A stretch of 64,000 nt of DNA, taken from contig NZ_FXWH01000001.1 of assembly GCF_900177775.1 (NCBI RefSeq), positions 186,001-250,000 of the forward strand, read 5' to 3'. The notes under the pieces are model-generated. The model saw only the letters and a list, made by a program, of their open reading frames with translations, did no database searches and was not told the origin of the DNA. This stretch comes from Pseudidiomarina planktonica (GTDB lineage Bacteria > Pseudomonadota > Gammaproteobacteria > Enterobacterales > Alteromonadaceae). This document shows positions 1-64,000 of this stretch, in pieces. A program made the translations under genes and the position numbers. Position 1 is the first letter of the stretch. Every line of letters starts with the position of its first letter.

Positions 1-2255
1 TTAACGGCGTGAGTTTGAGCCAACTTCCGATCGTAGGTGCGCTGGCTAATTCGGCGCAAATCGAGACGATTTATGCGCGAGATGACGTGTTATCCGTCTG
101 GAATAATGAAGCTTTGGAATACGAAAATGATGGCGCAACAAAGCTAACTGGAGTGCAAGAGCTCCGCGGCGATCAGGACCTTCGTAAGAATGGGATACCC
201 TATTCAGGACGAGGAATTGGTGTGGTCGTGAATGACTCGGGTGTCGATGGCACGCATAGCGATTTAATTTTTCCTGAGCATGTTGTTCAGAACGTGCTAG
301 CACAAACAAATTTGCAGAGCTTCAGTGACTTATTACCTATTACCTATCGCGAGAACGTTGCGAATACAGATATTGGTGGTGGGCATGGTACGCACGTGGC
401 AGGTACGGTTGGCGGTAACGGCGCAATGAGCAATGGCTTGCATGCTGGAGTTGCCCCTGGGGCCGACATTATCGGGTATGGTTCTGGTGCTGCATTATTT
501 ATTCTGGATACTTTGGGGGGCTTTGATTATGCCCTTACTCACCAGTTCGAATATAACATACGCGTGATTTCTAATTCATTCGGCAGTACCGCTGACACAG
601 GCACGGACTTTAACCCTGACCATCCAACCAACGTCGCCTCAAAAGCGCTTGCTGATAATGGGATCATTACTGTGTTCTCCGCAGGCAACTCAGGTCCGGG
701 TGAGTCGACTATTACAGGAAACTTCAAGAAAGCACCTTGGGTAGTTACTGTTGCGGCTGGTGATAAAGATGGCAACCTTGCCGATTTTAGTTCACGCGGA
801 GTTGATGGCAAATCAGGAACCGCGACGGTAGATGGTATCGAGTATGTTTGGGAGGATCGCCCTACAGTCACAGCGCCAGGTGTTGATATTATTTCAGCCC
901 GTGCTTCAACATCGAGTCTGGGGGGATTAAGTGCCTCAAAAGACGAAGAGTTGATTGCACCTGAACACTTGGCCTTTTACACCACATCAAGCGGTACCTC
1001 GATGTCTGCGCCGCACGTATCCGGTATTGTTGCCTTGATGCTGGAAGCGAATCCAAATCTTAACTGGCAACAAGTCAAACAGATACTGCAAGATACGGCA
1101 ACAGTAATACCAGGACGCGAAGCCTGGGAAGTAGGTGCTGGCTATGTTAACGCTTACGCTGCGGTAAAAGCTGCAATTGAAATGGACGAACGATTTGGCG
1201 ATACCACTAAACTTAATCGTGAATTTAATGCCAGCGCTAATGTTACAGAAGGGCAGAGTTTCACTCGCACCGTTGATTACACGGTTGCTGGTGAAAGCGA
1301 TTTTGAAACCTTTGACGTTAATGACAGCACGTCACTTGTATTAGCGAGTGCAAATATTGAAAGTGGTACCGCATTCGTGCTGGAAGATCCTGCTGGAAAC
1401 ACCTACGGATCAGGTATAGGTTTGCCAGTGCTTGGTTCATCGGTGGGAACCTCGGCGCCGGGAATGCCGGGTACCTGGAAAGTATACGTTCGAGGTATTG
1501 GCAGCGTTAGTGGCGTATCGGTCGATCCTACGGGACTCACAAACGGTATTGGGCTTCCAGGTTCGGTTGATGTCAGTATCCGTTTATTAGAAACCAACGG
1601 TTACGACGGTATTGACGATGCCGCGGGTCATCCGGGTCGCGCTTTCATTGAGTATGCAATTAGCGAACGATTAATGGATGCAGAAGCTGACGGCTTCAAT
1701 CCAGATGAGTCGGTAGCCAAACAAACTCTGGCTGATGTCTTAACCTTGAGCGGCTCGGTCCGTCAGGCTCAGGAAGGCAATAAGCAAATATACTTAGACT
1801 CAACATCAACAAATGCAGCAATGCTTAATGCGGTAAGTCAAAAAGGAGCTACTTTGAAAGACGCTGGCTATGATTTTGCTTCGGTATTGCCGGCAGAGTC
1901 TCCAGACTTTTTTGGTAGTGATGAATTGGTAACCCATGAACGTTTGGCGTACTCGTTGGTTCAATCGCTTGGTTTAGAATCTGCTGCGAAATCCTTTGAT
2001 CCGGCTCAGGATGTTCAGGTTGTGGTTTTTGATCAGGTTGTGACCTTAAGTGATAGTGATAATATTGCACCAGAACTTAAGGGTTACGTACAAGTAGCTT
2101 TGCACATGGGTCTACTTAATGCGCAAATTAAAGTAGAGCAAGATGCGTTTGACCTTGAACCAACATTGACAGCAACTTTTGCTCCTGAGCGGCACTTTTC
2201 GCGCGCTGAGCTAGCTAAGGCAGTAACACGCTTACATCCGCTTATTAGTCAGTAA
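1..2255 (+). CDS. Secreted S8 subtilisin-like serine protease with SLH-like C-terminus (5' end cut by window)
   Basis: Extracellular or surface endopeptidase of the subtilase family. The gene is cut by the window edge: the frame is open from base 1, and the residues around the GTG at 9 align with an internal stretch of the next gene (NGVSLSQLP versus DGVQFSSLP), so that GTG is a valine, not a start. Numbering from it, the triad is Asp76 (NDSG), His126 (GHGTHVAG) and Ser331 (GTSMSAPH), with oxyanion Asn227 (SAGNSG). The catalytic domain covers about 65-390. A beta-sandwich-like region follows (about 400-530). Two SLH-like modules come last (about 533-585 and 685-742), with GHPGRAFIEYAISERLMD and FSRAELAKAVTRL as the recognisable parts. 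The signal peptide lies outside the window. It is paralogous to the next gene over its whole length. The protease call is firm; surface anchoring by the C-terminus is inference. Confidence 0.95.
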   Translation, partial: NGVSLSQLPIVGALANSAQIETIYARDDVLSVWNNEALEYENDGATKLTGVQELRGDQDLRKNGIPYSGRGIGVVVNDSGVDGTHSDLIFPEHVVQNVLAQTNLQSFSDLLPITYRENVANTDIGGGHGTHVAGTVGGNGAMSNGLHAGVAPGADIIGYGSGAALFILDTLGGFDYALTHQFEYNIRVISNSFGSTADTGTDFNPDHPTNVASKALADNGIITVFSAGNSGPGESTITGNFKKAPWVVTVAAGDKDGNLADFSSRGVDGKSGTATVDGIEYVWEDRPTVTAPGVDIISARASTSSLGGLSASKDEELIAPEHLAFYTTSSGTSMSAPHVSGIVALMLEANPNLNWQQVKQILQDTATVIPGREAWEVGAGYVNAYAAVKAAIEMDERFGDTTKLNREFNASANVTEGQSFTRTVDYTVAGESDFETFDVNDSTSLVLASANIESGTAFVLEDPAGNTYGSGIGLPVLGSSVGTSAPGMPGTWKVYVRGIGSVSGVSVDPTGLTNGIGLPGSVDVSIRLLETNGYDGIDDAAGHPGRAFIEYAISERLMDAEADGFNPDESVAKQTLADVLTLSGSVRQAQEGNKQIYLDSTSTNAAMLNAVSQKGATLKDAGYDFASVLPAESPDFFGSDELVTHERLAYSLVQSLGLESAAKSFDPAQDVQVVVFDQVVTLSDSDNIAPELKGYVQVALHMGLLNAQIKVEQDAFDLEPTLTATFAPERHFSRAELAKAVTRLHPLISQ

Positions 2256-2276
2256 TTATTCAAAAATTGTAGAGAT

Positions 2277-2313
2277 AAGTCCGCGTGCTCGAAAGATTAC
2301 GCGGACTTTTTTT
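2277..2313 (+). terminator. Rho-independent terminator after the first subtilase gene
   Basis: A 10-bp perfect stem (AAGTCCGCGT / ACGCGGACTT) closes a 12-base loop and runs straight into a T-tract. It starts 21 bases after the stop codon, so the two tandem subtilase genes probably have separate transcripts. Confidence 0.9.
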
Positions 2314-2357
2314 ATAGCTGCGAACAAGTTGCGCCGTCTTTCTCTCTCTGATCAAAA

Positions 2358-2375
2358 ATGAGGGTGATCCCTCAT
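2358..2375. promoter_or_regulatory. Short inverted repeat in the promoter region of the second subtilase
   Basis: ATGAGGG / CCCTCAT arms (7 bp) are separated by 4 bases, in the 137-base gap between the first terminator and the second subtilase. There is no T-tract after it, so it is more likely an operator or leader hairpin than a terminator. No regulator can be named from sequence. Confidence 0.3.
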
Positions 2376-2450
2376 ATTAAAAACAGCCCAATCCTGTAAC
2401 TCTTCAGATGTGAAAAAATTGTGACATTGAATGAACAACAGGAAAAAATA

Positions 2451-4928
2451 ATGAAAAAACTCACTCTATCCACTATCGCAGCATTGAGTTTGTCTGTTGC
2501 ACCAGCTCAAGCAGCCATTGAAGCTGTTATTGGCGAGCAGCTGCAAGCAAAACTTCCAACTTTAGCGGCAACTGAAACGGTGATGGCAGTCATTACTTAT
2601 GATCAACTTGAACCAGTATCCGAAGCGCAAATTCAATCGCTACTAAATCTGAATATCACCGATGGTGTTCAGTTTTCTTCTTTACCGACTATTGGTGTAT
2701 TAGCGACTGCGGATCAAATTCAACAGATAGCTAAACAAAGCGATGTGCGTTCAATATGGCTGAATCGCCAGTTAGATTATTACAATGCAGACGCGCGACA
2801 GATAACCGGCGTTGAGCAATTACAGAGTAACGAGTTTATTGAACGTAATAATACTCAGTTCTCTGGCAACGGCGTAACGATAATGGTTAACGACAGTGGT
2901 ATTGATGCTGCACATCAAGATCTGCTATTCGGCGACACCGTGGTAGAAAATGTGCAAGCGCTTACCCACGCTCAAGCAATCCGTTTAGTTGCACCGACAG
3001 ATGGTTTTGTTTTAGAGGGGCAGGTGAATACCGATTTAAATAGTGGGCACGGAACACATGCTGCGGGGACCGTAGCCGGTGACGGGTCTATGTCTGACGG
3101 CAAGTACAAGGGTGCAGCCCCTGATGTTGATATCGTTGGGTATGGTTCAGGAGCCGCCATTTCAATTCTCGACGCTGTTGGTGGCTATGACTATGCAATA
3201 AATAATATCTACGCATTTAAGTCGCCGATTCGGGTTATGAGTAACTCCTGGGGCACAAGCGGCAAATTCAGCCCGGATAGCCCTGTAAGTATTGCGTCTT
3301 ACAAAGCATACAAGCTGGGTATTCTGTCGGTATTTGCCGCCGGTAACTCAGGGCCGGGCGAAGACAGTCATAATCCTTATGCACAAATTCCATGGGGTAT
3401 TTCAGTTGGTGCCGGAGATAAGTTTGGCAATCTTGCCGGATTTTCCTCACGCGGTTTGCAAGGTGAGTCTGGTACTTTCACTATGCCAGATGGTGAGGAA
3501 TGGACGTATGAGAATGAGGTTACTATTGTTGCACCCGGAGTTGACATCATTTCTGTCCGAGCGAGTACAAACTTAGCGGCTAATGGCGGAGACTCTGACT
3601 TAGAAGCTATTGAAGCGGAATATTTGCCGTTCTACACCATGATTTCTGGTACTTCAATGGCCACACCGCATGTGGCGGGTATTATCGCGCTGATGCTTGA
3701 AGCAAACCCAGACTTATCGCCGCTCGAAATTAAGCGCTTGTTAGAAGAAACAGCCACCAATATGCCTGGCTTTGAAAAGTGGGAAGTGGGTGGCGGTTAC
3801 GCCAATGCGAAAGCAGCTGTTGCGGGAGCCTTGGGTAACGATCTTGAGTACGCATCCAGTGTAAATAACCTGACTACTTTTAATGCCAATGCATTAATGG
3901 AACCGAGTGATCGCGTGGACAATTTCGAGGTGCTTTATAGCCCAGTAGGAGAGCCAGAAACATACAGTTTCAACGTTGGGCCTGAAGCGGCGTGGGTAAA
4001 AGTCAGCGCGAATACAGACGCTAACACGACGAAATTGGTACTGGTAGCGCCCGATGGCACCGAATATTTCGGAAACCTTACCTTACCCGTTTTAAACACT
4101 GGCATGAGAGTCTCGGCACCAGCAGCAGTGGGTACATGGCAAGTTTATGTTTATGGATTAACATCGTTATCGGGAGTAGATCCTGACCCACTTGATGTAA
4201 CCAATGGTCCGGGTGTGCCGGAAGTCATCTCTGGCACCATTAGCTTTTTGAATAGCGGAGGCTATGAAGGCGTTGACGACATTGAAGGGCATCCGCAGCA
4301 AAATGCGATAGAGTTTGCGGTTTCTGAACGATTGATGGACGGTTTCAATACAGTGAAGTTTCGCCCTGATCATGAATTGAAACGCCAAGACTTAGCGCAG
4401 TATTTGGTGATGGGTTCCGCCGTGCGCCAATATCGGGATTTGTTAAATGAACCAGCGCCAAATTTGGGTCGCGTGAATCAAGGCTATGAAGCTTTTGCAG
4501 AAGCGGTCTCAAGCCGTGGGTCAGTACTAAAAGATGAGCTGCAACAGCAGGAGCCGTTATTTGTTAATACCAATGGTTTTGACGGAAAGGGTTCCGTGAG
4601 CAAGCTTGATTTAGCTTATATGCTGGTAAGCGCGCTTGGCCTTCAGGAAGAAGCAAAAGCTTTTGGGGCAAATAAAGACATTATTGTTGATTACCGTGGT
4701 GAACAAATCGTTTTGAAAGATCAGGATGAAATTCCTGCTGCGCTCAGAGGTTTTGTGCAATTAGCAATCAACTACTCACTGCTAAATGTTCAATATGGCG
4801 TCGAGCAAGATGCTTTTGATTTGGAACCTAAGTTAACAGCCGAATTCTCAGCCAATGAAAGTATCAGCCGAGCACGTTTTGCTGTTATCGCTGGCCGCTT
4901 CTATTCCAACTACTTTGAAGTTCAATAA
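2451..4928 (+). CDS. Secreted S8 subtilisin-like serine protease with SLH-like C-terminus
   Basis: Complete 825-residue paralogue of the preceding protease. I chose the ATG at 2451, preceded by an AGGA ribosome site, because it opens directly into a Sec signal peptide (MKKLTLSTIAALSLSVAPAQA, cleavage after residue 21); the GTG at 2421 would put ten polar residues in front of it. Triad: Asp148 (NDSG), His200 (GHGTHAAG), Ser402 (GTSMATPH), with oxyanion Asn299 (AAGNSG). An inhibitor-I9-like propeptide plausibly occupies about 22-110. A beta-sandwich-like region and two SLH-like modules follow the catalytic domain; GHPQQNAIEFAVSERLMDG and ISRARFAVIAGRF are the clearest parts. It should act outside the cytoplasm on proteins or large peptides. 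Its own terminator follows. The family is certain; substrate and anchoring are not known. Confidence 0.96.
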   Translation: MKKLTLSTIAALSLSVAPAQAAIEAVIGEQLQAKLPTLAATETVMAVITYDQLEPVSEAQIQSLLNLNITDGVQFSSLPTIGVLATADQIQQIAKQSDVRSIWLNRQLDYYNADARQITGVEQLQSNEFIERNNTQFSGNGVTIMVNDSGIDAAHQDLLFGDTVVENVQALTHAQAIRLVAPTDGFVLEGQVNTDLNSGHGTHAAGTVAGDGSMSDGKYKGAAPDVDIVGYGSGAAISILDAVGGYDYAINNIYAFKSPIRVMSNSWGTSGKFSPDSPVSIASYKAYKLGILSVFAAGNSGPGEDSHNPYAQIPWGISVGAGDKFGNLAGFSSRGLQGESGTFTMPDGEEWTYENEVTIVAPGVDIISVRASTNLAANGGDSDLEAIEAEYLPFYTMISGTSMATPHVAGIIALMLEANPDLSPLEIKRLLEETATNMPGFEKWEVGGGYANAKAAVAGALGNDLEYASSVNNLTTFNANALMEPSDRVDNFEVLYSPVGEPETYSFNVGPEAAWVKVSANTDANTTKLVLVAPDGTEYFGNLTLPVLNTGMRVSAPAAVGTWQVYVYGLTSLSGVDPDPLDVTNGPGVPEVISGTISFLNSGGYEGVDDIEGHPQQNAIEFAVSERLMDGFNTVKFRPDHELKRQDLAQYLVMGSAVRQYRDLLNEPAPNLGRVNQGYEAFAEAVSSRGSVLKDELQQQEPLFVNTNGFDGKGSVSKLDLAYMLVSALGLQEEAKAFGANKDIIVDYRGEQIVLKDQDEIPAALRGFVQLAINYSLLNVQYGVEQDAFDLEPKLTAEFSANESISRARFAVIAGRFYSNYFEVQ

Positions 4929-4938
4929 GTTTACTTTG

Positions 4939-4963
4939 GGGGTTCGAAAGAACCCCTTTATTT
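4939..4963 (+). terminator. Rho-independent terminator after the second subtilase
   Basis: A GGGGTTC / GAACCCC stem on a GAAA tetraloop is followed by TTTATTTTC. It starts 10 bases after the stop codon. Confidence 0.88.
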
Positions 4964-5044
4964 TCAAGGGGTGACATTTTGTACAGTAAGGAGTAACTTA
5001 TTTACAAAATGTTTCAAAATGTTTCTACATATGGAGGCTCAATA

Positions 5045-5866
5045 ATGACGCTTTTACGCCTTATATTTTTAACAGCTTTACTGCTGCCAGCTTCAGCGAA
5101 AGCTTTATCGGTTGATGTTAACTTTAACCAGGCTGCAAACTCGGTGAATGCCGAGATCGATTTATCGTCAACGGTAAGTTTAGATTTTTCCGTTGGCTTT
5201 GAGAAAGCGGTGGGATTAACGCCACAAAATTTCAGTATTGATGCGGAATTGGTCAGTTTGACAGATCCCCGAGTGGTCAACCGTTTACCGACGAGTCTGT
5301 TAACGAGTTTACCAGCTGCATTTCCAGTGCTGATTTCTGTTGAGCCTGACCCAACCAAGGGATTTGCTTTTAGTGGCGCCGCGACTATCGAGTTGTACAC
5401 AAAGAGTTTGCATTATACCCAAGGCACACCATTGCGCCTTTTTCACGCACATGGCGATGAAACCTTCCAGGATATTACTTTAATGACAGGATCCGGAAGT
5501 TATCGTGTTCGCGGGAGTACGGGTCAGTTTTCGGACTTTCTTATCTTGGTGGATTTACGCGATAACCTAGACGTTATCAGTGATAAAGTTTCGCAATTAG
5601 AAAACTTTACCAACGCGGTAAGACAACAACTGAGCTTTGATGCAGAAACTCAACTGGTTGATTTAGTGCAAGAGCTGTCAAGTGCTTTAGACCAAGGTCA
5701 GCATCCACAAGCGATGACAGCACTCAATGAGCTCATTCATGTACTGGAGTCAGACAACGGCACTTTGTATCCGGATGTTTGGCGTTCATCTGATGACGTA
5801 ATTAATGTTCGAGGACGTTTGCTTAGTTTGACCCAGACACTTCGCTATAGCTTGCGAATTAATTAG
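5045..5866 (+). CDS. Secreted protein of unknown function, first gene of the FHA/kinase row
   Basis: I do not recognise a family. The ATG at 5045 has a strong GGAGG site seven bases upstream and opens into a signal peptide (MTLLRLIFLTALLLPASAKA), which decides the start over the in-frame ATG at 5009. The mature protein of about 250 residues has a beta-rich first half (alternating hydrophobic stretches, many Thr/Ser/Val) and a helical second half with coiled-coil character from about residue 175. It has no cysteine and no metal motif. It lies 11 bases before the FHA gene, so it is probably co-transcribed with it. It could be a periplasmic input protein for the kinases downstream; that is inference from position only. 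Confidence 0.8.
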   Translation: MTLLRLIFLTALLLPASAKALSVDVNFNQAANSVNAEIDLSSTVSLDFSVGFEKAVGLTPQNFSIDAELVSLTDPRVVNRLPTSLLTSLPAAFPVLISVEPDPTKGFAFSGAATIELYTKSLHYTQGTPLRLFHAHGDETFQDITLMTGSGSYRVRGSTGQFSDFLILVDLRDNLDVISDKVSQLENFTNAVRQQLSFDAETQLVDLVQELSSALDQGQHPQAMTALNELIHVLESDNGTLYPDVWRSSDDVINVRGRLLSLTQTLRYSLRIN

Positions 5867-5877
5867 GCTAGTGAATT

Positions 5878-6729
5878 ATGCCGATCAGCTGTCAAATTTT
5901 GTTTCGTGACCGCTTTGTACCTAAGGTCACCTTGTTCGAACAAAGAGACTATTTATTCGGCCGCGATTCAAAGTGTGACGTTATTTTAGATCATGCGGAT
6001 GTATCGCGGTGTCACGCTCATGTTCGTTTTGATGGCGTGCATTGGCAAATTAATGACCTAAATAGCACCAATGGTATATGTCTAAATGGGCAGCGAGGGA
6101 ATCGATTCCAGCTTGATACACCTATGGTGCTAACCCTTGGCTCGTTGGATTTGCAGCTAACCCCTATCAGCCATGTTGAGTTAACGACCGATATAAATCA
6201 TGCTGCCTGGCTTCGCAAAAGAGTGCAATCGGCACTGATTCAGTGTGCGAACGAGAAGTCTATAGAAGGTATGCTAGGTAGCGCGCAACAGACCGCCAAC
6301 GCGTTGCTCGGCAGCGACCGGGCGGCACTCATTTTTCTTGATTCAAACGCTTCTATTCTTGCTTGCAGAGGTTATCCTCAGTGGCTTATGGATGAGGCTT
6401 TCGATGGCTCTACAACGCTAATCAAGCAGGCGGTAAAAACGGCTGCTCCCGTTGCCGCTAATAATGCTCAAACCCATCATCATTTAAAGTATCAACCCAG
6501 TGTTCAACGGCATCGAATAAAAGCGGCAATAGCTTGCCCGGTCATTCAAGCGGGTCAGGTGATAGCTGTTTTTTACGCGGACAGCCTGCGTGATCATCAT
6601 CGTTTTACTCAGCAGGATATCGATCTTTTACAGGCCTATGCACGGCAATTGTCTCTTCATTTAGCCTTGAGAAGTATCGATGAGCAATTCGACCAGCTTG
6701 AACACCGTCTGCACAGACACTACGGCTAA
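5878..6729 (+). CDS. FHA and GAF domain signalling protein
   Basis: Cytoplasmic signalling protein of 283 residues with no signal peptide or membrane segment. The N-terminal FHA domain (about 5-95) has the phosphothreonine-binding set: Gly28-Arg29, Ser43-Arg44, His46, and the NSTNG turn at 62-66. A GAF-like domain covers about 110-265 (ending in DIDLLQAYARQLSLHLALR), typical of small-ligand or redox sensing. A short helical tail follows. FHA domains bind phosphothreonine peptides, and the next gene is a Ser/Thr kinase, so that kinase is the obvious partner. No enzyme output domain is present, so it is probably an adaptor or a sensor that feeds the kinase. The FHA call is firm; the GAF call rests on position and general pattern. 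Confidence 0.9.
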   Translation: MPISCQILFRDRFVPKVTLFEQRDYLFGRDSKCDVILDHADVSRCHAHVRFDGVHWQINDLNSTNGICLNGQRGNRFQLDTPMVLTLGSLDLQLTPISHVELTTDINHAAWLRKRVQSALIQCANEKSIEGMLGSAQQTANALLGSDRAALIFLDSNASILACRGYPQWLMDEAFDGSTTLIKQAVKTAAPVAANNAQTHHHLKYQPSVQRHRIKAAIACPVIQAGQVIAVFYADSLRDHHRFTQQDIDLLQAYARQLSLHLALRSIDEQFDQLEHRLHRHYG

Positions 6730-6811
6730 TATTCTAAAAAACTCATACCTCACGTTATCTTGTGCTAGGTTGTAGGCATCCTATGTTGTGTCTTTATGGA
6801 GTAAACTGGGC

Positions 6812-9800
6812 ATGGTTCAGGACGACTCGCGATCAACACCTATGAACACTGTTACTCAATCATTGCAAGGAGGTTCGTTTCTTGCAAAAGGCACGTTGTT
6901 GGCTGAACGGTTCAAAATAACTGAGTTACTAGGGCACGGCGGACAGGCACAAGTGTATCGCGCTTACGACCAGGTATTGGCGACGGAAGTAGCATTAAAA
7001 ATCGTTTCAACTGGTCATCAGCTAGCACAATCGGAAATCGATAGCTTACGCAATGAGGTTCTGCTCGCACGACAACTGAGCCATCCTAATATCGTTCGAA
7101 TCTACGAATTTTATCAAACCAGCGACTATGTTTTTTTCACCATGGCGTTAGTTTCGGGTAACTCTCTGGCTGCTGCATTGGAACAAGGCATAAAACCGGA
7201 GCAGATTGACTATTGGGTTAAGCAGCTTCTTGATGCACTGCAGGTTTGTCACGAAGCCGATATTGTGCATGGGGATGTCAAACCAGCCAATATTATGATT
7301 ACCGCTGACGATGAATTAGTCCTCGTCGATTTTGGGATTGGTAAACATTTAGCAGAACCCATCCAAACAGCGGGTACAAATGAGTTTTTGGCACCTGAAG
7401 TGAAAGAGTCCGGTAGCGTTTCAGCGGCCAGTGACCGTTATGCTGCCGGCAAGGTCCTTGATGCTATGTTAAATGCCATGAGTGGCGACAAGACACCCAG
7501 TCGACTCTCAAGTTGGCGACGACGGCGTCAGCATATTGCTATTGGCTTGCAACATCCGGCGCCATATCAACGGCTATCTATAGCTGCTTGTAAAGACTTA
7601 CTCGAAGCAAGGCGAAGCTCGATTTCGAACCTTGTGATTGGTTTTATCGGGGTAGTGCTTGTCATAATCGTTGGGCTACTAAGTTTGCAGTGGTATGGCG
7701 ACGAAACTGCGGATGGAGCAGCGGATAGTGCGACCACAGTCATTGCTATTAGTACCGAATTTAACGACGCTGAGTTGGTTGATATTGCTGAAATGACCCA
7801 GTTGTCCTTGCAGATACAACCGAGTATTTACGCGTTAGAGCTGAGTCAGGTACAAAGGATTCAGAATAACCTTGCGATAGTACCAAGTGACTCGTCAGGT
7901 GACCGTGAACGTTTAGCTAAACTAGTTAATAGTCAGCTATTACTTGTTCTGAGCCGTCGTCAACTTGACGGAAGTAATTTCATTCATCTTCTAATTACCG
8001 AATCCCCGGGTGACCGTGTTCTGGTAAATACTCAATTTGATTTGGCTAACTATAAATTATCGACACTACCGGAATTTTTTATAGAAATAATCATGAGTCA
8101 GTTGGATCAAGATTTGGAACCTCTTGAGTATGATGAATCAGTAGCTTCCCTATTTCAGTCTATCGATCAGGCTCTCGCGCAAGATAATAAAGAAAAAGCG
8201 GAGCAACTTCTTGCTCAACTTAAAGAAAGAAAGGTAAGTGTATTTTGGGTGCTCCGAGGCGAAGCATTGCTTGCTGCAAATAAAGGCAACTTTGAACAGG
8301 CAAAGCAAGTTTTAGATAGGTTAATGAAAAGCTATCCAAATAGACCTGACTTGTTAGCAGAGCGAGGGGCGTTAGCATTCGCCACGAATGATTTGACAGA
8401 TGCAAAGAAATTTTATGAGCAAGCAGTAGCAGGCGATCCGAGTCAAGCTATGTGGTGGTTTGAGTTAGCGAAAATTAAAATTATACAAGGTGATATTCGC
8501 CCTGCATTGAATAATGAACTGCTGCAGGCACTGGTAAAGTTTCGTCAGAGCGAGGATGTGGAAGGCCAAGGTCTTGTACTAAATGCGTTTGGTGTTGCGC
8601 ATTTACGACTCGCTGAGTTTAGCGCCGCTGCCGACTATTTTTCGCAGTCGTTGGTATATCGAACGGCAGATTTGGCACCGGCAGAACGAGTAACGACCTT
8701 GTCCAATTTAGCCACTGCTCAGGCTATTGAGGGTAATTATCTGGCCGCAGATAAGAGCCTGAATGAAGCGCAACAGGTGGCTGTGGGATTAAACGACCGC
8801 TTGGGATTGGCGCACATCGAAAATGAGCGTGGTTTATTGATGGAAGAGCAAGGGTTTTATCAGGAAGCGCTCCGATATTATAAAACAGCACTTGATATAC
8901 GACTGCAAGTTGGTGAAAGCTACCTGCAGAGTCAGAGTATTAACCATGTTGCGTTTATTCATTTTCTGTTGGGTGACTTCAGCTTAGCAGAAGTGTATTG
9001 GCGACAAGCGGTAGACGTTTTAAAGGACATGGAAGAAGTCGCAGTACTACACAGCACTCAGACTAACCTTGCTCAATTGTTGGTAATACGTGGGCAATTT
9101 CAGCAAGCGGAGCAACTGCTTTCTGAAATTTTGTCTGACAACGATTTGAGTCGCGAAGCAGAGTTTGCGACCTACCTTCAATTAAGTAAGTTGAACTTTG
9201 CGCAAAGCCGAGCGAATGTTGCTGCGGAAAACATTTCGACAGCTATTGCCATAGCGAAGCAGATTACGGATAACCGAGCGGTAACTGAGAGTTTACTTTG
9301 GGCTGCAGAAATCGCGGCTAACTTGCATCAAATGGAAAAATTTAATAACCACTTAAGCGAACTTGATAAATTAGTAACTGACTTTAATAGGGAACAGAGA
9401 GTTTATTATGAGTGGCTGCTAATTAGAAAAAGTTTAGCTTCAGATAGGGCCGAAGCTTACGGTGAGGCAGTAGCATTCATTGGAAAAGTTCTCGAGCAAC
9501 CGCTGTCACGTATTACGGAAGCAAAAATTTTCTCAGATTTGGTAAGTCGCTTTGACTTTCCAGAAAATAACGGAGTTTGGGCGCGGCTGGAGCAGATTGT
9601 TAGTCCTGCCATGTACGAGGCGTATATGGCATATCTGTCTGGGCAAGATTCAACCAGTGCAGAGCAAAGTCTGCTGACACAATTAGAGCGTTACCCTCAA
9701 TATTGGCGTAATTATGAGTACTTCTCGGAGCTATCTTATGATGATACAAAAAAACGTGCATCAAGCTCATTGCAACGCTTTTATAGTCGGATGAATGATG

Positions 9801-9841
9801 AGCAACGACAAGCCTATGAAAAATTTGTCAGCTCCCGCTGA
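6812..9841 (+). CDS. Membrane-anchored Ser/Thr protein kinase with large repeat-rich C-terminal half
   Basis: Hanks-type kinase of about 1009 residues. From the ATG at 6812 (GGAG ten bases upstream; a GTG at 6788 is the alternative), the kinase domain spans about 33-265. It has a glycine loop (GHGGQAQVY), Lys63 in VALKI, the catalytic loop HGDVKPANI with Asp155, DFG at 173-175 and APE at 194-196. The usual HRD arginine is glycine, so control by activation-loop phosphorylation may be weak. One membrane helix (about 273-293) is followed by some 700 residues outside the kinase domain, most of them TPR-like helical repeats from about 430 on. If the kinase is cytoplasmic the repeats are periplasmic and could sense proteins or peptides. 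It follows the FHA gene by 82 bases and its 3' end overlaps the histidine kinase gene. Confidence 0.93.
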   Translation: MVQDDSRSTPMNTVTQSLQGGSFLAKGTLLAERFKITELLGHGGQAQVYRAYDQVLATEVALKIVSTGHQLAQSEIDSLRNEVLLARQLSHPNIVRIYEFYQTSDYVFFTMALVSGNSLAAALEQGIKPEQIDYWVKQLLDALQVCHEADIVHGDVKPANIMITADDELVLVDFGIGKHLAEPIQTAGTNEFLAPEVKESGSVSAASDRYAAGKVLDAMLNAMSGDKTPSRLSSWRRRRQHIAIGLQHPAPYQRLSIAACKDLLEARRSSISNLVIGFIGVVLVIIVGLLSLQWYGDETADGAADSATTVIAISTEFNDAELVDIAEMTQLSLQIQPSIYALELSQVQRIQNNLAIVPSDSSGDRERLAKLVNSQLLLVLSRRQLDGSNFIHLLITESPGDRVLVNTQFDLANYKLSTLPEFFIEIIMSQLDQDLEPLEYDESVASLFQSIDQALAQDNKEKAEQLLAQLKERKVSVFWVLRGEALLAANKGNFEQAKQVLDRLMKSYPNRPDLLAERGALAFATNDLTDAKKFYEQAVAGDPSQAMWWFELAKIKIIQGDIRPALNNELLQALVKFRQSEDVEGQGLVLNAFGVAHLRLAEFSAAADYFSQSLVYRTADLAPAERVTTLSNLATAQAIEGNYLAADKSLNEAQQVAVGLNDRLGLAHIENERGLLMEEQGFYQEALRYYKTALDIRLQVGESYLQSQSINHVAFIHFLLGDFSLAEVYWRQAVDVLKDMEEVAVLHSTQTNLAQLLVIRGQFQQAEQLLSEILSDNDLSREAEFATYLQLSKLNFAQSRANVAAENISTAIAIAKQITDNRAVTESLLWAAEIAANLHQMEKFNNHLSELDKLVTDFNREQRVYYEWLLIRKSLASDRAEAYGEAVAFIGKVLEQPLSRITEAKIFSDLVSRFDFPENNGVWARLEQIVSPAMYEAYMAYLSGQDSTSAEQSLLTQLERYPQYWRNYEYFSELSYDDTKKRASSSLQRFYSRMNDEQRQAYEKFVSSR

Positions 9842-10559
9842 TGTTCTTGAACTAGTTAAACAGTTGCGCACGCAGCAAGAAGCTCTGCGTGAGCAATTGC
9901 GACTGGAGCAAACTACCTTGCAGACTTTGGCTCGTCGCCTTTGGCTGCAACAGGAGCATGAGCGGGCTAAGTTATCACGCGAGCTTCATGATGGGGTGGG
10001 CCAGTTATTAACCGGTTTAAAAACCCAACTGGGGCAGGCTGCTAAAACAAATAACGAATTAGAGAGTTTGTACCACACCGCTAGTGCTGCGGTGGAGAGT
10101 ATCCGTTCGCTATCCAGATTGATGCACCCAACCGTTTTAACCGATCTGGGTATAGCGGCGGCTATCTCATGGCTTAATCGACAGATGCTCCAACCAGCCG
10201 GAGTCGCCTGTGAAACCGAGTTGGATATACCATCTAACATTGATATGGATCTCCAAATATTTCTTTTTCGAATTATTCAGGAAGCCATGGTGAATACGGT
10301 TAAACATGCGCGAGCTCAGCGATTTTCAATTTATCTGATGTACGCGTCCGACAGCTTGCGGCTAGATATGCTTGATAATGGCAAAGGCTTTGTTGTGGGT
10401 AAAGAGACTGAAGGACTAGGCTTACAGAGCATGCGAGATCGCTGCGAGGCGTTTGGGGCTCATTTTACAATCAGTAGTTCACCTGGTAATGGGTGCCAGA
10501 TATCTATCAGCCTTCCTTATCAGTACAAGGAAATGCCCATGGCTTCTGACCTATTATGA
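9795..10559 (+). CDS. Soluble NarX/DegS-type histidine kinase
   Basis: Cytoplasmic two-component kinase of 254 residues with no membrane segment and no recognisable sensor domain. An N-terminal coiled coil (about 18-60) leads into the HisKA_3 box LSRELHDGVGQ with phospho-acceptor His65. The HATPase domain shows Asn167 (IQEAMVNTVKHA), DNGKGF at about 194-199, and a GLGLQSMRDR box. The start is uncertain: ATGs at 9795 and 9798 lie inside the kinase gene, and the ATG at 9816 would give MKNLSAPAD. Overlap with the Ser/Thr kinase upstream and an ATGA overlap with the regulator downstream imply coupled translation. With no input domain of its own, it probably takes its signal from a partner, such as the FHA protein or the Ser/Thr kinase. 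Confidence 0.93.
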   Translation: MMSNDKPMKNLSAPADVLELVKQLRTQQEALREQLRLEQTTLQTLARRLWLQQEHERAKLSRELHDGVGQLLTGLKTQLGQAAKTNNELESLYHTASAAVESIRSLSRLMHPTVLTDLGIAAAISWLNRQMLQPAGVACETELDIPSNIDMDLQIFLFRIIQEAMVNTVKHARAQRFSIYLMYASDSLRLDMLDNGKGFVVGKETEGLGLQSMRDRCEAFGAHFTISSSPGNGCQISISLPYQYKEMPMASDLL

Positions 10560-11200
10560 TCAAATTGATTCTGGCTGATGACCATACCTTGGTGCGGCAC
10601 GCGATTGCTCAGTCTTTAGAGGCTACAGGTCAATTCACTGTAGAGTGTGAGTGTGCGGATGGAAATGAATTATACCGTGCCGCATTAAGCGTTCCAGCCG
10701 ATGTGATTTTAATGGATATATCCATGCCCAAAATGAATGGTTTTGTGGCGCTTGAAAAGATACTTCAGCAGCGACCGCAGATGAAGGTTTTAGCCCTTAG
10801 CATGCACAGCGACCAAGAGTACATTGATGCGATTCGCCGAGGAGGTGCACGCGGTTATGTTTTCAAAGATGCCACGACCGAAGAACTGACCGATGCTATT
10901 TTGCGCGTATGGAATGGCAAAACATTCTTTCCAGTTAGTGATGAGAGGTCGACTAACAAGGTATCGACACATAACGTTAATAAACTTTCCGGCGCGCAAT
11001 TAGATAGATTGACACGTCGTGAGCGGGAGGTGTTTTTTCTAGTGGTTGCTGGTCGGTCGACGCGGGAAATAGCGGCCTTGCTCGCAATGTCACCGAAAAC
11101 AGCCGAAAATCACCGCGGCAAGGTATTGAAGAAGTTGGAAGTAGCAAATACTGTCGAACTAATTCATTTTGCGGCGAAGAGTGGTTTGTTAGAGCCCTGA
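10556..11200 (+). CDS. NarL/FixJ-type response regulator
   Basis: DNA-binding response regulator of 214 residues, the partner of the histidine kinase with which it shares ATGA at 10556-10559. The receiver domain (1-120) has the acidic pair Asp8-Asp9, phospho-acceptor Asp54 (VILMDISMP) and the lysine in YVFKDA. A LuxR-type helix-turn-helix covers about 145-205 (LTRREREVFFLVVAGRSTREIA, split here as LTRREREV and STREIAALLAMSPKT). Targets are not known. The 350-base gap that follows, with repeated GTTACA words before the TonB receptor gene, is a plausible binding region. Confidence 0.95.
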   Translation: MIKLILADDHTLVRHAIAQSLEATGQFTVECECADGNELYRAALSVPADVILMDISMPKMNGFVALEKILQQRPQMKVLALSMHSDQEYIDAIRRGGARGYVFKDATTEELTDAILRVWNGKTFFPVSDERSTNKVSTHNVNKLSGAQLDRLTRREREVFFLVVAGRSTREIAALLAMSPKTAENHRGKVLKKLEVANTVELIHFAAKSGLLEP

Positions 11201-11550
11201 TTAGCCTAATAGTAAGTCTGTTGTGATTACCCCGCTCAGATAGCTTAAATTCCTGTGCGGACCTTTACCCTATGTTAGGTCGGCAGAGTCAGGCAATTAA
11301 ACATAACCGTCTATTTATTAGTGCTTTCCTTAATGAATCAAGTCGCATTCGCCATGACGAAACGTTTATATTTTCTTATATATACAACTTACTGGTAACG
11401 CTTGGTTACAAATTTATTGCAAATGTATTTAAGTTGTGTTGTTCTTCTTCTGCGCGGTCTAATGATCGGGCTGTATTGAACTGTTACATATAGTTACATT
11501 TCGCAATAATCATACAACTTAAAAAATAATAAAAACTCAGGGAGTTCCCC
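11201..11550 (+). other. Intergenic regulatory region before the TonB receptor gene
   Basis: 350 bases without a credible gene. It contains three GTTACA words (see the next entry), a direct repeat of ATACAACTTA at 11382-11391 and 11512-11521, and a GGGAG ribosome site just before the ATG at 11551. No terminator hairpin is visible after the response regulator gene. The 73-codon frame at 11272-11493 has no ribosome site and no family resemblance, so I do not call it. Confidence 0.6.
11394..11498. promoter_or_regulatory. GTTACA repeats, possible operator of the TonB receptor gene
   Basis: GGTAAC at 11394-11399 faces GGTTAC at 11404-11409, forming a GTAAC/GTTAC dyad with a 5-base spacer. Two GTTACA words sit exactly 10 bases apart at 11483-11488 and 11493-11498, on the same face of the helix. 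This suits a dimeric regulator such as the NarL-type protein encoded just upstream, but that link is inference. Confidence 0.35.
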
Positions 11551-14442
11551 ATGCACAAACAGTCAGTATTGACTCGTTCCATCCGAACGATTCTCTTCGC
11601 TGGTGTTAGCTCAGCATTGTTCGCTGTACCTGCATCTGCGCAAGATCAACAGCAAGAAGGCGCAGACGACCAAGAACGCGTCGAACGTGTTCAGGTTACC
11701 GGTTCTCGGATTGCACGGCCTGAGCTATCGCAAGCCGCACCTTTACTGGTTATCGGTGAAGAAGAAATCGAACGTTTTGGTACACCTGATTTAGGTTCAA
11801 TGCTAGCCGAATTGCCAGCCATTGGCGCAACTGACACGGTAATCGGTAACCGCGAATCCGGTGCCAGCGCAGGCGTGAGCTCTGCTGATTTACGTCGTCT
11901 TGGTGCAGCTCGTACGTTGGTACTCATTAACGGCAAACGTCATGTTGCCGGCGAGCCAGGCTCGGCTCAGGTCGACTTATCAAGTATTCCTTCCAGCATG
12001 ATTAAGCGTGTTGAAGTAGTTACCGGCGGCGCTTCGGCTATCTACGGTTCAGACGCGGTATCAGGCGTTGTAAACGTTATTTTGAAAGACGATTACGAAG
12101 GTTTGGAATTAAGCGTAACAGGTTCAGGTTCTACTGAAGGTGTTGGCGCTAAAGCACATCAATTTACTATTCTTGGTGGCGGCGACTTTTTGAATGGTCG
12201 TGGTAACGCAACGTTTTTTATGACGCAAACTCGTTTACAAGAAACTCTTGAAAACGACATTCGCCAATTTGAACGCTGGGGAACAGTTTTAAACCCAGAA
12301 GATACTGGTCGTTTAGATGGTATTCCTGATCGGATATACGCGAAAAACGTTGGTTCAGAAATGATTAACCGTTTCGGTGTTATTAACCCGTTCGGTGGTG
12401 GTCCGCGTTACACCTTTGGTGCTAACGGTGATCCAGTCTTACAGCAAACTCGCGATTTAGATAATAGCTTTGCATTCGGTAGTTTCCCGGATGGCTGCGA
12501 TACTTGCTTCTTTGGACAAGACTACGTTAACTATCAACCAGAGCTGCGTCGTGAAACTGTTGGTTCTACGCTGAACTTCCGTATTAACGATTCAGCTGAA
12601 CTGTATGGCGACTTCAAATACTCGCGTGCAGATATCGAACAGCAATTTCAACCGTCATTTCGTTTCGGAAACATCTCTATCGACGTAGAAAATAACGCAT
12701 TTATTGACGAACAGTTGCGGCAGGAGTTGCTGGACAACGGTCAGTCAACAGTCAGTATGGCTAAGTTTTTTGACGAATGGGGTAATCGTACTGCTGATAA
12801 CAAACGTCAAACATTTCGTGTTGTTTCTGGTGTGAAAGGCGCATTGGATATCGGTTCTACGCTGCTAGATTACGACCTGTATTACTCGTACGGAGAGACG
12901 TCGAACACTCGTAAAACACTTAATTCGATAGTTCCTGGTAACTTTGTTGCGGCGGTTAACTCAGAGATTGATCCTGAAACCGGAGATGCCGTTTGTGCAG
13001 ATCCATCGCAAGCTAGCGTGAACCCACAAAACTGTGTGCCTTACAATCCGTTCGGTTTTGGTCAAGCTTCACAAGACGCTATTGACTACGTATCGGCGGA
13101 CGTTACGCGCAGCGACACCATTACTCAGGAGTACGTTGGAGCTTCGTTTGTTACCGATACACGCGGTTTTCTAGAACTTCCTGCTGGTTATATTGACGTG
13201 GCTTTCGGTTTTGAATATCGCGAAGAAACGTCTGAAACCATTACTGACGAATTTACCCGTCGTGGTTTAACTGCTAACGCCGCAACTCCAAATGAATATG
13301 CGGATTACGACGTAAGCGAAGCCTTCGTTGAGGTAAATGTACCGCTTCTTGCTGATGTTGCTTTCGCGAAAGAGCTGAGTGTTGATGCTGCATTCCGCAA
13401 AGCTGATTATTCTCATGCAGGTAAAGCAGATGCATGGAAAGTTGGTGTTGTTTATGCCCCAGTTGATGACATTCGTTTTCGCGGTACTTTAGGCAAAGCT
13501 GTTCGTGCGCCAAACATCACCGAGGCCTTTAGTCCGCAATCGCCTGGATTCGCAAATGTATCGGATCCATGTGACGCCGATAACATTAATCAGAATCCTA
13601 ATCGCGCATCAAACTGTGCAGCCTTGGGCATTCCCGAGGGCTTCCAGGCAAATGATAACGTGAGTGTTGATCTGATTTCTGGGGGTAACCCAAATCTGAC
13701 CGCTGAAGAATCGGATTCAATGACCTTTGGTGTGGTTTATACACCATCATTCATTGAAAATTTCTCAATTACTGCGGATTTGTATGACATCGAGATCTCG
13801 GACGCGATCACCTTTATTGCTGCACAAACTGTTGTTGACAACTGTGTGGACTCTGAAGGCGGCCCGTCAGATACCTTCTGTACACAAGTTACTCGTGATC
13901 CCCAAAGCAACGATATTTCTTTAGTACAGTCTGGCTATTTAAACGCGGCAGCGTTGAATACCCGAGGTGTTGAAGTTGATATCAACTATCGCACCGACTT
14001 GGTGCGTTTCGACCTGCCTGGCGTATTGCAAACCAACTTGTTCATCAATCACTTGCTTGAATTGGAATCGTTTGAATTCCAAGACCAGCCTGATTTGAAC
14101 AATGATGAACGCGGTGAAGTAGGTGACCCTGAATGGCAAGCTCGCTTGTCGGTAACCTATGCATTAGACAACCTAAGCACGAACTGGTCAGCGCGTTATA
14201 TCGACCGTTCTGCATTGTTTGATGTAACACCACGGTTAGAGTCATATGAAAACGTATCACCTAACTACATCGGTTCTCTGGTAACGCATGATTTGTCAGC
14301 TAACTACAATGTAAGCGATAACTTTAGCGTAAACGCAGGTATCCGTAACGTGTTCGATAAAACTCCTCCAGGCTATACAGGTAATGCCTTGTATGACTTG
14401 GTTGGCCGCCGCTTCTTTGCCGGCGTTAAGTACACGTTTTAA
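11551..14442 (+). CDS. TonB-dependent outer-membrane receptor
   Basis: Energy-coupled outer-membrane transporter of 963 residues. The signal peptide ends at ...FAVPASA (residue 30). The plug domain covers about 45-170 (VQVTGSRIARPE at its start, then TLVLINGKRH and GASAIYGSDAVSGVVNVILK). The rest is a large barrel ending in the aromatic GVKYTF, as expected for BamA-dependent insertion. A TonB-box-like stretch ERVERVQVTGS precedes the plug. Proteins of this subtype in marine Alteromonadales are often linked to peptide or oligomer uptake; here the neighbouring secreted proteases suggest peptides, but the substrate cannot be read from sequence. It has its own leader region and a strong terminator. 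Confidence 0.96.
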   Translation: MHKQSVLTRSIRTILFAGVSSALFAVPASAQDQQQEGADDQERVERVQVTGSRIARPELSQAAPLLVIGEEEIERFGTPDLGSMLAELPAIGATDTVIGNRESGASAGVSSADLRRLGAARTLVLINGKRHVAGEPGSAQVDLSSIPSSMIKRVEVVTGGASAIYGSDAVSGVVNVILKDDYEGLELSVTGSGSTEGVGAKAHQFTILGGGDFLNGRGNATFFMTQTRLQETLENDIRQFERWGTVLNPEDTGRLDGIPDRIYAKNVGSEMINRFGVINPFGGGPRYTFGANGDPVLQQTRDLDNSFAFGSFPDGCDTCFFGQDYVNYQPELRRETVGSTLNFRINDSAELYGDFKYSRADIEQQFQPSFRFGNISIDVENNAFIDEQLRQELLDNGQSTVSMAKFFDEWGNRTADNKRQTFRVVSGVKGALDIGSTLLDYDLYYSYGETSNTRKTLNSIVPGNFVAAVNSEIDPETGDAVCADPSQASVNPQNCVPYNPFGFGQASQDAIDYVSADVTRSDTITQEYVGASFVTDTRGFLELPAGYIDVAFGFEYREETSETITDEFTRRGLTANAATPNEYADYDVSEAFVEVNVPLLADVAFAKELSVDAAFRKADYSHAGKADAWKVGVVYAPVDDIRFRGTLGKAVRAPNITEAFSPQSPGFANVSDPCDADNINQNPNRASNCAALGIPEGFQANDNVSVDLISGGNPNLTAEESDSMTFGVVYTPSFIENFSITADLYDIEISDAITFIAAQTVVDNCVDSEGGPSDTFCTQVTRDPQSNDISLVQSGYLNAAALNTRGVEVDINYRTDLVRFDLPGVLQTNLFINHLLELESFEFQDQPDLNNDERGEVGDPEWQARLSVTYALDNLSTNWSARYIDRSALFDVTPRLESYENVSPNYIGSLVTHDLSANYNVSDNFSVNAGIRNVFDKTPPGYTGNALYDLVGRRFFAGVKYTF

Positions 14443-14464
14443 GTAATACACTCCCTGGAAAGTA

Positions 14465-14493
14465 AAAAGCCCTCTTTGTGAGGGCTTTTTTTT
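14465..14493 (+). terminator. Rho-independent terminator after the TonB receptor gene
   Basis: A 10-bp perfect stem (AAAAGCCCTC / GAGGGCTTTT) with a 5-base loop is followed by more T residues. It starts 22 bases after the stop codon. Confidence 0.93.
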
Positions 14494-14608
14494 ATTCAAA
14501 TGTCGACTCTGAAAAGATTCGATAATCGATTTTGGCGCTTTAAACGTAATTCAATTTAGGACTATCAATAGAAACAGCCATATTTCAAAGATGATGGACG
14601 ATATCGCA

Positions 14609-15667
14609 ATGCCATTAATCAAAGCTATTTTTGGAATTGTTCTAGCAACCGCTGCTGGGCATGCTGTTGCCGGAAGCGCTGACTGGAACCTTAACGGTAA
14701 CGCAGTGCTTATTCACCAAAGCACAAACGAAATAAATGCTGAAACTGAGTTTAGCGCCTCAGGCGACCTGGTGATCACGCGACAACTTGGCTCTGGTGAG
14801 TGGCTGGCTCACGTGGAGGCAAGCAGTGCTCCAACATCAGACGGGGTGTCTTCGGTTTATCCTGAGGTAAATGAAGACGCAGGGTCCGCACTTGATAAGA
14901 ACAACAATGGCCGTATCCAGCTGTCAGAATTATACTATACCCATTCTTTTCGTAATCGGCAGAGTGTATCTCTTGGCTTAATTGACCTTTCGGGGCTTTT
15001 TGATCAAAGCCAGATAGCCAGCGACGAGACCACACAGTTTCTTGGTTCTTCGTTTGCCCGAAATATCACCATCGAATTTCCGGATTACACCTTAGGCGTT
15101 GTTCATAACTCTAAGTTATCGAGCAACCTTGAATGGCGGTCAGCCATTGCCAGCTCAAATGGCTTAGCTGATAACCCAGAGCGTTCATATTCAGAGTTAG
15201 CCCGGCTATCTGCTGATGGCAAAGGGATGTTTGGTATTACATCGGCCAGTTGGCAAGCAAACGAGTGGCTGTTTCGTGCTGGCGCCTGGCTAAATACTGC
15301 GGATCATCAAAGTTTGGATATGACGGAAGACGGCCTGACCAATTACGGGGCTTATGCGCTGGCCGAATACGCTCGTGGGCAGCATGCTGTAAATGTTCGT
15401 GTGGGCGCCGCTAACGCGGATACCAGTCAGGCAGCTAAATTCGCCAGTATCGCCTACCGTTACCAGTGGGATAAGTTAACCACCGGCGTTGCTTTTGGTC
15501 GCACTTTTGAATCGTCTAAGCTACCGGGCTCAACCCGAAGTGATACTAATCACTACGAGTTATTCCTGCGCTATAATTTAATGCCGAGCTTACAGCTTAC
15601 CGGCGATGTGCAGCGTTTTCAGAGTGCTACGGTTATGGGCGTGCGGCTAACCTGGCTTTACCAGTAA
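14609..15667 (+). CDS. Outer-membrane barrel-like (porin-like) protein with an EF-hand-like loop
   Basis: About 352 residues. I prefer the ATG at 14609 because it gives a normal signal peptide (MPLIKAIFGIVLATAAGHAVA); starting at 14591 would put two aspartates in the N-region. The mature chain alternates polar and hydrophobic residues, is rich in Trp/Tyr/Phe and ends in RLTWLYQ, which fits a carbohydrate-porin-like or general beta-barrel. A clear calcium-loop pattern, DKNNNGRIQLSEL, lies near residue 97. I cannot assign a named porin family. It follows the TonB receptor terminator, so it is probably transcribed separately. Specificity is unknown. Confidence 0.75.
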   Translation: MPLIKAIFGIVLATAAGHAVAGSADWNLNGNAVLIHQSTNEINAETEFSASGDLVITRQLGSGEWLAHVEASSAPTSDGVSSVYPEVNEDAGSALDKNNNGRIQLSELYYTHSFRNRQSVSLGLIDLSGLFDQSQIASDETTQFLGSSFARNITIEFPDYTLGVVHNSKLSSNLEWRSAIASSNGLADNPERSYSELARLSADGKGMFGITSASWQANEWLFRAGAWLNTADHQSLDMTEDGLTNYGAYALAEYARGQHAVNVRVGAANADTSQAAKFASIAYRYQWDKLTTGVAFGRTFESSKLPGSTRSDTNHYELFLRYNLMPSLQLTGDVQRFQSATVMGVRLTWLYQ

Positions 15668-15706
15668 AACCTTGCTGAAGCTGGTCACAAGCTGCGTGCA
15701 AGCTAA

Positions 15707-16522
15707 TTATGAGGCACGCCGCTTGCTAGTCTCAATGTAGTCTCGACCAAACGCCAGTACGGCAGGGCGTGCTTCTGTGCAGGTGTACTTCATTAACGAC
15801 AGCTGGCCGTCATGGTTCTCGAATAGCGCGCTGCAGTTCTCCACCCAGTCACCTGTGTTGGCGTAGATCAGATCATCTGATTCTACTAATTCTGGGTGAT
15901 GAATGTGACCGCAAATAATACCGTCTAAGCCGCGTTTATTCGTTTCACGCAGCGCTGCGGCGCGGTAGTGACCAATCACTTCTTCGGCTTTCCCAATTTG
16001 GCTTTTTATGTAAGCCGCCAGCGACCAATAATTGTGGCCAAACAGGTTCCGCACCCGGTTGGTTTGTCGATTCAGCCACAGCAGAAAATCATATAAGTGG
16101 TCGCCTACAAAGGAAAGCAATTTGCTGTGGCAGGTTTCCGCATCAAACGCATCGCCGTGCATGATCAGTAACCGCTTATTTGCCGCCGTGGTGTGAATGG
16201 CCTGACGTTGAATGCGAATACTGGCCACGTCGGGGTGACGATACTTGCGCATCACTTCGTCATGATTGCCGGGAATGTAAATAACCTCAACACCATTGCG
16301 CGCCATGCCAAGTATCTGCTGAATAACTTGATGGTGCAGGGTAGGCCAGAAGAGTTGCCGTTTCATAGCCCAAAAGTCGACGATATCGCCAACTAAGTAG
16401 AGTCGTTCAACATCAACACGTTTGAGTAGGTGTAGTAGGAACTCGGCTTTGCAGTCCTTCGAGCCAAGATGTACATCAGAAATAAACAAGGTTCGGGCAT
16501 TCAGACGAGCTTGGGGCATCAC
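15707..16522 (-). CDS. UDP-2,3-diacylglucosamine diphosphatase-like metallophosphoesterase
   Basis: Calcineurin-like phosphoesterase of 271 residues, of the COG2908/LpxH-like group. Metal-binding motifs appear in order: DVHLGS (about 16), GDIVDFW (about 45), GNHD (about 85), HGDAFD (about 120) and GHIHHPE (about 205). LpxH cleaves UDP-2,3-diacylglucosamine to lipid X in lipid A synthesis. This protein is slightly longer than typical LpxH, and it belongs to a family that includes paralogues of uncertain substrate, so I give no gene symbol. It has no signal peptide and a helical insert (about 130-185) that could touch the membrane. It stands alone, in the same direction as katG but beyond katG's terminator. 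Confidence 0.88.
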   Translation of the reverse strand: MMPQARLNARTLFISDVHLGSKDCKAEFLLHLLKRVDVERLYLVGDIVDFWAMKRQLFWPTLHHQVIQQILGMARNGVEVIYIPGNHDEVMRKYRHPDVASIRIQRQAIHTTAANKRLLIMHGDAFDAETCHSKLLSFVGDHLYDFLLWLNRQTNRVRNLFGHNYWSLAAYIKSQIGKAEEVIGHYRAAALRETNKRGLDGIICGHIHHPELVESDDLIYANTGDWVENCSALFENHDGQLSLMKYTCTEARPAVLAFGRDYIETSKRRAS

Positions 16523-16611
16523 GGTCTCCCACTGTGGGTTTCGTCAATACTCCGTTGCTTTAGTGAACGCGCGTTGACAGTTCATTTAAGCTTTTGTGAC
16601 ATGTGCAAAAT

Positions 16612-16639
16612 AAAAAAGCCACCTGCATGCAGGTGACTT
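16612..16639 (-). terminator. Rho-independent terminator of katG
   Basis: A stem built on the palindrome CACCTGCATGCAGGTG, extended by AAG/CTT flanks with one mismatch, is followed on the minus strand by a run of six T. It lies 22 bases past the katG stop codon. Confidence 0.85.
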
Positions 16640-16660
16640 CTAGTTTCGAACCTATTGTTA

Positions 16661-18856
<2,196 letters not shown>

Positions 18857-19010
18857 TTATTTTTACTTCTTTTGAATATGAATCGAGTATAGATCTGCCG
18901 CCATAGTATAAAAAGCGGGTTTATTCGACTGCGTTGATAGCTTTTTACGATTCATTACATTTCTTATCGAATTTATACGTACATAATCACGAAAGTGGAT
19001 TGCTGCGGTG

Positions 19011-19023
19011 TTATGTAACATAA
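19011..19023. promoter_or_regulatory. Dyad in the katG-ppk divergent promoter region
   Basis: TTATGT and ACATAA form a perfect 6-bp dyad around a single base. A related but imperfect element, TTATACGTACATAA, lies about 40 bases to the left. The spacing does not fit a classical OxyR or Pho box that I can recognise, so the binding protein is unknown. Confidence 0.3.
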
Positions 19024-19084
19024 ACGTCATAATACTCACGCTGTGCTCAAGTACAGTAGTGCCCTGAAAAGTCGTGGAGGGGCT

Positions 19085-21157
19085 ATGAGATTTTTTCCGA
19101 AGGAACTTAGTTGGCTGGCGTTTAACGAACGCGTGCTGCAAGAAGCAGCAGACAAAACGGTTCCGGTTATTGAGCGCATGCGCTTTCTGGGTATTTTTTC
19201 AAGCAACATGGATGAGTTCTTCCGTGTCCGTGTGGCTGATGTTCGTCGCCGTATTTTCTATGCACAAACCACGGCCGAACATGCTGAAGCCGAGCAGCTT
19301 ATGGCCGCTATTCAGCAAAAAGTGCTAAGCCAGCAAGAGCAGTTTGATAACACTTATCGGGAGGTGTTAAGGGCTTTACTGCGCAAGAACATACGAGTGA
19401 TTGATGAGCTGCAAACCACCGACGAAGAACGCGCCTGGTTAACCAAGTTTTTCCACGAAAAAATTAAGCGCTACATAGTTCCACTGCAAATTACCGCTAC
19501 CACTGACTTGATTAAGGCTGTTAATGAAGACGCCACCTACCTGTGTGTGGAAATAGTTCACAATGGCGAAATAAGCTATTCAGCGTTGGAAGTACCACGC
19601 GACGAATTATCCCGTTTTATTAAGCTGCCGTTTAAAAACACCAAGCGTAACAAGCGGGTGATTTTGCTGGATAACGTGATTTGCTTATGTTTGAACGAAC
19701 TCTATGAAGGCATAGTACCCTTTGATTCGCTGCGCGCCTTTTCGTTTAAGCTAACTCGTGACGCCGATTACAGTCTGCTGCATGACATTGATCAAAGTGT
19801 GCTGGAACAAATGGAAGAAGGTATTCGACAGCGCTTTGAAGCCGAACCTGTGCGATTGGTGTACGACAGCAGTATGCCACGCGCTATGCTGTATTTTTTG
19901 CATGATAAATTTGAGTTAACCAGCCATGACTCGTTAGTGGCCGGCGGGCGCTATCGTAATACCCGCGACTTCGTAAAGTTTGAAAACTGGGGCCACAAGT
20001 CACTGGTGAATCCGGCGCTTACGCCGTTGGAGCACCCTTATTTGGTGAATCACAGGAATGTGTTTGACGCTTTAACCAAAGCCGACATTCTGCTGAATTA
20101 CCCCTACCATAAGTTTGCGCATGTCACTGAATTAGTACGCCAGGCGGCCTACGATCCGCTGGTGCAGAGTATTCAGATATGTATATACCGGGTTGCGCCG
20201 CATTCACGCATTGTGCACTCGTTAATTGAAGCCGTGAACAACGGCAAAAAAGTAACTGTGATGGTGGAGTTACAGGCGCGCTTTGACGAAGAGGCGAATA
20301 TTGAGTGGGCCAAGCGGATGACTCAGGAAGGTATTCACGTGCTGTTTGGTATTAAAGGCCTGAAAGTTCACTCGAAACTCATTCTGATTAAGCGCAAAGA
20401 AGAAGGCGTGGTGCGTCGTTATACTCATGTGGGTACCGGCAACTTTAATGAGAAAACCGCGCAACAGTACACCGATATTAGCTTGTTAACCTCCAACCAG
20501 GAGATTGGTGAGGACGTTGAAAAAGTATTCGAGTTTTTGGAAGCGCCATACCGCCACTTTCACTTCAAGCACGTGTGGGTGTCGCCAGTGAATACGCGGC
20601 ATAAATTCGGGAAAATGCTGCTAACTGAAGTGAAAAACGCGAAACATGGTCAGCGCGCCGAAGTGTTTTTAAAAGTAAATAATCTGGTTGATGACGCTAT
20701 TATTGAACAGCTGTACGAGGCCTCACAGCACGGCGTGAAAATACGCGTTATTGTGCGTGGCATGTGCGCGCTCCAAGCTGGCATTAAAGGTTTGAGCGAA
20801 AACATTGAAGTGATTAGCATTGTCGATCGCTTTTTGGAGCATTCGCGCGTTTTCTGTTTTTACAATGGTGGTGATGAGCGTATATTCATTTCATCGGCCG
20901 ACATAATGACCCGCAATATTGAAGAGCGGGTGGAGCTTACCTGCCCCATTTTTGGTCTTGAATTGAAAGAACAAATTAAGTCGATTTTAGAAATACATTG
21001 GCGCGATAACACCAAAGCGCGCGTGATAGATGCATCTCAGAGTAATCACTATAAAAAACGCGGCAACAAGAAAAAAGTTCGCTCACAACTCGCTATTTAT
21101 GACTATTTAAAAGCGCGCAACATGAAAGCTAATGAGCCTGGCAGCACGGAGCCGTAA
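19085..21157 (+). CDS. ppk: Polyphosphate kinase 1
   Basis: Reversibly polymerises the ATP gamma-phosphate into polyphosphate. The start is the ATG at 19085 with GGAGGGG just upstream, giving the typical MRFFPKELSWLAFNERVLQEA beginning; a longer frame from 19043 adds nothing conserved. The 690-residue length is normal. The autophosphorylated histidine is His429 (KVHSKLILIKR) and the second essential histidine is His586 (EHSRVFCFYNGG). GTGNFNEKTA and FISSADIMTRN are also visible. The stop codon is two bases before the ppx start, so the two genes form a synthesis/degradation operon. Confidence 0.98.
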   Translation: MRFFPKELSWLAFNERVLQEAADKTVPVIERMRFLGIFSSNMDEFFRVRVADVRRRIFYAQTTAEHAEAEQLMAAIQQKVLSQQEQFDNTYREVLRALLRKNIRVIDELQTTDEERAWLTKFFHEKIKRYIVPLQITATTDLIKAVNEDATYLCVEIVHNGEISYSALEVPRDELSRFIKLPFKNTKRNKRVILLDNVICLCLNELYEGIVPFDSLRAFSFKLTRDADYSLLHDIDQSVLEQMEEGIRQRFEAEPVRLVYDSSMPRAMLYFLHDKFELTSHDSLVAGGRYRNTRDFVKFENWGHKSLVNPALTPLEHPYLVNHRNVFDALTKADILLNYPYHKFAHVTELVRQAAYDPLVQSIQICIYRVAPHSRIVHSLIEAVNNGKKVTVMVELQARFDEEANIEWAKRMTQEGIHVLFGIKGLKVHSKLILIKRKEEGVVRRYTHVGTGNFNEKTAQQYTDISLLTSNQEIGEDVEKVFEFLEAPYRHFHFKHVWVSPVNTRHKFGKMLLTEVKNAKHGQRAEVFLKVNNLVDDAIIEQLYEASQHGVKIRVIVRGMCALQAGIKGLSENIEVISIVDRFLEHSRVFCFYNGGDERIFISSADIMTRNIEERVELTCPIFGLELKEQIKSILEIHWRDNTKARVIDASQSNHYKKRGNKKKVRSQLAIYDYLKARNMKANEPGSTEP

Positions 21158-21159
21158 CG

Positions 21160-22653
21160 ATGAAAGAAGAGCATTTTGCGGCACTAGATATAGGTTCAAA
21201 CAGCTTCCACTTAGTTACCGCCCGAGTAATAGACAGACATCTGCAACCCCTGCTGCAATTTAAGCAAAAGGTGCAGCTGGCGGGTGGTTTGAATAAAAAG
21301 AAGAAACTCACCAAAGACGCCATGCAACGAGGTTTGGATGCGCTTGCACTTTGTGCGCAGCGGCTGGATGGTTTTCTTCCGGAGCATGTACAAGTGGTAG
21401 CTACCCACACGTTACGCGAGGCAAATAATGCCGACGTGTTTCTGGCTCGAGCGGCTGAAGTGTTTCCTTTCACTATTAATATCATTTCCGGTCATGAAGA
21501 AGCGCGGCTGATTTATAAAGGAGTCGCCCAAACCAGCCCTTATCAGGGCAAACGCATGGTGTTTGATATAGGTGGCGGCAGCACCGAAGTGATTACCGGA
21601 CATGAATTCGAACCTGACCTACTAAGTTCTCGATCAATGGGCTCGGTAAGCTTTACCGAACGTTATTTTGCTGCTGGCGAAGTAACCGAAAAGCGGTTTA
21701 AAAAAGCACTGGTTGCCGCTCGTAGTGAGTTGGAACCTATTGCGGCGAATGTTCGTAAGTTTGCTGCCCAGCGGGTGATTGGCACTTCGGGCATGATTAA
21801 AGCCATTAGCAAGTGGATGCAATTGCGCGACCAGTCGGCATCCGGCCAAGTGACGCTGGAGCAGGCGTACAAATGTCGGCAAGAGTTGTTGCAGCATAAA
21901 CACATTGCTACCTTCGAAGCCCTTGGCATTGAGCCAGAGCGCAAAGCCATATTGCCAGCCGGGCTTGCCATTCTGATTGCGTTAATGGAAGAGCTTGAAG
22001 TTAAGTCACTAGAAGTTCATGACGCGGCCCTGCGCGAAGGTGTGCTGTACGAGTTAACCGATCGGGTGATTGGGCATCAGGATGTACGCCAGCGCACGGT
22101 GGAAGCTATGGCAGCACGCTATCGCATTGATAACAGCCATGCGGATACGGTTGCGAAAACTGCTATGTTAATGCTGAGTCAGGTGGCCAAACAGTGGAAG
22201 CTGGATGCCAAAGATTGGGAGCAACGCTTGCAATGGGCAGCGCAGTTGCATGAAGTTGGTTTGCACATTAATTCCACGGGCATTCAAAATCACTCGGGTT
22301 ATATTGTGCAAAACGCCGACATGCCGGGCTTTAGTAAAGAAGAGCAACTGCTACTGGCGACTTTGGTGCGGAGTTTTCGTAAGCGAATCCGATCTGATCG
22401 CCTTCCTACGTTGCATTTATTCGAAGGGCACGACGTGAATCGGCTGGTTGGGCTGCTGCGTCTGGCGGTATTATTTAACACCGATCGACAGCCATCGCTA
22501 CTGTTAGACCAACTGCAGGTGAAAGGTGATTTATTGCTGCTGTATTTAACCGCGGAAGGGTGGGAAAACCCTATGTTGGTTAGCGATTTAGAGGCTGAAG
22601 TAAGGCAACAGCAAAAGTTAGGTATTCAGTTGCGTTTGGTAGGTGAAAATTAA
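21160..22653 (+). CDS. ppx: Exopolyphosphatase (Ppx/GppA family)
   Basis: Removes terminal phosphate from polyphosphate; some relatives hydrolyse pppGpp. 497 residues, the long Ppx form with a C-terminal HD-like helical domain. The N-terminal ASKHA fold shows AALDIGSNSFHLV (phosphate 1), GGGSTEV at about 145 (phosphate 2) and a conserved HEEARLIYKG segment. The C-terminal domain (about 310-497) contains QLHEVGLHINSTGIQNHSGY. Translation is almost certainly coupled to ppk (2-base gap). Family members are hard to separate into Ppx and GppA, but the ppk context favours Ppx. Confidence 0.95.
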   Translation: MKEEHFAALDIGSNSFHLVTARVIDRHLQPLLQFKQKVQLAGGLNKKKKLTKDAMQRGLDALALCAQRLDGFLPEHVQVVATHTLREANNADVFLARAAEVFPFTINIISGHEEARLIYKGVAQTSPYQGKRMVFDIGGGSTEVITGHEFEPDLLSSRSMGSVSFTERYFAAGEVTEKRFKKALVAARSELEPIAANVRKFAAQRVIGTSGMIKAISKWMQLRDQSASGQVTLEQAYKCRQELLQHKHIATFEALGIEPERKAILPAGLAILIALMEELEVKSLEVHDAALREGVLYELTDRVIGHQDVRQRTVEAMAARYRIDNSHADTVAKTAMLMLSQVAKQWKLDAKDWEQRLQWAAQLHEVGLHINSTGIQNHSGYIVQNADMPGFSKEEQLLLATLVRSFRKRIRSDRLPTLHLFEGHDVNRLVGLLRLAVLFNTDRQPSLLLDQLQVKGDLLLLYLTAEGWENPMLVSDLEAEVRQQQKLGIQLRLVGEN

Positions 22654-22673
22654 CCCGTGGCGGGCGCCACGGG
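22654..22673. terminator. Hairpin between ppx and the convergent SDR gene
   Basis: A perfect 8-bp GC-rich stem (CCCGTGGC / GCCACGGG) with a GGGC loop begins directly at the ppx stop codon. There is no T-run on the plus strand; on the minus strand TTAATTTT follows, so it may terminate the SDR gene better than ppx. Confidence 0.55.
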
Positions 22674-22688
22674 CTACATTACTTGAAA

Positions 22689-23426
22689 TTACAATTCTTG
22701 CTTAGTTGGGCGAATAATCATCTCATTCACATCAACTTCACCCGGCTGCTCAATGGCAAAGGTAATAGCACGGGCAATGGCATTCGAGTCGATCGCATCG
22801 TTGTACAGATCGTCAGCCATCTCTTTCGAATCTTTGTGACTAATATGATCAGTCAGTTCGGTGGCTACCGCGCCCGGTGAAATATTGGTAGCGCGAATTT
22901 CGCCATTTGACTCCTGGCGAATACCCTCGCTAATAGCTTTCACTGCAAACTTAGTCGCGCAGTAAACCGTCGCTCCCGGAAATACCACATGACCGGCAAC
23001 GGATGACAGATTAATAACGTGACCGCTGTGCTGTTCACGCATGGTTGGTAGCACTGCGCCCACACCATACATTACACCTTTAATATTCACGTCTATCATC
23101 TGGTCCCACTCGTCTACTTTTAATTCGTCCAGTGGTGCAAGTGGCATTAGGCCGGCATTGTTTACCAGCACGTCAATACGACCGAATTCGTCGCGGGCAG
23201 CTTTGGCAAGCGCTTCAACCTGATCACGCTTGGTTACGTCAACGGTTTTGTAAATGGCTTCGCCGCCGCTTTGTTTAATCTCATCAACCAGTTTTTTCAA
23301 ACGCTCTTCGCGACGCGCACCCAGCACCAGCTTGGCACCTTTCGCTGCCAACATTTTTGCGGATGCTTCACCCAGACCACTGCTGGCGCCGGTAATAATG
23401 ACTACTTTTCCTTTTACTTCAGACAT
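22689..23426 (-). CDS. Short-chain dehydrogenase/reductase (SDR)
   Basis: Classical SDR oxidoreductase of 245 residues. It has the NAD(P) site TGASSGLGEASAK (about 12-24), NNAG at about 88, the catalytic Ser in LSSVAG and the YCATK pair at about 155. The ARREER stretch after the second strand suggests NADP(H) preference. Its closest general type is the group annotated as serine/3-hydroxy acid dehydrogenases, but the substrate cannot be told. GGAGGG lies just before the ATG. It is single and convergent with ppx. Confidence 0.92.
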   Translation of the reverse strand: MSEVKGKVVIITGASSGLGEASAKMLAAKGAKLVLGARREERLKKLVDEIKQSGGEAIYKTVDVTKRDQVEALAKAARDEFGRIDVLVNNAGLMPLAPLDELKVDEWDQMIDVNIKGVMYGVGAVLPTMREQHSGHVINLSSVAGHVVFPGATVYCATKFAVKAISEGIRQESNGEIRATNISPGAVATELTDHISHKDSKEMADDLYNDAIDSNAIARAITFAIEQPGEVDVNEMIIRPTKQEL

Positions 23427-23489
23427 TATGCCCTCCGTTAATGGTTACAACTCGTGTACCTATAGTGCATGAGGGTGTGAGACTGTTTT

Positions 23490-24419
23490 TCAAGGGAGGG
23501 GGGCGATTTGGGGTTGATTTGTAAGCCACTGGGCGGCCTCTTCAAGAACAGCTTCTAACTGAGAGTCTCCGGCGCTGTCACGAAAGCCATGGTTAAGACC
23601 CGGTAGCATGCGTAGCTCAATATTTGAGGCGCCTGTTGCAATAATGGTCTTAATTTCGTGCTCGGTGTTAACCGGATCCACACTCTCATCATTAGCCGAT
23701 TGCATAATGAGTACAGGCGCCGAAATATGGTTGAGGGGAGCGTGTAGGTTTCGCCCCAGAGCGTCTTTCCAGAAGCTGTAGCCGTGACCACTCATAGTCA
23801 TAGCAAAAGGCTCATCAGTTGTTTTTATTTGCTCAGCGAAGCCCCGAAAACCTGCCAAAACATCGGGCAGTTGCTCGGCAGGAACGGTTTTTCCAATACT
23901 GTATTCAACATCGTGCTGAAAGCTTGCGGAGCCGGCATTAATCGCGATCACGGCGTCAAGTTTCGGTATTTTAGCGGCAACCGCAAGCGCCACAGATCCG
24001 CCTTCGCTGCCGCCAGTCATCACCAAATTCTGAAAGTCGTATTTATCACTTTTCATTATTTTCTGTAGCACGAGCTCAGCATCTGCAACGCGTTGGGTTA
24101 TAGAGTTATGCTGCAGGTAGTCGGCGGGGCAGTCGTCTCGTTCGCCGGTTTTATGCGCTAATGATTCATCAATACCGTATTTTTCAATGGTGAGCAGCGC
24201 AGCATCATGTTGAAGCGTCTGCCATATTTGCTTAATCGAGTTGCTATGACGAACGCTGTTACAGTCAGATCCGTGAAAAACAACCAGCAAACTGTCCGAG
24301 TCAGGATTATCCAGGTAGTACTCAACCGCCGAGCCGTCGTCGCGAGTGATTTCGGGTTCGGCGGTTAGGCCGGTATGCGGTAACAACAAAAAAACGGCGA
24401 GTATAAGTTTATGAGTCAT
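23490..24419 (-). CDS. Secreted alpha/beta hydrolase (dienelactone hydrolase/esterase-like)
   Basis: 309 residues with a signal peptide (MTHKLILAVFLLLPHTGLTA), so probably periplasmic. The alpha/beta hydrolase core has nucleophile Ser in GGSEGGS (about 139), an acid in QSANDESVDP (about 240) and His in LNHGF (about 277). An HGSDC segment near residue 50 fits the oxyanion region, and two cysteines (HGSDCN and DDCPAD) may form a disulfide. The substrate is unknown; an ester or short peptide is likely. It is a single gene with no clear operon partner. Confidence 0.85.
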   Translation of the reverse strand: MTHKLILAVFLLLPHTGLTAEPEITRDDGSAVEYYLDNPDSDSLLVVFHGSDCNSVRHSNSIKQIWQTLQHDAALLTIEKYGIDESLAHKTGERDDCPADYLQHNSITQRVADAELVLQKIMKSDKYDFQNLVMTGGSEGGSVALAVAAKIPKLDAVIAINAGSASFQHDVEYSIGKTVPAEQLPDVLAGFRGFAEQIKTTDEPFAMTMSGHGYSFWKDALGRNLHAPLNHISAPVLIMQSANDESVDPVNTEHEIKTIIATGASNIELRMLPGLNHGFRDSAGDSQLEAVLEEAAQWLTNQPQIAPLP

Positions 24420-24512
24420 GAGTATTTGTTCTTGGCTTAGCGTTATTTTTAGAGCGTTATTTCCAGATAAGTTCCAAATAAATTAATTACTTATGGTTTA
24501 TGCGAAAACTGC

Positions 24513-24544
24513 TTTACCCTAGTCTTTACTCCAGAGTTTATACT
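24513..24544 (+). promoter_or_regulatory. MerR-type promoter of the ZntR-like regulator
   Basis: A -35-like TTTACC (24513-24518) and -10 TATACT (24539-24544) are separated by 20 bases, the overlong spacer typical of MerR-controlled promoters. The dyad ACTC-CA-GAGT sits inside the spacer. The expected transcription start falls near 24551, which supports translation from the ATG at 24582. The gene is probably autoregulated. Confidence 0.5.
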
Positions 24545-24581
24545 AGTGCCAATCTTGATGGAAAAACCAATAGGTAAAACG

Positions 24582-25016
24582 ATGAAAATAGGCGAATTGG
24601 TTAAGTTGCATGGCATTAGCGTTGATACCGCTCGTTTCTACGAAAAGAAAGGTTTGATACAGCCAAGAGCCCGGTCATACGCCGGATACCGAATTTATAC
24701 TGCAGGCGACAGTGAGCGGCTTGGGTTCATTTTGCGGGCAAAAAATGTCGGTTTTAGTCTGGAGCAAGTGCGCGAGCTTTTGCAGATAGAAGACAATCGC
24801 TCGGCCTGGAGCTGTGAACACGTAAAATCCAAAGTCGATGAAAAAATGGCGGAGATTGAAGCGCAAATTACTCGGCTAAAAGGTTTCTACAGTTCGTTAG
24901 AGCGTCTCTCGGATGCCTGCTGCGGTGGGCCAGTGAGTGCCAAGGCCTGTTCTATTTTAGACTCGCTGGAAACAGGCGATGCTGTGAAATTAAAGCCACC
25001 GGCAGGGGCTGAGTAA
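24582..25016 (+). CDS. MerR-family metal-responsive regulator, ZntR-like
   Basis: Regulator of 144 residues. The winged helix opens with MKIGELVKLHGISVDTARFYE, followed by the dimer helix. The metal-loop cysteines match the ZntR layout: one in SCEHVK (about 80), a pair in DACCGG (about 114-115) and one in KACSILDSLE (about 124). ZntR-type proteins activate Zn(II)/Cd/Pb export genes by untwisting promoters with long spacers. No exporter gene is adjacent, so its main target must be elsewhere. The ATG at 24582 has an AGG site and follows the predicted transcript start; upstream in-frame starts at 24546 and 24558 are less likely. Confidence 0.9.
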   Translation: MKIGELVKLHGISVDTARFYEKKGLIQPRARSYAGYRIYTAGDSERLGFILRAKNVGFSLEQVRELLQIEDNRSAWSCEHVKSKVDEKMAEIEAQITRLKGFYSSLERLSDACCGGPVSAKACSILDSLETGDAVKLKPPAGAE

Positions 25017-25193
25017 AGCGGCACTTCTGTAAAGAACTGCTAAGCTAACGATTCGTTAATTGTTGATTTGGGTAACCCCCAGTAGGAAGTGTTGTCTGTA
25101 CCAAAAGACTAAAAAGCAACCAATTATCAACAGAATCCGTATTAGTTATTCTCTATAATCGCCGCCTTGAAAGTTTCCGGACCGGAGTTAGCT

Positions 25194-27050
25194 ATGAGCA
25201 TGCGCAACCTAAAGATCAAACAACGCCTGATACTAAGTACTGCAGTACTTGCCGTTGGTATTGTGGCGCTATTGCTGCTCGGGCTATATCAGAATGCTCA
25301 GAAAGATTCGCTGGCACGTGGGCAGGTGTTAACCGAAGCGCTTAGCAGTAGCATGCTCACACTGCGTCGTAACGAGAAAGACTTCTTGATGCGACAGGAC
25401 CCGAAATACCTCAACACTTTCGAAAATAATGCGAAGAGCCTGTTGCAGGAAAGCGCCGAATTACAGCAAGTTTTAGTACGTCACGGCATGCGTATCGACC
25501 TGATCGAGAAGTTTGACGACAATATTGATACTTATCGTGATCGCTTTGAGGCCGTTGTTGCTGCAACTACTCGTTCCGGTCTTACCCAAGAACTAGGTTT
25601 GCAGGGCACCATGCGCAAGCGTGCCTATGCGCTTGAAGATGAAGTAAACAGCGACGAACAACGTGTGCGCTTGTTAACGCTGCGTCGGCACGAAAAAGAT
25701 TTCATCATGCGTCAGGATTTAACCTATCAGCAGCGCTTTAATAATGATGCCAATGCATGGTTGGATGCAGCAAGCGATGCTGGCGTAGTTGGCGCGCTTG
25801 AAGATTATCAGGATGCTTTCAATGCGTATGTAGATGAGCGTGTTTTTATCGGCCTTGATCCGAAGAGTGGCACTTATGGCGAAATGCGTGCTGCTGTGCA
25901 CGATAGCGAAACCAATTTAGCCGACCTCAGCCAGCGTCTTAATACGCAAATGGCAACCGCCAGTAAAAATTTGAATACTTTATTTGTAGTGGTTGCGGTG
26001 CTTGTTTTGCTTATTGTGGTGCTGCTTAACGTATTAATTAGCCGAAGTATTATTCGTCCGCTCGTAGAGATGGAAACCGCCATCGGCGAAATTGCGGACG
26101 AATCTGACTTAAGCCGCCGTCTGGATGAATCCGGTAAAGACGAGCTGACCTTCGTAAATGTGAGTTTCAACCGAATGATGACCCAGTTCGAAGACGTTAT
26201 TCAGAACTTGAATGATGCCTCGGACCAGCTCTCGGCAGCGTCGCAGGAACTCAGTTCGGTCAGTGAAGAAGTTAGCAATATAGCGGTCGATCAGGAAAAC
26301 CAGACCACCATGATAGCCACAGCGGTTACCGAAATGGCGTCGGCCATTCAAGAGGTAGCCGGAAATGCTCAGCAAGCCTCGCAGTCGGCCGATGAAGCCA
26401 ATGGCGAAGCACGCCGTGGTCGCGAAAAAGTTGCTGACAACATTCAGGCAATGGAAGATTTGCAATTGTCGGTAACAGGCACCAGTGAGCGCCTGCAAAT
26501 TCTGAACGATCGCACCCAGGAAATCAGCGATGTGGTGAATGTAATTCAGAGCATTGCCGAGCAAACCAATCTGTTGGCACTGAACGCAGCCATTGAGGCC
26601 GCGCGTGCCGGTGAGCAGGGGCGTGGCTTTGCGGTAGTTGCCGATGAAGTACGTAGTTTGGCCGCAAACACGAAAAAATCTACTGAAACCATTCAGGCTA
26701 CCACCGAGCGCTTATTGCGCGGTGCCCGCGAAGCTATGGAAGCCATGAAAGTGTCGTCAGAGCAGGCCAACGAAAGTGCCGAACTGGCCCGTCAGGCAGG
26801 TGAGTCATTTGAAGGCGTAAGCACCGCAATCAGTACAGTAACGGATATGAATATTCAGATTTCTACCGCTACTGAAGAGCAGTCTACGGTTGCCAATGAC
26901 ATAACCAAGAACGTGAATGGTATGTCTGATAGCGTGCGAGAAGTCGTTACTGGCGCCAATCAGTGCGCGCAATCCAGTCAGGAATTGGCGCAACTTGCAG
27001 CCGATTTACAAACGCAAGTTACGCGCTTCCGGGTTTCTAAAAAGCGCTAA
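25194..27050 (+). CDS. Methyl-accepting chemotaxis protein with HBM-type sensor
   Basis: Membrane chemoreceptor of 618 residues, from the ATG at 25194 with GGAG six bases upstream. Topology: TM1 (about 9-33), a periplasmic helical sensor, TM2 (about 264-287), HAMP, then the signalling domain. The sensor contains two related segments, [13 protein letters not shown] and [13 protein letters not shown], the hallmark of helical bimodular (HBM) domains, which in studied cases bind organic acids. The hairpin tip is conserved ([20 protein letters not shown], about 462-481). It is convergent with the next gene, whose stop lies one base away. A TATAAT box lies at 25154-25159, without a good -35. The ligand is unknown. 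Confidence 0.95.
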
Positions 27051-27051
27051 T

Positions 27052-27420
27052 TCAACCGTCAGGCTGATTAGTGGCTTGCAGACGCAACTCAAGCAACCGG
27101 ATTTCACGCGCGGTGTGATTCCGGTTGATTTGCATGTAAATGAAAAGCTTAGTGGCTACTTGTGCGTTAAAGGTTAGAATTAACAGTACTCCCCAGAACA
27201 GTTCGTGCTCAGGTGCGGCGGTAAAGAATTGATAGCCACAGAACACCAGCAGTACTGACAGCACTAAGGCCAACACAAAAGCCACTTTTACCAGCCAGGC
27301 ATAGCCATAGTTGAAGCCTTGTTTCATGTAGCCCAGCAAGCTTTCGTCGTGATCCATTAATTTGTCTAGCTCTTTGGCTTGTTCGGCCAGGTCTTTTTTG
27401 ATTTGCTCATCAATGTTCAT
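27052..27420 (-). CDS. Small membrane protein paired with an ECF sigma factor (DUF6768-like)
   Basis: 122 residues: an acidic soluble N-terminus (about 1-35), two membrane helices (about 43-65 and 75-96) and a charged helical tail. I think it belongs to the DUF6768 group, from memory only. Its ribosome site AGGAG lies inside the last codons of the sigma factor gene, so translation is coupled. Small two-helix membrane proteins in this position often act as anti-sigma factors or helpers, so a regulatory role over the sigma factor is a reasonable inference; no known anti-sigma motif is visible. Confidence 0.8.
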   Translation of the reverse strand: MNIDEQIKKDLAEQAKELDKLMDHDESLLGYMKQGFNYGYAWLVKVAFVLALVLSVLLVFCGYQFFTAAPEHELFWGVLLILTFNAQVATKLFIYMQINRNHTAREIRLLELRLQATNQPDG

Positions 27421-27423
27421 GGT

Positions 27424-27945
27424 TTATTGCTCCTGACTTTTATAGTTGTTTCGTAAATTCTCGCGCGCTTTGTGCAATCGCGATTTCACCGTGCCTTCGG
27501 GTATCGACAACGCCAGCGCGGTTTCGGTTATGGAAAACTCATTCAAATAAAACAACTCAATGACATCGCGTTCATCTTCTTTCAAACCTGCTAGTAAAGG
27601 CGCAACGTCCAGAATTTCTGGGTTAGGCTGTCCTATCACTGTATGAGATTCTTCTATTTGATCGGTGCTAGCGGCTCGGTTCTGGCGCGCCCAGTCAATA
27701 ATTTCCCAGCGCAAGGCGCGGAATAGCCAGCTTCTGAATACCCTCACATCTTGTAGTAAACGTAAGCGCTTACTTACTTTCAGCCACACATTTTGTACCA
27801 GATCCTCGGCAACCATAGCGTCGTGTACACGAAGCACTGCGTGACGTTTCATCGGGTTAAAAAAATGGCGATACAGAGCAGCAAGCGCTTCGCTTTTGCC
27901 TTCTTGTGCCGCTAACACCAGAATTTCAATGTGCTGTATTTTCAT
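27424..27945 (-). CDS. ECF-type RNA polymerase sigma factor
   Basis: 173 residues with regions 2 and 4 only. Region 2 covers about 15-85 (AEDLVQNVWLKVSKR and FRSWLFRALRWEIIDWARQ). Region 4 covers about 115-165 (LKEDERDVIELFYLNEFSITE and IPEGTVKSRLHKARENLR). It is followed after three bases by the membrane protein gene, in the same operon. No promoter matching its own recognition sequence could be identified. Its signal is unknown. Confidence 0.94.
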   Translation of the reverse strand: MKIQHIEILVLAAQEGKSEALAALYRHFFNPMKRHAVLRVHDAMVAEDLVQNVWLKVSKRLRLLQDVRVFRSWLFRALRWEIIDWARQNRAASTDQIEESHTVIGQPNPEILDVAPLLAGLKEDERDVIELFYLNEFSITETALALSIPEGTVKSRLHKARENLRNNYKSQEQ

Positions 27946-28069
27946 CTATTGAATGCCCTGATTGCTCAGTCGTTCGTTCGGGTTTTAATATCGACTTTAT
28001 AACAAGACGAAGCAAATCGGCATCAGGTTCGGTAGGGGGAAGTTTTTTTAAAGGAATGGATTTTAACAA

Positions 28070-28092
28070 GGGCCTCATTTGAAATGAGGCCC
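28070..28092 (-). terminator. Hairpin downstream of the small lipoprotein gene
   Basis: A perfect inverted repeat, GGGCCTCATTT / AAATGAGGCCC, begins 8 bases past the lipoprotein stop on the minus strand. The following sequence (TTGTTAAAATC) is only moderately T-rich, so termination strength is uncertain. Confidence 0.6.
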
Positions 28093-28099
28093 GCAGGGG

Positions 28100-28390
28100 T
28101 TAGGCGTCGTTTGCTTTAAGCGGCGAATAAATACAAGACACGCCACCTTTGGTCATTGTTATGCTGAACCTGTGGTCGCAATTTACGGCTGCAAAAATTA
28201 CGGGTAATTGATCGTTACCAAAGGATTTCGGCAAGAACACAATTTTCTGCCCAACTTCGCAGCTAGCGGCGGTGATATCTTTTTGCCAGTCGCTAACTTC
28301 GCACAGATTTTCCTGATCAACAGAAGCCATTTGGGGACCACAGCCCACCAAACCTAACAAACAGGTACTTACTAATAGCTTTTTATACAA
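28100..28390 (-). CDS. Small lipoprotein of unknown function
   Basis: 96 residues. The start is a TTG with AGGA eight bases upstream; no ATG gives a better signal. It has a lipoprotein signal with lipobox LVGC, so Cys17 should be acylated. The mature part (about 80 residues) is small and beta-prone, with four further cysteines that may form two disulfides. No family recognised. A perfect 14-bp palindrome sits in its promoter region. Confidence 0.72.
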   Translation of the reverse strand: MYKKLLVSTCLLGLVGCGPQMASVDQENLCEVSDWQKDITAASCEVGQKIVFLPKSFGNDQLPVIFAAVNCDHRFSITMTKGGVSCIYSPLKANDA

Positions 28391-28408
28391 ACTTCTCTTC
28401 CTTCTAGT

Positions 28409-28422
28409 AATGATTAATCATT
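28409..28422. promoter_or_regulatory. Perfect palindrome upstream of the small lipoprotein gene
   Basis: AATGATTAATCATT is a perfect 14-bp palindrome 19 bases before the TTG start. It could be an operator. I cannot name the regulator. Confidence 0.3.
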
Positions 28423-28579
28423 TATTATTAGCGTTGGGCGCAGTTAACTACCCAAGCGATCACACTGTTTAGCTTACCTTACAACTTAACCGCATGGTAT
28501 GGGTCGACAGGGTAAGTTCCACCGACTATGGTTTATGTCATTGCTGTTGCAAACTGATGCAAGCCGTAGGAGAAAACCA

Positions 28580-29857
28580 ATGCCGAGTGTTGCATCGTCT
28601 GTTGCTGAAGGAAGCTCGTTGGAACAGACTTTACTCGCGCAGTACATGAGTGTGCGCGCGCAAACCATGGCGCTCATTGAGCCGTTAAGTGCTGAAGACA
28701 TGATGTTGCAGTCGATGCCTGATGCAAGCCCGACCAAATGGCATCTGGCGCATACCACCTGGTTCTTCGAGACTTTCTTGCTGCAACCTCACTTAAGCGG
28801 TTACCAGCCATTTAATGAGGCTTATCAATACCTGTTTAATTCTTACTACGAAACTGTAGGCGAACGCCACCCCAGGCCTCAGCGTGGTTTACTTTCGCGT
28901 CCTCTATTAACTGAAATTTTAGACTATCGTGCGCACGTTGACGCCGGTATGCAGCGGTTGCTGGCGACGCCAACCAGTGAAATTGAGTCTGCGGTAACTA
29001 TTGGTTTGCATCACGAAATGCAGCATCAGGAGTTATTGCAAACGGATATTAAACACGCGTTGTCACTAAATCCGTACGCTCTGAATCTTGATGCCGCAGC
29101 TTCGCCTGAAGCTGCTAATTCAGATACTCAGCAGAGTCCGGAATTTATTTATTTCGCCGGTGGTTTGTCGCAGGTTGGCACTGATGCTAACGAATGTTTT
29201 GCCTATGATTGCGAACAGCCCCGCCATCAGGTTTTCATTCCCGAATTTAGCTTGTGCGAACGACTGGTGACCAACGGCGAGTGGCTGGAATTCATGCAAG
29301 ACAACGGCTATCAGAATCCACAACTTTGGCTTTCCGACGGCTGGGCGACTGTGCAACAAGAAGGTTGGCAGGCGCCCCTATATTGGCACCGTGATGGTGA
29401 AAAATGGATGACTATGACTCAGCAAAACCGGGTGCCGTTAGATCTGAATGCGCCAGTTTGCCATATAAGTTATTACGAAGCCGACGCATTTGCGCGCTGG
29501 CGGGGGTGCCGTTTACCAACCGAGTTTGAGTGGGAGTTTGCCGCACAAGCGGCTGAAATTAATGGCAACTTTCTGGAGTCAGGGCATTTATTGCCACAAG
29601 CAGCACCACCGCAACCAGGGCTTAAGCAGCTATTTGGTGATGCCTGGGAATGGACTCAAAGTCCGTTTATTCCTTATCCCGGCTTCACCACGCCCGAGGG
29701 TGCACTGGCAGAATATAACGGTAAGTTTATGGCTAATCAGTGGGTGCTGCGCGGCGGTTCATGTGCAACGGCAAAGCAGCAATTGCGGGCAACCTACCGT
29801 AACTTTTTTTATGCCCATCAGCGTTGGCAGTTTACCAGTCTGCGTTTGGCGAAATAG
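28580..29857 (+). CDS. egtB: Ergothioneine biosynthesis protein EgtB
   Basis: Non-haem iron sulfoxide synthase that joins trimethylhistidine (hercynine) with a thiol donor. 425 residues from the ATG at 28580, chosen for its AGGAG site. The N-terminal DinB-like domain carries the three iron-binding histidines: His55 (WHLAHTTWFFE) and the HxxxH pair His145/His149 (HHEMQHQELLQ). The C-terminal formylglycine-enzyme-like domain (about 190-425) ends with WVLRGGSCAT and YRNFFYAHQRWQFTSLRLA. The next gene is egtD, 21 bases on. The thiol donor (gamma-glutamylcysteine or cysteine) cannot be told from sequence alone, and no egtA, egtC or egtE is present here. Confidence 0.95.
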   Translation: MPSVASSVAEGSSLEQTLLAQYMSVRAQTMALIEPLSAEDMMLQSMPDASPTKWHLAHTTWFFETFLLQPHLSGYQPFNEAYQYLFNSYYETVGERHPRPQRGLLSRPLLTEILDYRAHVDAGMQRLLATPTSEIESAVTIGLHHEMQHQELLQTDIKHALSLNPYALNLDAAASPEAANSDTQQSPEFIYFAGGLSQVGTDANECFAYDCEQPRHQVFIPEFSLCERLVTNGEWLEFMQDNGYQNPQLWLSDGWATVQQEGWQAPLYWHRDGEKWMTMTQQNRVPLDLNAPVCHISYYEADAFARWRGCRLPTEFEWEFAAQAAEINGNFLESGHLLPQAAPPQPGLKQLFGDAWEWTQSPFIPYPGFTTPEGALAEYNGKFMANQWVLRGGSCATAKQQLRATYRNFFYAHQRWQFTSLRLAK

Positions 29858-29878
29858 AATTCAAAATCAGGACGGTTT

Positions 29879-30805
29879 ATGAAAGATGAATTTCTACAGG
29901 ATGTTCTGGCGGGATTGCGCTTGCCGCAAAAAGCGCTTTCTCCCAAGTACTTTTATGACGCCAAGGGCTCAAAGTATTTCGACCAAATTTGCGAGTTAGA
30001 AGAATACTATCCGTATCGCACCGAGCTAAGTTTATTGCCTGAAGTTGCGCGTGAATTGAAGCAGTACTTTAAAGAAAAATCGGTTAGTAGCATTCAACTG
30101 GTTGAGTTTGGCGCAGGCTCGTTGCACAAGGTGAAACCGGTGCTGAAAGAGCTAACTATGGTGACCGAATTTACGGCTATAGATATTTCCGGCGAGCATT
30201 TGCAAGAAGCTTCAACTGAATTGGCTGCAAGTTTTCCGAAGTTACCAATTAAGGTGGCGCAAGGTGACTTTACCAAACCGATTAAGTTAGAAGTTTCTGA
30301 GGCTACCCCCATGGGCTTTTTCCCCGGCTCTACTATTGGTAATTTTGATCCTGAAGACGCCCGGGAGTTTCTGGAAAATGCCCGTACCACATTGGGCGAA
30401 GGCAGCTATATGCTGCTGGGTGTTGATACCAAGAAAGATCAGCAAATGCTGGAAGATGCTTACGACGATAGCCGCAATATTACGGCGCGTTTTAATAAAA
30501 ATATTCTGACGCGAATTAATCGTGAACTGAATGCGGACTTTGAGCTGGACCAGTTTGAACATGTAGCCTCATACAACCAACAGCTTGGCCGAATTGAAAT
30601 GCATTTGCGCAGTTTGACTGCTCAGCAAGTGCAGGTGTCGGGAGAGACTTTTCAGTTTGAAAAAGGCGAAACTATTCATACTGAAAATTCTTATAAATAC
30701 CATCCGGAAGAGTTTGATCAGTTAGCCACGGCCGCGGGCTGGCGCCGCGAATGTTTGTGGCTGGCGCCCGACGGTATTTTTGCAGTCATGCTGCTGGCGA
30801 ATTAA
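29879..30805 (+). CDS. egtD: L-histidine N(alpha)-methyltransferase EgtD
   Basis: S-adenosylmethionine-dependent enzyme that trimethylates histidine to hercynine, the first step of ergothioneine synthesis. 308 residues, close to the family length. Visible features: LSPKYFYDAKGSKYFDQIC (about 21-39), EYYPYRTEL, the SAM-binding VEFGAGSLHKV (about 77-87), FFPGSTIGNFDPEDA (about 145-159) and the C-terminal HTENSYKYHPEEF. It lies directly behind egtB; the two suffice for the core pathway if a C-S lyase is supplied elsewhere. Confidence 0.97.
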   Translation: MKDEFLQDVLAGLRLPQKALSPKYFYDAKGSKYFDQICELEEYYPYRTELSLLPEVARELKQYFKEKSVSSIQLVEFGAGSLHKVKPVLKELTMVTEFTAIDISGEHLQEASTELAASFPKLPIKVAQGDFTKPIKLEVSEATPMGFFPGSTIGNFDPEDAREFLENARTTLGEGSYMLLGVDTKKDQQMLEDAYDDSRNITARFNKNILTRINRELNADFELDQFEHVASYNQQLGRIEMHLRSLTAQQVQVSGETFQFEKGETIHTENSYKYHPEEFDQLATAAGWRRECLWLAPDGIFAVMLLAN

Positions 30806-30830
30806 ATTTGAAATTAACAGGAGGAAACTC

Positions 30831-31505
30831 ATGGCGAAAGTATTACTAATTACCGGTGCTTCTAGTGGAATTGGCGAAGCAACAGCACGTAAAGCGGTAG
30901 CCGATGGCCTTAAAGTAATTCTTACTGCACGGCGTGAGAAGCTATTGAATAAGCTGATAGACGAATTTGGCGACGACAACGCCATTGGTGTGGCCGCCGA
31001 CGTTTCCAACTATAAAGAGCTAGAAAATGTGGTGCAAAAAGGCATCGACAAATTTGGTCAGTTGGATGCGGTGTTTGCCAATGCCGGCACAGGCGTATCT
31101 TCGCCTGGTGTTGAGAAAGGTGATCCGGAAGAATGGGACACTATGATAGGTGTGAATATTAACGCACTGATTTACACGGCCCGCTTAACCTTGCCGCATT
31201 TACGCAAAAGTACCGGACATTTTCTAATGACTGGTTCGGCAGCGGGTCGAATTATTCTAAAAGGCTCGGTTTATGGGGCTACCAAGTGGTTTGTGCATGG
31301 TTTTGCGCAGAACCTGGCGGAGGAAATGAAAGAGTGGCAGGGTCGCTGCACCACTATCGCCCCGGGCATGGTGAACACGCCTTTCTTTGATGAACCTAAG
31401 CCGGATAAGTTAGATCCTGATGATGTTGCCGATGCCGTGCTATACGCCATTAATGCACATCCGCGTAACTGCGTACGCGAAGTATTCCTGATGCCGGCCA
31501 ATTAG
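30831..31505 (+). CDS. Short-chain dehydrogenase/reductase behind egtD
   Basis: SDR enzyme of 224 residues from the ATG at 30831, with AGGAGG upstream. Cofactor site ITGASSGIGEATARK (about 6-20), ANAGTG near 85, catalytic Ser in MTGSAAG and YGATK near 144. It is related to the SDR at 22689-23426 but clearly distinct in sequence. It sits 25 bases after egtD in the same direction and is likely to be in the same transcript. A role in ergothioneine metabolism is possible but unsupported; position is the only argument. Confidence 0.92.
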   Translation: MAKVLLITGASSGIGEATARKAVADGLKVILTARREKLLNKLIDEFGDDNAIGVAADVSNYKELENVVQKGIDKFGQLDAVFANAGTGVSSPGVEKGDPEEWDTMIGVNINALIYTARLTLPHLRKSTGHFLMTGSAAGRIILKGSVYGATKWFVHGFAQNLAEEMKEWQGRCTTIAPGMVNTPFFDEPKPDKLDPDDVADAVLYAINAHPRNCVREVFLMPAN

Positions 31506-31602
31506 TCGGTGTTTGGCGCCGGGTCGTTATCATGGTCTATGCTTAACAAGGGAATTACCTTGATAAGTTAATCAGTTATCCGTAGCAAATAGGGAGAAAG
31601 CT

Positions 31603-31881
31603 ATGAAAGTATTTATGCTCGCATTAGGTTCAGTAACGGTTCTTGGTTTAACTGGTTGCAGTACGGAGTCGGTTACGCAATGTACGAAAGCCGCGCAAGC
31701 AACCTGGCAGGAGCAGGACGCTTTTCAGGAGGAGTTAAAAGCTCAGGGTTATGAAATTAATGAGTTCAAAGTAACGCCCGGCAATTGCTATGAAATTTAT
31801 GGTACCAATGCTGATGGTGACAAAGTCGAAATTTACTTCGATCCCGTTGATGGCTCCATTGTGAAAGAAGAATCACACTAA
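31603..31881 (+). CDS. Small lipoprotein with PepSY-like domain
   Basis: 92 residues with a lipoprotein signal ending at LTGC (Cys19). The mature part resembles a single PepSY unit: a helix (AAQATWQEQDAFQEELKAQG) followed by strands including YEIYGTNADGDKVEIYFDP and the typical ending VDGSIVKEE. PepSY domains often inhibit peptidases or bind metals in the periplasm. A cytochrome gene follows after 10 bases, so the two may share a transcript. Family call moderately sure. Confidence 0.78.
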   Translation: MKVFMLALGSVTVLGLTGCSTESVTQCTKAAQATWQEQDAFQEELKAQGYEINEFKVTPGNCYEIYGTNADGDKVEIYFDPVDGSIVKEESH

Positions 31882-31891
31882 TTTCTAAGCT

Positions 31892-32437
31892 GTGCAGAAA
31901 ATGACCCGGCAACGCGACATTGTGATCTGGGACGGCTTTATTCGGGTGTATCACTGGCTGCTCGTTGTACTGTTTAGTTTGAATTATTTTGTTCTCGAGC
32001 CTGGTGGCACTCTGCATCAGATAGCTGGCTATAGCATCGCGGGGTTGATTATTGCGCGTTTCGTGTGGGGTTTTTACGGCTCGCATTATGCGCGCTTTGC
32101 TAACTTCAAGCCATCGCGGTCGGCACTACGAAAACATCTGGCCCACTTGCGTCAGCGTGGTTTACCTGCCAACAGCGGACACAACCCTGTTGGTGCGCTG
32201 ATGATTTATGCGTTGATGGGGTTGTTTGTGCTGCAAGCTGGCAGCGGATTCTTAATGGAAGAGGTGGACTACTTTTTCGGAAGTGACGAGGTAGAAGCTG
32301 TACATGCTTATACGGCTGATGCCATTTTCGTTCTGGTGCTCATTCATGTTGTTGCGGTAGTACTGGTTGCATGGATAGGTCGCATCCAGTTGCTACGACC
32401 TATGCTCACTGGCAAGCGGCGGCTACCTAAAGAATGA
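31892..32437 (+). CDS. Cytochrome b561-type membrane protein
   Basis: About 181 residues with four membrane helices. Haem-ligand candidates are His in RVYHWLLV (helix 1), His in TLHQIAGYS (helix 2), His in EAVHAYTAD and His in LIHVVAVV (helix 4), the pattern of the B-type cytochrome partners of hydrogenases and b561-like proteins. It should pass electrons across or along the inner membrane. The start may be the GTG at 31892 or the ATG at 31901; neither has a strong ribosome site. The small lipoprotein upstream lies 10 bases away. Its partner is unknown; no c-type cytochrome is adjacent. Confidence 0.88.
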   Translation: MQKMTRQRDIVIWDGFIRVYHWLLVVLFSLNYFVLEPGGTLHQIAGYSIAGLIIARFVWGFYGSHYARFANFKPSRSALRKHLAHLRQRGLPANSGHNPVGALMIYALMGLFVLQAGSGFLMEEVDYFFGSDEVEAVHAYTADAIFVLVLIHVVAVVLVAWIGRIQLLRPMLTGKRRLPKE

Positions 32438-32450
32438 CAGGAGGAAGCTC

Positions 32451-32888
32451 ATGAAAACCATAGGCTTATTAGGATGTATGCAATGGGAAAGCACGCTGGC
32501 TTATTATCGCGCTATAAATCAGGGAATACGCGATGCCAAAGGCGGCTTACATTCCGCCAAACTAGTCATGTATAGCGTTGACTTCGCGGCTGTCGACCGC
32601 ATGCAGCGCGGTGATGATTGGGACGGTATTAGCGAGCTCCTGTGTGAGGCCGAGCGCAAGCAAGCGAAAGCAGGTGGGGGCAGTAAAAAAGAGTACCTGC
32701 AAGTTATTGAAGATCTGGCCGAGCAGGGGGCTGATGCAGTTATTCTTGGTAGCAACGATCTCTGCCTGTTGCTAGCGCAAACAGATACTGAAGTGCCACT
32801 GTTGAATGCTGTCGATATTCATGCCACTAAGGCCGTGAACTATGCGTTAGGCGACTCAACCTGGGCGCGCAGCACCAGTCATGGTTAG
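32451..32888 (+). CDS. Internally deleted aspartate/glutamate racemase relative, probably inactive
   Basis: 145 residues, against about 230 in the family. The start ([19 protein letters not shown], with [12 protein letters not shown] further on) and the end ([27 protein letters not shown], here read in two parts) match aspartate racemase-type proteins, but roughly 85 residues between [10 protein letters not shown] and KKEYLQV are absent. The lost part normally carries the first catalytic cysteine (CTNTMH region). The second catalytic cysteine (GCTE) is GSND here. The reading frame is intact and AGGAGG precedes the ATG, so it may still be expressed. It is either a decaying gene or a protein with a new role. 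Its last 33 bases overlap zapE on the other strand. Confidence 0.82.
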
Positions 32889-33998
32889 TGGTTGCCAGCG
32901 CTGCATTTCGTATAAGCGCGACTGGCAACGGGCAAACTCAAACTGCAATTGTTCAGACTGATATAAATCATCAATGGCAACGGCTGCGCTTACTAACAGC
33001 AGGCAGCCGCGGTCATAGCATTCATCTACTAAGGCAAGAAAGCGGCGCGCCTGATTGTCTTTTTTACTCACCTGCAGGTTTTGATGTTCCCGTTGATAAC
33101 TTTCTTCCACACCGTGCACAATGTCTTTTTCAGCTATGTAGGTGAATTGCGGTACATCATGTACCACTATGGCCTCGTAGCTACCGGCTAGCTGCATGTA
33201 GTCACGCTGGCTACGGGGGCCTTCACACAAGGCGTCGAAGGTGAACGCAATCACTTGTTGATTGCGCCACAGTGCCGGAATCTCTCGTCCTAGCACAGGC
33301 TCAAAAGCATGTAGCTGAGTTGTGCCGTACAGTTGTTCGGCCTGCTGTCGCAACACACTCGCTGGGGCATCAACGTGGTAGTAATGAAGATCAGTCAGGG
33401 TTAACCGACGGTAGTCGGTACCGCTATCTAATTCTATTACCCGACAGTAGGTTTCCAGCAGCGCAATAGTAGGTTCAAAGCGTTGGCGTTGTAGGCCATT
33501 CCGATAAAGCTGGGAAGGCGGAGCGTTGGAGGTGGTTACCAAAACCACACCATGCTCAAACAAATAGCGCCATAACCGGCCCAGCAGCATAGCGTCACCA
33601 ATATCTTCCACAAAAAACTCATCCAGACACAGCAATTGGTATTGTTCTGCCCAGTCTGCGGCAATCGCTTTTAGTGGGTCTTCAATACCGCTGCAGCGAT
33701 TAAGCTCGGCGTGCACCTGCGCCATAAAATGATGAAAGTGCAGGCGTACTTTTCGGGTTAACGGCACTTGCTCGTAAAAGAAGTCCATGAGCATGGTTTT
33801 GCCACGGCCAACCGGTCCCCACAGATACACACCTGCAACAGAGGTATCTTGCTGTTGCAGCCGCAATGCAACAACGCCAAGCTGCTTGGCAACCTGGCGT
33901 TGTTTGGGGTCTACGACCAACTGTCGGTGGGCAGCCCAGTGAGTAAAGCTTATTTGTTTAATTTGGTTACCCGTAAGTATGGGCGCAGAGTTTCCCAA
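32856..33998 (-). CDS. zapE: Cell division ATPase ZapE (AFG1-like)
   Basis: AFG1/ZapE-family P-loop ATPase that in Escherichia coli associates with the Z-ring. Walker A is GPVGRGKT (about 63-70), Walker B is [15 protein letters not shown], and the FYEQVP and [12 protein letters not shown] stretches are typical. The start is uncertain: the frame begins with a TTG at 33998 inside the end of the peroxiredoxin gene (49-base overlap) without a good ribosome site, and there is no downstream ATG before the family-conserved region. It is convergent with the racemase remnant and overlaps it by 33 bases. Confidence 0.93.
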
Positions 33999-34582
33999 CC
34001 TTGTGGAAACTTCTTCTTGGCGTCTTCGTCGCTAACCGTTGGACGAATGATTACGTCATCGCCCGGCTGCCAGTCGGCAGGGCAGGCAACTTCCTGTGCG
34101 TCTGTGGTTTGCAACGCATCAATTACCCGCAGAATTTCGTTGAAGTTACGGCCCACAGTCATTGGGTAGGTCATAATCAGCCGGATTTTTTGATTCGGGT
34201 CGATAATAAACACTGAACGAACGGTTGCCGTAGTGCTCTCGCCCGGGTGAATCATGTCGTACAGCTCAGCTACTTTCTTTTCTTTGTCCGCCACAATCGG
34301 AAATTCCAGCACTGTATTTTGGGTGTCGTTTACGTCGCTAATCCAGCCTTGGTGTGCTTCTACGGTGTCAGTAGATAAACCCAGTGGCTTCACGTTGCGC
34401 TGTGCAAATTCCGGAGCCAGTTGCGAAGTACGGCCCATTTCAGTGGTGCAGACCGGGGTGTAGTCGGCCGGATGGCTGAAAAAGAATACCCAGGAGCCTT
34501 TCGCCCAGTCGTGAAAGTCAATTTTGCCCTGAGTGGTGTCTATTTGAAAATTTGGTGCGGTGTCGCCAATACGTAATCCCAT
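33950..34582 (-). CDS. 1-Cys peroxiredoxin (Prx6 type)
   Basis: Thiol peroxidase of 210 residues. The peroxidatic cysteine lies in [14 protein letters not shown] (about residue 45), with Thr two residues ahead of it in TPVCT and a conserved Arg in TVRSVFIID. Length and the long C-terminal domain fit the Prx6 group, which uses an external thiol to complete the cycle. A second cysteine in [14 protein letters not shown] is usual for the group. It reduces hydrogen peroxide and organic peroxides in the cytoplasm. GAGG precedes the ATG. The zapE frame begins within its final codons, so they may be an operon. Confidence 0.95.
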
Positions 34583-34761
34583 GTGTATATCCTCATGTGT
34601 GTCGTAAGGGAGTGATGGAATAAACCATAGCAGAGTTTCATTTTATTCGGATTATAATATTTACGAATAACTCATAGCTAAATCATCCGTGCATAGACCT
34701 TTGCCAATTCCCTGTGTAAAATTCGGCCTCTTTTGACTCGATTGCTTAACAGGATAAACCT

Positions 34762-35481
34762 ATGGGCCGCGCCTATCAGAACCGTAAAGAATCCATGGCG
34801 AAAACCGCCAATGCAAAAACCAAAGTCTACAGTAAATATGGCCGCGAAATTTATGTGGTAGCCAAGCAAGGTGGCGTTGACCCAGATGGCAACTTAAGCC
34901 TGCGCGGCCTCATTGACCGTGCCAAAAAAGACCAGGTACCTGCGCACGTGATCGAAAAAGCTATTGATAAGGCCAAGGGCGGAGCGGGCGAAGACTACGT
35001 GCCAGCGCGCTACGAAGGCTTTGGTCCGGGCAACTGCATGGTGATTGTGGACTGTTTAACTGACAACGCCAACCGCACCATAGGTGACGTTCGTAACTGT
35101 TTTACCAAAACTAAAACCAAGCTGGGCACGCCGGGTACCGTTGCACACATGTTTGATCATTGTGCCATTCTAGCCTTTAGTGGTCAGGAAGAAGACGCGG
35201 TGTTGGAAGTGCTGATGGAAGCCGACGTAGACGTAACTGATATTGAAGACGAAGACGGCCGGTTAACCGTATTTGCACCGCCTACTGAATACGCAAAAAT
35301 GAAGCAGGCGTTGGTCGATGCCTTTGGCGAAATCGAATTTGATGCCGACGATATTCAGTTTATTCCGCAAGTAACCACTGAAGTAAGCGGTGACGACATT
35401 CCTATGTTTGAGAAGCTTATGGATATGCTAAACGACTGTGACGACGTGCAAAACGTGTATCACAACGCCCAAATCGTTTAA
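34762..35481 (+). CDS. YebC/PmpR-family protein (YeeN-like)
   Basis: 239 residues, beginning [19 protein letters not shown] rather than the AGHSKW start of YebC itself, so it is closer to the YeeN branch. The three-domain layout is kept: N-terminal helical domain ([22 protein letters not shown]), the [16 protein letters not shown] helix and the two ferredoxin-like domains. Members were first described as transcriptional regulators and some are now linked to relief of ribosome stalling at proline-rich stretches. AGGA precedes the ATG. Single gene. Confidence 0.94.
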
Positions 35482-35513
35482 GCGCCACGTTTTGAGAATG
35501 GCTTGAGAAGGTA

Positions 35514-37430
35514 TTAAACGAATACCTTCTCTATTTTGTACTGTTGCTGATTAACCTGGTCGCTAACGTGGTTCAGTAGCTGCGACGATTTATCAAACTC
35601 GCCTAATAGCTCGGTCATGTGCTGGTGGAAGGCTGCAATAGTTTCGGATTGTTGCACCATCAGCTCGGCTGACTGATTCGCCAAACCACTGGATGATTGC
35701 GCTTTCCCTTCTATATCCAGCAGCACTTTGGTGAGTTTGGCAACCAGATTCTGTTGTTCTTCATTCGCATCGTTAATGTTCGTATAGTGGCCGGAAATAT
35801 TGCTGGCTGCGCTTTCCAGACCGGTCAGGATGGTGCGAATATCGGTCAGCGAGGTTTGCGTTTGCTGCGATAGTTTTCTGACTTCATCCGCTACAACCGC
35901 AAAGCCACGGCCATGCTCACCCGCGCGGGCTGCTTCAATGGCCGCATTTAGCGCCAGCAGGTTGGTTTGGTCGGCAATACCGGCAATAACCTGCAGAATA
36001 TTCTCAACTTCATTTACCGATCTGTTCAGTTCGCCAAGGGCCGACTGGCCATTACCAATGGTTTGGCTGGCATTTTCAGTGGCATTCAACAAGCGTTTGT
36101 TGTCCTGCTGACATTCCTGCATAGACTGGAAAGTGTCATCGGCATTGGTTTGTAGCTCGCCAAAACTGGCCGCTAAACGTTCGGTCAGATCACTTAAATC
36201 TACCAGTATTTGTTGCTTACGGGTGGCGTTATCAGTGCTTTCACGAGAGCGGGAAATAATCTCGGTAACTTCGCGTGAAATTAACTCCAGCGCGTCTTTC
36301 ACCACATCCATTTGCTGTTTTTTCTGGCCAGCTTCAGAGCTGGTTCGCTCTAGCAGTGCATTAAAGCCCGCCGCAATTTCACCCATTTCAGTGTCTTTGT
36401 CGGCTCCGGGCAAGTAGTCCAGGTCGCTTTGGTCCGCCAGTTTGCGCATGGCATCACGCAACATGCGCAGTGGCTGCAGTACCATTTTACGTAGTAACAC
36501 AAAGTTGAATGCGGCAACCGCCAAGAGCAGTACTACGAATACCAATACCAGTACTTTAATTTCTGCCTGACGTTGCTGTTGTTGTTCCGTGAGTGATTGC
36601 TTTGCACCTACCACAGTTTGTTTCAGAGATTCCAGTTGAGCGCTAAGTTGCGTGAATGCTTGCTGACGTTGGCGGTTTTGTTCAATAGTGCGAGTTAGCT
36701 CGCCAGGGTAACGACGCACCAGGCTTTGTAGCTCGCCAATAATACCCGCGCCTAAGTCTTTGGCTTCGCGAGGCACTAACACCATCGACTGGTCGGGTAG
36801 GGTTTCCATAACCCCCAGCAGCGGTAACTCGGCAAGCTTTTCTATGGTTTGCTGCATGTCACCCAGAGTGTTGGTAAGCGTGGCTTCTGACCCATTACTG
36901 AGCATGGCTTCGCGCTGATGTATAAGCTGGCTTAACAACTGAATCAATTCACTGGCGCCAGTTAAATAGTCGCCGGCAACTTGTGGTGAATCGGTGCGGC
37001 CTTCATTGGCATAATCCACCAGGCTGGCAATCTCATTGGACAACCCATTTTCCGCGTTAATAATCAGCCCGTTGGCAGCACCAGAGAGCTTACCTATAGC
37101 GCGATAGTCGGTGTCTATCTGTTGTTGTATTTGCTCAAGTTGACCGCTTAGTTGCGTAAACAGTGAGTTACCTTGTACAACCTCGTTGGTTAGCACACCG
37201 GTAATAGCTTCCCGAGCCTCACCTAGTAGCACGGCGTTACCTGATAACAGGTAGCTGTTCAGCGGCGCTACCACATCACTTTGAATAGACTGTTCAATGT
37301 GCTGATAACTGCGACTTTGGTTATCGAAATAGTTGATTTGAGTGTTTGCCCACAGCAACACACCCAAAAAGAGAACTGACAGAGCGGTTAAAACCAGAGC
37401 GGAAATTCGGCTGAATACAGAAACGCGCAT
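35514..37430 (-). CDS. Methyl-accepting chemotaxis protein with helical periplasmic sensor
   Basis: 638 residues, from the ATG at 37430; a TTG six codons upstream lacks support. TM1 covers about 9-30, then comes an all-helical periplasmic region of about 270 residues with many Gln/Leu heptads, then TM2 (about 300-320), HAMP ([20 protein letters not shown]) and a signalling domain with the conserved tip [20 protein letters not shown]. No defined ligand motif is visible. The C-terminus has no receptor pentapeptide. It is a single gene, convergent with the YebC-family gene (32 bases between stops). Confidence 0.94.
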
Positions 37431-37527
37431 AGCAAGCGGGTACCACAACTAAATTGTGTGGCTACTATAAAGCACCTTGATGACACTTTTATGACGGAAT
37501 GTTAACGCTTGAAGGGGTCGCTTGTAT

Positions 37528-37556
37528 AAAAAAGCCCGCTCAATGGAGCGGGCTTT
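37528..37556 (-). terminator. Rho-independent terminator of the prolyl oligopeptidase gene
   Basis: A perfect 11-bp stem (AAAGCCCGCTC / GAGCGGGCTTT) with a 4-base loop, followed on the minus strand by TTT and an AT-rich tail, starting 22 bases past the stop codon. Confidence 0.9.
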
Positions 37557-37578
37557 GGTTTCGTTTGCAAACCGGTCA

Positions 37579-39747
37579 TTAATTCAGTTCCGGCAACTCT
37601 TCTACACCCATATGAAACAGTGTGAAGCCGAAAATATCGGCATACTGTTCAATGGTTTTTGATACCGGCGTACCAGCACCATGGCCAGCATTAGTTTCAA
37701 TGCGAATCAGCTGCGGCGTTTCTTTGGACGCTTTGGCTTGCAGTTCGGCCGCGAACTTAAACGAGTGCGCCGGAACTACACGGTCATCATGATCACCTGT
37801 GGTAATCAAGGTTGCCGGGTAGGTCACGCCTTCTTCAACGTTGTGTACTGGTGAATAGCCCAAGATGTACTTGAACATTTCTTCGCTTTGCGCCGAAGTA
37901 CCGTAGTCATAGGCCCAGCCCGCACCAGCGGTGAAGGTGTGGTAGCGCAGCATGTCGAGTACGCCAACCGCCGGTAAAGCTACGGCGAATAACTCAGGGC
38001 GTTGAGTCATAACCGCGCCTACCAGTAAGCCGCCGTTTGAACCACCACGAACCGCAAGCTTGTCAGAGCTGGTGTAGTCTTCGGCAATCAAATGTTCAGC
38101 CGCGGCAATAAAGTCATCAAACACATTCTGCTTGTTCAACTGGGTGCCGGCATCGTGCCACTCCTTACCGTACTCACCACCGCCACGCAGGTTAGCTACG
38201 GCATATACGCCGCCCATTTCCAGCCATACCGCATTGGTGATACTGAATGATGGCGTTAGGCTGATATTAAAACCGCCGTAACCATACAAAATGGTTGGGT
38301 TGCTACCGTCCAGCTCTAGACCTTTCTTGTGAGTGATAATCATAGGTACTTTGGTACCGTCTTTGGAGGTGTAGAACACCTGCTTCGACACATAATTATC
38401 CGAGTTAAACTTGGCACCAGATTCGGCGTATACAGACGACTCACCCGATTCCGGGGCGAAGCTGTAAATGGTTTGTGGGGTGTTATAGTTGGTGAAGGTG
38501 TAATAAATGACTTCGTCTTCTTGTTTGCCCGAGAAGCCACCAATACTACCAACGCCAGGTAGCGTTACATCCCGAACCAACTCACCTTCGTAGTTGTACT
38601 GTTTAATTTGCGCAATGGCATCAACCATATACTCCGCGAAAATATAACCGGCACCGGTAGCCGGGCTTAGCACATGCTCAGTTTCCGCAATAAAGTCCTG
38701 CCAGTTCGCCACCTGAGGTGCGCCGGCATCTACGCTGACAACGCGCTCGTTCGGTGCATCCAGGTTGGTTGAGAGGTACAAAGTAGTGCCGCGATTAGCC
38801 AATACCGAAGTATCTGAATCGGTGTGATCAAGAATGGTTACCAGCTCACTATCAGGCTTGCTCAAATCGCGCATGAACAACTTGTTGCCCGAGGTTGAGT
38901 TGGCCGCAGAAATAAACAAGAAACGGTCGTCTTCGGTAACATCAGCGCCGACATAACGATGCTTGTCTGCTTCAGTACCACCGAAAATAACCGGGTCGTC
39001 GGCCTGATCAGTGCCAAGCTTGTGATAGTAAAGCTTGTGCTGATCAGTCTTCGCGGAAAGCTCGCTACCTTCCGGCTTGTCATAGCTGGAATAATAGAAA
39101 CCTTCATTCCCGAACCATTCAATACCGGTGAACTTCACATCAACCAGTTCAGGTTCAAGTTGCTCTTTGGTTTCAACATCAATCAGAATGATTTTGCGCC
39201 AGTCACTACCACCTTCAGAAATCGAGTAGGCAGCAATAGAGCCGTCTTTGGAAAAGCTCAGTTGCGCCAGCGATGTGGTGCCGTCTTCGCTAAAGGTATT
39301 CGGGTCAAGAAACACTTCCGGCTCGCCATCGCCTTTTTGGCGGTAAACCACGTACTGGTTTTGTAAGCCATCATTTTTATAGAAGTAGGTGTAGTCGCCT
39401 TCCTGAAAAGGAGCGCTAATTTTTTCGTAGTTCCATAAAGTAGATAACCGCTCGCGAATTTGCTCGCGATAAGGAATTTGATCCAGATGCGCAAAAGTCA
39501 CTTCGTTTTGTGCTTTTACCCAGGCTTCAGTTTCCGGGCTGCGGTCGTCTTCTAACCAGCGGTATGGGTCGGTTATTTCGGTATTAAAATAGGTATCGAC
39601 CACAGTTCCCTGACGGGTTTCTGGATATTTAATTTCAGCTGTTCGCATAGAATCTTTGGCACTACTTGTGTTGGTGGGTTTATCCGCTTCGCCTGAGCAA
39701 GCGGTAGCTAAGGTTAGAGCCAGCGCACTGGCAACCAGATATTTCAT
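37579..39747 (-). CDS. Prolyl oligopeptidase family serine peptidase, lipoprotein
   Basis: S9A peptidase of 722 residues that cleaves peptides after proline. The lipoprotein signal ends at LATAC (Cys17), so it should be membrane-anchored in the periplasm or outer membrane. An N-terminal seven-bladed propeller (about 100-440) is followed by the hydrolase domain with Ser in [11 protein letters not shown] (about 567), Asp in [15 protein letters not shown] (about 650) and His in NAGHGAG (about 685). [12 protein letters not shown] and the NLRGGGEYG stretch are typical. It would finish the digestion of peptides made by the subtilases. AGGAG precedes the ATG. Single gene with its own terminator. Confidence 0.96.
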
Positions 39748-39913
39748 GACAAAGCTCCTGCATAGAGTTCGTTGTTATTATGATTGGGCAATAAGCTATC
39801 AGGAAATGCTACAAAAAGGTATTCCTTCGGCTTGGTAATGATCTTGCACAGCCGCTACTTCATACCTAACCTTATCTGAGGATTTCCAAAAGCAAGCAGC
39901 CAGGAGGCAAACT

Positions 39914-40453
39914 ATGCGTTCTATGAAATTTTTAACCATACCCTTGGTGGCATTCACGTTAGCCGCGTGCGAGGGTGAGCCCGATGTACCAGTCACTGAC
40001 CAAAGTGGCGCCGACATAGGTTCGGCAGCATTAGTGACGGCTTACACGAAGCTCGGCAATGAGCTAATCGGCGCCGTGAAACAAGGCGACCAAGTCACTA
40101 TCGTTAGTAACGCCAATCAAATGGTCGATTATTCAATTAATTTGGTAGACCGCTTTCGCGAGCAATATCCACAGTGTGATACCTATTTGCGTGCGGTTAA
40201 AGATGTAGTACCACGTATCAACACCATCAGTGTGGAAGTGTTGGAAAATGATTATCACCAGGACGGCGCTTTAGGCGAAATGCCTTCTGAAACCTGTTAT
40301 CACGCGAAAGACCTGCTGGTTCATCCGGCCTCGGTGATTGCGTTAATGCGCGAGCAGCCCGACGGTTATCTGGAAGCTGTGGAAGCCGAGATAACCGAAG
40401 TGCTGGCGCACATGGATGCAGTGCAAGGCGAACTCAATATTGATAGCAACTAA
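39914..40453 (+). CDS. Lipoprotein of unknown function
   Basis: 179 residues with a strong AGGAGG site and a lipoprotein signal ending at TLAAC (Cys19). The mature part is mainly helical (LVTAYTKLGNELIGAVKQGD, DYSINLVDRFREQYPQCD) with three further cysteines. I recognise no family. It is divergent from the peptidase gene, with 166 bases between. Its stop codon abuts that of the MltC-like gene on the other strand. Confidence 0.78.
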   Translation: MRSMKFLTIPLVAFTLAACEGEPDVPVTDQSGADIGSAALVTAYTKLGNELIGAVKQGDQVTIVSNANQMVDYSINLVDRFREQYPQCDTYLRAVKDVVPRINTISVEVLENDYHQDGALGEMPSETCYHAKDLLVHPASVIALMREQPDGYLEAVEAEITEVLAHMDAVQGELNIDSN

Positions 40454-41644
40454 CTACTGAGCCGAGGCTTGATAGTTAGGTAATACCGATGTCACCTTTT
40501 GCAGATAGTGGCGGGTTTCCTGATACGGCAATTCATTCACTAGCCGCTGGTAAACCTCATCAGCAGACAAGCTGTTGATAACGCTAACGGCGCCCGCCAC
40601 CTGCTTTCTACCTTGCGGATGAAACACCGAGGCTACGTTACCTGCGCCGGTGTTATAAGCAGCAATCACGCAGTACAACCGGCTTTGCGGGTCGGTAATC
40701 TGTTTTAAATAACGGCTTTGCAGCAAGTGTATGTAGGCCGTACCCATGCGAATATTCTGGTCGGCATCAAACAAGGTGCTCTCAGACGGCATTCCGGGTA
40801 TATCAAACACCAACCGGTTTACGTCTAAGCCTGCGCTACTAGGCACTATTTGCATCAGTCCAAAGGCTGGAATAGGGGATTGCGCCAGGGGGTTAAAGCT
40901 TGATTCAGTTTGGGTAATCGCAAATACCAATTCCGGTGTTACATCATATTCACTAGCGTAAGCGCCGATGCTGCTGGCATAAGCCTGTGCCCGGCGCTGA
41001 TAAATATCGTCCCCGGAAATTTTAATGCGATACCGTTTAATGCGTTTTTCAACAGCAGATTTAGGCTGTTCCACGTCAGTTGCTGCGGGTTCAGATAGGT
41101 TTTTCGGCGGCACAACCAGCGCTTCTTCTTCCGCTACCGCGGTAGCCGCTAAATCAGCTACTGATACTTCGGGTGCAAAGGTTGAGAGCACTTTACGGTC
41201 ATTTACTATACGCATACCCGAAGTGAGTTCGGCCTGCGCTAAGGTATCGCCAACCGATTGTGTTTCTAATCGAGACAGCGTGCGTTGAACCGCATCTTCG
41301 TCAGGCTCTGACTCTGCATCAACTAGCATTTCAATGCGGATTTCGCCAAGTTCGTAGTCAATCACCACTTTTTCATCGAGGTTTTCAGAGTAATCGACGA
41401 ATTTTTCTTGCGACGGTAACTCAGCTTGTTCACCCCAATGTTGCTCGAGACGCTGCTTAAAGGCCTTGTAATTACTGAGGTAGGCTTGGTAAAACTCTTT
41501 TTTTTGTTGCTGCTGCGTTTGCTTCCACTGCTCGTAGTCGCTGGATTGTGCAGCAACAGGAGCGGAGGTTCCTGTTGCTGCAATACCCAAGGATCCCATA
41601 GCAACGACATAGAATGTAAACGCGCCAAATGAAAATGGACGCAT
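40454..41644 (-). CDS. mltC: MltC-like membrane-bound lytic transglycosylase
   Basis: Peptidoglycan-cleaving lytic transglycosylase of 396 residues. The C-terminal SLT domain (about 225-380) has the catalytic Glu in ITQTESSFNPLAQSP, then FGLMQIVPSSAG and YNTGAGNVASVF. The N-terminal part matches the MltC-type preceding domain. MltC is a lipoprotein in Escherichia coli, but here the leader MRPFSFGAFTFYVVAMGSLG has no cysteine, so the enzyme should be soluble in the periplasm or held by an uncleaved segment. A basic/Gln-rich helix (about 38-75) follows the leader. It is convergent with, and directly adjacent to, the lipoprotein gene. Confidence 0.88.
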   Translation of the reverse strand: MRPFSFGAFTFYVVAMGSLGIAATGTSAPVAAQSSDYEQWKQTQQQQKKEFYQAYLSNYKAFKQRLEQHWGEQAELPSQEKFVDYSENLDEKVVIDYELGEIRIEMLVDAESEPDEDAVQRTLSRLETQSVGDTLAQAELTSGMRIVNDRKVLSTFAPEVSVADLAATAVAEEEALVVPPKNLSEPAATDVEQPKSAVEKRIKRYRIKISGDDIYQRRAQAYASSIGAYASEYDVTPELVFAITQTESSFNPLAQSPIPAFGLMQIVPSSAGLDVNRLVFDIPGMPSESTLFDADQNIRMGTAYIHLLQSRYLKQITDPQSRLYCVIAAYNTGAGNVASVFHPQGRKQVAGAVSVINSLSADEVYQRLVNELPYQETRHYLQKVTSVLPNYQASAQ

Positions 41645-41706
41645 TGCATTGTCCTTATGGTTCGCTCCAGAGTTAGGTGACTAACCCTGAGCTTAGCTGC
41701 TTAGCG

Positions 41707-42312
41707 TTATTGTTTTAATTGCTTGGCCATATCATCCAGCTCTTGCTTGGCCATATCATCCAGCTCTTGCTCGGCCTGAGCAATCAGAAACTGACGGTAT
41801 AGCTCGGGGTCATCATCACCAACGGACTGATTCACCAATGAATTAACGTTTTCTTTGTAACCGGCTTCATTCAAGCCAACTAACACATACATGCCACCAG
41901 TTGGGCTTACCTGAGTGCGGTAAATACGTGAGAACGTTAAGTTCATAGCGGTTACGTTTTTGGTCAGGTTTTCAATACTGTCAGAGTTTACGTTCTCACC
42001 ATCTGCAGTAGTATCAGTTGTAACCCGCGACAACTTGGCTTTAATGTCGGCGGTAAAGTTATTCGATAACGCAGCCCGTGCTTCAGTTGCGGCAACATCT
42101 TTCATCACGCCAGGGCCAGCAGCCAACTTGCGAGAATAACCAACGGCCTGTACCCAAATACCTTCCACGGGCTGTTCACACAGCCATAATGGTGCGGCTT
42201 GCTCAGGTGCGTCAGGGTAAGTGCATTCCTCGTAAGAAATATTGCCCTGATTAGAAGAACTACAACCAGCCAAAACCAGGCCGGCAACAATTGGTAAAAG
42301 AAGCTTTTTCAT
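41707..42312 (-). CDS. LPP20-type lipoprotein
   Basis: 201 residues from the ATG at 42312, which opens into MKKLLLPIVAGLVLAGC, a clean lipoprotein signal (Cys17). The mature region contains the LPP20-like segment (VQAVGYSRKLA, ATEARAALSNNFTADIKAKLS, YVLVGLNEAGY). The C-terminus is unusual: the octapeptide ELDDMAKQ occurs twice in a row because of an exact 24-base tandem duplication. A GGA site lies before the ATG; 24 further bases of open frame upstream are non-coding by this reading. Function unknown. Confidence 0.86.
   Translation of the reverse strand: MKKLLLPIVAGLVLAGCSSSNQGNISYEECTYPDAPEQAAPLWLCEQPVEGIWVQAVGYSRKLAAGPGVMKDVAATEARAALSNNFTADIKAKLSRVTTDTTADGENVNSDSIENLTKNVTAMNLTFSRIYRTQVSPTGGMYVLVGLNEAGYKENVNSLVNQSVGDDDPELYRQFLIAQAEQELDDMAKQELDDMAKQLKQ
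41721..41768. repeat. Exact 24-base tandem duplication in the LPP20-type gene
   Basis: The 24-base unit that begins GCTTGGCCATATC occurs twice head to tail, at 41721-41744 and 41745-41768, without a mismatch. It is in frame and doubles eight residues near the lipoprotein C-terminus. Sequence identity of the copies suggests a recent event. Confidence 0.95.
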
Positions 42313-42383
42313 GTCAGTGCTTTCCTTGGTTAACATCCCGACGGATAGTTTAGGTTATAGTACAAATTTTGCGCAATATCGGG

Positions 42384-43175
42384 TTAGTCCGCAAAATGCG
42401 ACTGGTACTCAAACCGCGTTAACACCATGTCTGCTGCAGTTTCAATAGCAAAGTCGCCAACTACAAAAAAGTTGGGGCGAAGATTTCGGCGTAAAGTTTG
42501 AATGCGCTCATTCACGGCCTCTTCTTCACTCATTAGTAACTCGTCATTCAGGGCGCTGATATTGGTTAACACTAGCTCGCGGTCGGAAAATTGAGCGGCA
42601 TAATCAATGTAGCCCATATACTGATTCAAAAATAAGCCTTGGCGACCCAGTTGCTGCCCCTCAAGGTAATACATGAGATTAGTGCTGTCAGTAGTAAAGC
42701 GGCCATTAAAACGGCTGTATTCAGCTAACGAAAATTCGCTTAACGCACGATTATAAAATCGCACTGAAGGATAAAAGCTGTCGCGCAGAGAAGTGACCAT
42801 GTAGCCTTTTACTCGCCCGCTGACTACGGCAACGCCCAGCAAGTATTTTGGTGCATGGTAATAGCGATATTCTAAGTCAGGGTCGATTTGGCTGGGCTTA
42901 ATTAGCCGCGCAATACCAAAAACCTCTTCCAGATAATGTGGGTTTGAACCTACCGACACTTCAGCCAGATTGTTTAGCTCGACACGGTCGGTGAAGTGGG
43001 TAATAAAACTGTGGTACGCGTAGGTGAGCAATTCTTTGGTATCAGCAAATTGACCGAAGGTAATCATAACAAAACCCAAGCCAATAATTACGTCACGAAT
43101 ACGTAGCCATGGGGTTCGTTTGATGCGAACAGTCTCGATAGTCTGGTTGCTATTGGGGCTTTGATCGGTGCTCAT
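42384..43175 (-). CDS. Membrane protein of unknown function
   Basis: 263 residues from the ATG at 43175, chosen for its AGGAG site. There is one N-terminal membrane helix (about 27-45, IIGLGFVMITFGQFADT) and a long, probably periplasmic domain with the segment VELNNLAEVSVGSNPHYLEE. It resembles proteins annotated as ETEC_3214-domain, but that is from memory and weak. No catalytic motif seen. Transcribed in the same direction as the LPP20-type gene, 71 bases apart. Confidence 0.78.
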   Translation of the reverse strand: MSTDQSPNSNQTIETVRIKRTPWLRIRDVIIGLGFVMITFGQFADTKELLTYAYHSFITHFTDRVELNNLAEVSVGSNPHYLEEVFGIARLIKPSQIDPDLEYRYYHAPKYLLGVAVVSGRVKGYMVTSLRDSFYPSVRFYNRALSEFSLAEYSRFNGRFTTDSTNLMYYLEGQQLGRQGLFLNQYMGYIDYAAQFSDRELVLTNISALNDELLMSEEEAVNERIQTLRRNLRPNFFVVGDFAIETAADMVLTRFEYQSHFAD

Positions 43176-43354
43176 TGGTGCACTCCTGGCCATCCGTGTA
43201 CTCGCTGCATTCCTTGCATCACTGCCACAATGTGCATCGAATAGTATAAAAATCAGTCTAAACCTGATATTTGATTTTACCTAAGGTTAAGATGGTGTAA
43301 AGATTAAATCATAGCTTTATCTCATACATACTGCGGATATTTGAATTTGATAGG

Positions 43355-43381
43355 TCGAGTTTTGTACCCCGCTGCCGATAC
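43355..43381 (+). promoter_or_regulatory. FliA (sigma-28) promoter of the dCache chemoreceptor
   Basis: TCGAGTTT (43355-43362) and GCCGATAC (43374-43381) are separated by exactly 11 bases, close to the sigma-28 consensus TAAAGTTT-N11-GCCGATAA. The ATG lies 35 bases after the -10 element. Gene type and promoter type agree. Confidence 0.68.
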
Positions 43382-43415
43382 AAAATGAAGTGGAAAATAT
43401 AATAAGAGGCACCCG

Positions 43416-45305
43416 ATGCTCCGTTCAATGAAGTTTACTCACAAGGTGGTAGCTACCGCCGCCGCTATTCTTGTGGTTGTGTTTGGGGCTTTTACCCTGA
43501 GCAATTTCCTGCAAATGCGCGCCCAAACCCAGCAAGATTTGCGACAGCAATTACAGGCGCTATCGCAGTCGGTTTCGCAAAATATAGCCAATTGGCTGAA
43601 CGTGCGCTCCGACATTATTGTGGCCACGGCAAATGCGGTTACTGCCAGCGACGACAAGGCCGCCATTTTAGCCAAAGTAAAGCAATCACGCGGCGCCGGT
43701 GACTTCAAAAATGTGTATGTAGGCTTGCCCGACGGCACCTTTATTCTTGATGACCAAACCATTGATTTACCAGCGGACTATGATGCCCGGTCACGGCCCT
43801 GGTATCAGTTAGCGGTAGCCGAAGATCAGGCTACGTTCACCGAACCCTATATTGATGTAACCACCAATGAGTTAACCATTTCTGCCGTTATGCCAATTGA
43901 GCACAACGGCAGCTTTGGTGGTGTGGCCGGTGGCGACATGATGCTGGACGTAATTAGCACTATTGTGAATCAGGTTGATTTTATGGGGCTTGGTTTTGCG
44001 TTTTTAGTAAACGCCGATGGCAAAGTTCTAACTCACACTAACCAGCAGTGGGTTGATAAAAACATTAGTGAATATCTGGGCTCAAATGCCACTATTGAGA
44101 CTGCTTTTAATGACTACGAAATTGCCGGTAAAGAGCATATGGTGAGCTTCCAGCGCGTTGAAGGCATTGATGGCGTGCAGTGGTTCCTTGCTGTGGCTAT
44201 TGACCGCGACGCTGCGTTCGCCAATGTCGCCAGTTTCGGTATCACCGCCATAGCCTTTATGGTTGGCGGGGTTGTAGCGGTAGTGCTGCTGTTTTCATGG
44301 CTATTGCGTATTTTGCTACGACCTATGTACCGGCTGAATGCGGCGGTAAAAGATCTGGCTGAAGGGGAAGGAGATTTAACCTTCCGCCTGCCAGTTGAAA
44401 CAGAAGATGAGTTTGGTGAGCTTTCGGGTTCTATGAATACTTTCTTAGAAAAAATCCATCATGCGATATCGGAAGTGAATCAAGCGGCATTGCAAGTAGA
44501 AGCCAATGTTAAAGATATGACCGATGCAACGCAGCGTTCACTAACGGTTTCAGACCAGCAAAGTGCTCGCACTAACGCTGTGGCTACAGCCATTAACCAA
44601 CTGAATGCGAGCTCGTCTGAAATTGCGGAAAACGCCTCCTCGGCATCGGCGCAAGCTAGTCATGGCACGAAAATGTCAGCGGCTAGCCGGCAGGCTTTGC
44701 AGGCGAATATTCACGCCATTACCGAGCTGTCAGACAAAATGGAAGCATCCAGCGCTGCCATTGCCAAGCTAGATGACAACACCCGCAATATTGAGCAGAT
44801 TCTGGAAGTTATTAAAGGCGTTACTGAACAAACCAATTTGCTGGCGCTAAACGCGGCTATAGAAGCGGCGCGAGCCGGTGAGGCCGGGCGTGGGTTTGCG
44901 GTAGTAGCCGACGAAGTGCGTGGGCTGGCGCAACGTACCCAGGATTCAGCGCAAGAAATTGAAAATATGATTGAAGTGCTGCAAAAAGGGACGCAAGATG
45001 TTGTGGATGTTATTTCCCAAAGTCAGCAAACCAGTGAGTCCTGTGTAAAAACGGCACACGAAGCTGAAGAACATATGCAAGACGTTGATACGGCAATTGC
45101 GGAAATGGATTCGGTGAATCACTCGGTAGCCTCGGCAACCGAAGAACAAACTACAGTGATCAAAACGCTCGATAATGACATACATGATATTAGTGATTTA
45201 AATCAGCAAGGCATTCAGAACTTGCGAGACACTAATGCAGCTTGTACAGCGCTGCAGGAACAATTCGAACGACTGGAAGCTATGGTGCAACGCTTTAAAG
45301 TGTAA
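43416..45305 (+). CDS. Methyl-accepting chemotaxis protein with dCache sensor, probably for amino acids
   Basis: 629 residues. TM1 about 10-32, periplasmic dCache domain about 35-275, TM2 about 278-300, HAMP about 300-352 and a signalling domain with tip [20 protein letters not shown]. The pocket residues Tyr122, Arg127, Trp129, Tyr145 and Asp174 keep the same spacing as the amino-acid-binding set of the Pseudomonas receptor PctA (offset of one residue, numbering from memory). YDARSRPWY is the clearest part. A GAGG site precedes the ATG, and a FliA-type promoter lies upstream, tying expression to motility. No C-terminal pentapeptide. Single gene. Confidence 0.95.
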
Positions 45306-45357
45306 CCAAAAGGTGTTGTAGTGCCCGGTCAGCGACAACCAATTAAAGGAAGCGAAG

Positions 45358-45810
45358 ATGAAAAATTTAGGATTATTACTTACAGCAGGTTTGTCAGCAG
45401 GAATTTTAATGATGCCGCCTGCCGAAGCGCATGAGCATAAGTCGCATAGCGAGCGCACTGAAGCACCTGCCGACGCTGTTGCTTACATTATTTCACCGCA
45501 AAATGGTGAAAAAGTATCGACCAAATTCAAAGTGAAATTCGGCTTAACTGGCATGGGCGTAGCTCCGGCAGGTGTTAATGCACCACACACTGGCCACCAC
45601 CACTTAATGGTAGATAAAACAGAATTGCCGGCACTGGATAAGCCTATGGGTGGCGACGTGATTCACTTTGGCGCCGGTCAAACGGAAACGGAACTGGAAT
45701 TAGAGCCAGGTGAACACACCTTGCAAATCATTCTGGGCGACATGAATCATGTTCCACATGATCCGGTCGTGGTTTCTGAAGTTGTAACTATTACTGTGGT
45801 AGAAGACTAA
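45358..45810 (+). CDS. Periplasmic DUF4399 protein
   Basis: 150 residues with a signal peptide (MKNLGLLLTAGLSAGILMMPPAEA) followed by a His-rich stretch (HEHKSHS). The rest matches the DUF4399 type: ISPQNGEKVSTKFKVKFGLTG, NAPHTGHHHLMVD, FGAGQTETELELEPGEHTLQ and LGDMNHVPHDPVV. The conserved histidines suggest metal binding, but no function is established. AGGA precedes the ATG. The stop overlaps the dinB stop on the other strand by four bases. Confidence 0.9.
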   Translation: MKNLGLLLTAGLSAGILMMPPAEAHEHKSHSERTEAPADAVAYIISPQNGEKVSTKFKVKFGLTGMGVAPAGVNAPHTGHHHLMVDKTELPALDKPMGGDVIHFGAGQTETELELEPGEHTLQIILGDMNHVPHDPVVVSEVVTITVVED

Positions 45811-46865
45811 TCTAAATCAAGCTCCAGCTGGTGCTGCTCATTCGGTTCGGGCAGTGCCACGCTAATTCCTATCAGGCGCACGGCACGTTGCTGCCGACGC
45901 GCCCAGGCTTCATTCAACAGTTGATAAAACAGGCTCGGCGAGGTTACCGCCCGGGCCTTACTTACGGTGGTTTGGTTAAAGTCCTGAAACTTTATTTTTA
46001 CCGTTTGTGTTTTTATTGGTGTGTCTTGCCAGCGTCTGCCACCTAAGCGGCGTTGCAATTTAGGTAATAAGAACCGCTCTAAGAATTGTTCTGCCTGTCG
46101 CACATGCTGGAAATCAATTTCCAGAGTTTCCTCAACCCCGACACTTTTACGCACCCGTTCAGTAATAACCTCGCGGTTATCAATGCCCGCGCAACGTTGA
46201 TGTAGCAACCAGCCAGCCTTTTCGCCCAGTACTGCCTGCAAATCCGACATGGAAGCGGCTTGTACGTCGGCACCTTTATGAAAGCCAACACGCTGTAACC
46301 GGTCCAGACTCTTAGGGCCAACCCCCGGAATTTTTTTCAGGCTCAGGGCGCCTAAGTAGGCATATACCTGCTCCGGAGCTACCAGAAATTGCCCATCTGG
46401 TTTGCGCTCTTCGCTGGCTATTTTGGCCACCATTTTTTGATTCGAAATGCCGGCCGAACCCGAAATGCCGAGTTCCCGGATGCTTGCTCGTACCGCTTCC
46501 ATGGTTAAAGTGGCGCTACCCTGAAACTGAGTGTTGTCGGTTAAATCTAAATAAAATTCGTCAATAGAGGCAGGTTCTACCCGATCGGTAACTTCATGTA
46601 GGCATTCCAGCACTTGCTTAGACAGCGAGCGGTAGTAGGCATGGTCGGGGGTAACAAAGTGCAGGTGCGGACACAAGCGCCGCGCCTGCGAGCCGGGCAT
46701 GGCGCTGCGCACGCCAAATTGGCGGGCCAGATAGTTAGCGGTTGCGACTACGCCCCTAACACCACCGCCACCCACAGCAAAGGGGCGATTCTTTAAACTT
46801 GGATCGCGTAAGACTTCGGCGCTGGCAAAAAACGCATCGAGATCCAAAAGGGCGATTTTACGCAT
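45807..46865 (-). CDS. dinB: DNA polymerase IV (DinB)
   Basis: Y-family translesion polymerase of 352 residues. The start is the ATG at 46865 (MRKIALLDLDAFFASAEV); the frame continues 73 codons upstream without conserved sequence. Active-site acids lie in DLDAFFA (about 8-10) and SIDEFYLDLT (about 103-108), with a Phe steric gate in DAFF. VAKIASEERKPDGQ, IPGVGPKSLDRL and the little-finger domain follow. The C-terminus has no clear clamp-binding QLxLF; the ending HQLELDLD may serve. No LexA box was seen in the promoter. Confidence 0.96.
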   Translation of the reverse strand: MRKIALLDLDAFFASAEVLRDPSLKNRPFAVGGGGVRGVVATANYLARQFGVRSAMPGSQARRLCPHLHFVTPDHAYYRSLSKQVLECLHEVTDRVEPASIDEFYLDLTDNTQFQGSATLTMEAVRASIRELGISGSAGISNQKMVAKIASEERKPDGQFLVAPEQVYAYLGALSLKKIPGVGPKSLDRLQRVGFHKGADVQAASMSDLQAVLGEKAGWLLHQRCAGIDNREVITERVRKSVGVEETLEIDFQHVRQAEQFLERFLLPKLQRRLGGRRWQDTPIKTQTVKIKFQDFNQTTVSKARAVTSPSLFYQLLNEAWARRQQRAVRLIGISVALPEPNEQHQLELDLD

Positions 46866-46959
46866 AGTTAATGAACTGTTTAACCTTTCGTTGAATATGG
46901 CTATAATCGCAACAACTCGCTGGGTCTGCAACCGGACCAGTAACTTGCAGGAGAACGAC

Positions 46960-47391
46960 GTGAAGATGTTGAAAGTAGTGAAATCCCGCCGTGTAGTGGC
47001 TATGTTATTAGCTTTTGCAATGGGCACCGCCAGTGCAGCAATGATGCCGCAAGACATGTCTGACGAAGCCATTGCCGAGCGCATTAAAGCAATCGGTAAA
47101 GTAAAACTGGCGGGTGATGAAGAAAGCAGCCAGCAAGCATCATCAGATGGTCCGCGTTCGGGTCAGGCTGTTTATGACAAGTTTTGTATGGCTTGCCACA
47201 CTTCGGGCGCTTTAGGTGCACCAAAAATTAATGTGGCAGCTGACTGGGAAGCACGTTTGGAACAGGGTATGGAAACTGTGTTTAACCACGCGTGGGACGG
47301 TTACAACGCTATGCCTCCGAAAGGCACCTGTAACGACTGTAGCGAAGAAGAAATTCAGGCTGCTATTGATTACATGATTGCGGATATTTAA
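46960..47391 (+). CDS. c5-type cytochrome
   Basis: Periplasmic monohaem cytochrome of 143 residues. The GTG at 46960 has GGAG at six bases, better than the ATG two codons later; both give the same signal peptide ending at GTASA. The haem site is CMACH (about 85-89) with the axial Met in NAMPPKGTC. The GTCNDCSEEE end carries the extra cysteine pair of the c5 group. It carries electrons to an oxidase or peroxidase in the periplasm. It is divergent from dinB and has a strong terminator. Confidence 0.92.
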   Translation: MKMLKVVKSRRVVAMLLAFAMGTASAAMMPQDMSDEAIAERIKAIGKVKLAGDEESSQQASSDGPRSGQAVYDKFCMACHTSGALGAPKINVAADWEARLEQGMETVFNHAWDGYNAMPPKGTCNDCSEEEIQAAIDYMIADI

Positions 47392-47426
47392 TTAACCCGT
47401 AATTTATAAAAATAAGATTAATTTTT

Positions 47427-47452
47427 AAAAACCGCCCGTTGGCGGTTTTTTT
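47427..47452 (+). terminator. Rho-independent terminator of the c5-type cytochrome gene
   Basis: A perfect 10-bp stem (AAAAACCGCC / GGCGGTTTTT) with a CGTT loop and two more T residues, starting 36 bases after the stop codon. Confidence 0.93.
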
Positions 47453-47642
47453 GTAGGAATTGATTAAAAAATGCGCTAAAACTAACAGTTCAAGTTTGTT
47501 TCGTATGCTTTTCATCCAGCGCAACTAGCGTTATACTCCAAAGGTTGGAGAAACTTTAAAGCCTCGTTGAATTTATAACAATTAGAATATAAGACGCTTG
47601 TGTCGAATCGACACTTAAAGGTAAAGGATTCACCAAGGGCAC

Positions 47643-50225
47643 ATGACAACCAAAACCAATCCGAATCATCACGATCTGGCGCGCAAGCAGAAAGTGATCG
47701 ACCGACTGAAAAAACTGACCGTAAAATACCGTCAGGCTGAAGTCGTGCAAAAAGCGCTGTTCAGAATTTCTGAACTGGCAGCTTCGGTTCGTGATATGAG
47801 CCACTTTTACCCCTCGGTGCACGCCATTATTGGCGAACTCATGTCTTCCAAAAACTTCTATATCTGTTTGTATGACCAATCCGAAGGTATTGTTAAATTT
47901 GTTTATTTCGTTGATGAATATGACGAAATGGACATTTTCGACCAATTACCCGTGGCTGACTTAAGTCGTGGTTTAACGGGTTACATTCTGCGCACGGGTA
48001 AGCCTTTCTTGTGCACTACCGATGCCTTTGATGAACTGAAAGCGCGCGGTGAAGTAGAGTCTATGGGGGCAGCCCCAGTTGATTGGCTTGGTGTGCCGCT
48101 GACGTCAGGCCAAAATGTGCTGGGCGCTATGGTTGTGCAAAGTTATAACGAAGAAGTGCGTTACGATGAGTCTGATAAAGAGCTATTAACCTTCGTATCA
48201 CAGCACGTGGTGAACGCGCTTGAGCGTTTGCAGCAGCGCGAAATGATGCAAAATGAAATTGCCCATCAAACCGCTGAGCTACGCCACGCGAATGAAAGCC
48301 TGATGAAAGAAATCTCAGTGCGCGAGCGTGCCGAGCGGCAAACAGCGGTGCTGTTTGCGATTTCAGAGCTCACCAATATTTCCGAAAACATGGATAGCTT
48401 TTACCAAAGTTTGCACAAAGAAATTGGTACGCTTATTCATGCAGAAAACTTCTTTCTTGGTTTACTGACCGATGATAAAAAACACCTGCAGTTCCCATAT
48501 TACGCCGACCAGGCCGATAAAAAAGGTAGTCGCCGCCGTTTAGGCAGAGGTATGACCGAGTACGTTATTCGTACCAAGAGCCCATCCTTTATTGATCGTG
48601 CCAAATACCAAAAGCTGGTGAAGGCCGGCGAAATCGAACATGACTCTAAGTACGGCAAACCGCCGGCTCAGTGGCTGGGTTCGCCGCTCATGATGAACGA
48701 CGAAGTGTTTGGCGTATTGGCGGTACAGAGCTACGAAGAAGAGTTTGTGTATCAGCAGGAAGATTTGGAACTATTGAACTTCGTCTCGCAACACGTAGCC
48801 GTTGCCATTGAGCGCAAGCGCAATGCTGAAGAAATTCAGCGGGTAAATGCCTTCTTGGAAAAGAAAGTGGCCGAGCGCACCGAAGAGCTGGTTGGCGAAA
48901 TCGAGCGGCGTAAGAAAATTGAAGCCAAGCTTTATCATGATGCGCATCATGACACCCTTACCGGGTTGCCGAACCGCGCATTTTTCACCGAGCGACTGCA
49001 GCACGCGCTGAATCACAAGAAACGGCATCCGAAAGACAACTTCGCCGTGTTGTTTGTCGACTTAGACCGCTTTAAAAATATCAACGATACCCTGGGCCAT
49101 TCCGCCGGCGACCGGTTCTTATTAGAAGTAAGCCGTCGTATTGGTGATTGTGTTCGTGAGAACGATACCGTTGCCCGTTTAGGTGGCGATGAGTTTGTTA
49201 TCTTGCTGGACAGCATGTACTCCATTGAAGATGCCAAAGACGTAGCCGCGCGTATTATTGAAAAAATGCGTCAGCCCTTTAACTTTAGTGGCAGCGAGCA
49301 TTACTCCGGCGCCAGTATTGGTATTGCGGAATGTAAATCCGAAACAGATTCAGCCGAGCGGTTGTTGCGCGATGCCGATGCAGCCATGTATCACGCCAAA
49401 GGGCTAGGTCGCGGTCGCTTTGTATTGTTCGAAGACAGTATTCACCAAGGCTTAGTGGCTTCTATTAACCAGGAAACCGCGTTGCGTCAGGCGCACCTGA
49501 ACAAAGACTTCCGAGTTTACCATCAGCCGATTGTTGAGTTAGAAACCGGTGCAATTAAAGGCTTGGAAGCTTTACTGCGCTGGCAGCGTGGTAAAGAGCT
49601 GGTGAGTGCCGAGCAGTTTGTACAACAGGCAGAAAAATCGGGACTGATCATTAATTTAGATCGCTGGATGCTGCAGCAGTCATGTGAATTATTAAAAACC
49701 AGAGCTAAGCAAAAGGTTGAAACACCATACTTGCACGTGAATTTATCGGTGAGCCATCTGGTAAAAAGTGCTTACGTGCGCGAATTAATAAAAATTGTCG
49801 AAACGGCCGGCATAGAGCCATCACAGTTGGTGTTTGAGTTCACTGAAACTGAGCTTATTAGCCATGGTAAACGCACCTTGTCGAGCTTAAGAACGCTGTC
49901 GGAGTTCGGTATCAAGCTGGCATTAGATGATTTCGGTCGTGGCTCAGGTCCCTTGCAGGTGGTGTACACCTACCCGTTCGATTTCCTGAAACTAGACCAA
50001 CAATTTGTGGCGCACTTAATTGATAGCGATAGAGCGCAGGCCATGGTGAGAAACGTGGTTGCCTTGTGCGCCGACTTGGGTATTTCAATTTATGCCGAAG
50101 GTATTGAAACCAAGCAACAGCAGGCGTTGCTGCTTGAACTTGGTGTCCGTTTTGGGCAGGGCGAGCACACTGGCCTGGCACGCCTGCTTAAATCTCCAAC
50201 CGAAGTCTTATCTGATTGCGCTTAG
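47643..50225 (+). CDS. GAF-GAF-GGDEF-EAL cyclic di-GMP protein
   Basis: 860 residues, cytoplasmic. Two GAF domains (about 30-195 and 235-390) are each followed by a coiled coil, then GGDEF (about 430-595) and EAL (about 605-855). The diguanylate cyclase site is intact (GGDEF, 514-518), with an inhibitory RxxD site (REND) five residues ahead. The EAL site is also intact in most places: Glu642 (EALLRW), LHVNLS, FEFTETEL, LALDDFG, FLKLD and YAEGIE. Loop 6 reads DDFGRGSGPL rather than DDFGTGYSSL. It could make and break cyclic di-GMP. The two GAF domains resemble each other, so an internal duplication is likely. Its end overlaps rep by four bases, tail to tail. Confidence 0.95.
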   Translation: MTTKTNPNHHDLARKQKVIDRLKKLTVKYRQAEVVQKALFRISELAASVRDMSHFYPSVHAIIGELMSSKNFYICLYDQSEGIVKFVYFVDEYDEMDIFDQLPVADLSRGLTGYILRTGKPFLCTTDAFDELKARGEVESMGAAPVDWLGVPLTSGQNVLGAMVVQSYNEEVRYDESDKELLTFVSQHVVNALERLQQREMMQNEIAHQTAELRHANESLMKEISVRERAERQTAVLFAISELTNISENMDSFYQSLHKEIGTLIHAENFFLGLLTDDKKHLQFPYYADQADKKGSRRRLGRGMTEYVIRTKSPSFIDRAKYQKLVKAGEIEHDSKYGKPPAQWLGSPLMMNDEVFGVLAVQSYEEEFVYQQEDLELLNFVSQHVAVAIERKRNAEEIQRVNAFLEKKVAERTEELVGEIERRKKIEAKLYHDAHHDTLTGLPNRAFFTERLQHALNHKKRHPKDNFAVLFVDLDRFKNINDTLGHSAGDRFLLEVSRRIGDCVRENDTVARLGGDEFVILLDSMYSIEDAKDVAARIIEKMRQPFNFSGSEHYSGASIGIAECKSETDSAERLLRDADAAMYHAKGLGRGRFVLFEDSIHQGLVASINQETALRQAHLNKDFRVYHQPIVELETGAIKGLEALLRWQRGKELVSAEQFVQQAEKSGLIINLDRWMLQQSCELLKTRAKQKVETPYLHVNLSVSHLVKSAYVRELIKIVETAGIEPSQLVFEFTETELISHGKRTLSSLRTLSEFGIKLALDDFGRGSGPLQVVYTYPFDFLKLDQQFVAHLIDSDRAQAMVRNVVALCADLGISIYAEGIETKQQQALLLELGVRFGQGEHTGLARLLKSPTEVLSDCA

Positions 50226-52240
50226 CGCTTTTTCAAAGCATTCCTGAGCATAGCAATACCAACTGCATTTTTCTCATCCTGCTCTTCATCGCTCACAGGC
50301 TTTTTGGTGTCTTCCCATTCCACGTCGTCTTGCGGCAGTTCCCACAAAAACCGACTTGGCTCAGGCCGAATCACTTCACCATATTGGCGCCGTTCTTTGG
50401 CCATGGTAAATATTAATGAATGCTGAGCACGGGTAATGCCTACATAAGCCAGACGCCGCTCTTCGTCCACCATATTGTCGTCAACGCTGCTCTGGTGCGG
50501 CAGAATACCTTCTTCCATACCCACCATAAATACGTGCGGGAATTCCAGTCCTTTGGACGCATGTAGCGTCATCAGGTGCACCTGATCGCCTTGTTCGTCT
50601 TCTTCGTCGCGTGACAACATATCGCGCAGGGCGAGCTTGCTCACCGCTTCATCCAGCGTCAGGGGCTGGTGCTCGGGATCACCTTTGAGCATTTCGGTAA
50701 TCCAGCGATACAGTTCATTCACGTTCTTGTAACGCATTTCAGCGGCTTTAGTACTGGCGCTGGTTTCAAACAACCAGTCTTCGTAGTGAATATGTTGCAG
50801 CAGGCGTGAAATAGCCTGCGCTGCATACTCACGGTTGTCGCAATCGCGCGCGGTGGAGGTAATAAGCTGCACAAACTCTTGCACCGCTTGCATGGCACGC
50901 GTACCCAGTTGGGTTGTTAAACCACTATGCTGAGCGGCTTCCAGCAAACTAATATGCTGCTCGTTGGCCAGCAGGCCAATCCGTTCAAGTGTTTGCGGGC
51001 CTATGCCTCGTTTGGGAATATTTACCACCCGAATGAACGCCGTGTCGTCATTCGGATTCACCAACAATCGCAAATACGCCATGATGTCTTTGATTTCTGC
51101 GCGCGCAAAAAATGACTGGCCGCCGGTCATGCGATAAGGAATACGGTTACTGAGCAGTGCTTTTTCAAATACCCGCGCCTGATGGTTGCCGCGATACAAA
51201 ATGGCAAACTGGTGATAGGGGGTTCGGGCCAGAAATCGTTGCCGTACTATTTCGGCAACCACACGTTCGGCTTCATGCTCTTCGTTACGGCCATAGATAA
51301 CCTTCAGGGGTACACCGTACTCCATTTCCGAGAATAGCTTCTTCTCGAAAACGTGCGGGTTGTTGTCGATTAAAATATTGGCGGCTTTCAGAATGCGCCG
51401 GTGCGATCGGTAGTTCTGCTCCAGCTTAATCACTTTAAGTTGCGGGAAGTCATTTTGTAGCAGCGCCAGGTTTTTGGGCTGGGCACCGCGCCAGGAATAA
51501 ATCGACTGGTCATCGTCACCCACCACGGTAAAACGCGCGCGCTCACCAACTAAGTACCGAACTAACTGATACTGGCTGGTGTTGGTATCCTGATACTCGT
51601 CTACCAGTAAATACCGGAACTTCTTCTGCCAACGCTCGCGAACTGTTGGATTGTCGCGCATCAGCAGAGTAGGTAATAAAATTAAGTCGTCAAAGTCGAG
51701 TGCGTTGCAGGCACGTAGATTTTGCTGGTAACGGCGGTAGCACTCGGCAAACAGTTTTTCGTCTGGCAATTGAGCTTGTGCGGCGGCTTGCTCAGGGCTC
51801 AGCATGGCATTTTTCCAGTTGCTAATTTGGCTGCTAAGCAGCTTTAGCATGGTTTTATCGCCATCCAGCTCGTCTTCGGTCAGTGCTTTTAATAAGGCGA
51901 AAGTGTCTTGATCATCAAACAGTGAAAAGCCTGGCTTCATTCCAAGCGTTGCCACTTCACGCCGAATAATATTCAAGCCCAGGGTATGAAAGGTGGAAAC
52001 CGTTAAGCCGCGGCTTTCTTTGCGGCCCATGGTTTGTTTTACCCGTTCCTTCATTTCACGCGCGGCTTTGTTCGTAAAAGTTACCGCTGCTATATGGCGT
52101 GGTGAGTAATCACAACGCTGAATCAAGTAGGCTATTTTTTCCGTAATAACACGCGTTTTCCCACTCCCAGCACCGGCAAGCACGAGCAAAGGGCCGCTAA
52201 TGTAGTGCACGGCTTCCTGTTGGCTGGAATTTAATAGCAT
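50222..52240 (-). CDS. rep: ATP-dependent DNA helicase Rep
   Basis: Superfamily 1A 3'-5' helicase of 672 residues, the usual Rep length, that helps replication forks pass protein barriers. Motifs in order: Q-motif LNSSQQEAV, Walker A AGAGSGKTRV (about 22-31), TFTNKAAREMKER, DEYQDTN, VGDDDQSIYSWRGA, LEQNYRSHRRIL, TLHASKGLEFPHVF and YVGITRAQ. The beginning MLLNSSQQEAVHYISGP and overall pattern favour Rep over UvrD. Single gene, divergent from ubiK. Confidence 0.96.
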   Translation of the reverse strand: MLLNSSQQEAVHYISGPLLVLAGAGSGKTRVITEKIAYLIQRCDYSPRHIAAVTFTNKAAREMKERVKQTMGRKESRGLTVSTFHTLGLNIIRREVATLGMKPGFSLFDDQDTFALLKALTEDELDGDKTMLKLLSSQISNWKNAMLSPEQAAAQAQLPDEKLFAECYRRYQQNLRACNALDFDDLILLPTLLMRDNPTVRERWQKKFRYLLVDEYQDTNTSQYQLVRYLVGERARFTVVGDDDQSIYSWRGAQPKNLALLQNDFPQLKVIKLEQNYRSHRRILKAANILIDNNPHVFEKKLFSEMEYGVPLKVIYGRNEEHEAERVVAEIVRQRFLARTPYHQFAILYRGNHQARVFEKALLSNRIPYRMTGGQSFFARAEIKDIMAYLRLLVNPNDDTAFIRVVNIPKRGIGPQTLERIGLLANEQHISLLEAAQHSGLTTQLGTRAMQAVQEFVQLITSTARDCDNREYAAQAISRLLQHIHYEDWLFETSASTKAAEMRYKNVNELYRWITEMLKGDPEHQPLTLDEAVSKLALRDMLSRDEEDEQGDQVHLMTLHASKGLEFPHVFMVGMEEGILPHQSSVDDNMVDEERRLAYVGITRAQHSLIFTMAKERRQYGEVIRPEPSRFLWELPQDDVEWEDTKKPVSDEEQDEKNAVGIAMLRNALKKR

Positions 52241-52350
52241 AACGGTGCGGTAGCATCCTTTGATGATTCGGGAAAAGGCAATAGCAGGCGATTTTAACCG
52301 AAACTCCTGCTAAGCTAAATGGTATTCAACTGAGTAACGAGGTAACACCT

Positions 52351-52602
52351 GTGGACGCAAAGAAAATTGAAGATATCGCCCGTCAAATTAACGATAGCAT
52401 TCCAGCAGGTATGAAAGACTTTGCCGGCAATATGGAAAGTCGCATTAAACAGATTTTGCAGCAACAACTGAGTAAGCTGGATGTAGTAACTCGCGAAGAA
52501 CTCGATTTACAACAGCAAATGCTACTGCGTTTACGTCAGCGCGTTGAAGCCTTAGAGGCACAACTGGCAGCCCAAAACGACACGAACAAAAGCAGCGATT
52601 AA
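52351..52602 (+). CDS. ubiK: Ubiquinone biosynthesis accessory factor UbiK
   Basis: Small coiled-coil protein (83 residues) of the BMFP/YqiC group, which helps assemble the aerobic ubiquinone synthesis complex. The start is a GTG with GAGG upstream. The N-terminal helix KIEDIARQINDSIP and the C-terminal coil (VVTREELDLQQQMLLRLRQRV, split at residue 45-65) are typical. It is convergent with the next lipoprotein gene, one base between stops. Confidence 0.93.
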   Translation: MDAKKIEDIARQINDSIPAGMKDFAGNMESRIKQILQQQLSKLDVVTREELDLQQQMLLRLRQRVEALEAQLAAQNDTNKSSD

Positions 52603-52603
52603 G

Positions 52604-53284
52604 TTATTTGCGGCGCTTGCAATGCGCCCAGTCTTGTGGCGGATAGTCGGGCTGCTCGGTGCTATTAAAGCGCTCGGTAGCCGCAGCTAATTGCTGTCTA
52701 TACTCAGCAAAGTCGAGTTCGCCCTGCACTAAATGCCCCAGGTCACGCTGCACGTAGTAGGCTATTTCACCCACTTCATACAATACCGACTCTTTGTCTT
52801 CCCTAACTAATGCAGTTGCGTTGGCATCAAGTTTCGCCATGCAGCATTCCTGCAGTCGGTTATTTAGCTCGCGAACCACTGAGCGCGGAGAACCCATGTT
52901 GCCACTACTGTACTGACGCAACGGTTCCAACTTCTGAAAAGTTTCAGCGGCAATGGCGGTGGTTTGCTCGAGCAGTTGTAAAGATTCTTCCGCCAGTTGG
53001 TAGTTCAGAACCGTAAGGCGTTTACGGCTTTGTTGTGCGGCTTCTTCGGACAGAAACAGATCATCACTAACCAAAGTTCGCCAGCGTTCATTTAACAGCC
53101 GCAGGGTGCGAGTATCGTCAGGTGTTGCGGCGTACTCTGTTAAGTTTTGGGAAAAATCACAAACTTTAGCCAGTGAAACCGGTTCAACTTTAATTGGCGC
53201 CCGGCTTTGTTCCGGTGAGCATGCTACCAGGCCGCTAGACAAGAATAATAGCGCAATACCTGCGTAGCTGTTGTAAGCTTTCAT
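52604..53284 (-). CDS. Lipoprotein of unknown function
   Basis: 226 residues with a lipoprotein signal ending at LVAC (Cys22). The mature part is largely helical (DTRTLRLLNERWRTLVSDD, KRLTVLNYQLAEESLQLLE) with four further cysteines, including a CC pair in LQECCMAKL. I recognise no family. It faces ubiK tail to tail. Confidence 0.78.
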   Translation of the reverse strand: MKAYNSYAGIALLFLSSGLVACSPEQSRAPIKVEPVSLAKVCDFSQNLTEYAATPDDTRTLRLLNERWRTLVSDDLFLSEEAAQQSRKRLTVLNYQLAEESLQLLEQTTAIAAETFQKLEPLRQYSSGNMGSPRSVVRELNNRLQECCMAKLDANATALVREDKESVLYEVGEIAYYVQRDLGHLVQGELDFAEYRQQLAAATERFNSTEQPDYPPQDWAHCKRRK

Positions 53285-53413
53285 GAGATTTTTCCGTAAC
53301 GTAAATTTTTATCTGGCCGTGGGTTGACGGCACCGCAAGAGGCCGCCAGCATACCATAAAGGCGTCTTTTCGAATATCCAATATCTTAAAATGGTCCCGT
53401 GGAGGTAGCATTC

Positions 53414-54154
53414 GTGGCACAGTGGTTAGATGCAGAAGTAGTAGAGAATTATGCTTGGAATCAGGAATTATTCAGCGTTCGGGTGCGAACCACGCCGTTT
53501 GAATTTGTGGCCGGGCAATTTGTTCGGTTGGGAATTACCACCGAAGATGGGCGTGTACAACGAGCTTATTCACTGGTGAATGGTCCTGATGCCGAGGTGC
53601 TGGATTTTCTGGTTACGCGAGTGGAAGGCGGCAAGCTGTCACCACTACTGCATCACCTTCAACCGGGTCAAACTGTGCAGGTTAGTCAGCCGCCAAGTGG
53701 ATTCTTTACCTTGAATGAAGTTCCGGATGGCGACAGCTTATGGTTACTGTCGTCGGGTACAGGCATAGGACCGTATTTATCGATGCTGGCAACCGACATT
53801 CCGTGGCAACGATTTAAACGAATTCATTTAGTGCATGCGGTACGCCATACGTCAGATCTGGCATATCGGGCGCAGTTAGAAGCCTGGGAGCAAAGTCATG
53901 CGAAGCAGTTCAACTATGTGCCGGTAGTATCAAGAGAAGACTGCGAAGGCGCGCTTCGCGGCCGTATTCCTGCCTTAATTGAAAGCGGCGAACTGGAGGC
54001 TGCAGTTGGTGATCAGTTAACTAGCGACGCGCAGGTTATGATTTGCGGAAATCCAGACATGATTAAAGACGCAAAAGTGATTCTGGATGCGAAAGGCTTA
54101 CCGAAGAACTTACGCCGGAAACCAGGTAACGTTACCGTTGAGCAATACTGGTAA
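53414..54154 (+). CDS. fpr: Ferredoxin/flavodoxin-NADP+ reductase
   Basis: FAD enzyme of 246 residues that moves electrons between NADPH and ferredoxin or flavodoxin. I chose the GTG at 53414 because GGAGG lies eight bases ahead and the protein then begins MAQWLDAEVVENYAWNQ, as in the Escherichia coli enzyme. FAD site RAYSLVNGPD (about 51-60), GTGIGPYLSML (about 114-124), VHAVRHTSDLAYR, VVSRE, MICGNPDM and the C-terminal VEQYW that stacks on the flavin are present. Convergent with the TetR gene of the efflux operon. Confidence 0.96.
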   Translation: MAQWLDAEVVENYAWNQELFSVRVRTTPFEFVAGQFVRLGITTEDGRVQRAYSLVNGPDAEVLDFLVTRVEGGKLSPLLHHLQPGQTVQVSQPPSGFFTLNEVPDGDSLWLLSSGTGIGPYLSMLATDIPWQRFKRIHLVHAVRHTSDLAYRAQLEAWEQSHAKQFNYVPVVSREDCEGALRGRIPALIESGELEAAVGDQLTSDAQVMICGNPDMIKDAKVILDAKGLPKNLRRKPGNVTVEQYW

Positions 54155-54178
54155 GGGAATCCTTTACCAGAGCCGGCG

Positions 54179-54790
54179 TTAGCTGGTTTCCGTTTGGCTA
54201 TAAACGCCTAACGAGAATGGGCGAATAACTTTTAGAATTTCGGCCTGACGAAGTGCCGGCTCGGCAGGTAAATCTATCTTATCGTCAATAATTAGCGTTG
54301 CCAGCCCATGCACCAGTGACCAGGCACCTTGGGTGGTTGCATGGTGATTTAGCTGGTGTGGGTTGGTCTGTTGCAGAGCTTCACCTACGGCGTGCTGAAT
54401 AGGTTCAAAGCTCAGCCGGCCAGCAGTTTCTCGTTCAGTCGACGCAGTCATTTGCGATAGCTCGTTACCAAACATCAAACGAAATAGCTGCCGGTGTTCC
54501 AGTGCGTAGTTAATGTATCCCAATGCAATACGCTCGGCCTTTAACTCTGCTGAGCTACTGCGCAACGACTCATCAATATATTTACGTAATTGAATGAAAC
54601 CCTCTGTGGCCAGAGCTTCTAACAACGCATCCTTGTTATTGAAATGATTGTAAGGCGCCGTAGCGCTAACGCCGGCAGCTTTCGCTAGGGCACGCAGGGT
54701 CAGACCTTTCATGCCCTCATTCACGAGGATTTTCTCGGCTTCAATTAATAACGCTTCTTTCAAATTGCCGTGATGATAAGGACTTTTCAA
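54179..54790 (-). CDS. TetR-family regulator of the RND efflux operon
   Basis: 203 residues. N-terminal helix-turn-helix (about 12-60: TLRALAKAAGVSATAPYNHF) and a C-terminal ligand domain of the WHG type (WSLVHGLATL). The start is a TTG; the leading KSPYHHGNLKEALL agrees with related regulators. It is the last gene of the operon, 15 bases after the pump gene, so it probably controls its own operon through the tandem operator at 58957-58983. Confidence 0.93.
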   Translation of the reverse strand: MKSPYHHGNLKEALLIEAEKILVNEGMKGLTLRALAKAAGVSATAPYNHFNNKDALLEALATEGFIQLRKYIDESLRSSSAELKAERIALGYINYALEHRQLFRLMFGNELSQMTASTERETAGRLSFEPIQHAVGEALQQTNPHQLNHHATTQGAWSLVHGLATLIIDDKIDLPAEPALRQAEILKVIRPFSLGVYSQTETS

Positions 54791-54805
54791 TGTTACGCCA
54801 GCCTC

Positions 54806-57800
54806 TTAGGAAGATTGGGATTGTTGGTTGCCTGCCAAAAGTATAAACAGACAGGGCACCAGGTAAAAGGACAGTAATACTGAAAGTAACACACCTCCGG
54901 CTACGGCCACAGCAAATGGTGGCCAAAATGCTCCACCGCCTAAAATTAACGGCAGAAAACCAAAGAAGGTGGTAAGCGTGGTGGAGGTAATATGTTTAGA
55001 CGAATGCATTACTTCCTGTACCACGTTGTGAACCTGCAAACGCTGATTGGCCGCGGCTGCTTGTAGTGATGTCAGAATGATAATAGCTGCGTTAATGGAA
55101 ACACCAATGGCCCCTATAAGACCAATAATGGCCTGTATTCCAAACGGGTAGCGCAGAACAATCAAGCTTAGCAGGCTTAAGCCCACCGACAGTAAACACA
55201 CCAACAGCGCAATAGCCGACACCCGAAAGCTGTTAAACGTCATGACAATAGTTATCACGGTTAAAGAAACAACCAGGCCTAGCACTGCTACCAGATTGCG
55301 AAGTGTTTCAGCGCGTTCACCCGCGTCACCCCCAAAGCTAATTTCGTAACCCGCCGGCACCGCCAGTGGATTCAACTCCAGTGACTTCTGAACCTGTTGA
55401 AACACCACATCGGGTAATACCTGAGTATCAATAAATGCCTGCACAATATTCACTCGTTCGCTGTTTAATCGGGTGATGTCACCGTCAGCAGGGGTTACCG
55501 TTACCGACGCTATGGCTTCCAGCGGGACTGTGCCAGCAGCGGGTGTTTGTATGGGTAAGCTAAGTATATTGATAATAGATTCGCGATTTCTGACATTGGA
55601 CTTAAGCCAAACCGGCACTTGTACGGTATCTTCCAGAATGAAGCCGGCCGGGGCGCCAATAGTTGCCAAACGAACTTGCTCCGACACTTCGGCGGGCGTT
55701 AGTTGTAATGCTCGTACCGAAGCGGCATCAATATCTAACTGGTAGCTGGGGGCGCCTGCAGTTAATGAGGCTCGAGTGGAGGTGACTGATTCGATGCCTG
55801 CCAACCGCAGGCGCAGTTCGTCACCCAGTCGCTGCAATATGTGCAAGTCGGTGCCGGTAACGCGAATTTCAACAGGCGCATCAACCGGTGGGCCCTGGTT
55901 CAGTTTACGAACCAGCAGCTGGGCAGCAGGGAAGCGGGTTGCCAATTCGGGTTGTAAACGTTTCACTAGCTGCCCAGTGGCCTCAGCATCTTCAGTTTGT
56001 ACATAAATATGCGCGTAGCTAGGGGTGTTGTCCTTCCCACTACGAATATTGTAGTAAAACGCCGGAAAGCTCTCGCCAACAATATGACTGACAGCCTTTA
56101 CACCCTCGGTTTGGTTTAAGTATTCCAGTATCGGCTGCAACTGTTCCGTGGTCGCCGTAAGTGAGGACAATTCACTAAACTGTACTTCAATATGAAATTG
56201 ATCGCGGTCTACGCCCGGGAAAAACTGCGCCGTTAAAGTGGGGAATAGCGCGAAACCTGCAATAGGTAACAGTAGCGCCAGCGGTATGGATTTGCGTTTG
56301 TGAGAGTACGCCCACACCAGCGAGTTGCGGAATTTCAATGCAATGGTTTGTTGCCATTGCCATTCGCGTTGTGGTGTTGGAAAGCGTGTTAGCACCTGAC
56401 CTGCAATAGCCGGGGTTACGATGAGTGATAACAGCAGTGATGCAACCAGCATTACTATGACTGAAATGGCAATAGAACCAACGAAGTCGCCGGAAGGTCC
56501 GGGCAACATCACCATTGGCATAAAGGCTAAAATAGTTGTAATAGTTGAGGCCGAAAGCGGTATCCACAAGCGGGCAACGGCCTTTTGAATGGATTCCTGT
56601 ACAGTCAATTGGCTCAGGTTTTTCTTAATCTCGTCGGTCATCACAATAGCGCTATCAACCAACAAGCCCAGTGACACAATAAGCCCGGTAATGGACATTT
56701 GATGAATCGTCATGTCGATAAAGCGGAACACAATCATGCTTAACAGGGTTGCCAGCGGAATAATACTGGCAACAATAAGCGCTACCCGCATTCCCATAGT
56801 GACAATCAAAATGGCAATAACCAGCACAATACCTATAGCCAGATTAGCCAGTAGGTCATTAATTTTTGTAGTGGTGTAGTCGTTTTGATTAAAAATAGTT
56901 TCCAGTTCGATATTGTCTGGTAATTGCCTGGTGAACCGTTCAAGACTGCTGTTGATAGCGCCTGACCAAACATGAACCTGTTTGTCAGATTGCATGCGAG
57001 CGCCCACTAAAATAGTGCGCTGTTGGTTATGATAAGCCGCACGGGACAACGGCTCGCGAAGCCCTTTTTCTACGCTGGCAACATCGCCCAGTAATAGCGT
57101 TTGGCCGCTGGTTGCAGCAGCAATGGTGGTATTCATAACGTCGTTAACCGACTGAAACTGATTACCGGGTTGCAACAGTAGGTCGGAGCCAGCAGATTCC
57201 ACTTTACCGGCACTTTGCTTAATATCATGTTGTGCCAGTATGCCAACAAGATCAGTCAGCGTTAGGTTGGCTTGCTGCAACTTTTGCAAATCAACGGCAA
57301 CGCGAATGCGTTCTTCATTCATCCCAAAAATACGAACCAGCTTAGTGTTAGGAACCAGTCGCAATTGATCCTGAAGGCTCAGGGCGTAGCGTTGAGCCAG
57401 CGCAATATCTTGCGAGCGGCTAGGCGTAATACTAACAATGCTGGTGTAAGCGCCAGCTCGGTCACTATCAAACACCGGGGCTGATGCACTGGCGGGTAAG
57501 GCAGGCTGTGCCTGAGCAATGGCATCACGAACTTCTGACCAGATGCTCTCAATAGTGTCGGCGGGAACAAAGGAAGAAAGCTCAATTTGAATTACCGAAA
57601 TATTCTGGCGCGAGGTTGAGTTAATTTCATGAATTTCGTCAATTTCACGTAACTCAGTTTCAATACGCTCAGTAACCAGGGCCTCTACCTGAGAAGCCGT
57701 TGCACCGGGAAAGCTGGTAACAATAGTGGCAAACAAGTTGGTAATGGTTGGATCTTCCTGACGGCCAACCGAACTGAGCGAGGTATAACCAACCACCGCA

Positions 57801-57859
57801 AGCATCACAATCAACAGAGCCAGGTAGCGCCACTGCCGATAGAACATCAGGGCGATCAT
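54806..57859 (-). CDS. RND-family efflux pump (inner-membrane transporter)
   Basis: Proton-driven exporter of 1017 residues. Twelve membrane helices are expected: one at the N-terminus, a block at about 330-530, one near 540 and a block at about 850-1010. The two large periplasmic loops between them form the porter domains. The TM4 motif LGLLVDSAIVMTDEI carries the proton-relay Asp. Codon overlap ATGA with the adaptor gene gives tight coupling. Length and pattern fit the lipophilic-compound (HAE1-type) branch rather than metal pumps. No outer-membrane channel gene is present here, so it must use a TolC-like protein encoded elsewhere. Substrate unknown. Confidence 0.95.
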   Translation of the reverse strand: MIALMFYRQWRYLALLIVMLAVVGYTSLSSVGRQEDPTITNLFATIVTSFPGATASQVEALVTERIETELREIDEIHEINSTSRQNISVIQIELSSFVPADTIESIWSEVRDAIAQAQPALPASASAPVFDSDRAGAYTSIVSITPSRSQDIALAQRYALSLQDQLRLVPNTKLVRIFGMNEERIRVAVDLQKLQQANLTLTDLVGILAQHDIKQSAGKVESAGSDLLLQPGNQFQSVNDVMNTTIAAATSGQTLLLGDVASVEKGLREPLSRAAYHNQQRTILVGARMQSDKQVHVWSGAINSSLERFTRQLPDNIELETIFNQNDYTTTKINDLLANLAIGIVLVIAILIVTMGMRVALIVASIIPLATLLSMIVFRFIDMTIHQMSITGLIVSLGLLVDSAIVMTDEIKKNLSQLTVQESIQKAVARLWIPLSASTITTILAFMPMVMLPGPSGDFVGSIAISVIVMLVASLLLSLIVTPAIAGQVLTRFPTPQREWQWQQTIALKFRNSLVWAYSHKRKSIPLALLLPIAGFALFPTLTAQFFPGVDRDQFHIEVQFSELSSLTATTEQLQPILEYLNQTEGVKAVSHIVGESFPAFYYNIRSGKDNTPSYAHIYVQTEDAEATGQLVKRLQPELATRFPAAQLLVRKLNQGPPVDAPVEIRVTGTDLHILQRLGDELRLRLAGIESVTSTRASLTAGAPSYQLDIDAASVRALQLTPAEVSEQVRLATIGAPAGFILEDTVQVPVWLKSNVRNRESIINILSLPIQTPAAGTVPLEAIASVTVTPADGDITRLNSERVNIVQAFIDTQVLPDVVFQQVQKSLELNPLAVPAGYEISFGGDAGERAETLRNLVAVLGLVVSLTVITIVMTFNSFRVSAIALLVCLLSVGLSLLSLIVLRYPFGIQAIIGLIGAIGVSINAAIIILTSLQAAAANQRLQVHNVVQEVMHSSKHITSTTLTTFFGFLPLILGGGAFWPPFAVAVAGGVLLSVLLSFYLVPCLFILLAGNQQSQSS

Positions 57860-58926
57860 GGGTGTAGGCCTACAGCCGTTATGTGCTGGCCGGGTACTAC
57901 TTTATTTAAACCTGCCTCAATGATGACAATCTCACGGGGCAGGTCACCTTGGATATAGGCTTGCTCGTGTTCCATATGTAGTACTTTTACAGCGTACGGA
58001 TGAATGCGTTGCTGTTCGTCCAGCAAATAAATGACCCAGCGACCTTTATCTTCAGAAGTCAGCGCTGTGGAAGGTATCCAGTAGCCAGCTTCTTCCAGCC
58101 GATTGGTGACCGTTGCCCGAACTAGCTGGCCGGGGTAAACCGGGGCAGGTTCAAGCTGAAAGAGTAAGTCGATAGTGCGGCTGTGCTGCGCTTGCTGAAT
58201 GTCGCGACCCATTAAGCGGCCGGTAAGCTTAAGGCCATCCGCATCAAGTTTTACCGGCTGCTTGAACTCAAAGCGCTGGTACAGCTGACTGGGTAAACCT
58301 ATTCGAGCGCGTAAATCCTGCGGATCAACAAGCTGAAATACCGTCTGCCCACTGGCAACAAACTCATTGTTATTGGTAATACGTTTGGTAATAACGCCGG
58401 AAAAAGGCGCGTACAGTTTCTTTTTTGCAATTTCCAGCTGTAACTGTGACTGCTCGGCTTCCAGTTGGCTTACTGCATCTAATGCTGCCTGATAGCGGTA
58501 ATTGGCATTATCAAATTCTTGCTCCGATACACGGCTATTAGCATATAGGCTGGCTACTCGTTGGTAGCTACGCTGGGCGAGTTCCGTTTCAGATTTTTGC
58601 TGGCGCAGCGCTGCGTCAATGCCAGCTTTGCGCTCAGCTAGCACGCTCACGTCTTGCTCAGCTAATAACTGCCCTCGCTCTACCCGGGCAAAGTCATCCA
58701 CATGCAGCTGCGTGACTTTACCGGCAAACTCAAAGCTAAGGTTGGCTTCACGACTAGCTTCGATAACACCTGTGTATTGGGCACTAATGTTTACGAATTC
58801 TTGCTGTTGATAACTACCAACCGGCATTGCAACAGATTGCAGGTTGTTCGAGTTGTCCGTGCTATAGGCAGTGCTGGTTAGGCTGCTCAGTACCAGCAGC
58901 CAAATAAATCGATGTAATGTATTCAT
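57856..58926 (-). CDS. RND periplasmic adaptor (HlyD/membrane fusion family)
   Basis: 356 residues with signal peptide MNTLHRFIWLLVLSSLTSTAYS, lacking a lipobox. Lipoyl-like halves (FEFAGKVTQLHVDDFARVERG and KKLYAPFSGVITKRITNNN, each in part) flank a helical hairpin (about 95-165) that contacts the outer-membrane channel. Beta-barrel and membrane-proximal domains follow. It is first in the operon; GAGGAAA lies before the ATG. It links the pump to a TolC-type channel. Confidence 0.94.
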   Translation of the reverse strand: MNTLHRFIWLLVLSSLTSTAYSTDNSNNLQSVAMPVGSYQQQEFVNISAQYTGVIEASREANLSFEFAGKVTQLHVDDFARVERGQLLAEQDVSVLAERKAGIDAALRQQKSETELAQRSYQRVASLYANSRVSEQEFDNANYRYQAALDAVSQLEAEQSQLQLEIAKKKLYAPFSGVITKRITNNNEFVASGQTVFQLVDPQDLRARIGLPSQLYQRFEFKQPVKLDADGLKLTGRLMGRDIQQAQHSRTIDLLFQLEPAPVYPGQLVRATVTNRLEEAGYWIPSTALTSEDKGRWVIYLLDEQQRIHPYAVKVLHMEHEQAYIQGDLPREIVIIEAGLNKVVPGQHITAVGLHP

Positions 58927-58956
58927 GGGTTTTTCCTCGCCTAACCCGAAAATATA

Positions 58957-58983
58957 TTTACAGTGTAAACTTAACGGTGTAAA
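58957..58983. promoter_or_regulatory. Tandem operator between the RND operon and the HD/DJ-1 pair
   Basis: TTTACAGTGTAAA (58957-58969) is a perfect dyad around one base. A second copy, TTAACGGTGTAAA (58971-58983), matches at 11 of 13 positions and lies 14 bases on. The pair lies 30-57 bases before the adaptor start and 35-61 before the HD-protein start, so one protein bound here could control both directions. The TetR protein of the operon is the obvious candidate. Confidence 0.6.
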
Positions 58984-59017
58984 TTTAGCAAATAAAAAGT
59001 TTATTGAGGGAACAATA

Positions 59018-59806
59018 ATGGCGAAACCTTACCTTGGCTCTTTTGATTGGGGCGAGCACTCGAATGGCATTTTGAGCGGTTCGGACAAGCTGAAGGTGCT
59101 GCAGTTGTTGGTAAAATCTCAGCTTGGGCAAGCTTTTAGCCGGCTAGGGCAAAAGCTGGGATTAGATAAGCAAAATCTTGCCCGGTTAAACTTCGATGCG
59201 ATTAAGGCGCCGGATACTAGCTTCTGCAAAGCCGCGCATATGGAAGCGCTAACTATTTACTCGCCGGAACTTATGTTTCACTGTATTCGAACTTACTTAT
59301 TTGCCTGTTTATTCGGCCAGTACCATAACCAACAGCCGGATTTTGAACTACTGTATACAGGATGCTTACTTCACGATGTTGGTTTAACCAGTAGCAATCA
59401 GTGTCAGTGCACAAGTACGGGCTTCCAGGTTGTTGGGGCGCGCTATGCCTATGACTTTGCCGAACGCCATTCTCAACTGGCTTCACGCCGCGTTCCGCTT
59501 TATGAAAGTATCAGCTATCACCTGAATCCTTTTGTGCCTTTTACTGACCAAACTGTGGAAGCCGCCTTGCTGCAACGTGGAGCTATGCTCGATGTGATTG
59601 GCCTGAATCATCACCAGTTGGGTAAGCAAGTTATTCAGCGGGTTAATAAATTCGCGCCGCGCGACGGTTTTACTGAGGCCATTGTTGGTTCAATGCAAAA
59701 TATTGAACATGCAGTAGGCTCGCACGCGCATTTTTTGGCTAAGCTGGGTTTTGAAAAGCTCGCATCGACAAACAAAATTGACACTATGGTGGAAACCTAT
59801 GAATAA
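59018..59806 (+). CDS. HD-domain protein, cyanamide hydratase-like
   Basis: 262 residues from the ATG at 59018, with GAGGG six bases upstream; a longer frame from 58871 runs through the operator region. The HD metal site is formed by His in FHCIRTYLF (about 89), the pair in CLLHDVGLT (about 118-119) and later acids and histidines (LDVIGLNHHQLGK). The segment resembles the cyanamide hydratase-type HD proteins, which hydrate cyanamide to urea, but many relatives have no known substrate. Its last eight bases overlap the DJ-1 gene. Possibly controlled by the tandem operator. Confidence 0.85.
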   Translation: MAKPYLGSFDWGEHSNGILSGSDKLKVLQLLVKSQLGQAFSRLGQKLGLDKQNLARLNFDAIKAPDTSFCKAAHMEALTIYSPELMFHCIRTYLFACLFGQYHNQQPDFELLYTGCLLHDVGLTSSNQCQCTSTGFQVVGARYAYDFAERHSQLASRRVPLYESISYHLNPFVPFTDQTVEAALLQRGAMLDVIGLNHHQLGKQVIQRVNKFAPRDGFTEAIVGSMQNIEHAVGSHAHFLAKLGFEKLASTNKIDTMVETYE

Positions 59807-60392
59807 GCCGCTCAGGGATCGCACGGTTAGTATTCTGATTTACGATGGTGCTGAAGTACTTGATTTTTCCGGGCCATTTGAGGTTTTCGCGGTTACCGGC
59901 CAATTGTCACCCGAAACCAAACTGCGGGTAAACTTGGTAGCCGAAGATAAGCGTATTTACGATGCCGTAAATGGTTTCAAGGTTGTTCCTGACTATGTGT
60001 TATCAGAGCTTGAAAAAACCGATGTTCTGGTTATTCCGGGCGGTGCAGGCTCTAAGTTAGCCATGAATCATCAAGGGCTTTTGCGAGATTTAACTCGTCT
60101 TGCCGAACATGCATCTACGGTACTTTCAATTTGTACCGGCGCTCGCTTATTAGCAAAAATGAAATTGCTCGATGGCCTTGAAGTAGTTACTCATCATGAG
60201 GCTTATGAAAGTCTTGCTGAGTTAGCGCCAAAGGCTAAGCTTAATCGCGAAGCCCGCTTTGTAGATACTGGCAAAATCATTACCACAGGCGGTATTTCGG
60301 CAGGCATTGATGGCGCATTTCACGTGGTGGAGCGCTTTTTTGGTAAGAAAGTAGCAGACAAGACAGCGGCGTATATGGAGTATCAACGCTAA
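59799..60392 (+). CDS. DJ-1/PfpI-family protein (isonitrile hydratase-like)
   Basis: 197 residues from the ATG at 59799, with GGTGG upstream. DJ-1/PfpI fold: ILIYDGAEVLDFSGPFEVF at the start, VIPGGAG (about 77-83), the nucleophile elbow LSICTGARLLA with Cys at about 109, and GGISAGIDGAFH near the end. This layout, including the DFSGPFEVF opening, is that of isonitrile hydratases and the sensor halves of AraC-type regulators; no DNA-binding domain is attached. It overlaps the HD gene by eight bases, so translation is coupled. The reaction is inferred only by family. Confidence 0.88.
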   Translation: MNKPLRDRTVSILIYDGAEVLDFSGPFEVFAVTGQLSPETKLRVNLVAEDKRIYDAVNGFKVVPDYVLSELEKTDVLVIPGGAGSKLAMNHQGLLRDLTRLAEHASTVLSICTGARLLAKMKLLDGLEVVTHHEAYESLAELAPKAKLNREARFVDTGKIITTGGISAGIDGAFHVVERFFGKKVADKTAAYMEYQR

Positions 60393-61223
60393 CTAATTAG
60401 CGAAAAAGCGGCGTAACTTCTGCACCAGCTCGGCGGGCTTTTCTTCTATAACCAAATGGCCCGCATTGGCAATATAGGAAACTCGGGCATTTGGTAACGC
60501 GCCCGCTAATTCTTGCGCGTATGAAACCGGTAACCAACTGTCTTGCTCAGCCCAAATAATCAAGGTTTCGGTAGCTAGATTACAAAATTTATCTTCTAGT
60601 TCAGCCGTATAAGTTTCACTTGATTGCTTAATCTGGCGGTAAAAGGCGGGTTGTCCCAGTTCCGTTGACCAGTATGACAGCGTGTGGTCAATAACGTCAG
60701 CGCTGATTTCAGTAAATGCTGCAGTTTCAATGTAGGCCCTGACCAGACCTTTATGAATGGCCGCTGGTAATTGTTGAAACACGTCTTCATGTGCCGCCAC
60801 TAACCTGTAGAAATCAGAACCCCAGGGGCGAATAGCCACGGGATCAATGAGCGCTATTTTTCGAAACTCTTGTTGGTTCAATAAAGCTGTTCGCAACGCC
60901 GTAGTACCACCGAAGTCGTGTCCGATAATAAATGGGCTCTGAAGCTTCCAATGCTGAATAAGAGCGGTGAGTAATTCGTTTTGAATACCGAGCGAGCAAT
61001 CCTGGTCGCTTTGATCCGATTGGCCAAAGCCAAGTAAGTCAAAATAATATACGCGGTAGTGCTGCGCCATGGCGCGAATAATAAAGCGCAAGTTATACGA
61101 AGACCAGGGTGTTCCATGAACCACTATGAGTGGCTCACCAGCGCCTATCGAGTCCCATTTCACCAGCCGGTTTTGGAAATAGAAGCTTTGCTTTAACGGC
61201 CATTGTTGTTTGTTGGTTGCCAT
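60393..61223 (-). CDS. Alpha/beta hydrolase with Asp nucleophile, in the sigma factor operon
   Basis: 276 residues. VVHGTPWSSYNLR (oxyanion, about 34-46), nucleophile elbow IGHDFGGTTAL with Asp rather than Ser (about 101), acid in IWAEQDSWLPV and His in IANAGHLVIEEKP. An Asp nucleophile is used by haloalkane dehalogenases and epoxide hydrolases, so it probably attacks a halide or epoxide. There is no signal peptide, so it is cytoplasmic. It is five bases after the sigma factor gene and therefore in that operon. The stop abuts the DJ-1 gene stop, tail to tail. Confidence 0.9.
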   Translation of the reverse strand: MATNKQQWPLKQSFYFQNRLVKWDSIGAGEPLIVVHGTPWSSYNLRFIIRAMAQHYRVYYFDLLGFGQSDQSDQDCSLGIQNELLTALIQHWKLQSPFIIGHDFGGTTALRTALLNQQEFRKIALIDPVAIRPWGSDFYRLVAAHEDVFQQLPAAIHKGLVRAYIETAAFTEISADVIDHTLSYWSTELGQPAFYRQIKQSSETYTAELEDKFCNLATETLIIWAEQDSWLPVSYAQELAGALPNARVSYIANAGHLVIEEKPAELVQKLRRFFAN

Positions 61224-61228
61224 GTTTA

Positions 61229-61771
61229 TTAGTGCGCGTTGCAGCCAGCGGACTGACAGGCAACCGGCGTTCCTGCTGCATTAAAGGTAAGTGGACAACA
61301 ACTAAAAATAGCGTCTTTAAGCAGCTTTCGCCCGCGCTGGACCCGCGATTTTGTGGCCGGCAAACTAAGTTGTAAGTGCTCAGCTACATCCTTTTGTTTT
61401 TGGCGTTCTAAATCACTCAAAATAACCGCATCACGATAAATATCCGGTAAGTTGTGTGCTAAGGAAGCCAGGCACTGGCTGATATTGCCTTCGCGCTCAA
61501 GCGGCTCGTCGAAGGCCTGATCATGAATAACTTCATCAAAGGTTTCAAATCGGGATTGATACCTATAGCTGTCATTCAGCTTATTGCTGGCAATAGTAAA
61601 CAACCAGGATTTGAACTTACCTAAATCCTTTAAGGTGTCTCGCGCCTCGTATGCTTTTACCAGAGTGTCTTGCAGAATTTCCTGAGCCAGATCTGCGTTT
61701 TTAGTTTTAGCAATTAAGTAGGCTAGCAGCGCCTGACTGTGATCTTGCCAGAGTTTCTCTTCAATTCTCAT
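61229..61771 (-). CDS. ECF/SigZ-like sigma factor with cysteine-rich tail
   Basis: 180 residues. Region 2 (about 10-80: ADLAQEILQDTLVKAYEARDT and FKSWLFTIASNKLND) and region 4 (about 105-150: DVAEHLQLSLPATKSRVQRG). After region 4 the chain adds a tail with four cysteines: SCCPLTF, VACQS and AGCNAH. No anti-sigma gene is adjacent. Sigma factors with Cys-rich tails, such as CorE of Myxococcus, sense metals directly through the tail; that parallel is inference. AGGAG precedes the ATG. The Cys-rich peptide gene lies 50 bases upstream and the hydrolase gene five bases downstream. Confidence 0.93.
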   Translation of the reverse strand: MRIEEKLWQDHSQALLAYLIAKTKNADLAQEILQDTLVKAYEARDTLKDLGKFKSWLFTIASNKLNDSYRYQSRFETFDEVIHDQAFDEPLEREGNISQCLASLAHNLPDIYRDAVILSDLERQKQKDVAEHLQLSLPATKSRVQRGRKLLKDAIFSCCPLTFNAAGTPVACQSAGCNAH

Positions 61772-61790
61772 ACCGTTACTCCTGATAAGG

Positions 61791-61813
61791 CGCCGGGCCT
61801 AAATAGCCCGGCG
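61791..61813 (-). promoter_or_regulatory. Hairpin between the Cys-rich peptide and sigma factor genes
   Basis: CGCCGGGC / GCCCGGCG (8 bp, all G-C) with a 7-base loop. It begins nine bases past the peptide stop and ends about 20 bases before the sigma factor start, just upstream of the AGGAG site. No T-run follows, so it looks like an mRNA-stability or processing hairpin that would set the peptide : sigma ratio rather than a full terminator. Confidence 0.45.
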
Positions 61814-61821
61814 TCTAATCG

Positions 61822-61998
61822 TTACTGACAACCGCAGCCGCCAGTTTTTGATTTCGCTGGTTGGCTACCGCAGCACTGAGCTTTTTCAGTGGGCGCACAA
61901 CAGCTCTCTTGTTTAGCTGGGGTGCAACAACCTGACACCGGTGTTTGCGGTGATTGTTGATCAGCGCTTGATGGGCTTTTATCTGGTGCGTGTGACAT
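61822..61998 (-). CDS. 58-residue cysteine-rich peptide, metallothionein-like
   Basis: A small gene found by reading the minus strand. ATG at 61998 with GAGG nine bases upstream; stop at 61822. The product has eight cysteines in 58 residues, as three CC pairs (24-25, 33-34, 42-43) and a final CGC (55-57), with Lys/Pro/Ser/Gln between. There is no signal peptide, so the thiols stay reduced in the cytoplasm and can bind soft metals. It is first in the operon with the sigma factor and the hydrolase. No family recognised; it could be a metal buffer or a sensor that works with the Cys tail of the sigma factor. Confidence 0.75.
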   Translation of the reverse strand: MSHAPDKSPSSADQQSPQTPVSGCCTPAKQESCCAPTEKAQCCGSQPAKSKTGGCGCQ

Positions 61999-62040
61999 GG
62001 TGCATTCCTCTTGTTAGGTGGCTTTCACGTTCCTGAGCAA

Positions 62041-62169
62041 GACCAAAAAGACGCAAAAAAGATGCAAGCTTGGTTTCATCATACGACTACAAAATCTTAC
62101 TTCTATACACAGATGCGTCTTTTCCTGAGGTACAGCGTCAGTTAGAAAACGACTAAAAAAGATACAACC
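62041..62169. repeat. Repeated T-rich motif between the Cys-rich peptide operon and the RidA-like gene
   Basis: On the minus strand TTGCATCTTTTTT occurs near 62053-62066 and TTGTATCTTTTTT near 62155-62168, each followed by a GTC. A partial copy, GCGTCTTTT, lies on the plus strand at 62114-62122 and is an inverted match to 62047-62055. Such GTC-containing boxes between divergent genes suggest binding sites for a shared regulator, perhaps the sigma factor of the operon itself; -35 and -10 elements with a standard spacing could not be fixed. Confidence 0.42.
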
Positions 62170-62197
62170 ATTCTATGACCTGATCAGGAGAAATGCG

Positions 62198-62599
62198 ATG
62201 AAACATCCCTTCAGTCAGCAGCTTTTTCCATCCAGCAGTTCGTTCTTGTATTACATAGAGGAGGGCAGTCTTGGCTTTATCTCAGGGGTTATTGCGCAGC
62301 ATCCGGATACCGGAGAACTAATCTCTGGTGACTTCTCAGAGCAGGTTGAACAAACTTTTCATAACCTAAATGCCTTGCTAGCTGAGCTCGGTTTGTCGAG
62401 CCAGGACATTTCACGTACCTGTATTCAGCTGTGCGGCTATTCTCACTTGGAAGAACTCAATCAGCTTTATTCAAACTACTTTAAAGTTCCACGCGCCACG
62501 GTGCTGGTTTCTTCATTACCGCTGAGTGCGAAGATTCAATTAGACGCTGTGGTTCGTCTGAACTCCGAGCAACAATCGCAACTTCAATTCGCAAAGTGA
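62198..62599 (+). CDS. RidA/YjgF-family protein
   Basis: 133 residues. The fold signature is clear: LGFISGVIAQHPDTGEL, VEQTFHNLNALLAELGLSSQD, then YFKVPRATVLVSSLPLSAKI with the arginine that binds the substrate carboxylate (about 101). The acid at the end of the last strand is Asp (IQLDAVV) rather than the usual Glu, so classical enamine deaminase activity is not certain. AGGAG precedes the ATG. Divergent from the Cys-rich peptide operon, with 199 bases between. Confidence 0.88.
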   Translation: MKHPFSQQLFPSSSSFLYYIEEGSLGFISGVIAQHPDTGELISGDFSEQVEQTFHNLNALLAELGLSSQDISRTCIQLCGYSHLEELNQLYSNYFKVPRATVLVSSLPLSAKIQLDAVVRLNSEQQSQLQFAK

Positions 62600-62628
62600 A
62601 GCTCGCAAGCAAAGGGGGGTGTGAGCTT
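62599..62628. terminator. Possible bidirectional hairpin between the RidA-like gene and the chemoreceptor gene
   Basis: AAGCTCGCA / TGTGAGCTT pair over nine positions with one G-T wobble around a 12-base loop. It lies between two convergent stops and has only a short T-rich tail on either side. Confidence 0.35.
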
Positions 62629-64000
62629 ACTCTTTGAACTTTGAAGATACCGAGGAAAGTGTTTGAGAAAGGTTATTCAGTTCGCCAGAAATTGACTCAA
62701 CATCTTTCAATAAATCCTGCGCCTGACTAAACGACGACGTCATTTTTTCCGTATTACTTACTATCATGGCCGCAACGCTTGATTGCTGGCGGGTTGCCGC
62801 GGCAATTTGCGTGTTCAGAGTATTAATTTCATCAATCTCAAGGTTAATACTGGTAATAGAACCACCCGCATCGGTGGTCAGTTGAGCGCTTTCGCTGGCA
62901 GTTTGTATAGCATCCCCAACAATGCTCACGGTGCTGTCGATGTTCTTGACCAACTCATTTAACACGTTGCGTATGTTGGAAACCGAACTCGCCGTTTTTG
63001 ATGACAAATGGCGAACTTCTTCCGCTACCACCGCGAAGCCTTTGCCATGCTGACCTGCACGAGCTGCTTCAATAGCCGCATTTAAGGCCAGCAGGTTGGT
63101 TTGGTCGGCAATGTCATTAATATTTTTCAGAATGTCGGTGACCTGACCGGTTTGCTCTGACAGCTTATGAATAACTTGTCCGGCGGTTTCCATTTGTTCA
63201 GTTAGTGAGCGTGAATGAGAAACCGACTTGTTCGCTTTGGCTAAGCCGGTGCCGGCAACAGATTTCGCGTTCTCAGCGCGGTCAGAAGCCTCGTGTGCGG
63301 ATTCACTAATTTCGGTCACCGAACTTTGCATTTCCAGCATGGCTTTAGCCACTTGCTGCACTTCTTCCGCCTGATGGTCTGTCATCTGATTCAATGAGTC
63401 CATCCCCTGACGAAGGTTCTGTGCGCTATCTCTTAGCGGTTCTATCAGCTGAGTAATATCTCCGAAAGAGTTTTGCAACAGGCTGATAAAAGCATTGAAT
63501 TCTTCCGCAACGCGGCCAAGTTCATCGTTACTGTTAATGGTTAAGCGTACCGACAGCGACCCGGTGCCGGTGGCAAGTTCATGCAGGGAGCGGACCAACG
63601 AGTTTGCCACCGCAACAATAGAACGACCGATAAAATGGCCGGTTACAGCGATTAGTAACACCAAGACCACACCAATAGTTGTGGTGGCCGTTAAGGCACT
63701 TTGCATATTCTCGGTTATTTCGTTTAGCTCCTGCTCAAAGGCGGCATGCGCATGCTGGTCAAAGTCGTCGAAGGCTTGGGTCAACTGATTAAAAAGCTCG
63801 GTTTTGTGCTCTATGTTTTTACCAACGGTGTTGAAGTCAACGGTGCCATCAACAAATGAAGATGCAATTCGGGAGGACAGCTGGGTATAGGTTTCCAGCA
63901 CCTGATTGGACTTAGTGAGCTGACTATAACTGGGGTCAATTTGAGTAACCTGCTGAATTAATTTGGCCAGATAACTGCTGCGTTCTTTGGCATTATTCAG
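62627..64000 (-). CDS. Methyl-accepting chemotaxis protein (5' end outside window)
   Basis: The frame stays open to the window edge (33 more codons beyond the GTG at 63901), so this is the C-terminal part of a longer receptor. In view: the end of a helical periplasmic sensor, TM2 near [21 protein letters not shown] and a signalling domain with tip [20 protein letters not shown] followed by [16 protein letters not shown]. No C-terminal pentapeptide. The sensor is too incomplete to type. It faces the RidA-like gene tail to tail. Confidence 0.95.

Follow-up and report, generated by a model that had tools for sequence, protein, structure and literature searches.

A conserved row of Ser/Thr kinase, FHA/GAF protein and two-component system genes is a predicted control module for secreted subtilases in Gammaproteobacteria

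The analyzed stretch of 64,000 nucleotides of the Pseudidiomarina planktonica genome (contig NZ_FXWH01000001.1, here called the window) carries five adjacent genes encoding a DUF6689 protein, an FHA/GAF protein, a Ser/Thr kinase, a histidine kinase, and a NarL-type response regulator. This row is probably dedicated to the control of secreted subtilases, with the signal passing from the Ser/Thr kinase through the FHA/GAF protein, the histidine kinase, and the regulator to a palindrome in subtilase promoters. That the five genes constitute one module is supported by an order kept from Alteromonadales and Kangiella to Xanthomonadales and by their tie to subtilases. Cross-talk of Hanks kinases with two-component systems has been reported mainly in individual instances, and the conserved row unites the two phosphorylation chemistries, which are usually separate, in one module that has a short DNA site and a predicted regulon. 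It suggests how secreted proteases may be controlled in some Gammaproteobacteria of sea and soil, and, because the row is conserved and comes with a predicted regulon and a site, the use of a Ser/Thr kinase as the sensor of a histidine kinase is directly testable in cultured marine bacteria.

The original prediction placed an FHA protein, a Ser/Thr kinase, a histidine kinase, and a response regulator in one row between secreted proteases and a TonB receptor, and all were found in this arrangement, with two subtilase genes upstream and the receptor downstream (Table 1). The predicted overlaps at the kinase/histidine kinase and histidine kinase/regulator joints were reproduced, and with the kinase starting at the ATG at 6812, the gap between the FHA and kinase genes is exactly 82 bases, as proposed. 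A single transmembrane segment (residues 282 to 300) separates the kinase from the large TPR part, which agrees with the earlier description. The histidine kinase consists of HisKA_3 and HATPase_c alone, with no sensor domain in a Pfam scan at E 0.001 and no transmembrane segment by prediction, so its reported lack of a sensor of its own is borne out. The regulator is the only module protein matching a DNA-binding domain. The FHA protein also carries a GAF domain, which the earlier description did not contain. The N-terminus of S8b resembles a signal peptide, and its SLH match is weak (Pfam E of 9.6e-5). The hairpin between S8b and the DUF6689 gene is possibly a partial terminator.

Table 1. 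Features of the row and its neighborhood (window positions unless a genome contig is named)
Feature	Position	Strand	Evidence and remarks
Subtilase S8a	1-2255	+	Pfam Peptidase_S8, E 2.2e-39; gene cut by window edge
Complete S8a gene	G000:C5:185787-188255		822 aa
Predicted operator of S8a	G000:C5:185704-185719		Outside the window
Predicted operator TGAGGGTGATCCCTCA	2359-2374	.	76 bp before S8b ATG
Subtilase S8b	2451-4928	+	Pfam Peptidase_S8, E 1.4e-39; longest ORF starts at 2421
Hairpin followed by T-rich stretch	4938-4964	+	S8b/DUF6689 intergenic; best 34-base fold -14.2 kcal/mol, without shuffle control
DUF6689 secreted-type protein	5045-5866	+	PF20396, 250 bits vs cut-off 27; longest ORF starts at 5009
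FHA + GAF protein	5878-6729	+	Pfam FHA 8.9e-16, GAF 7.4e-16
Ser/Thr kinase-TM-TPR protein	6812-9841	+	Pkinase 2.4e-40, TPR families; longest ORF starts at 6788
Histidine kinase, HisKA_3 + HATPase_c	9795-10559	+	Pfam; overlaps Ser/Thr kinase gene
NarL-type response regulator, Response_reg + GerE	10556-11200	+	Pfam; 4-base overlap with histidine kinase gene
TonB-dependent receptor	11551-14442	+	Pfam; neighbor judged outside the module

Loci of relatives were collected through DUF6689 in two sets, of 68 and 15 loci, and the order counts are therefore conditional on this gene. The order DUF6689, FHA/GAF, Ser/Thr kinase, histidine kinase, regulator is complete in 64 of the 68 loci, the remaining four contigs stopping inside the row, and in all 15 loci of the second set, several of which are the same contigs as in the first. 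A subtilase is present in 62 of the 68 loci; the relatedness of the genomes inflates these locus counts, as well as the co-occurrence and palindrome counts that follow, and is uncorrected in all of them. Among 295 genomes of the window's order, DUF6689 scores above the cut-off in 16, and the full-length FHA/GAF protein was found in exactly these 16 (the next genome reaching only 2.4e-18), with up to eight candidates scored per genome and 8 of the 16 positive genomes contributing to the query alignment. The S8b-type subtilase occurs in 15 of the 295 genomes, all within the same 16 (Fisher 2.7e-24), its absence elsewhere resting on the best three candidates scored per genome. In the window's genome, the module kinase is the only Hanks kinase above the cut-off, and a search for a PP2C phosphatase partner with PF13672 gave no match.

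The palindrome TRRGGGN4CCCYYA, a new observation of this analysis, lies 64 to 76 bp upstream of three subtilase genes found in the window's genome. In these 2.57 Mb, its exact form occurs at three places, all of them in front of a subtilase and one on a different contig, and the reversed pattern, used as a control, at none. Since three of nine subtilase candidates were scored in this genome, it may contain further subtilases without the palindrome. When up to one mismatch is allowed, the window has a single match, the site before S8b, the chance mean being 0.88 per window. The pattern was derived from the three sites of the window's genome and afterwards tested on relatives, in which, at up to one mismatch, it stands upstream of 87 of 104 subtilase genes vs 2 of 518 control genes; the 104 omit subtilase ORFs no longer than 300 aa or starting less than 150 bases from a contig edge, and the controls are ORFs of at least 200 aa starting at least 700 bases from a subtilase start, a rule by which PEP-CTERM-like genes are not among them. 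The same search found the palindrome in a mean of 1.05 per 104 shuffled upstream stretches, and the G/C-swapped palindrome was absent from all 104 subtilase upstreams. Xanthomonadales are weaker, with the palindrome before 18 of 31 subtilase genes. Because ORF starts were longest-ORF starts, some high-GC starts are placed too far upstream; in L086, L095, and L099, palindromes at 9756, 9815, and 9868, respectively, lie beyond the searched stretch.

Six loci without a linked subtilase are outside the 104-gene count, and in five of them (L049, L064, L069, L073, and L071), the palindrome lies 96 to 165 bp before the DUF6689 ORF. Alteromonas indica (L068 and L155) lacks both a linked subtilase and, with up to one mismatch allowed, a palindrome upstream of DUF6689, and G658 has the module and no palindrome within 19 kb at up to two mismatches. 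Genome-wide, the exact palindrome occurs at 0 to 4 places in 15 further genomes with the module (reversed control, 0 to 3) and at 0 to 5 in 15 genomes without it (reversed control, 0 to 4); the counts being alike, the exact palindrome alone is not specific in other module genomes. The first operator guesses, TAGGGGNNANNCCCCTA and TAGGGNNAANNCCCNTA, were rejected, as they occur at chance-level numbers in the window, whose variant is TGAGGG...CCCTCA, and the pattern was then reset from the three genome sites. A half-site-like match at 11256-11272 is within chance and was also discarded. By sequence, the predicted operator is common to subtilase promoters and some module promoters, and the subtilases as the predicted regulon of the module are well supported by this common palindrome.

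The residues expected for signaling are intact across the module in the alignments. Arg and Ser are conserved in the phosphothreonine site of FHA domains, and both are present here (R29 in 67 and S43 in 68 of 69 sequences), together with G28 (67 of 69) and H46 (68 of 69), the other sequences having gaps. The catalytic residues K71, D163, N168, and D181 of the Ser/Thr kinase occur in 61 of 61 sequences, in an alignment that leaves out ORFs of less than 950 or more than 1,200 aa. H65, D66, and Q70 of the histidine kinase and D8, D9, D54, and K104 of the regulator are each found in 65 of 65 sequences, and the recognition helix of the regulator (K181, T182, E184, N185, H186, and R187) is found in 64 of 65, the remaining one being a gap.

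The outer part of the Ser/Thr kinase was modeled as an alpha/beta and TPR domain (pLDDT of 91.8) and is predicted to be periplasmic, consistent with the original placement of the repeats outside the membrane. In a second-look structural ranking (VIA), Rap-CSF came first (4gyo; Z of 25.0, 335 aligned, rmsd of 5.1) and NprR reached a Z of 21.9, although repeat proteins attain high Z scores easily, and Ctr9, SPY, and OGT, not Rap, lead the Foldseek ranking. Four of five successive TPR repeats carry a conserved Asn at a near-identical helix position, with His at one of the four positions in the window's own kinase. Peptide sensing is plausible because the TPR part is predicted to be periplasmic and resembles Rap and NprR in the second-look ranking, and it is a fair guess that the modeled domain senses peptides. 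The AlphaFold2 model of DUF6689 (pLDDT of 95) consists of a beta sandwich and a helical bundle. Matches of the sandwich to ZU5/GAIN/FIIND-like folds (Z of 5 to 6) and of the helices to 7nsn (Z of 8.1; Foldseek, 2.3e-4) fall inside or at the edge of the noise band, and the protein was therefore given no function from structure.

In the proposed mechanism, the Ser/Thr kinase would be the membrane sensor, and its periplasmic TPR superhelix would bind a peptide-like ligand, for which substrate fragments or a part of the secreted DUF6689 protein are candidates. The ligand would set the activity of the cytoplasmic kinase, whose threonine phosphorylation the FHA/GAF protein would recognize through its FHA domain; this protein may then act on the soluble, sensorless histidine kinase. 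The histidine kinase would phosphorylate the NarL-type regulator, which is predicted to bind TRRGGGN4CCCYYA near position -43 of subtilase promoters and to raise, or less likely lower, subtilase expression. The module may be coexpressed with S8b or autoregulated like it. We infer that this regulator is what binds the palindrome, and likewise the path of the phosphate, the ligand, and whether control is positive or negative. A more specific version, which is possible yet doubtful, is a mixed-chemistry phosphorelay with three steps: the Ser/Thr kinase, receptor-like and bearing a periplasmic TPR domain that binds peptides in the manner of Rap/NprR, would replace the sensor of the histidine kinase, the FHA/GAF protein would act as the converter, and sensing of subtilase-made or DUF6689-derived peptides would exert feedback on the subtilase regulon.

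The histidine kinase and regulator may instead control the subtilases through the palindrome on their own, with the Ser/Thr kinase and FHA protein forming a separate, merely co-inherited branch directed at other proteins, for example in secretion or the envelope. No conserved FHA-target threonine was picked out in the kinase alignment, in which columns 118 and 215 are the only ones of the cytoplasmic part with Ser/Thr in at least 75% of sequences, and an FHA-kinase pair acting on secretion, PpkA-Fha1, is described in the available text of PMC6213207. This arrangement is nonetheless unlikely: the histidine kinase has neither a sensor domain nor a transmembrane segment and needs an input, the genes overlap, FHA/GAF and DUF6689 go together in 16 of 16 genomes, and the genome has one Hanks kinase above the cut-off. 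Less likely still is that a different transcription factor binds the palindrome and that the module is linked to the subtilases by monitoring their products or the envelope. Binding by the regulator is a prediction from sequence, and G658 and Alteromonas indica have no site near the module, which would fit such a factor; however, among the annotated ORFs of the mapped neighborhoods, the regulator is the only DNA-binding protein whose conservation alongside the subtilases and palindromes was recognized, and the palindrome precedes the module itself in five of the six loci lacking a linked subtilase.

The pathway originally proposed, in which the regulator activates the TonB receptor gene at 11551, is very improbable. 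The receptor adjoins the regulator in the window, and one of the 64 loci that reach the regulator, L090, also has a receptor directly after it, some of these loci ending shortly past the regulator; in the second set, no receptor match was found near the row in any of the 15 loci. The region 11201-11550, upstream of the receptor, yields no operator match when up to one mismatch is allowed. With linkage not conserved and the operator absent at this threshold, the receptor was rejected as a target and seems to be a bystander. Thus, of the anticipated conservation of the five-gene order with subtilase and TonB genes, the order and the subtilases held, but the receptor did not.

The five-gene module was not found described in paper titles and abstract starts, a weak negative given the limited search terms. 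A reading as antiphage defense was set aside: the best 25 of 34 PADLOC matches of the kinase all fall between residues 17 and 249, which belong to the generic kinase domain, and the match of S8b is to the general model "subtilase" (2.4e-28); the FHA and DUF6689 proteins matched no PADLOC model. Kinases of the PASTA type (PknB/Stk1/PrkC) have extracellular PASTA repeats, whereas the window's kinase has TPR matches and no PASTA match in Pfam, and it scores 152.5 bits against NF033483, whose cut-off is 450. The histidine kinase and regulator, HisKA_3 plus HATPase_c with a NarL-type partner, resemble DegS/DegU of Bacillus subtilis, a soluble HisKA_3 kinase without a membrane sensor and its NarL-type regulator, which control secreted subtilisin. 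DegS has its own input domain, whereas the window's histidine kinase has no DegS domain at a Pfam E of 0.001. The available text of PMC3033389 reports that the Hanks kinase YbdM phosphorylates Ser76 of DegS and that a mimic of Ser phosphorylation in DegS did not raise protease production; this system is the closest precedent, and the latter result counts against the proposed cascade. No link of Hanks kinase genes to degS in B. subtilis appears in that text (PMC3033389), whereas here, kinase, FHA, histidine kinase, and regulator genes form a conserved row. The modeled TPR superhelix may resemble that of the peptide receptors Rap and NprR (RRNPP), its best second-look matches (Z of 21 to 25), a ranking that Foldseek does not reproduce. 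Unlike these cytoplasmic Gram-positive proteins, which have an HTH or Spo0F-binding part, the TPR domain in the window is predicted to be periplasmic and fused to a Ser/Thr kinase via one predicted transmembrane helix. The Myxococcus pathway of EspA with PktA5/PktB8 likewise brings together an FHA domain, Ser/Thr kinases, and a histidine kinase, and EspA carries the FHA domain inside its histidine kinase. The window's FHA matches the EspA model weakly (1.7e-5), and, unlike in EspA, the FHA/GAF protein is separate and the histidine kinase is HisKA_3 plus HATPase_c alone. In other known cases of cross-talk, the two-component system generally has its own sensor and is the target of a general kinase. 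Ser/Thr phosphorylation tunes the histidine kinase or regulator in PknL-NarS, Stk1-AlgR, STK-VraTSR, WalRK, and GraSR, according to the available text of PMC12189002. Unlike in these cases, the kinase gene here shares one row with the genes of a sensorless pair and adjoins an FHA/GAF gene.

The window carries a signalling module encoding a DUF6689 protein, an FHA/GAF protein, a Ser/Thr kinase, a histidine kinase and a NarL-type response regulator beside two subtilases, S8a and S8b. The original prediction recognized this signalling row, and the gene overlaps and 82-base gap that it described are correct on the coordinates; the GAF domain on the FHA protein and the DUF6689 identity were absent from it. 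A hairpin with a T-rich run between S8b and the DUF6689 gene may reduce read-through from the protease into the signalling genes, and the best 34-base folds in this gap in 13 relatives range from -12.4 to -22.0 kcal/mol, values without a shuffle control.

Coordinates in the window and, for the small proteins, in loci of relatives (L numbers)
Feature	Coordinates	Strand
Subtilase S8a, cut by the window edge	1-2255	+
Predicted operator copy ahead of S8b	2359-2374	
Subtilase S8b	2451-4928	+
Hairpin with T-rich run	4938-4964	
DUF6689 protein, secreted type	5045-5866	+
FHA/GAF protein	5878-6729	+
Ser/Thr kinase	6812-9841	+
Histidine kinase	9795-10559	+
NarL-type response regulator	10556-11200	+
TonB receptor	11551-14442	+
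OprB-like porin	14591-15667	+
Small secreted-type protein, L043	19457-19999	-
Small secreted-type protein, L042	18800-19321	
Small secreted-type protein, L056	18918-19421	
Small secreted-type protein, L061	19028-19618	

DUF6689 (PF20396) is rare, scoring above the cut-off in 16 of 295 genomes of the order, in 3 of 369 genomes of a class sample, and in the identical three genomes of a 398-genome phylum sample. Scanning named genomes for DUF6689 yielded 68 loci from Pseudidiomarina, Alteromonas, Marisediminitalea, Colwellia, Pseudoalteromonas, Kangiella, Pleionea, Aliidiomarina, Rhodanobacter, Lysobacter, Luteimonas, Arenimonas, Xanthomonas, and others, the nearest being that of Pseudidiomarina salinarum (DUF6689, 72%). 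The proposed gene order is kept across these relatives, from DUF6689 through FHA/GAF, kinase, and histidine kinase to regulator, in 64 of the 68 loci; the contig stops ahead of the histidine kinase in the remaining four, and the regulator itself is cut in L091. The row is also present in 15 of 15 loci of a second set, which is not additive to the 68 because several contigs are common to both. Both sets were collected via DUF6689; as a control free of this bias, an FHA/GAF alignment including 8 of the 16 module genomes was searched in the 295 genomes. Among the best candidates scored (up to eight per genome), full-length matches (E = 3.3e-111 or better) occurred in exactly the 16 DUF6689 genomes, with a best E value of 2.4e-18 elsewhere.

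Invariant residues include K71, D163, N168, and D181 of the kinase (61/61), H65, D66, and Q70 of the histidine kinase (65/65), and the phosphorylation residues D8, D9, D54, and K104 of the regulator (65/65), whose recognition helix, K-T-x-E-N-H-R, is found in 64 of 65 sequences, with one gap. Of 69 FHA sequences, 67 have G28 and R29 and 68 have S43 and H46, all exceptions being gaps. The module kinase is the only Hanks kinase above the cut-off in the window genome (G000), and despite its presence, PP2C_2 phosphatase (PF13672) has no match in the whole genome; a weak protein kinase match below the cut-off lies in a 682-aa frame on another stretch (G000:C2:93990-94169).

A kinase transmembrane segment past residue 200 was called in 56 of 61 sequences, being the sole segment in 50 of the 56, and the surrounding charge favours an outside location of the TPR part in many, not all, sequences. 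The part beyond the membrane is modeled (pLDDT 91.8) as an alpha/beta domain and a TPR superhelix, for which Foldseek ranked Ctr9, SPY, OGT, and other TPR proteins on top. A second-look structural ranking was headed by Rap with CSF peptide (Z, 25.0; 335 aligned; rmsd, 5.1) and included phi3T Rap with pheromone (Z, 23.4), APPBP2 with degron (23.1), pLS20 Rap with Phr (23.1), MalT domain III (22.1), and NprR (21.9). Conservation peaks at model residues 251 to 480 (mean of 0.55 versus 0.34 to 0.39 elsewhere), and the four Asn columns with more than 70% conservation (297, 338, 418, and 458) fall at almost the same helix position in four of five successive repeats, with the window kinase having His, not Asn, at column 418. 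Asn ladders of this kind are known from peptide-binding TPRs, and these features suggest a possible peptide ligand for the TPR part. The DUF6689 fold is predicted confidently (pLDDT 95), and structure comparison of this model returned no telling relative.

The link between module and proteases is strong, and this part of the earlier interpretation is supported, now with a predicted operator. A linked subtilase is present in 62 of the 68 loci, the six without one being four Aliidiomarina loci, L068, and L071. In Alteromonadales and Kangiella, the module is mostly preceded by S8b, on the same strand, and followed by S8a, and in Xanthomonadales the subtilase adjoins DUF6689 divergently. Among the best three candidates per genome, S8b-type subtilases (E = 1e-60 or better) occur in 15 of the 295 genomes, all within the 16 module genomes (Fisher, 2.7e-24, kinship ignored). 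Kangiella loci such as L044 and L046 have a third subtilase upstream of S8b, likewise with the operator.

Aligning 13 S8b and 13 S8a upstream regions of Alteromonas revealed one conserved palindrome ahead of each gene, which also precedes three subtilases of the window genome, 64 to 76 bp from the start codons: S8b, S8a, and an unlinked one encoded on a different contig. The 2.57-Mb genome contains the pattern derived from these three sites, TRRGGGNNNNCCCYYA, three times and no more, once upstream of each of the three subtilases, and its reverse not at all; the best three of nine subtilase candidates were scored there, so further subtilases without a site are possible. Across the 62 subtilase-containing named loci, the operator was found with at most one mismatch upstream of 87 of 104 subtilase genes versus 2 of 518 control genes and with at most two mismatches upstream of 100 versus 21. 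The one-mismatch counts were 3/3 in Pseudidiomarina, 26/26 in Alteromonas, 7/8 in Marisediminitalea and kin, 20/20 in Kangiella, 1/1 in Pleionea, 7/10 in Colwellia, 4/4 in Pseudoalteromonas, 1/1 in one MAG, and 18/31 in Xanthomonadales. For the same 104 upstream regions, shuffling left a mean of 1.05 with the operator, the G/C-swapped pattern gave 0, other spacers gave 0 to 17, and 40 permuted half-sites gave a median of 1 and a maximum of 79, the latter from a permutation still reading TAGGGG. In 15 other genomes with the module, the exact pattern is found 0 to 4 times (0 to 3 for the reversed control), and in 15 genomes without the module 0 to 5 times (0 to 4 for the reversed control), so the pattern alone is not specific outside the window genome.

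When 64 sites are aligned, a weakly conserved stretch +30 to +37 from the operator centre suggests a -10 box, which would put the centre at roughly -43 (by eye); a centre near -43 is a usual activator position. Several Colwellia, Pseudoalteromonas, and Xanthomonadales rows have, by eye, a tandem second site ~23 bp further on. Where no subtilase is linked, a site lies 96 to 165 bp ahead of the DUF6689 ORF in L049, L064, L069, L073, and L071, and none lies there in L068. The site thus tracks both module and proteases, which makes the regulator, the module's one recognized DNA-binding protein, the likely binder of the predicted operator. Counting against the operator reading, as does this lack of specificity of the exact pattern, L156 (genome G658) has the module, but even with two mismatches allowed, no operator-like site lies within 19 kb; no subtilase was matched within this locus. 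In Alteromonas indica (L068/L155), whose module lacks a linked subtilase, an operator-like site (one mismatch) precedes an uncharacterized 181-aa gene adjoining the regulator. Small secreted-type proteins, whose tail we take to be PEP-CTERM-like, adjoin S8a in four loci (see the table), that of L043 having no Pfam match. An operator-like site precedes the ORF by 60 to 137 bp in L043, L042, and L056 and coincides with the longest-ORF start in L061, making the small protein a possible extra regulon member.

The TonB receptor, which the original prediction had the regulator switch on, is not supported as a target: such a receptor immediately follows the regulator in 1 (L090) of the 64 loci reaching it, another lies far upstream in L086, and none was matched in the 15 loci of the second set.

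No conserved row joining a Hanks kinase to a two-component system was described in the portions of the literature searched. The phosphate path proposed for the module is an inference. Its nearest functional look-alike is DegS/DegU, a kinase without a membrane sensor and a NarL-type regulator, which govern subtilisin; the module likewise has a histidine kinase without a membrane sensor and a NarL-type regulator, linked to subtilases. In one report, DegS Ser76 is phosphorylated by a Hanks kinase, and a DegS phosphomimetic did not stimulate protease production (PMC3033389); other Ser/Thr kinases acting on two-component proteins are covered in a review (PMC12189002).
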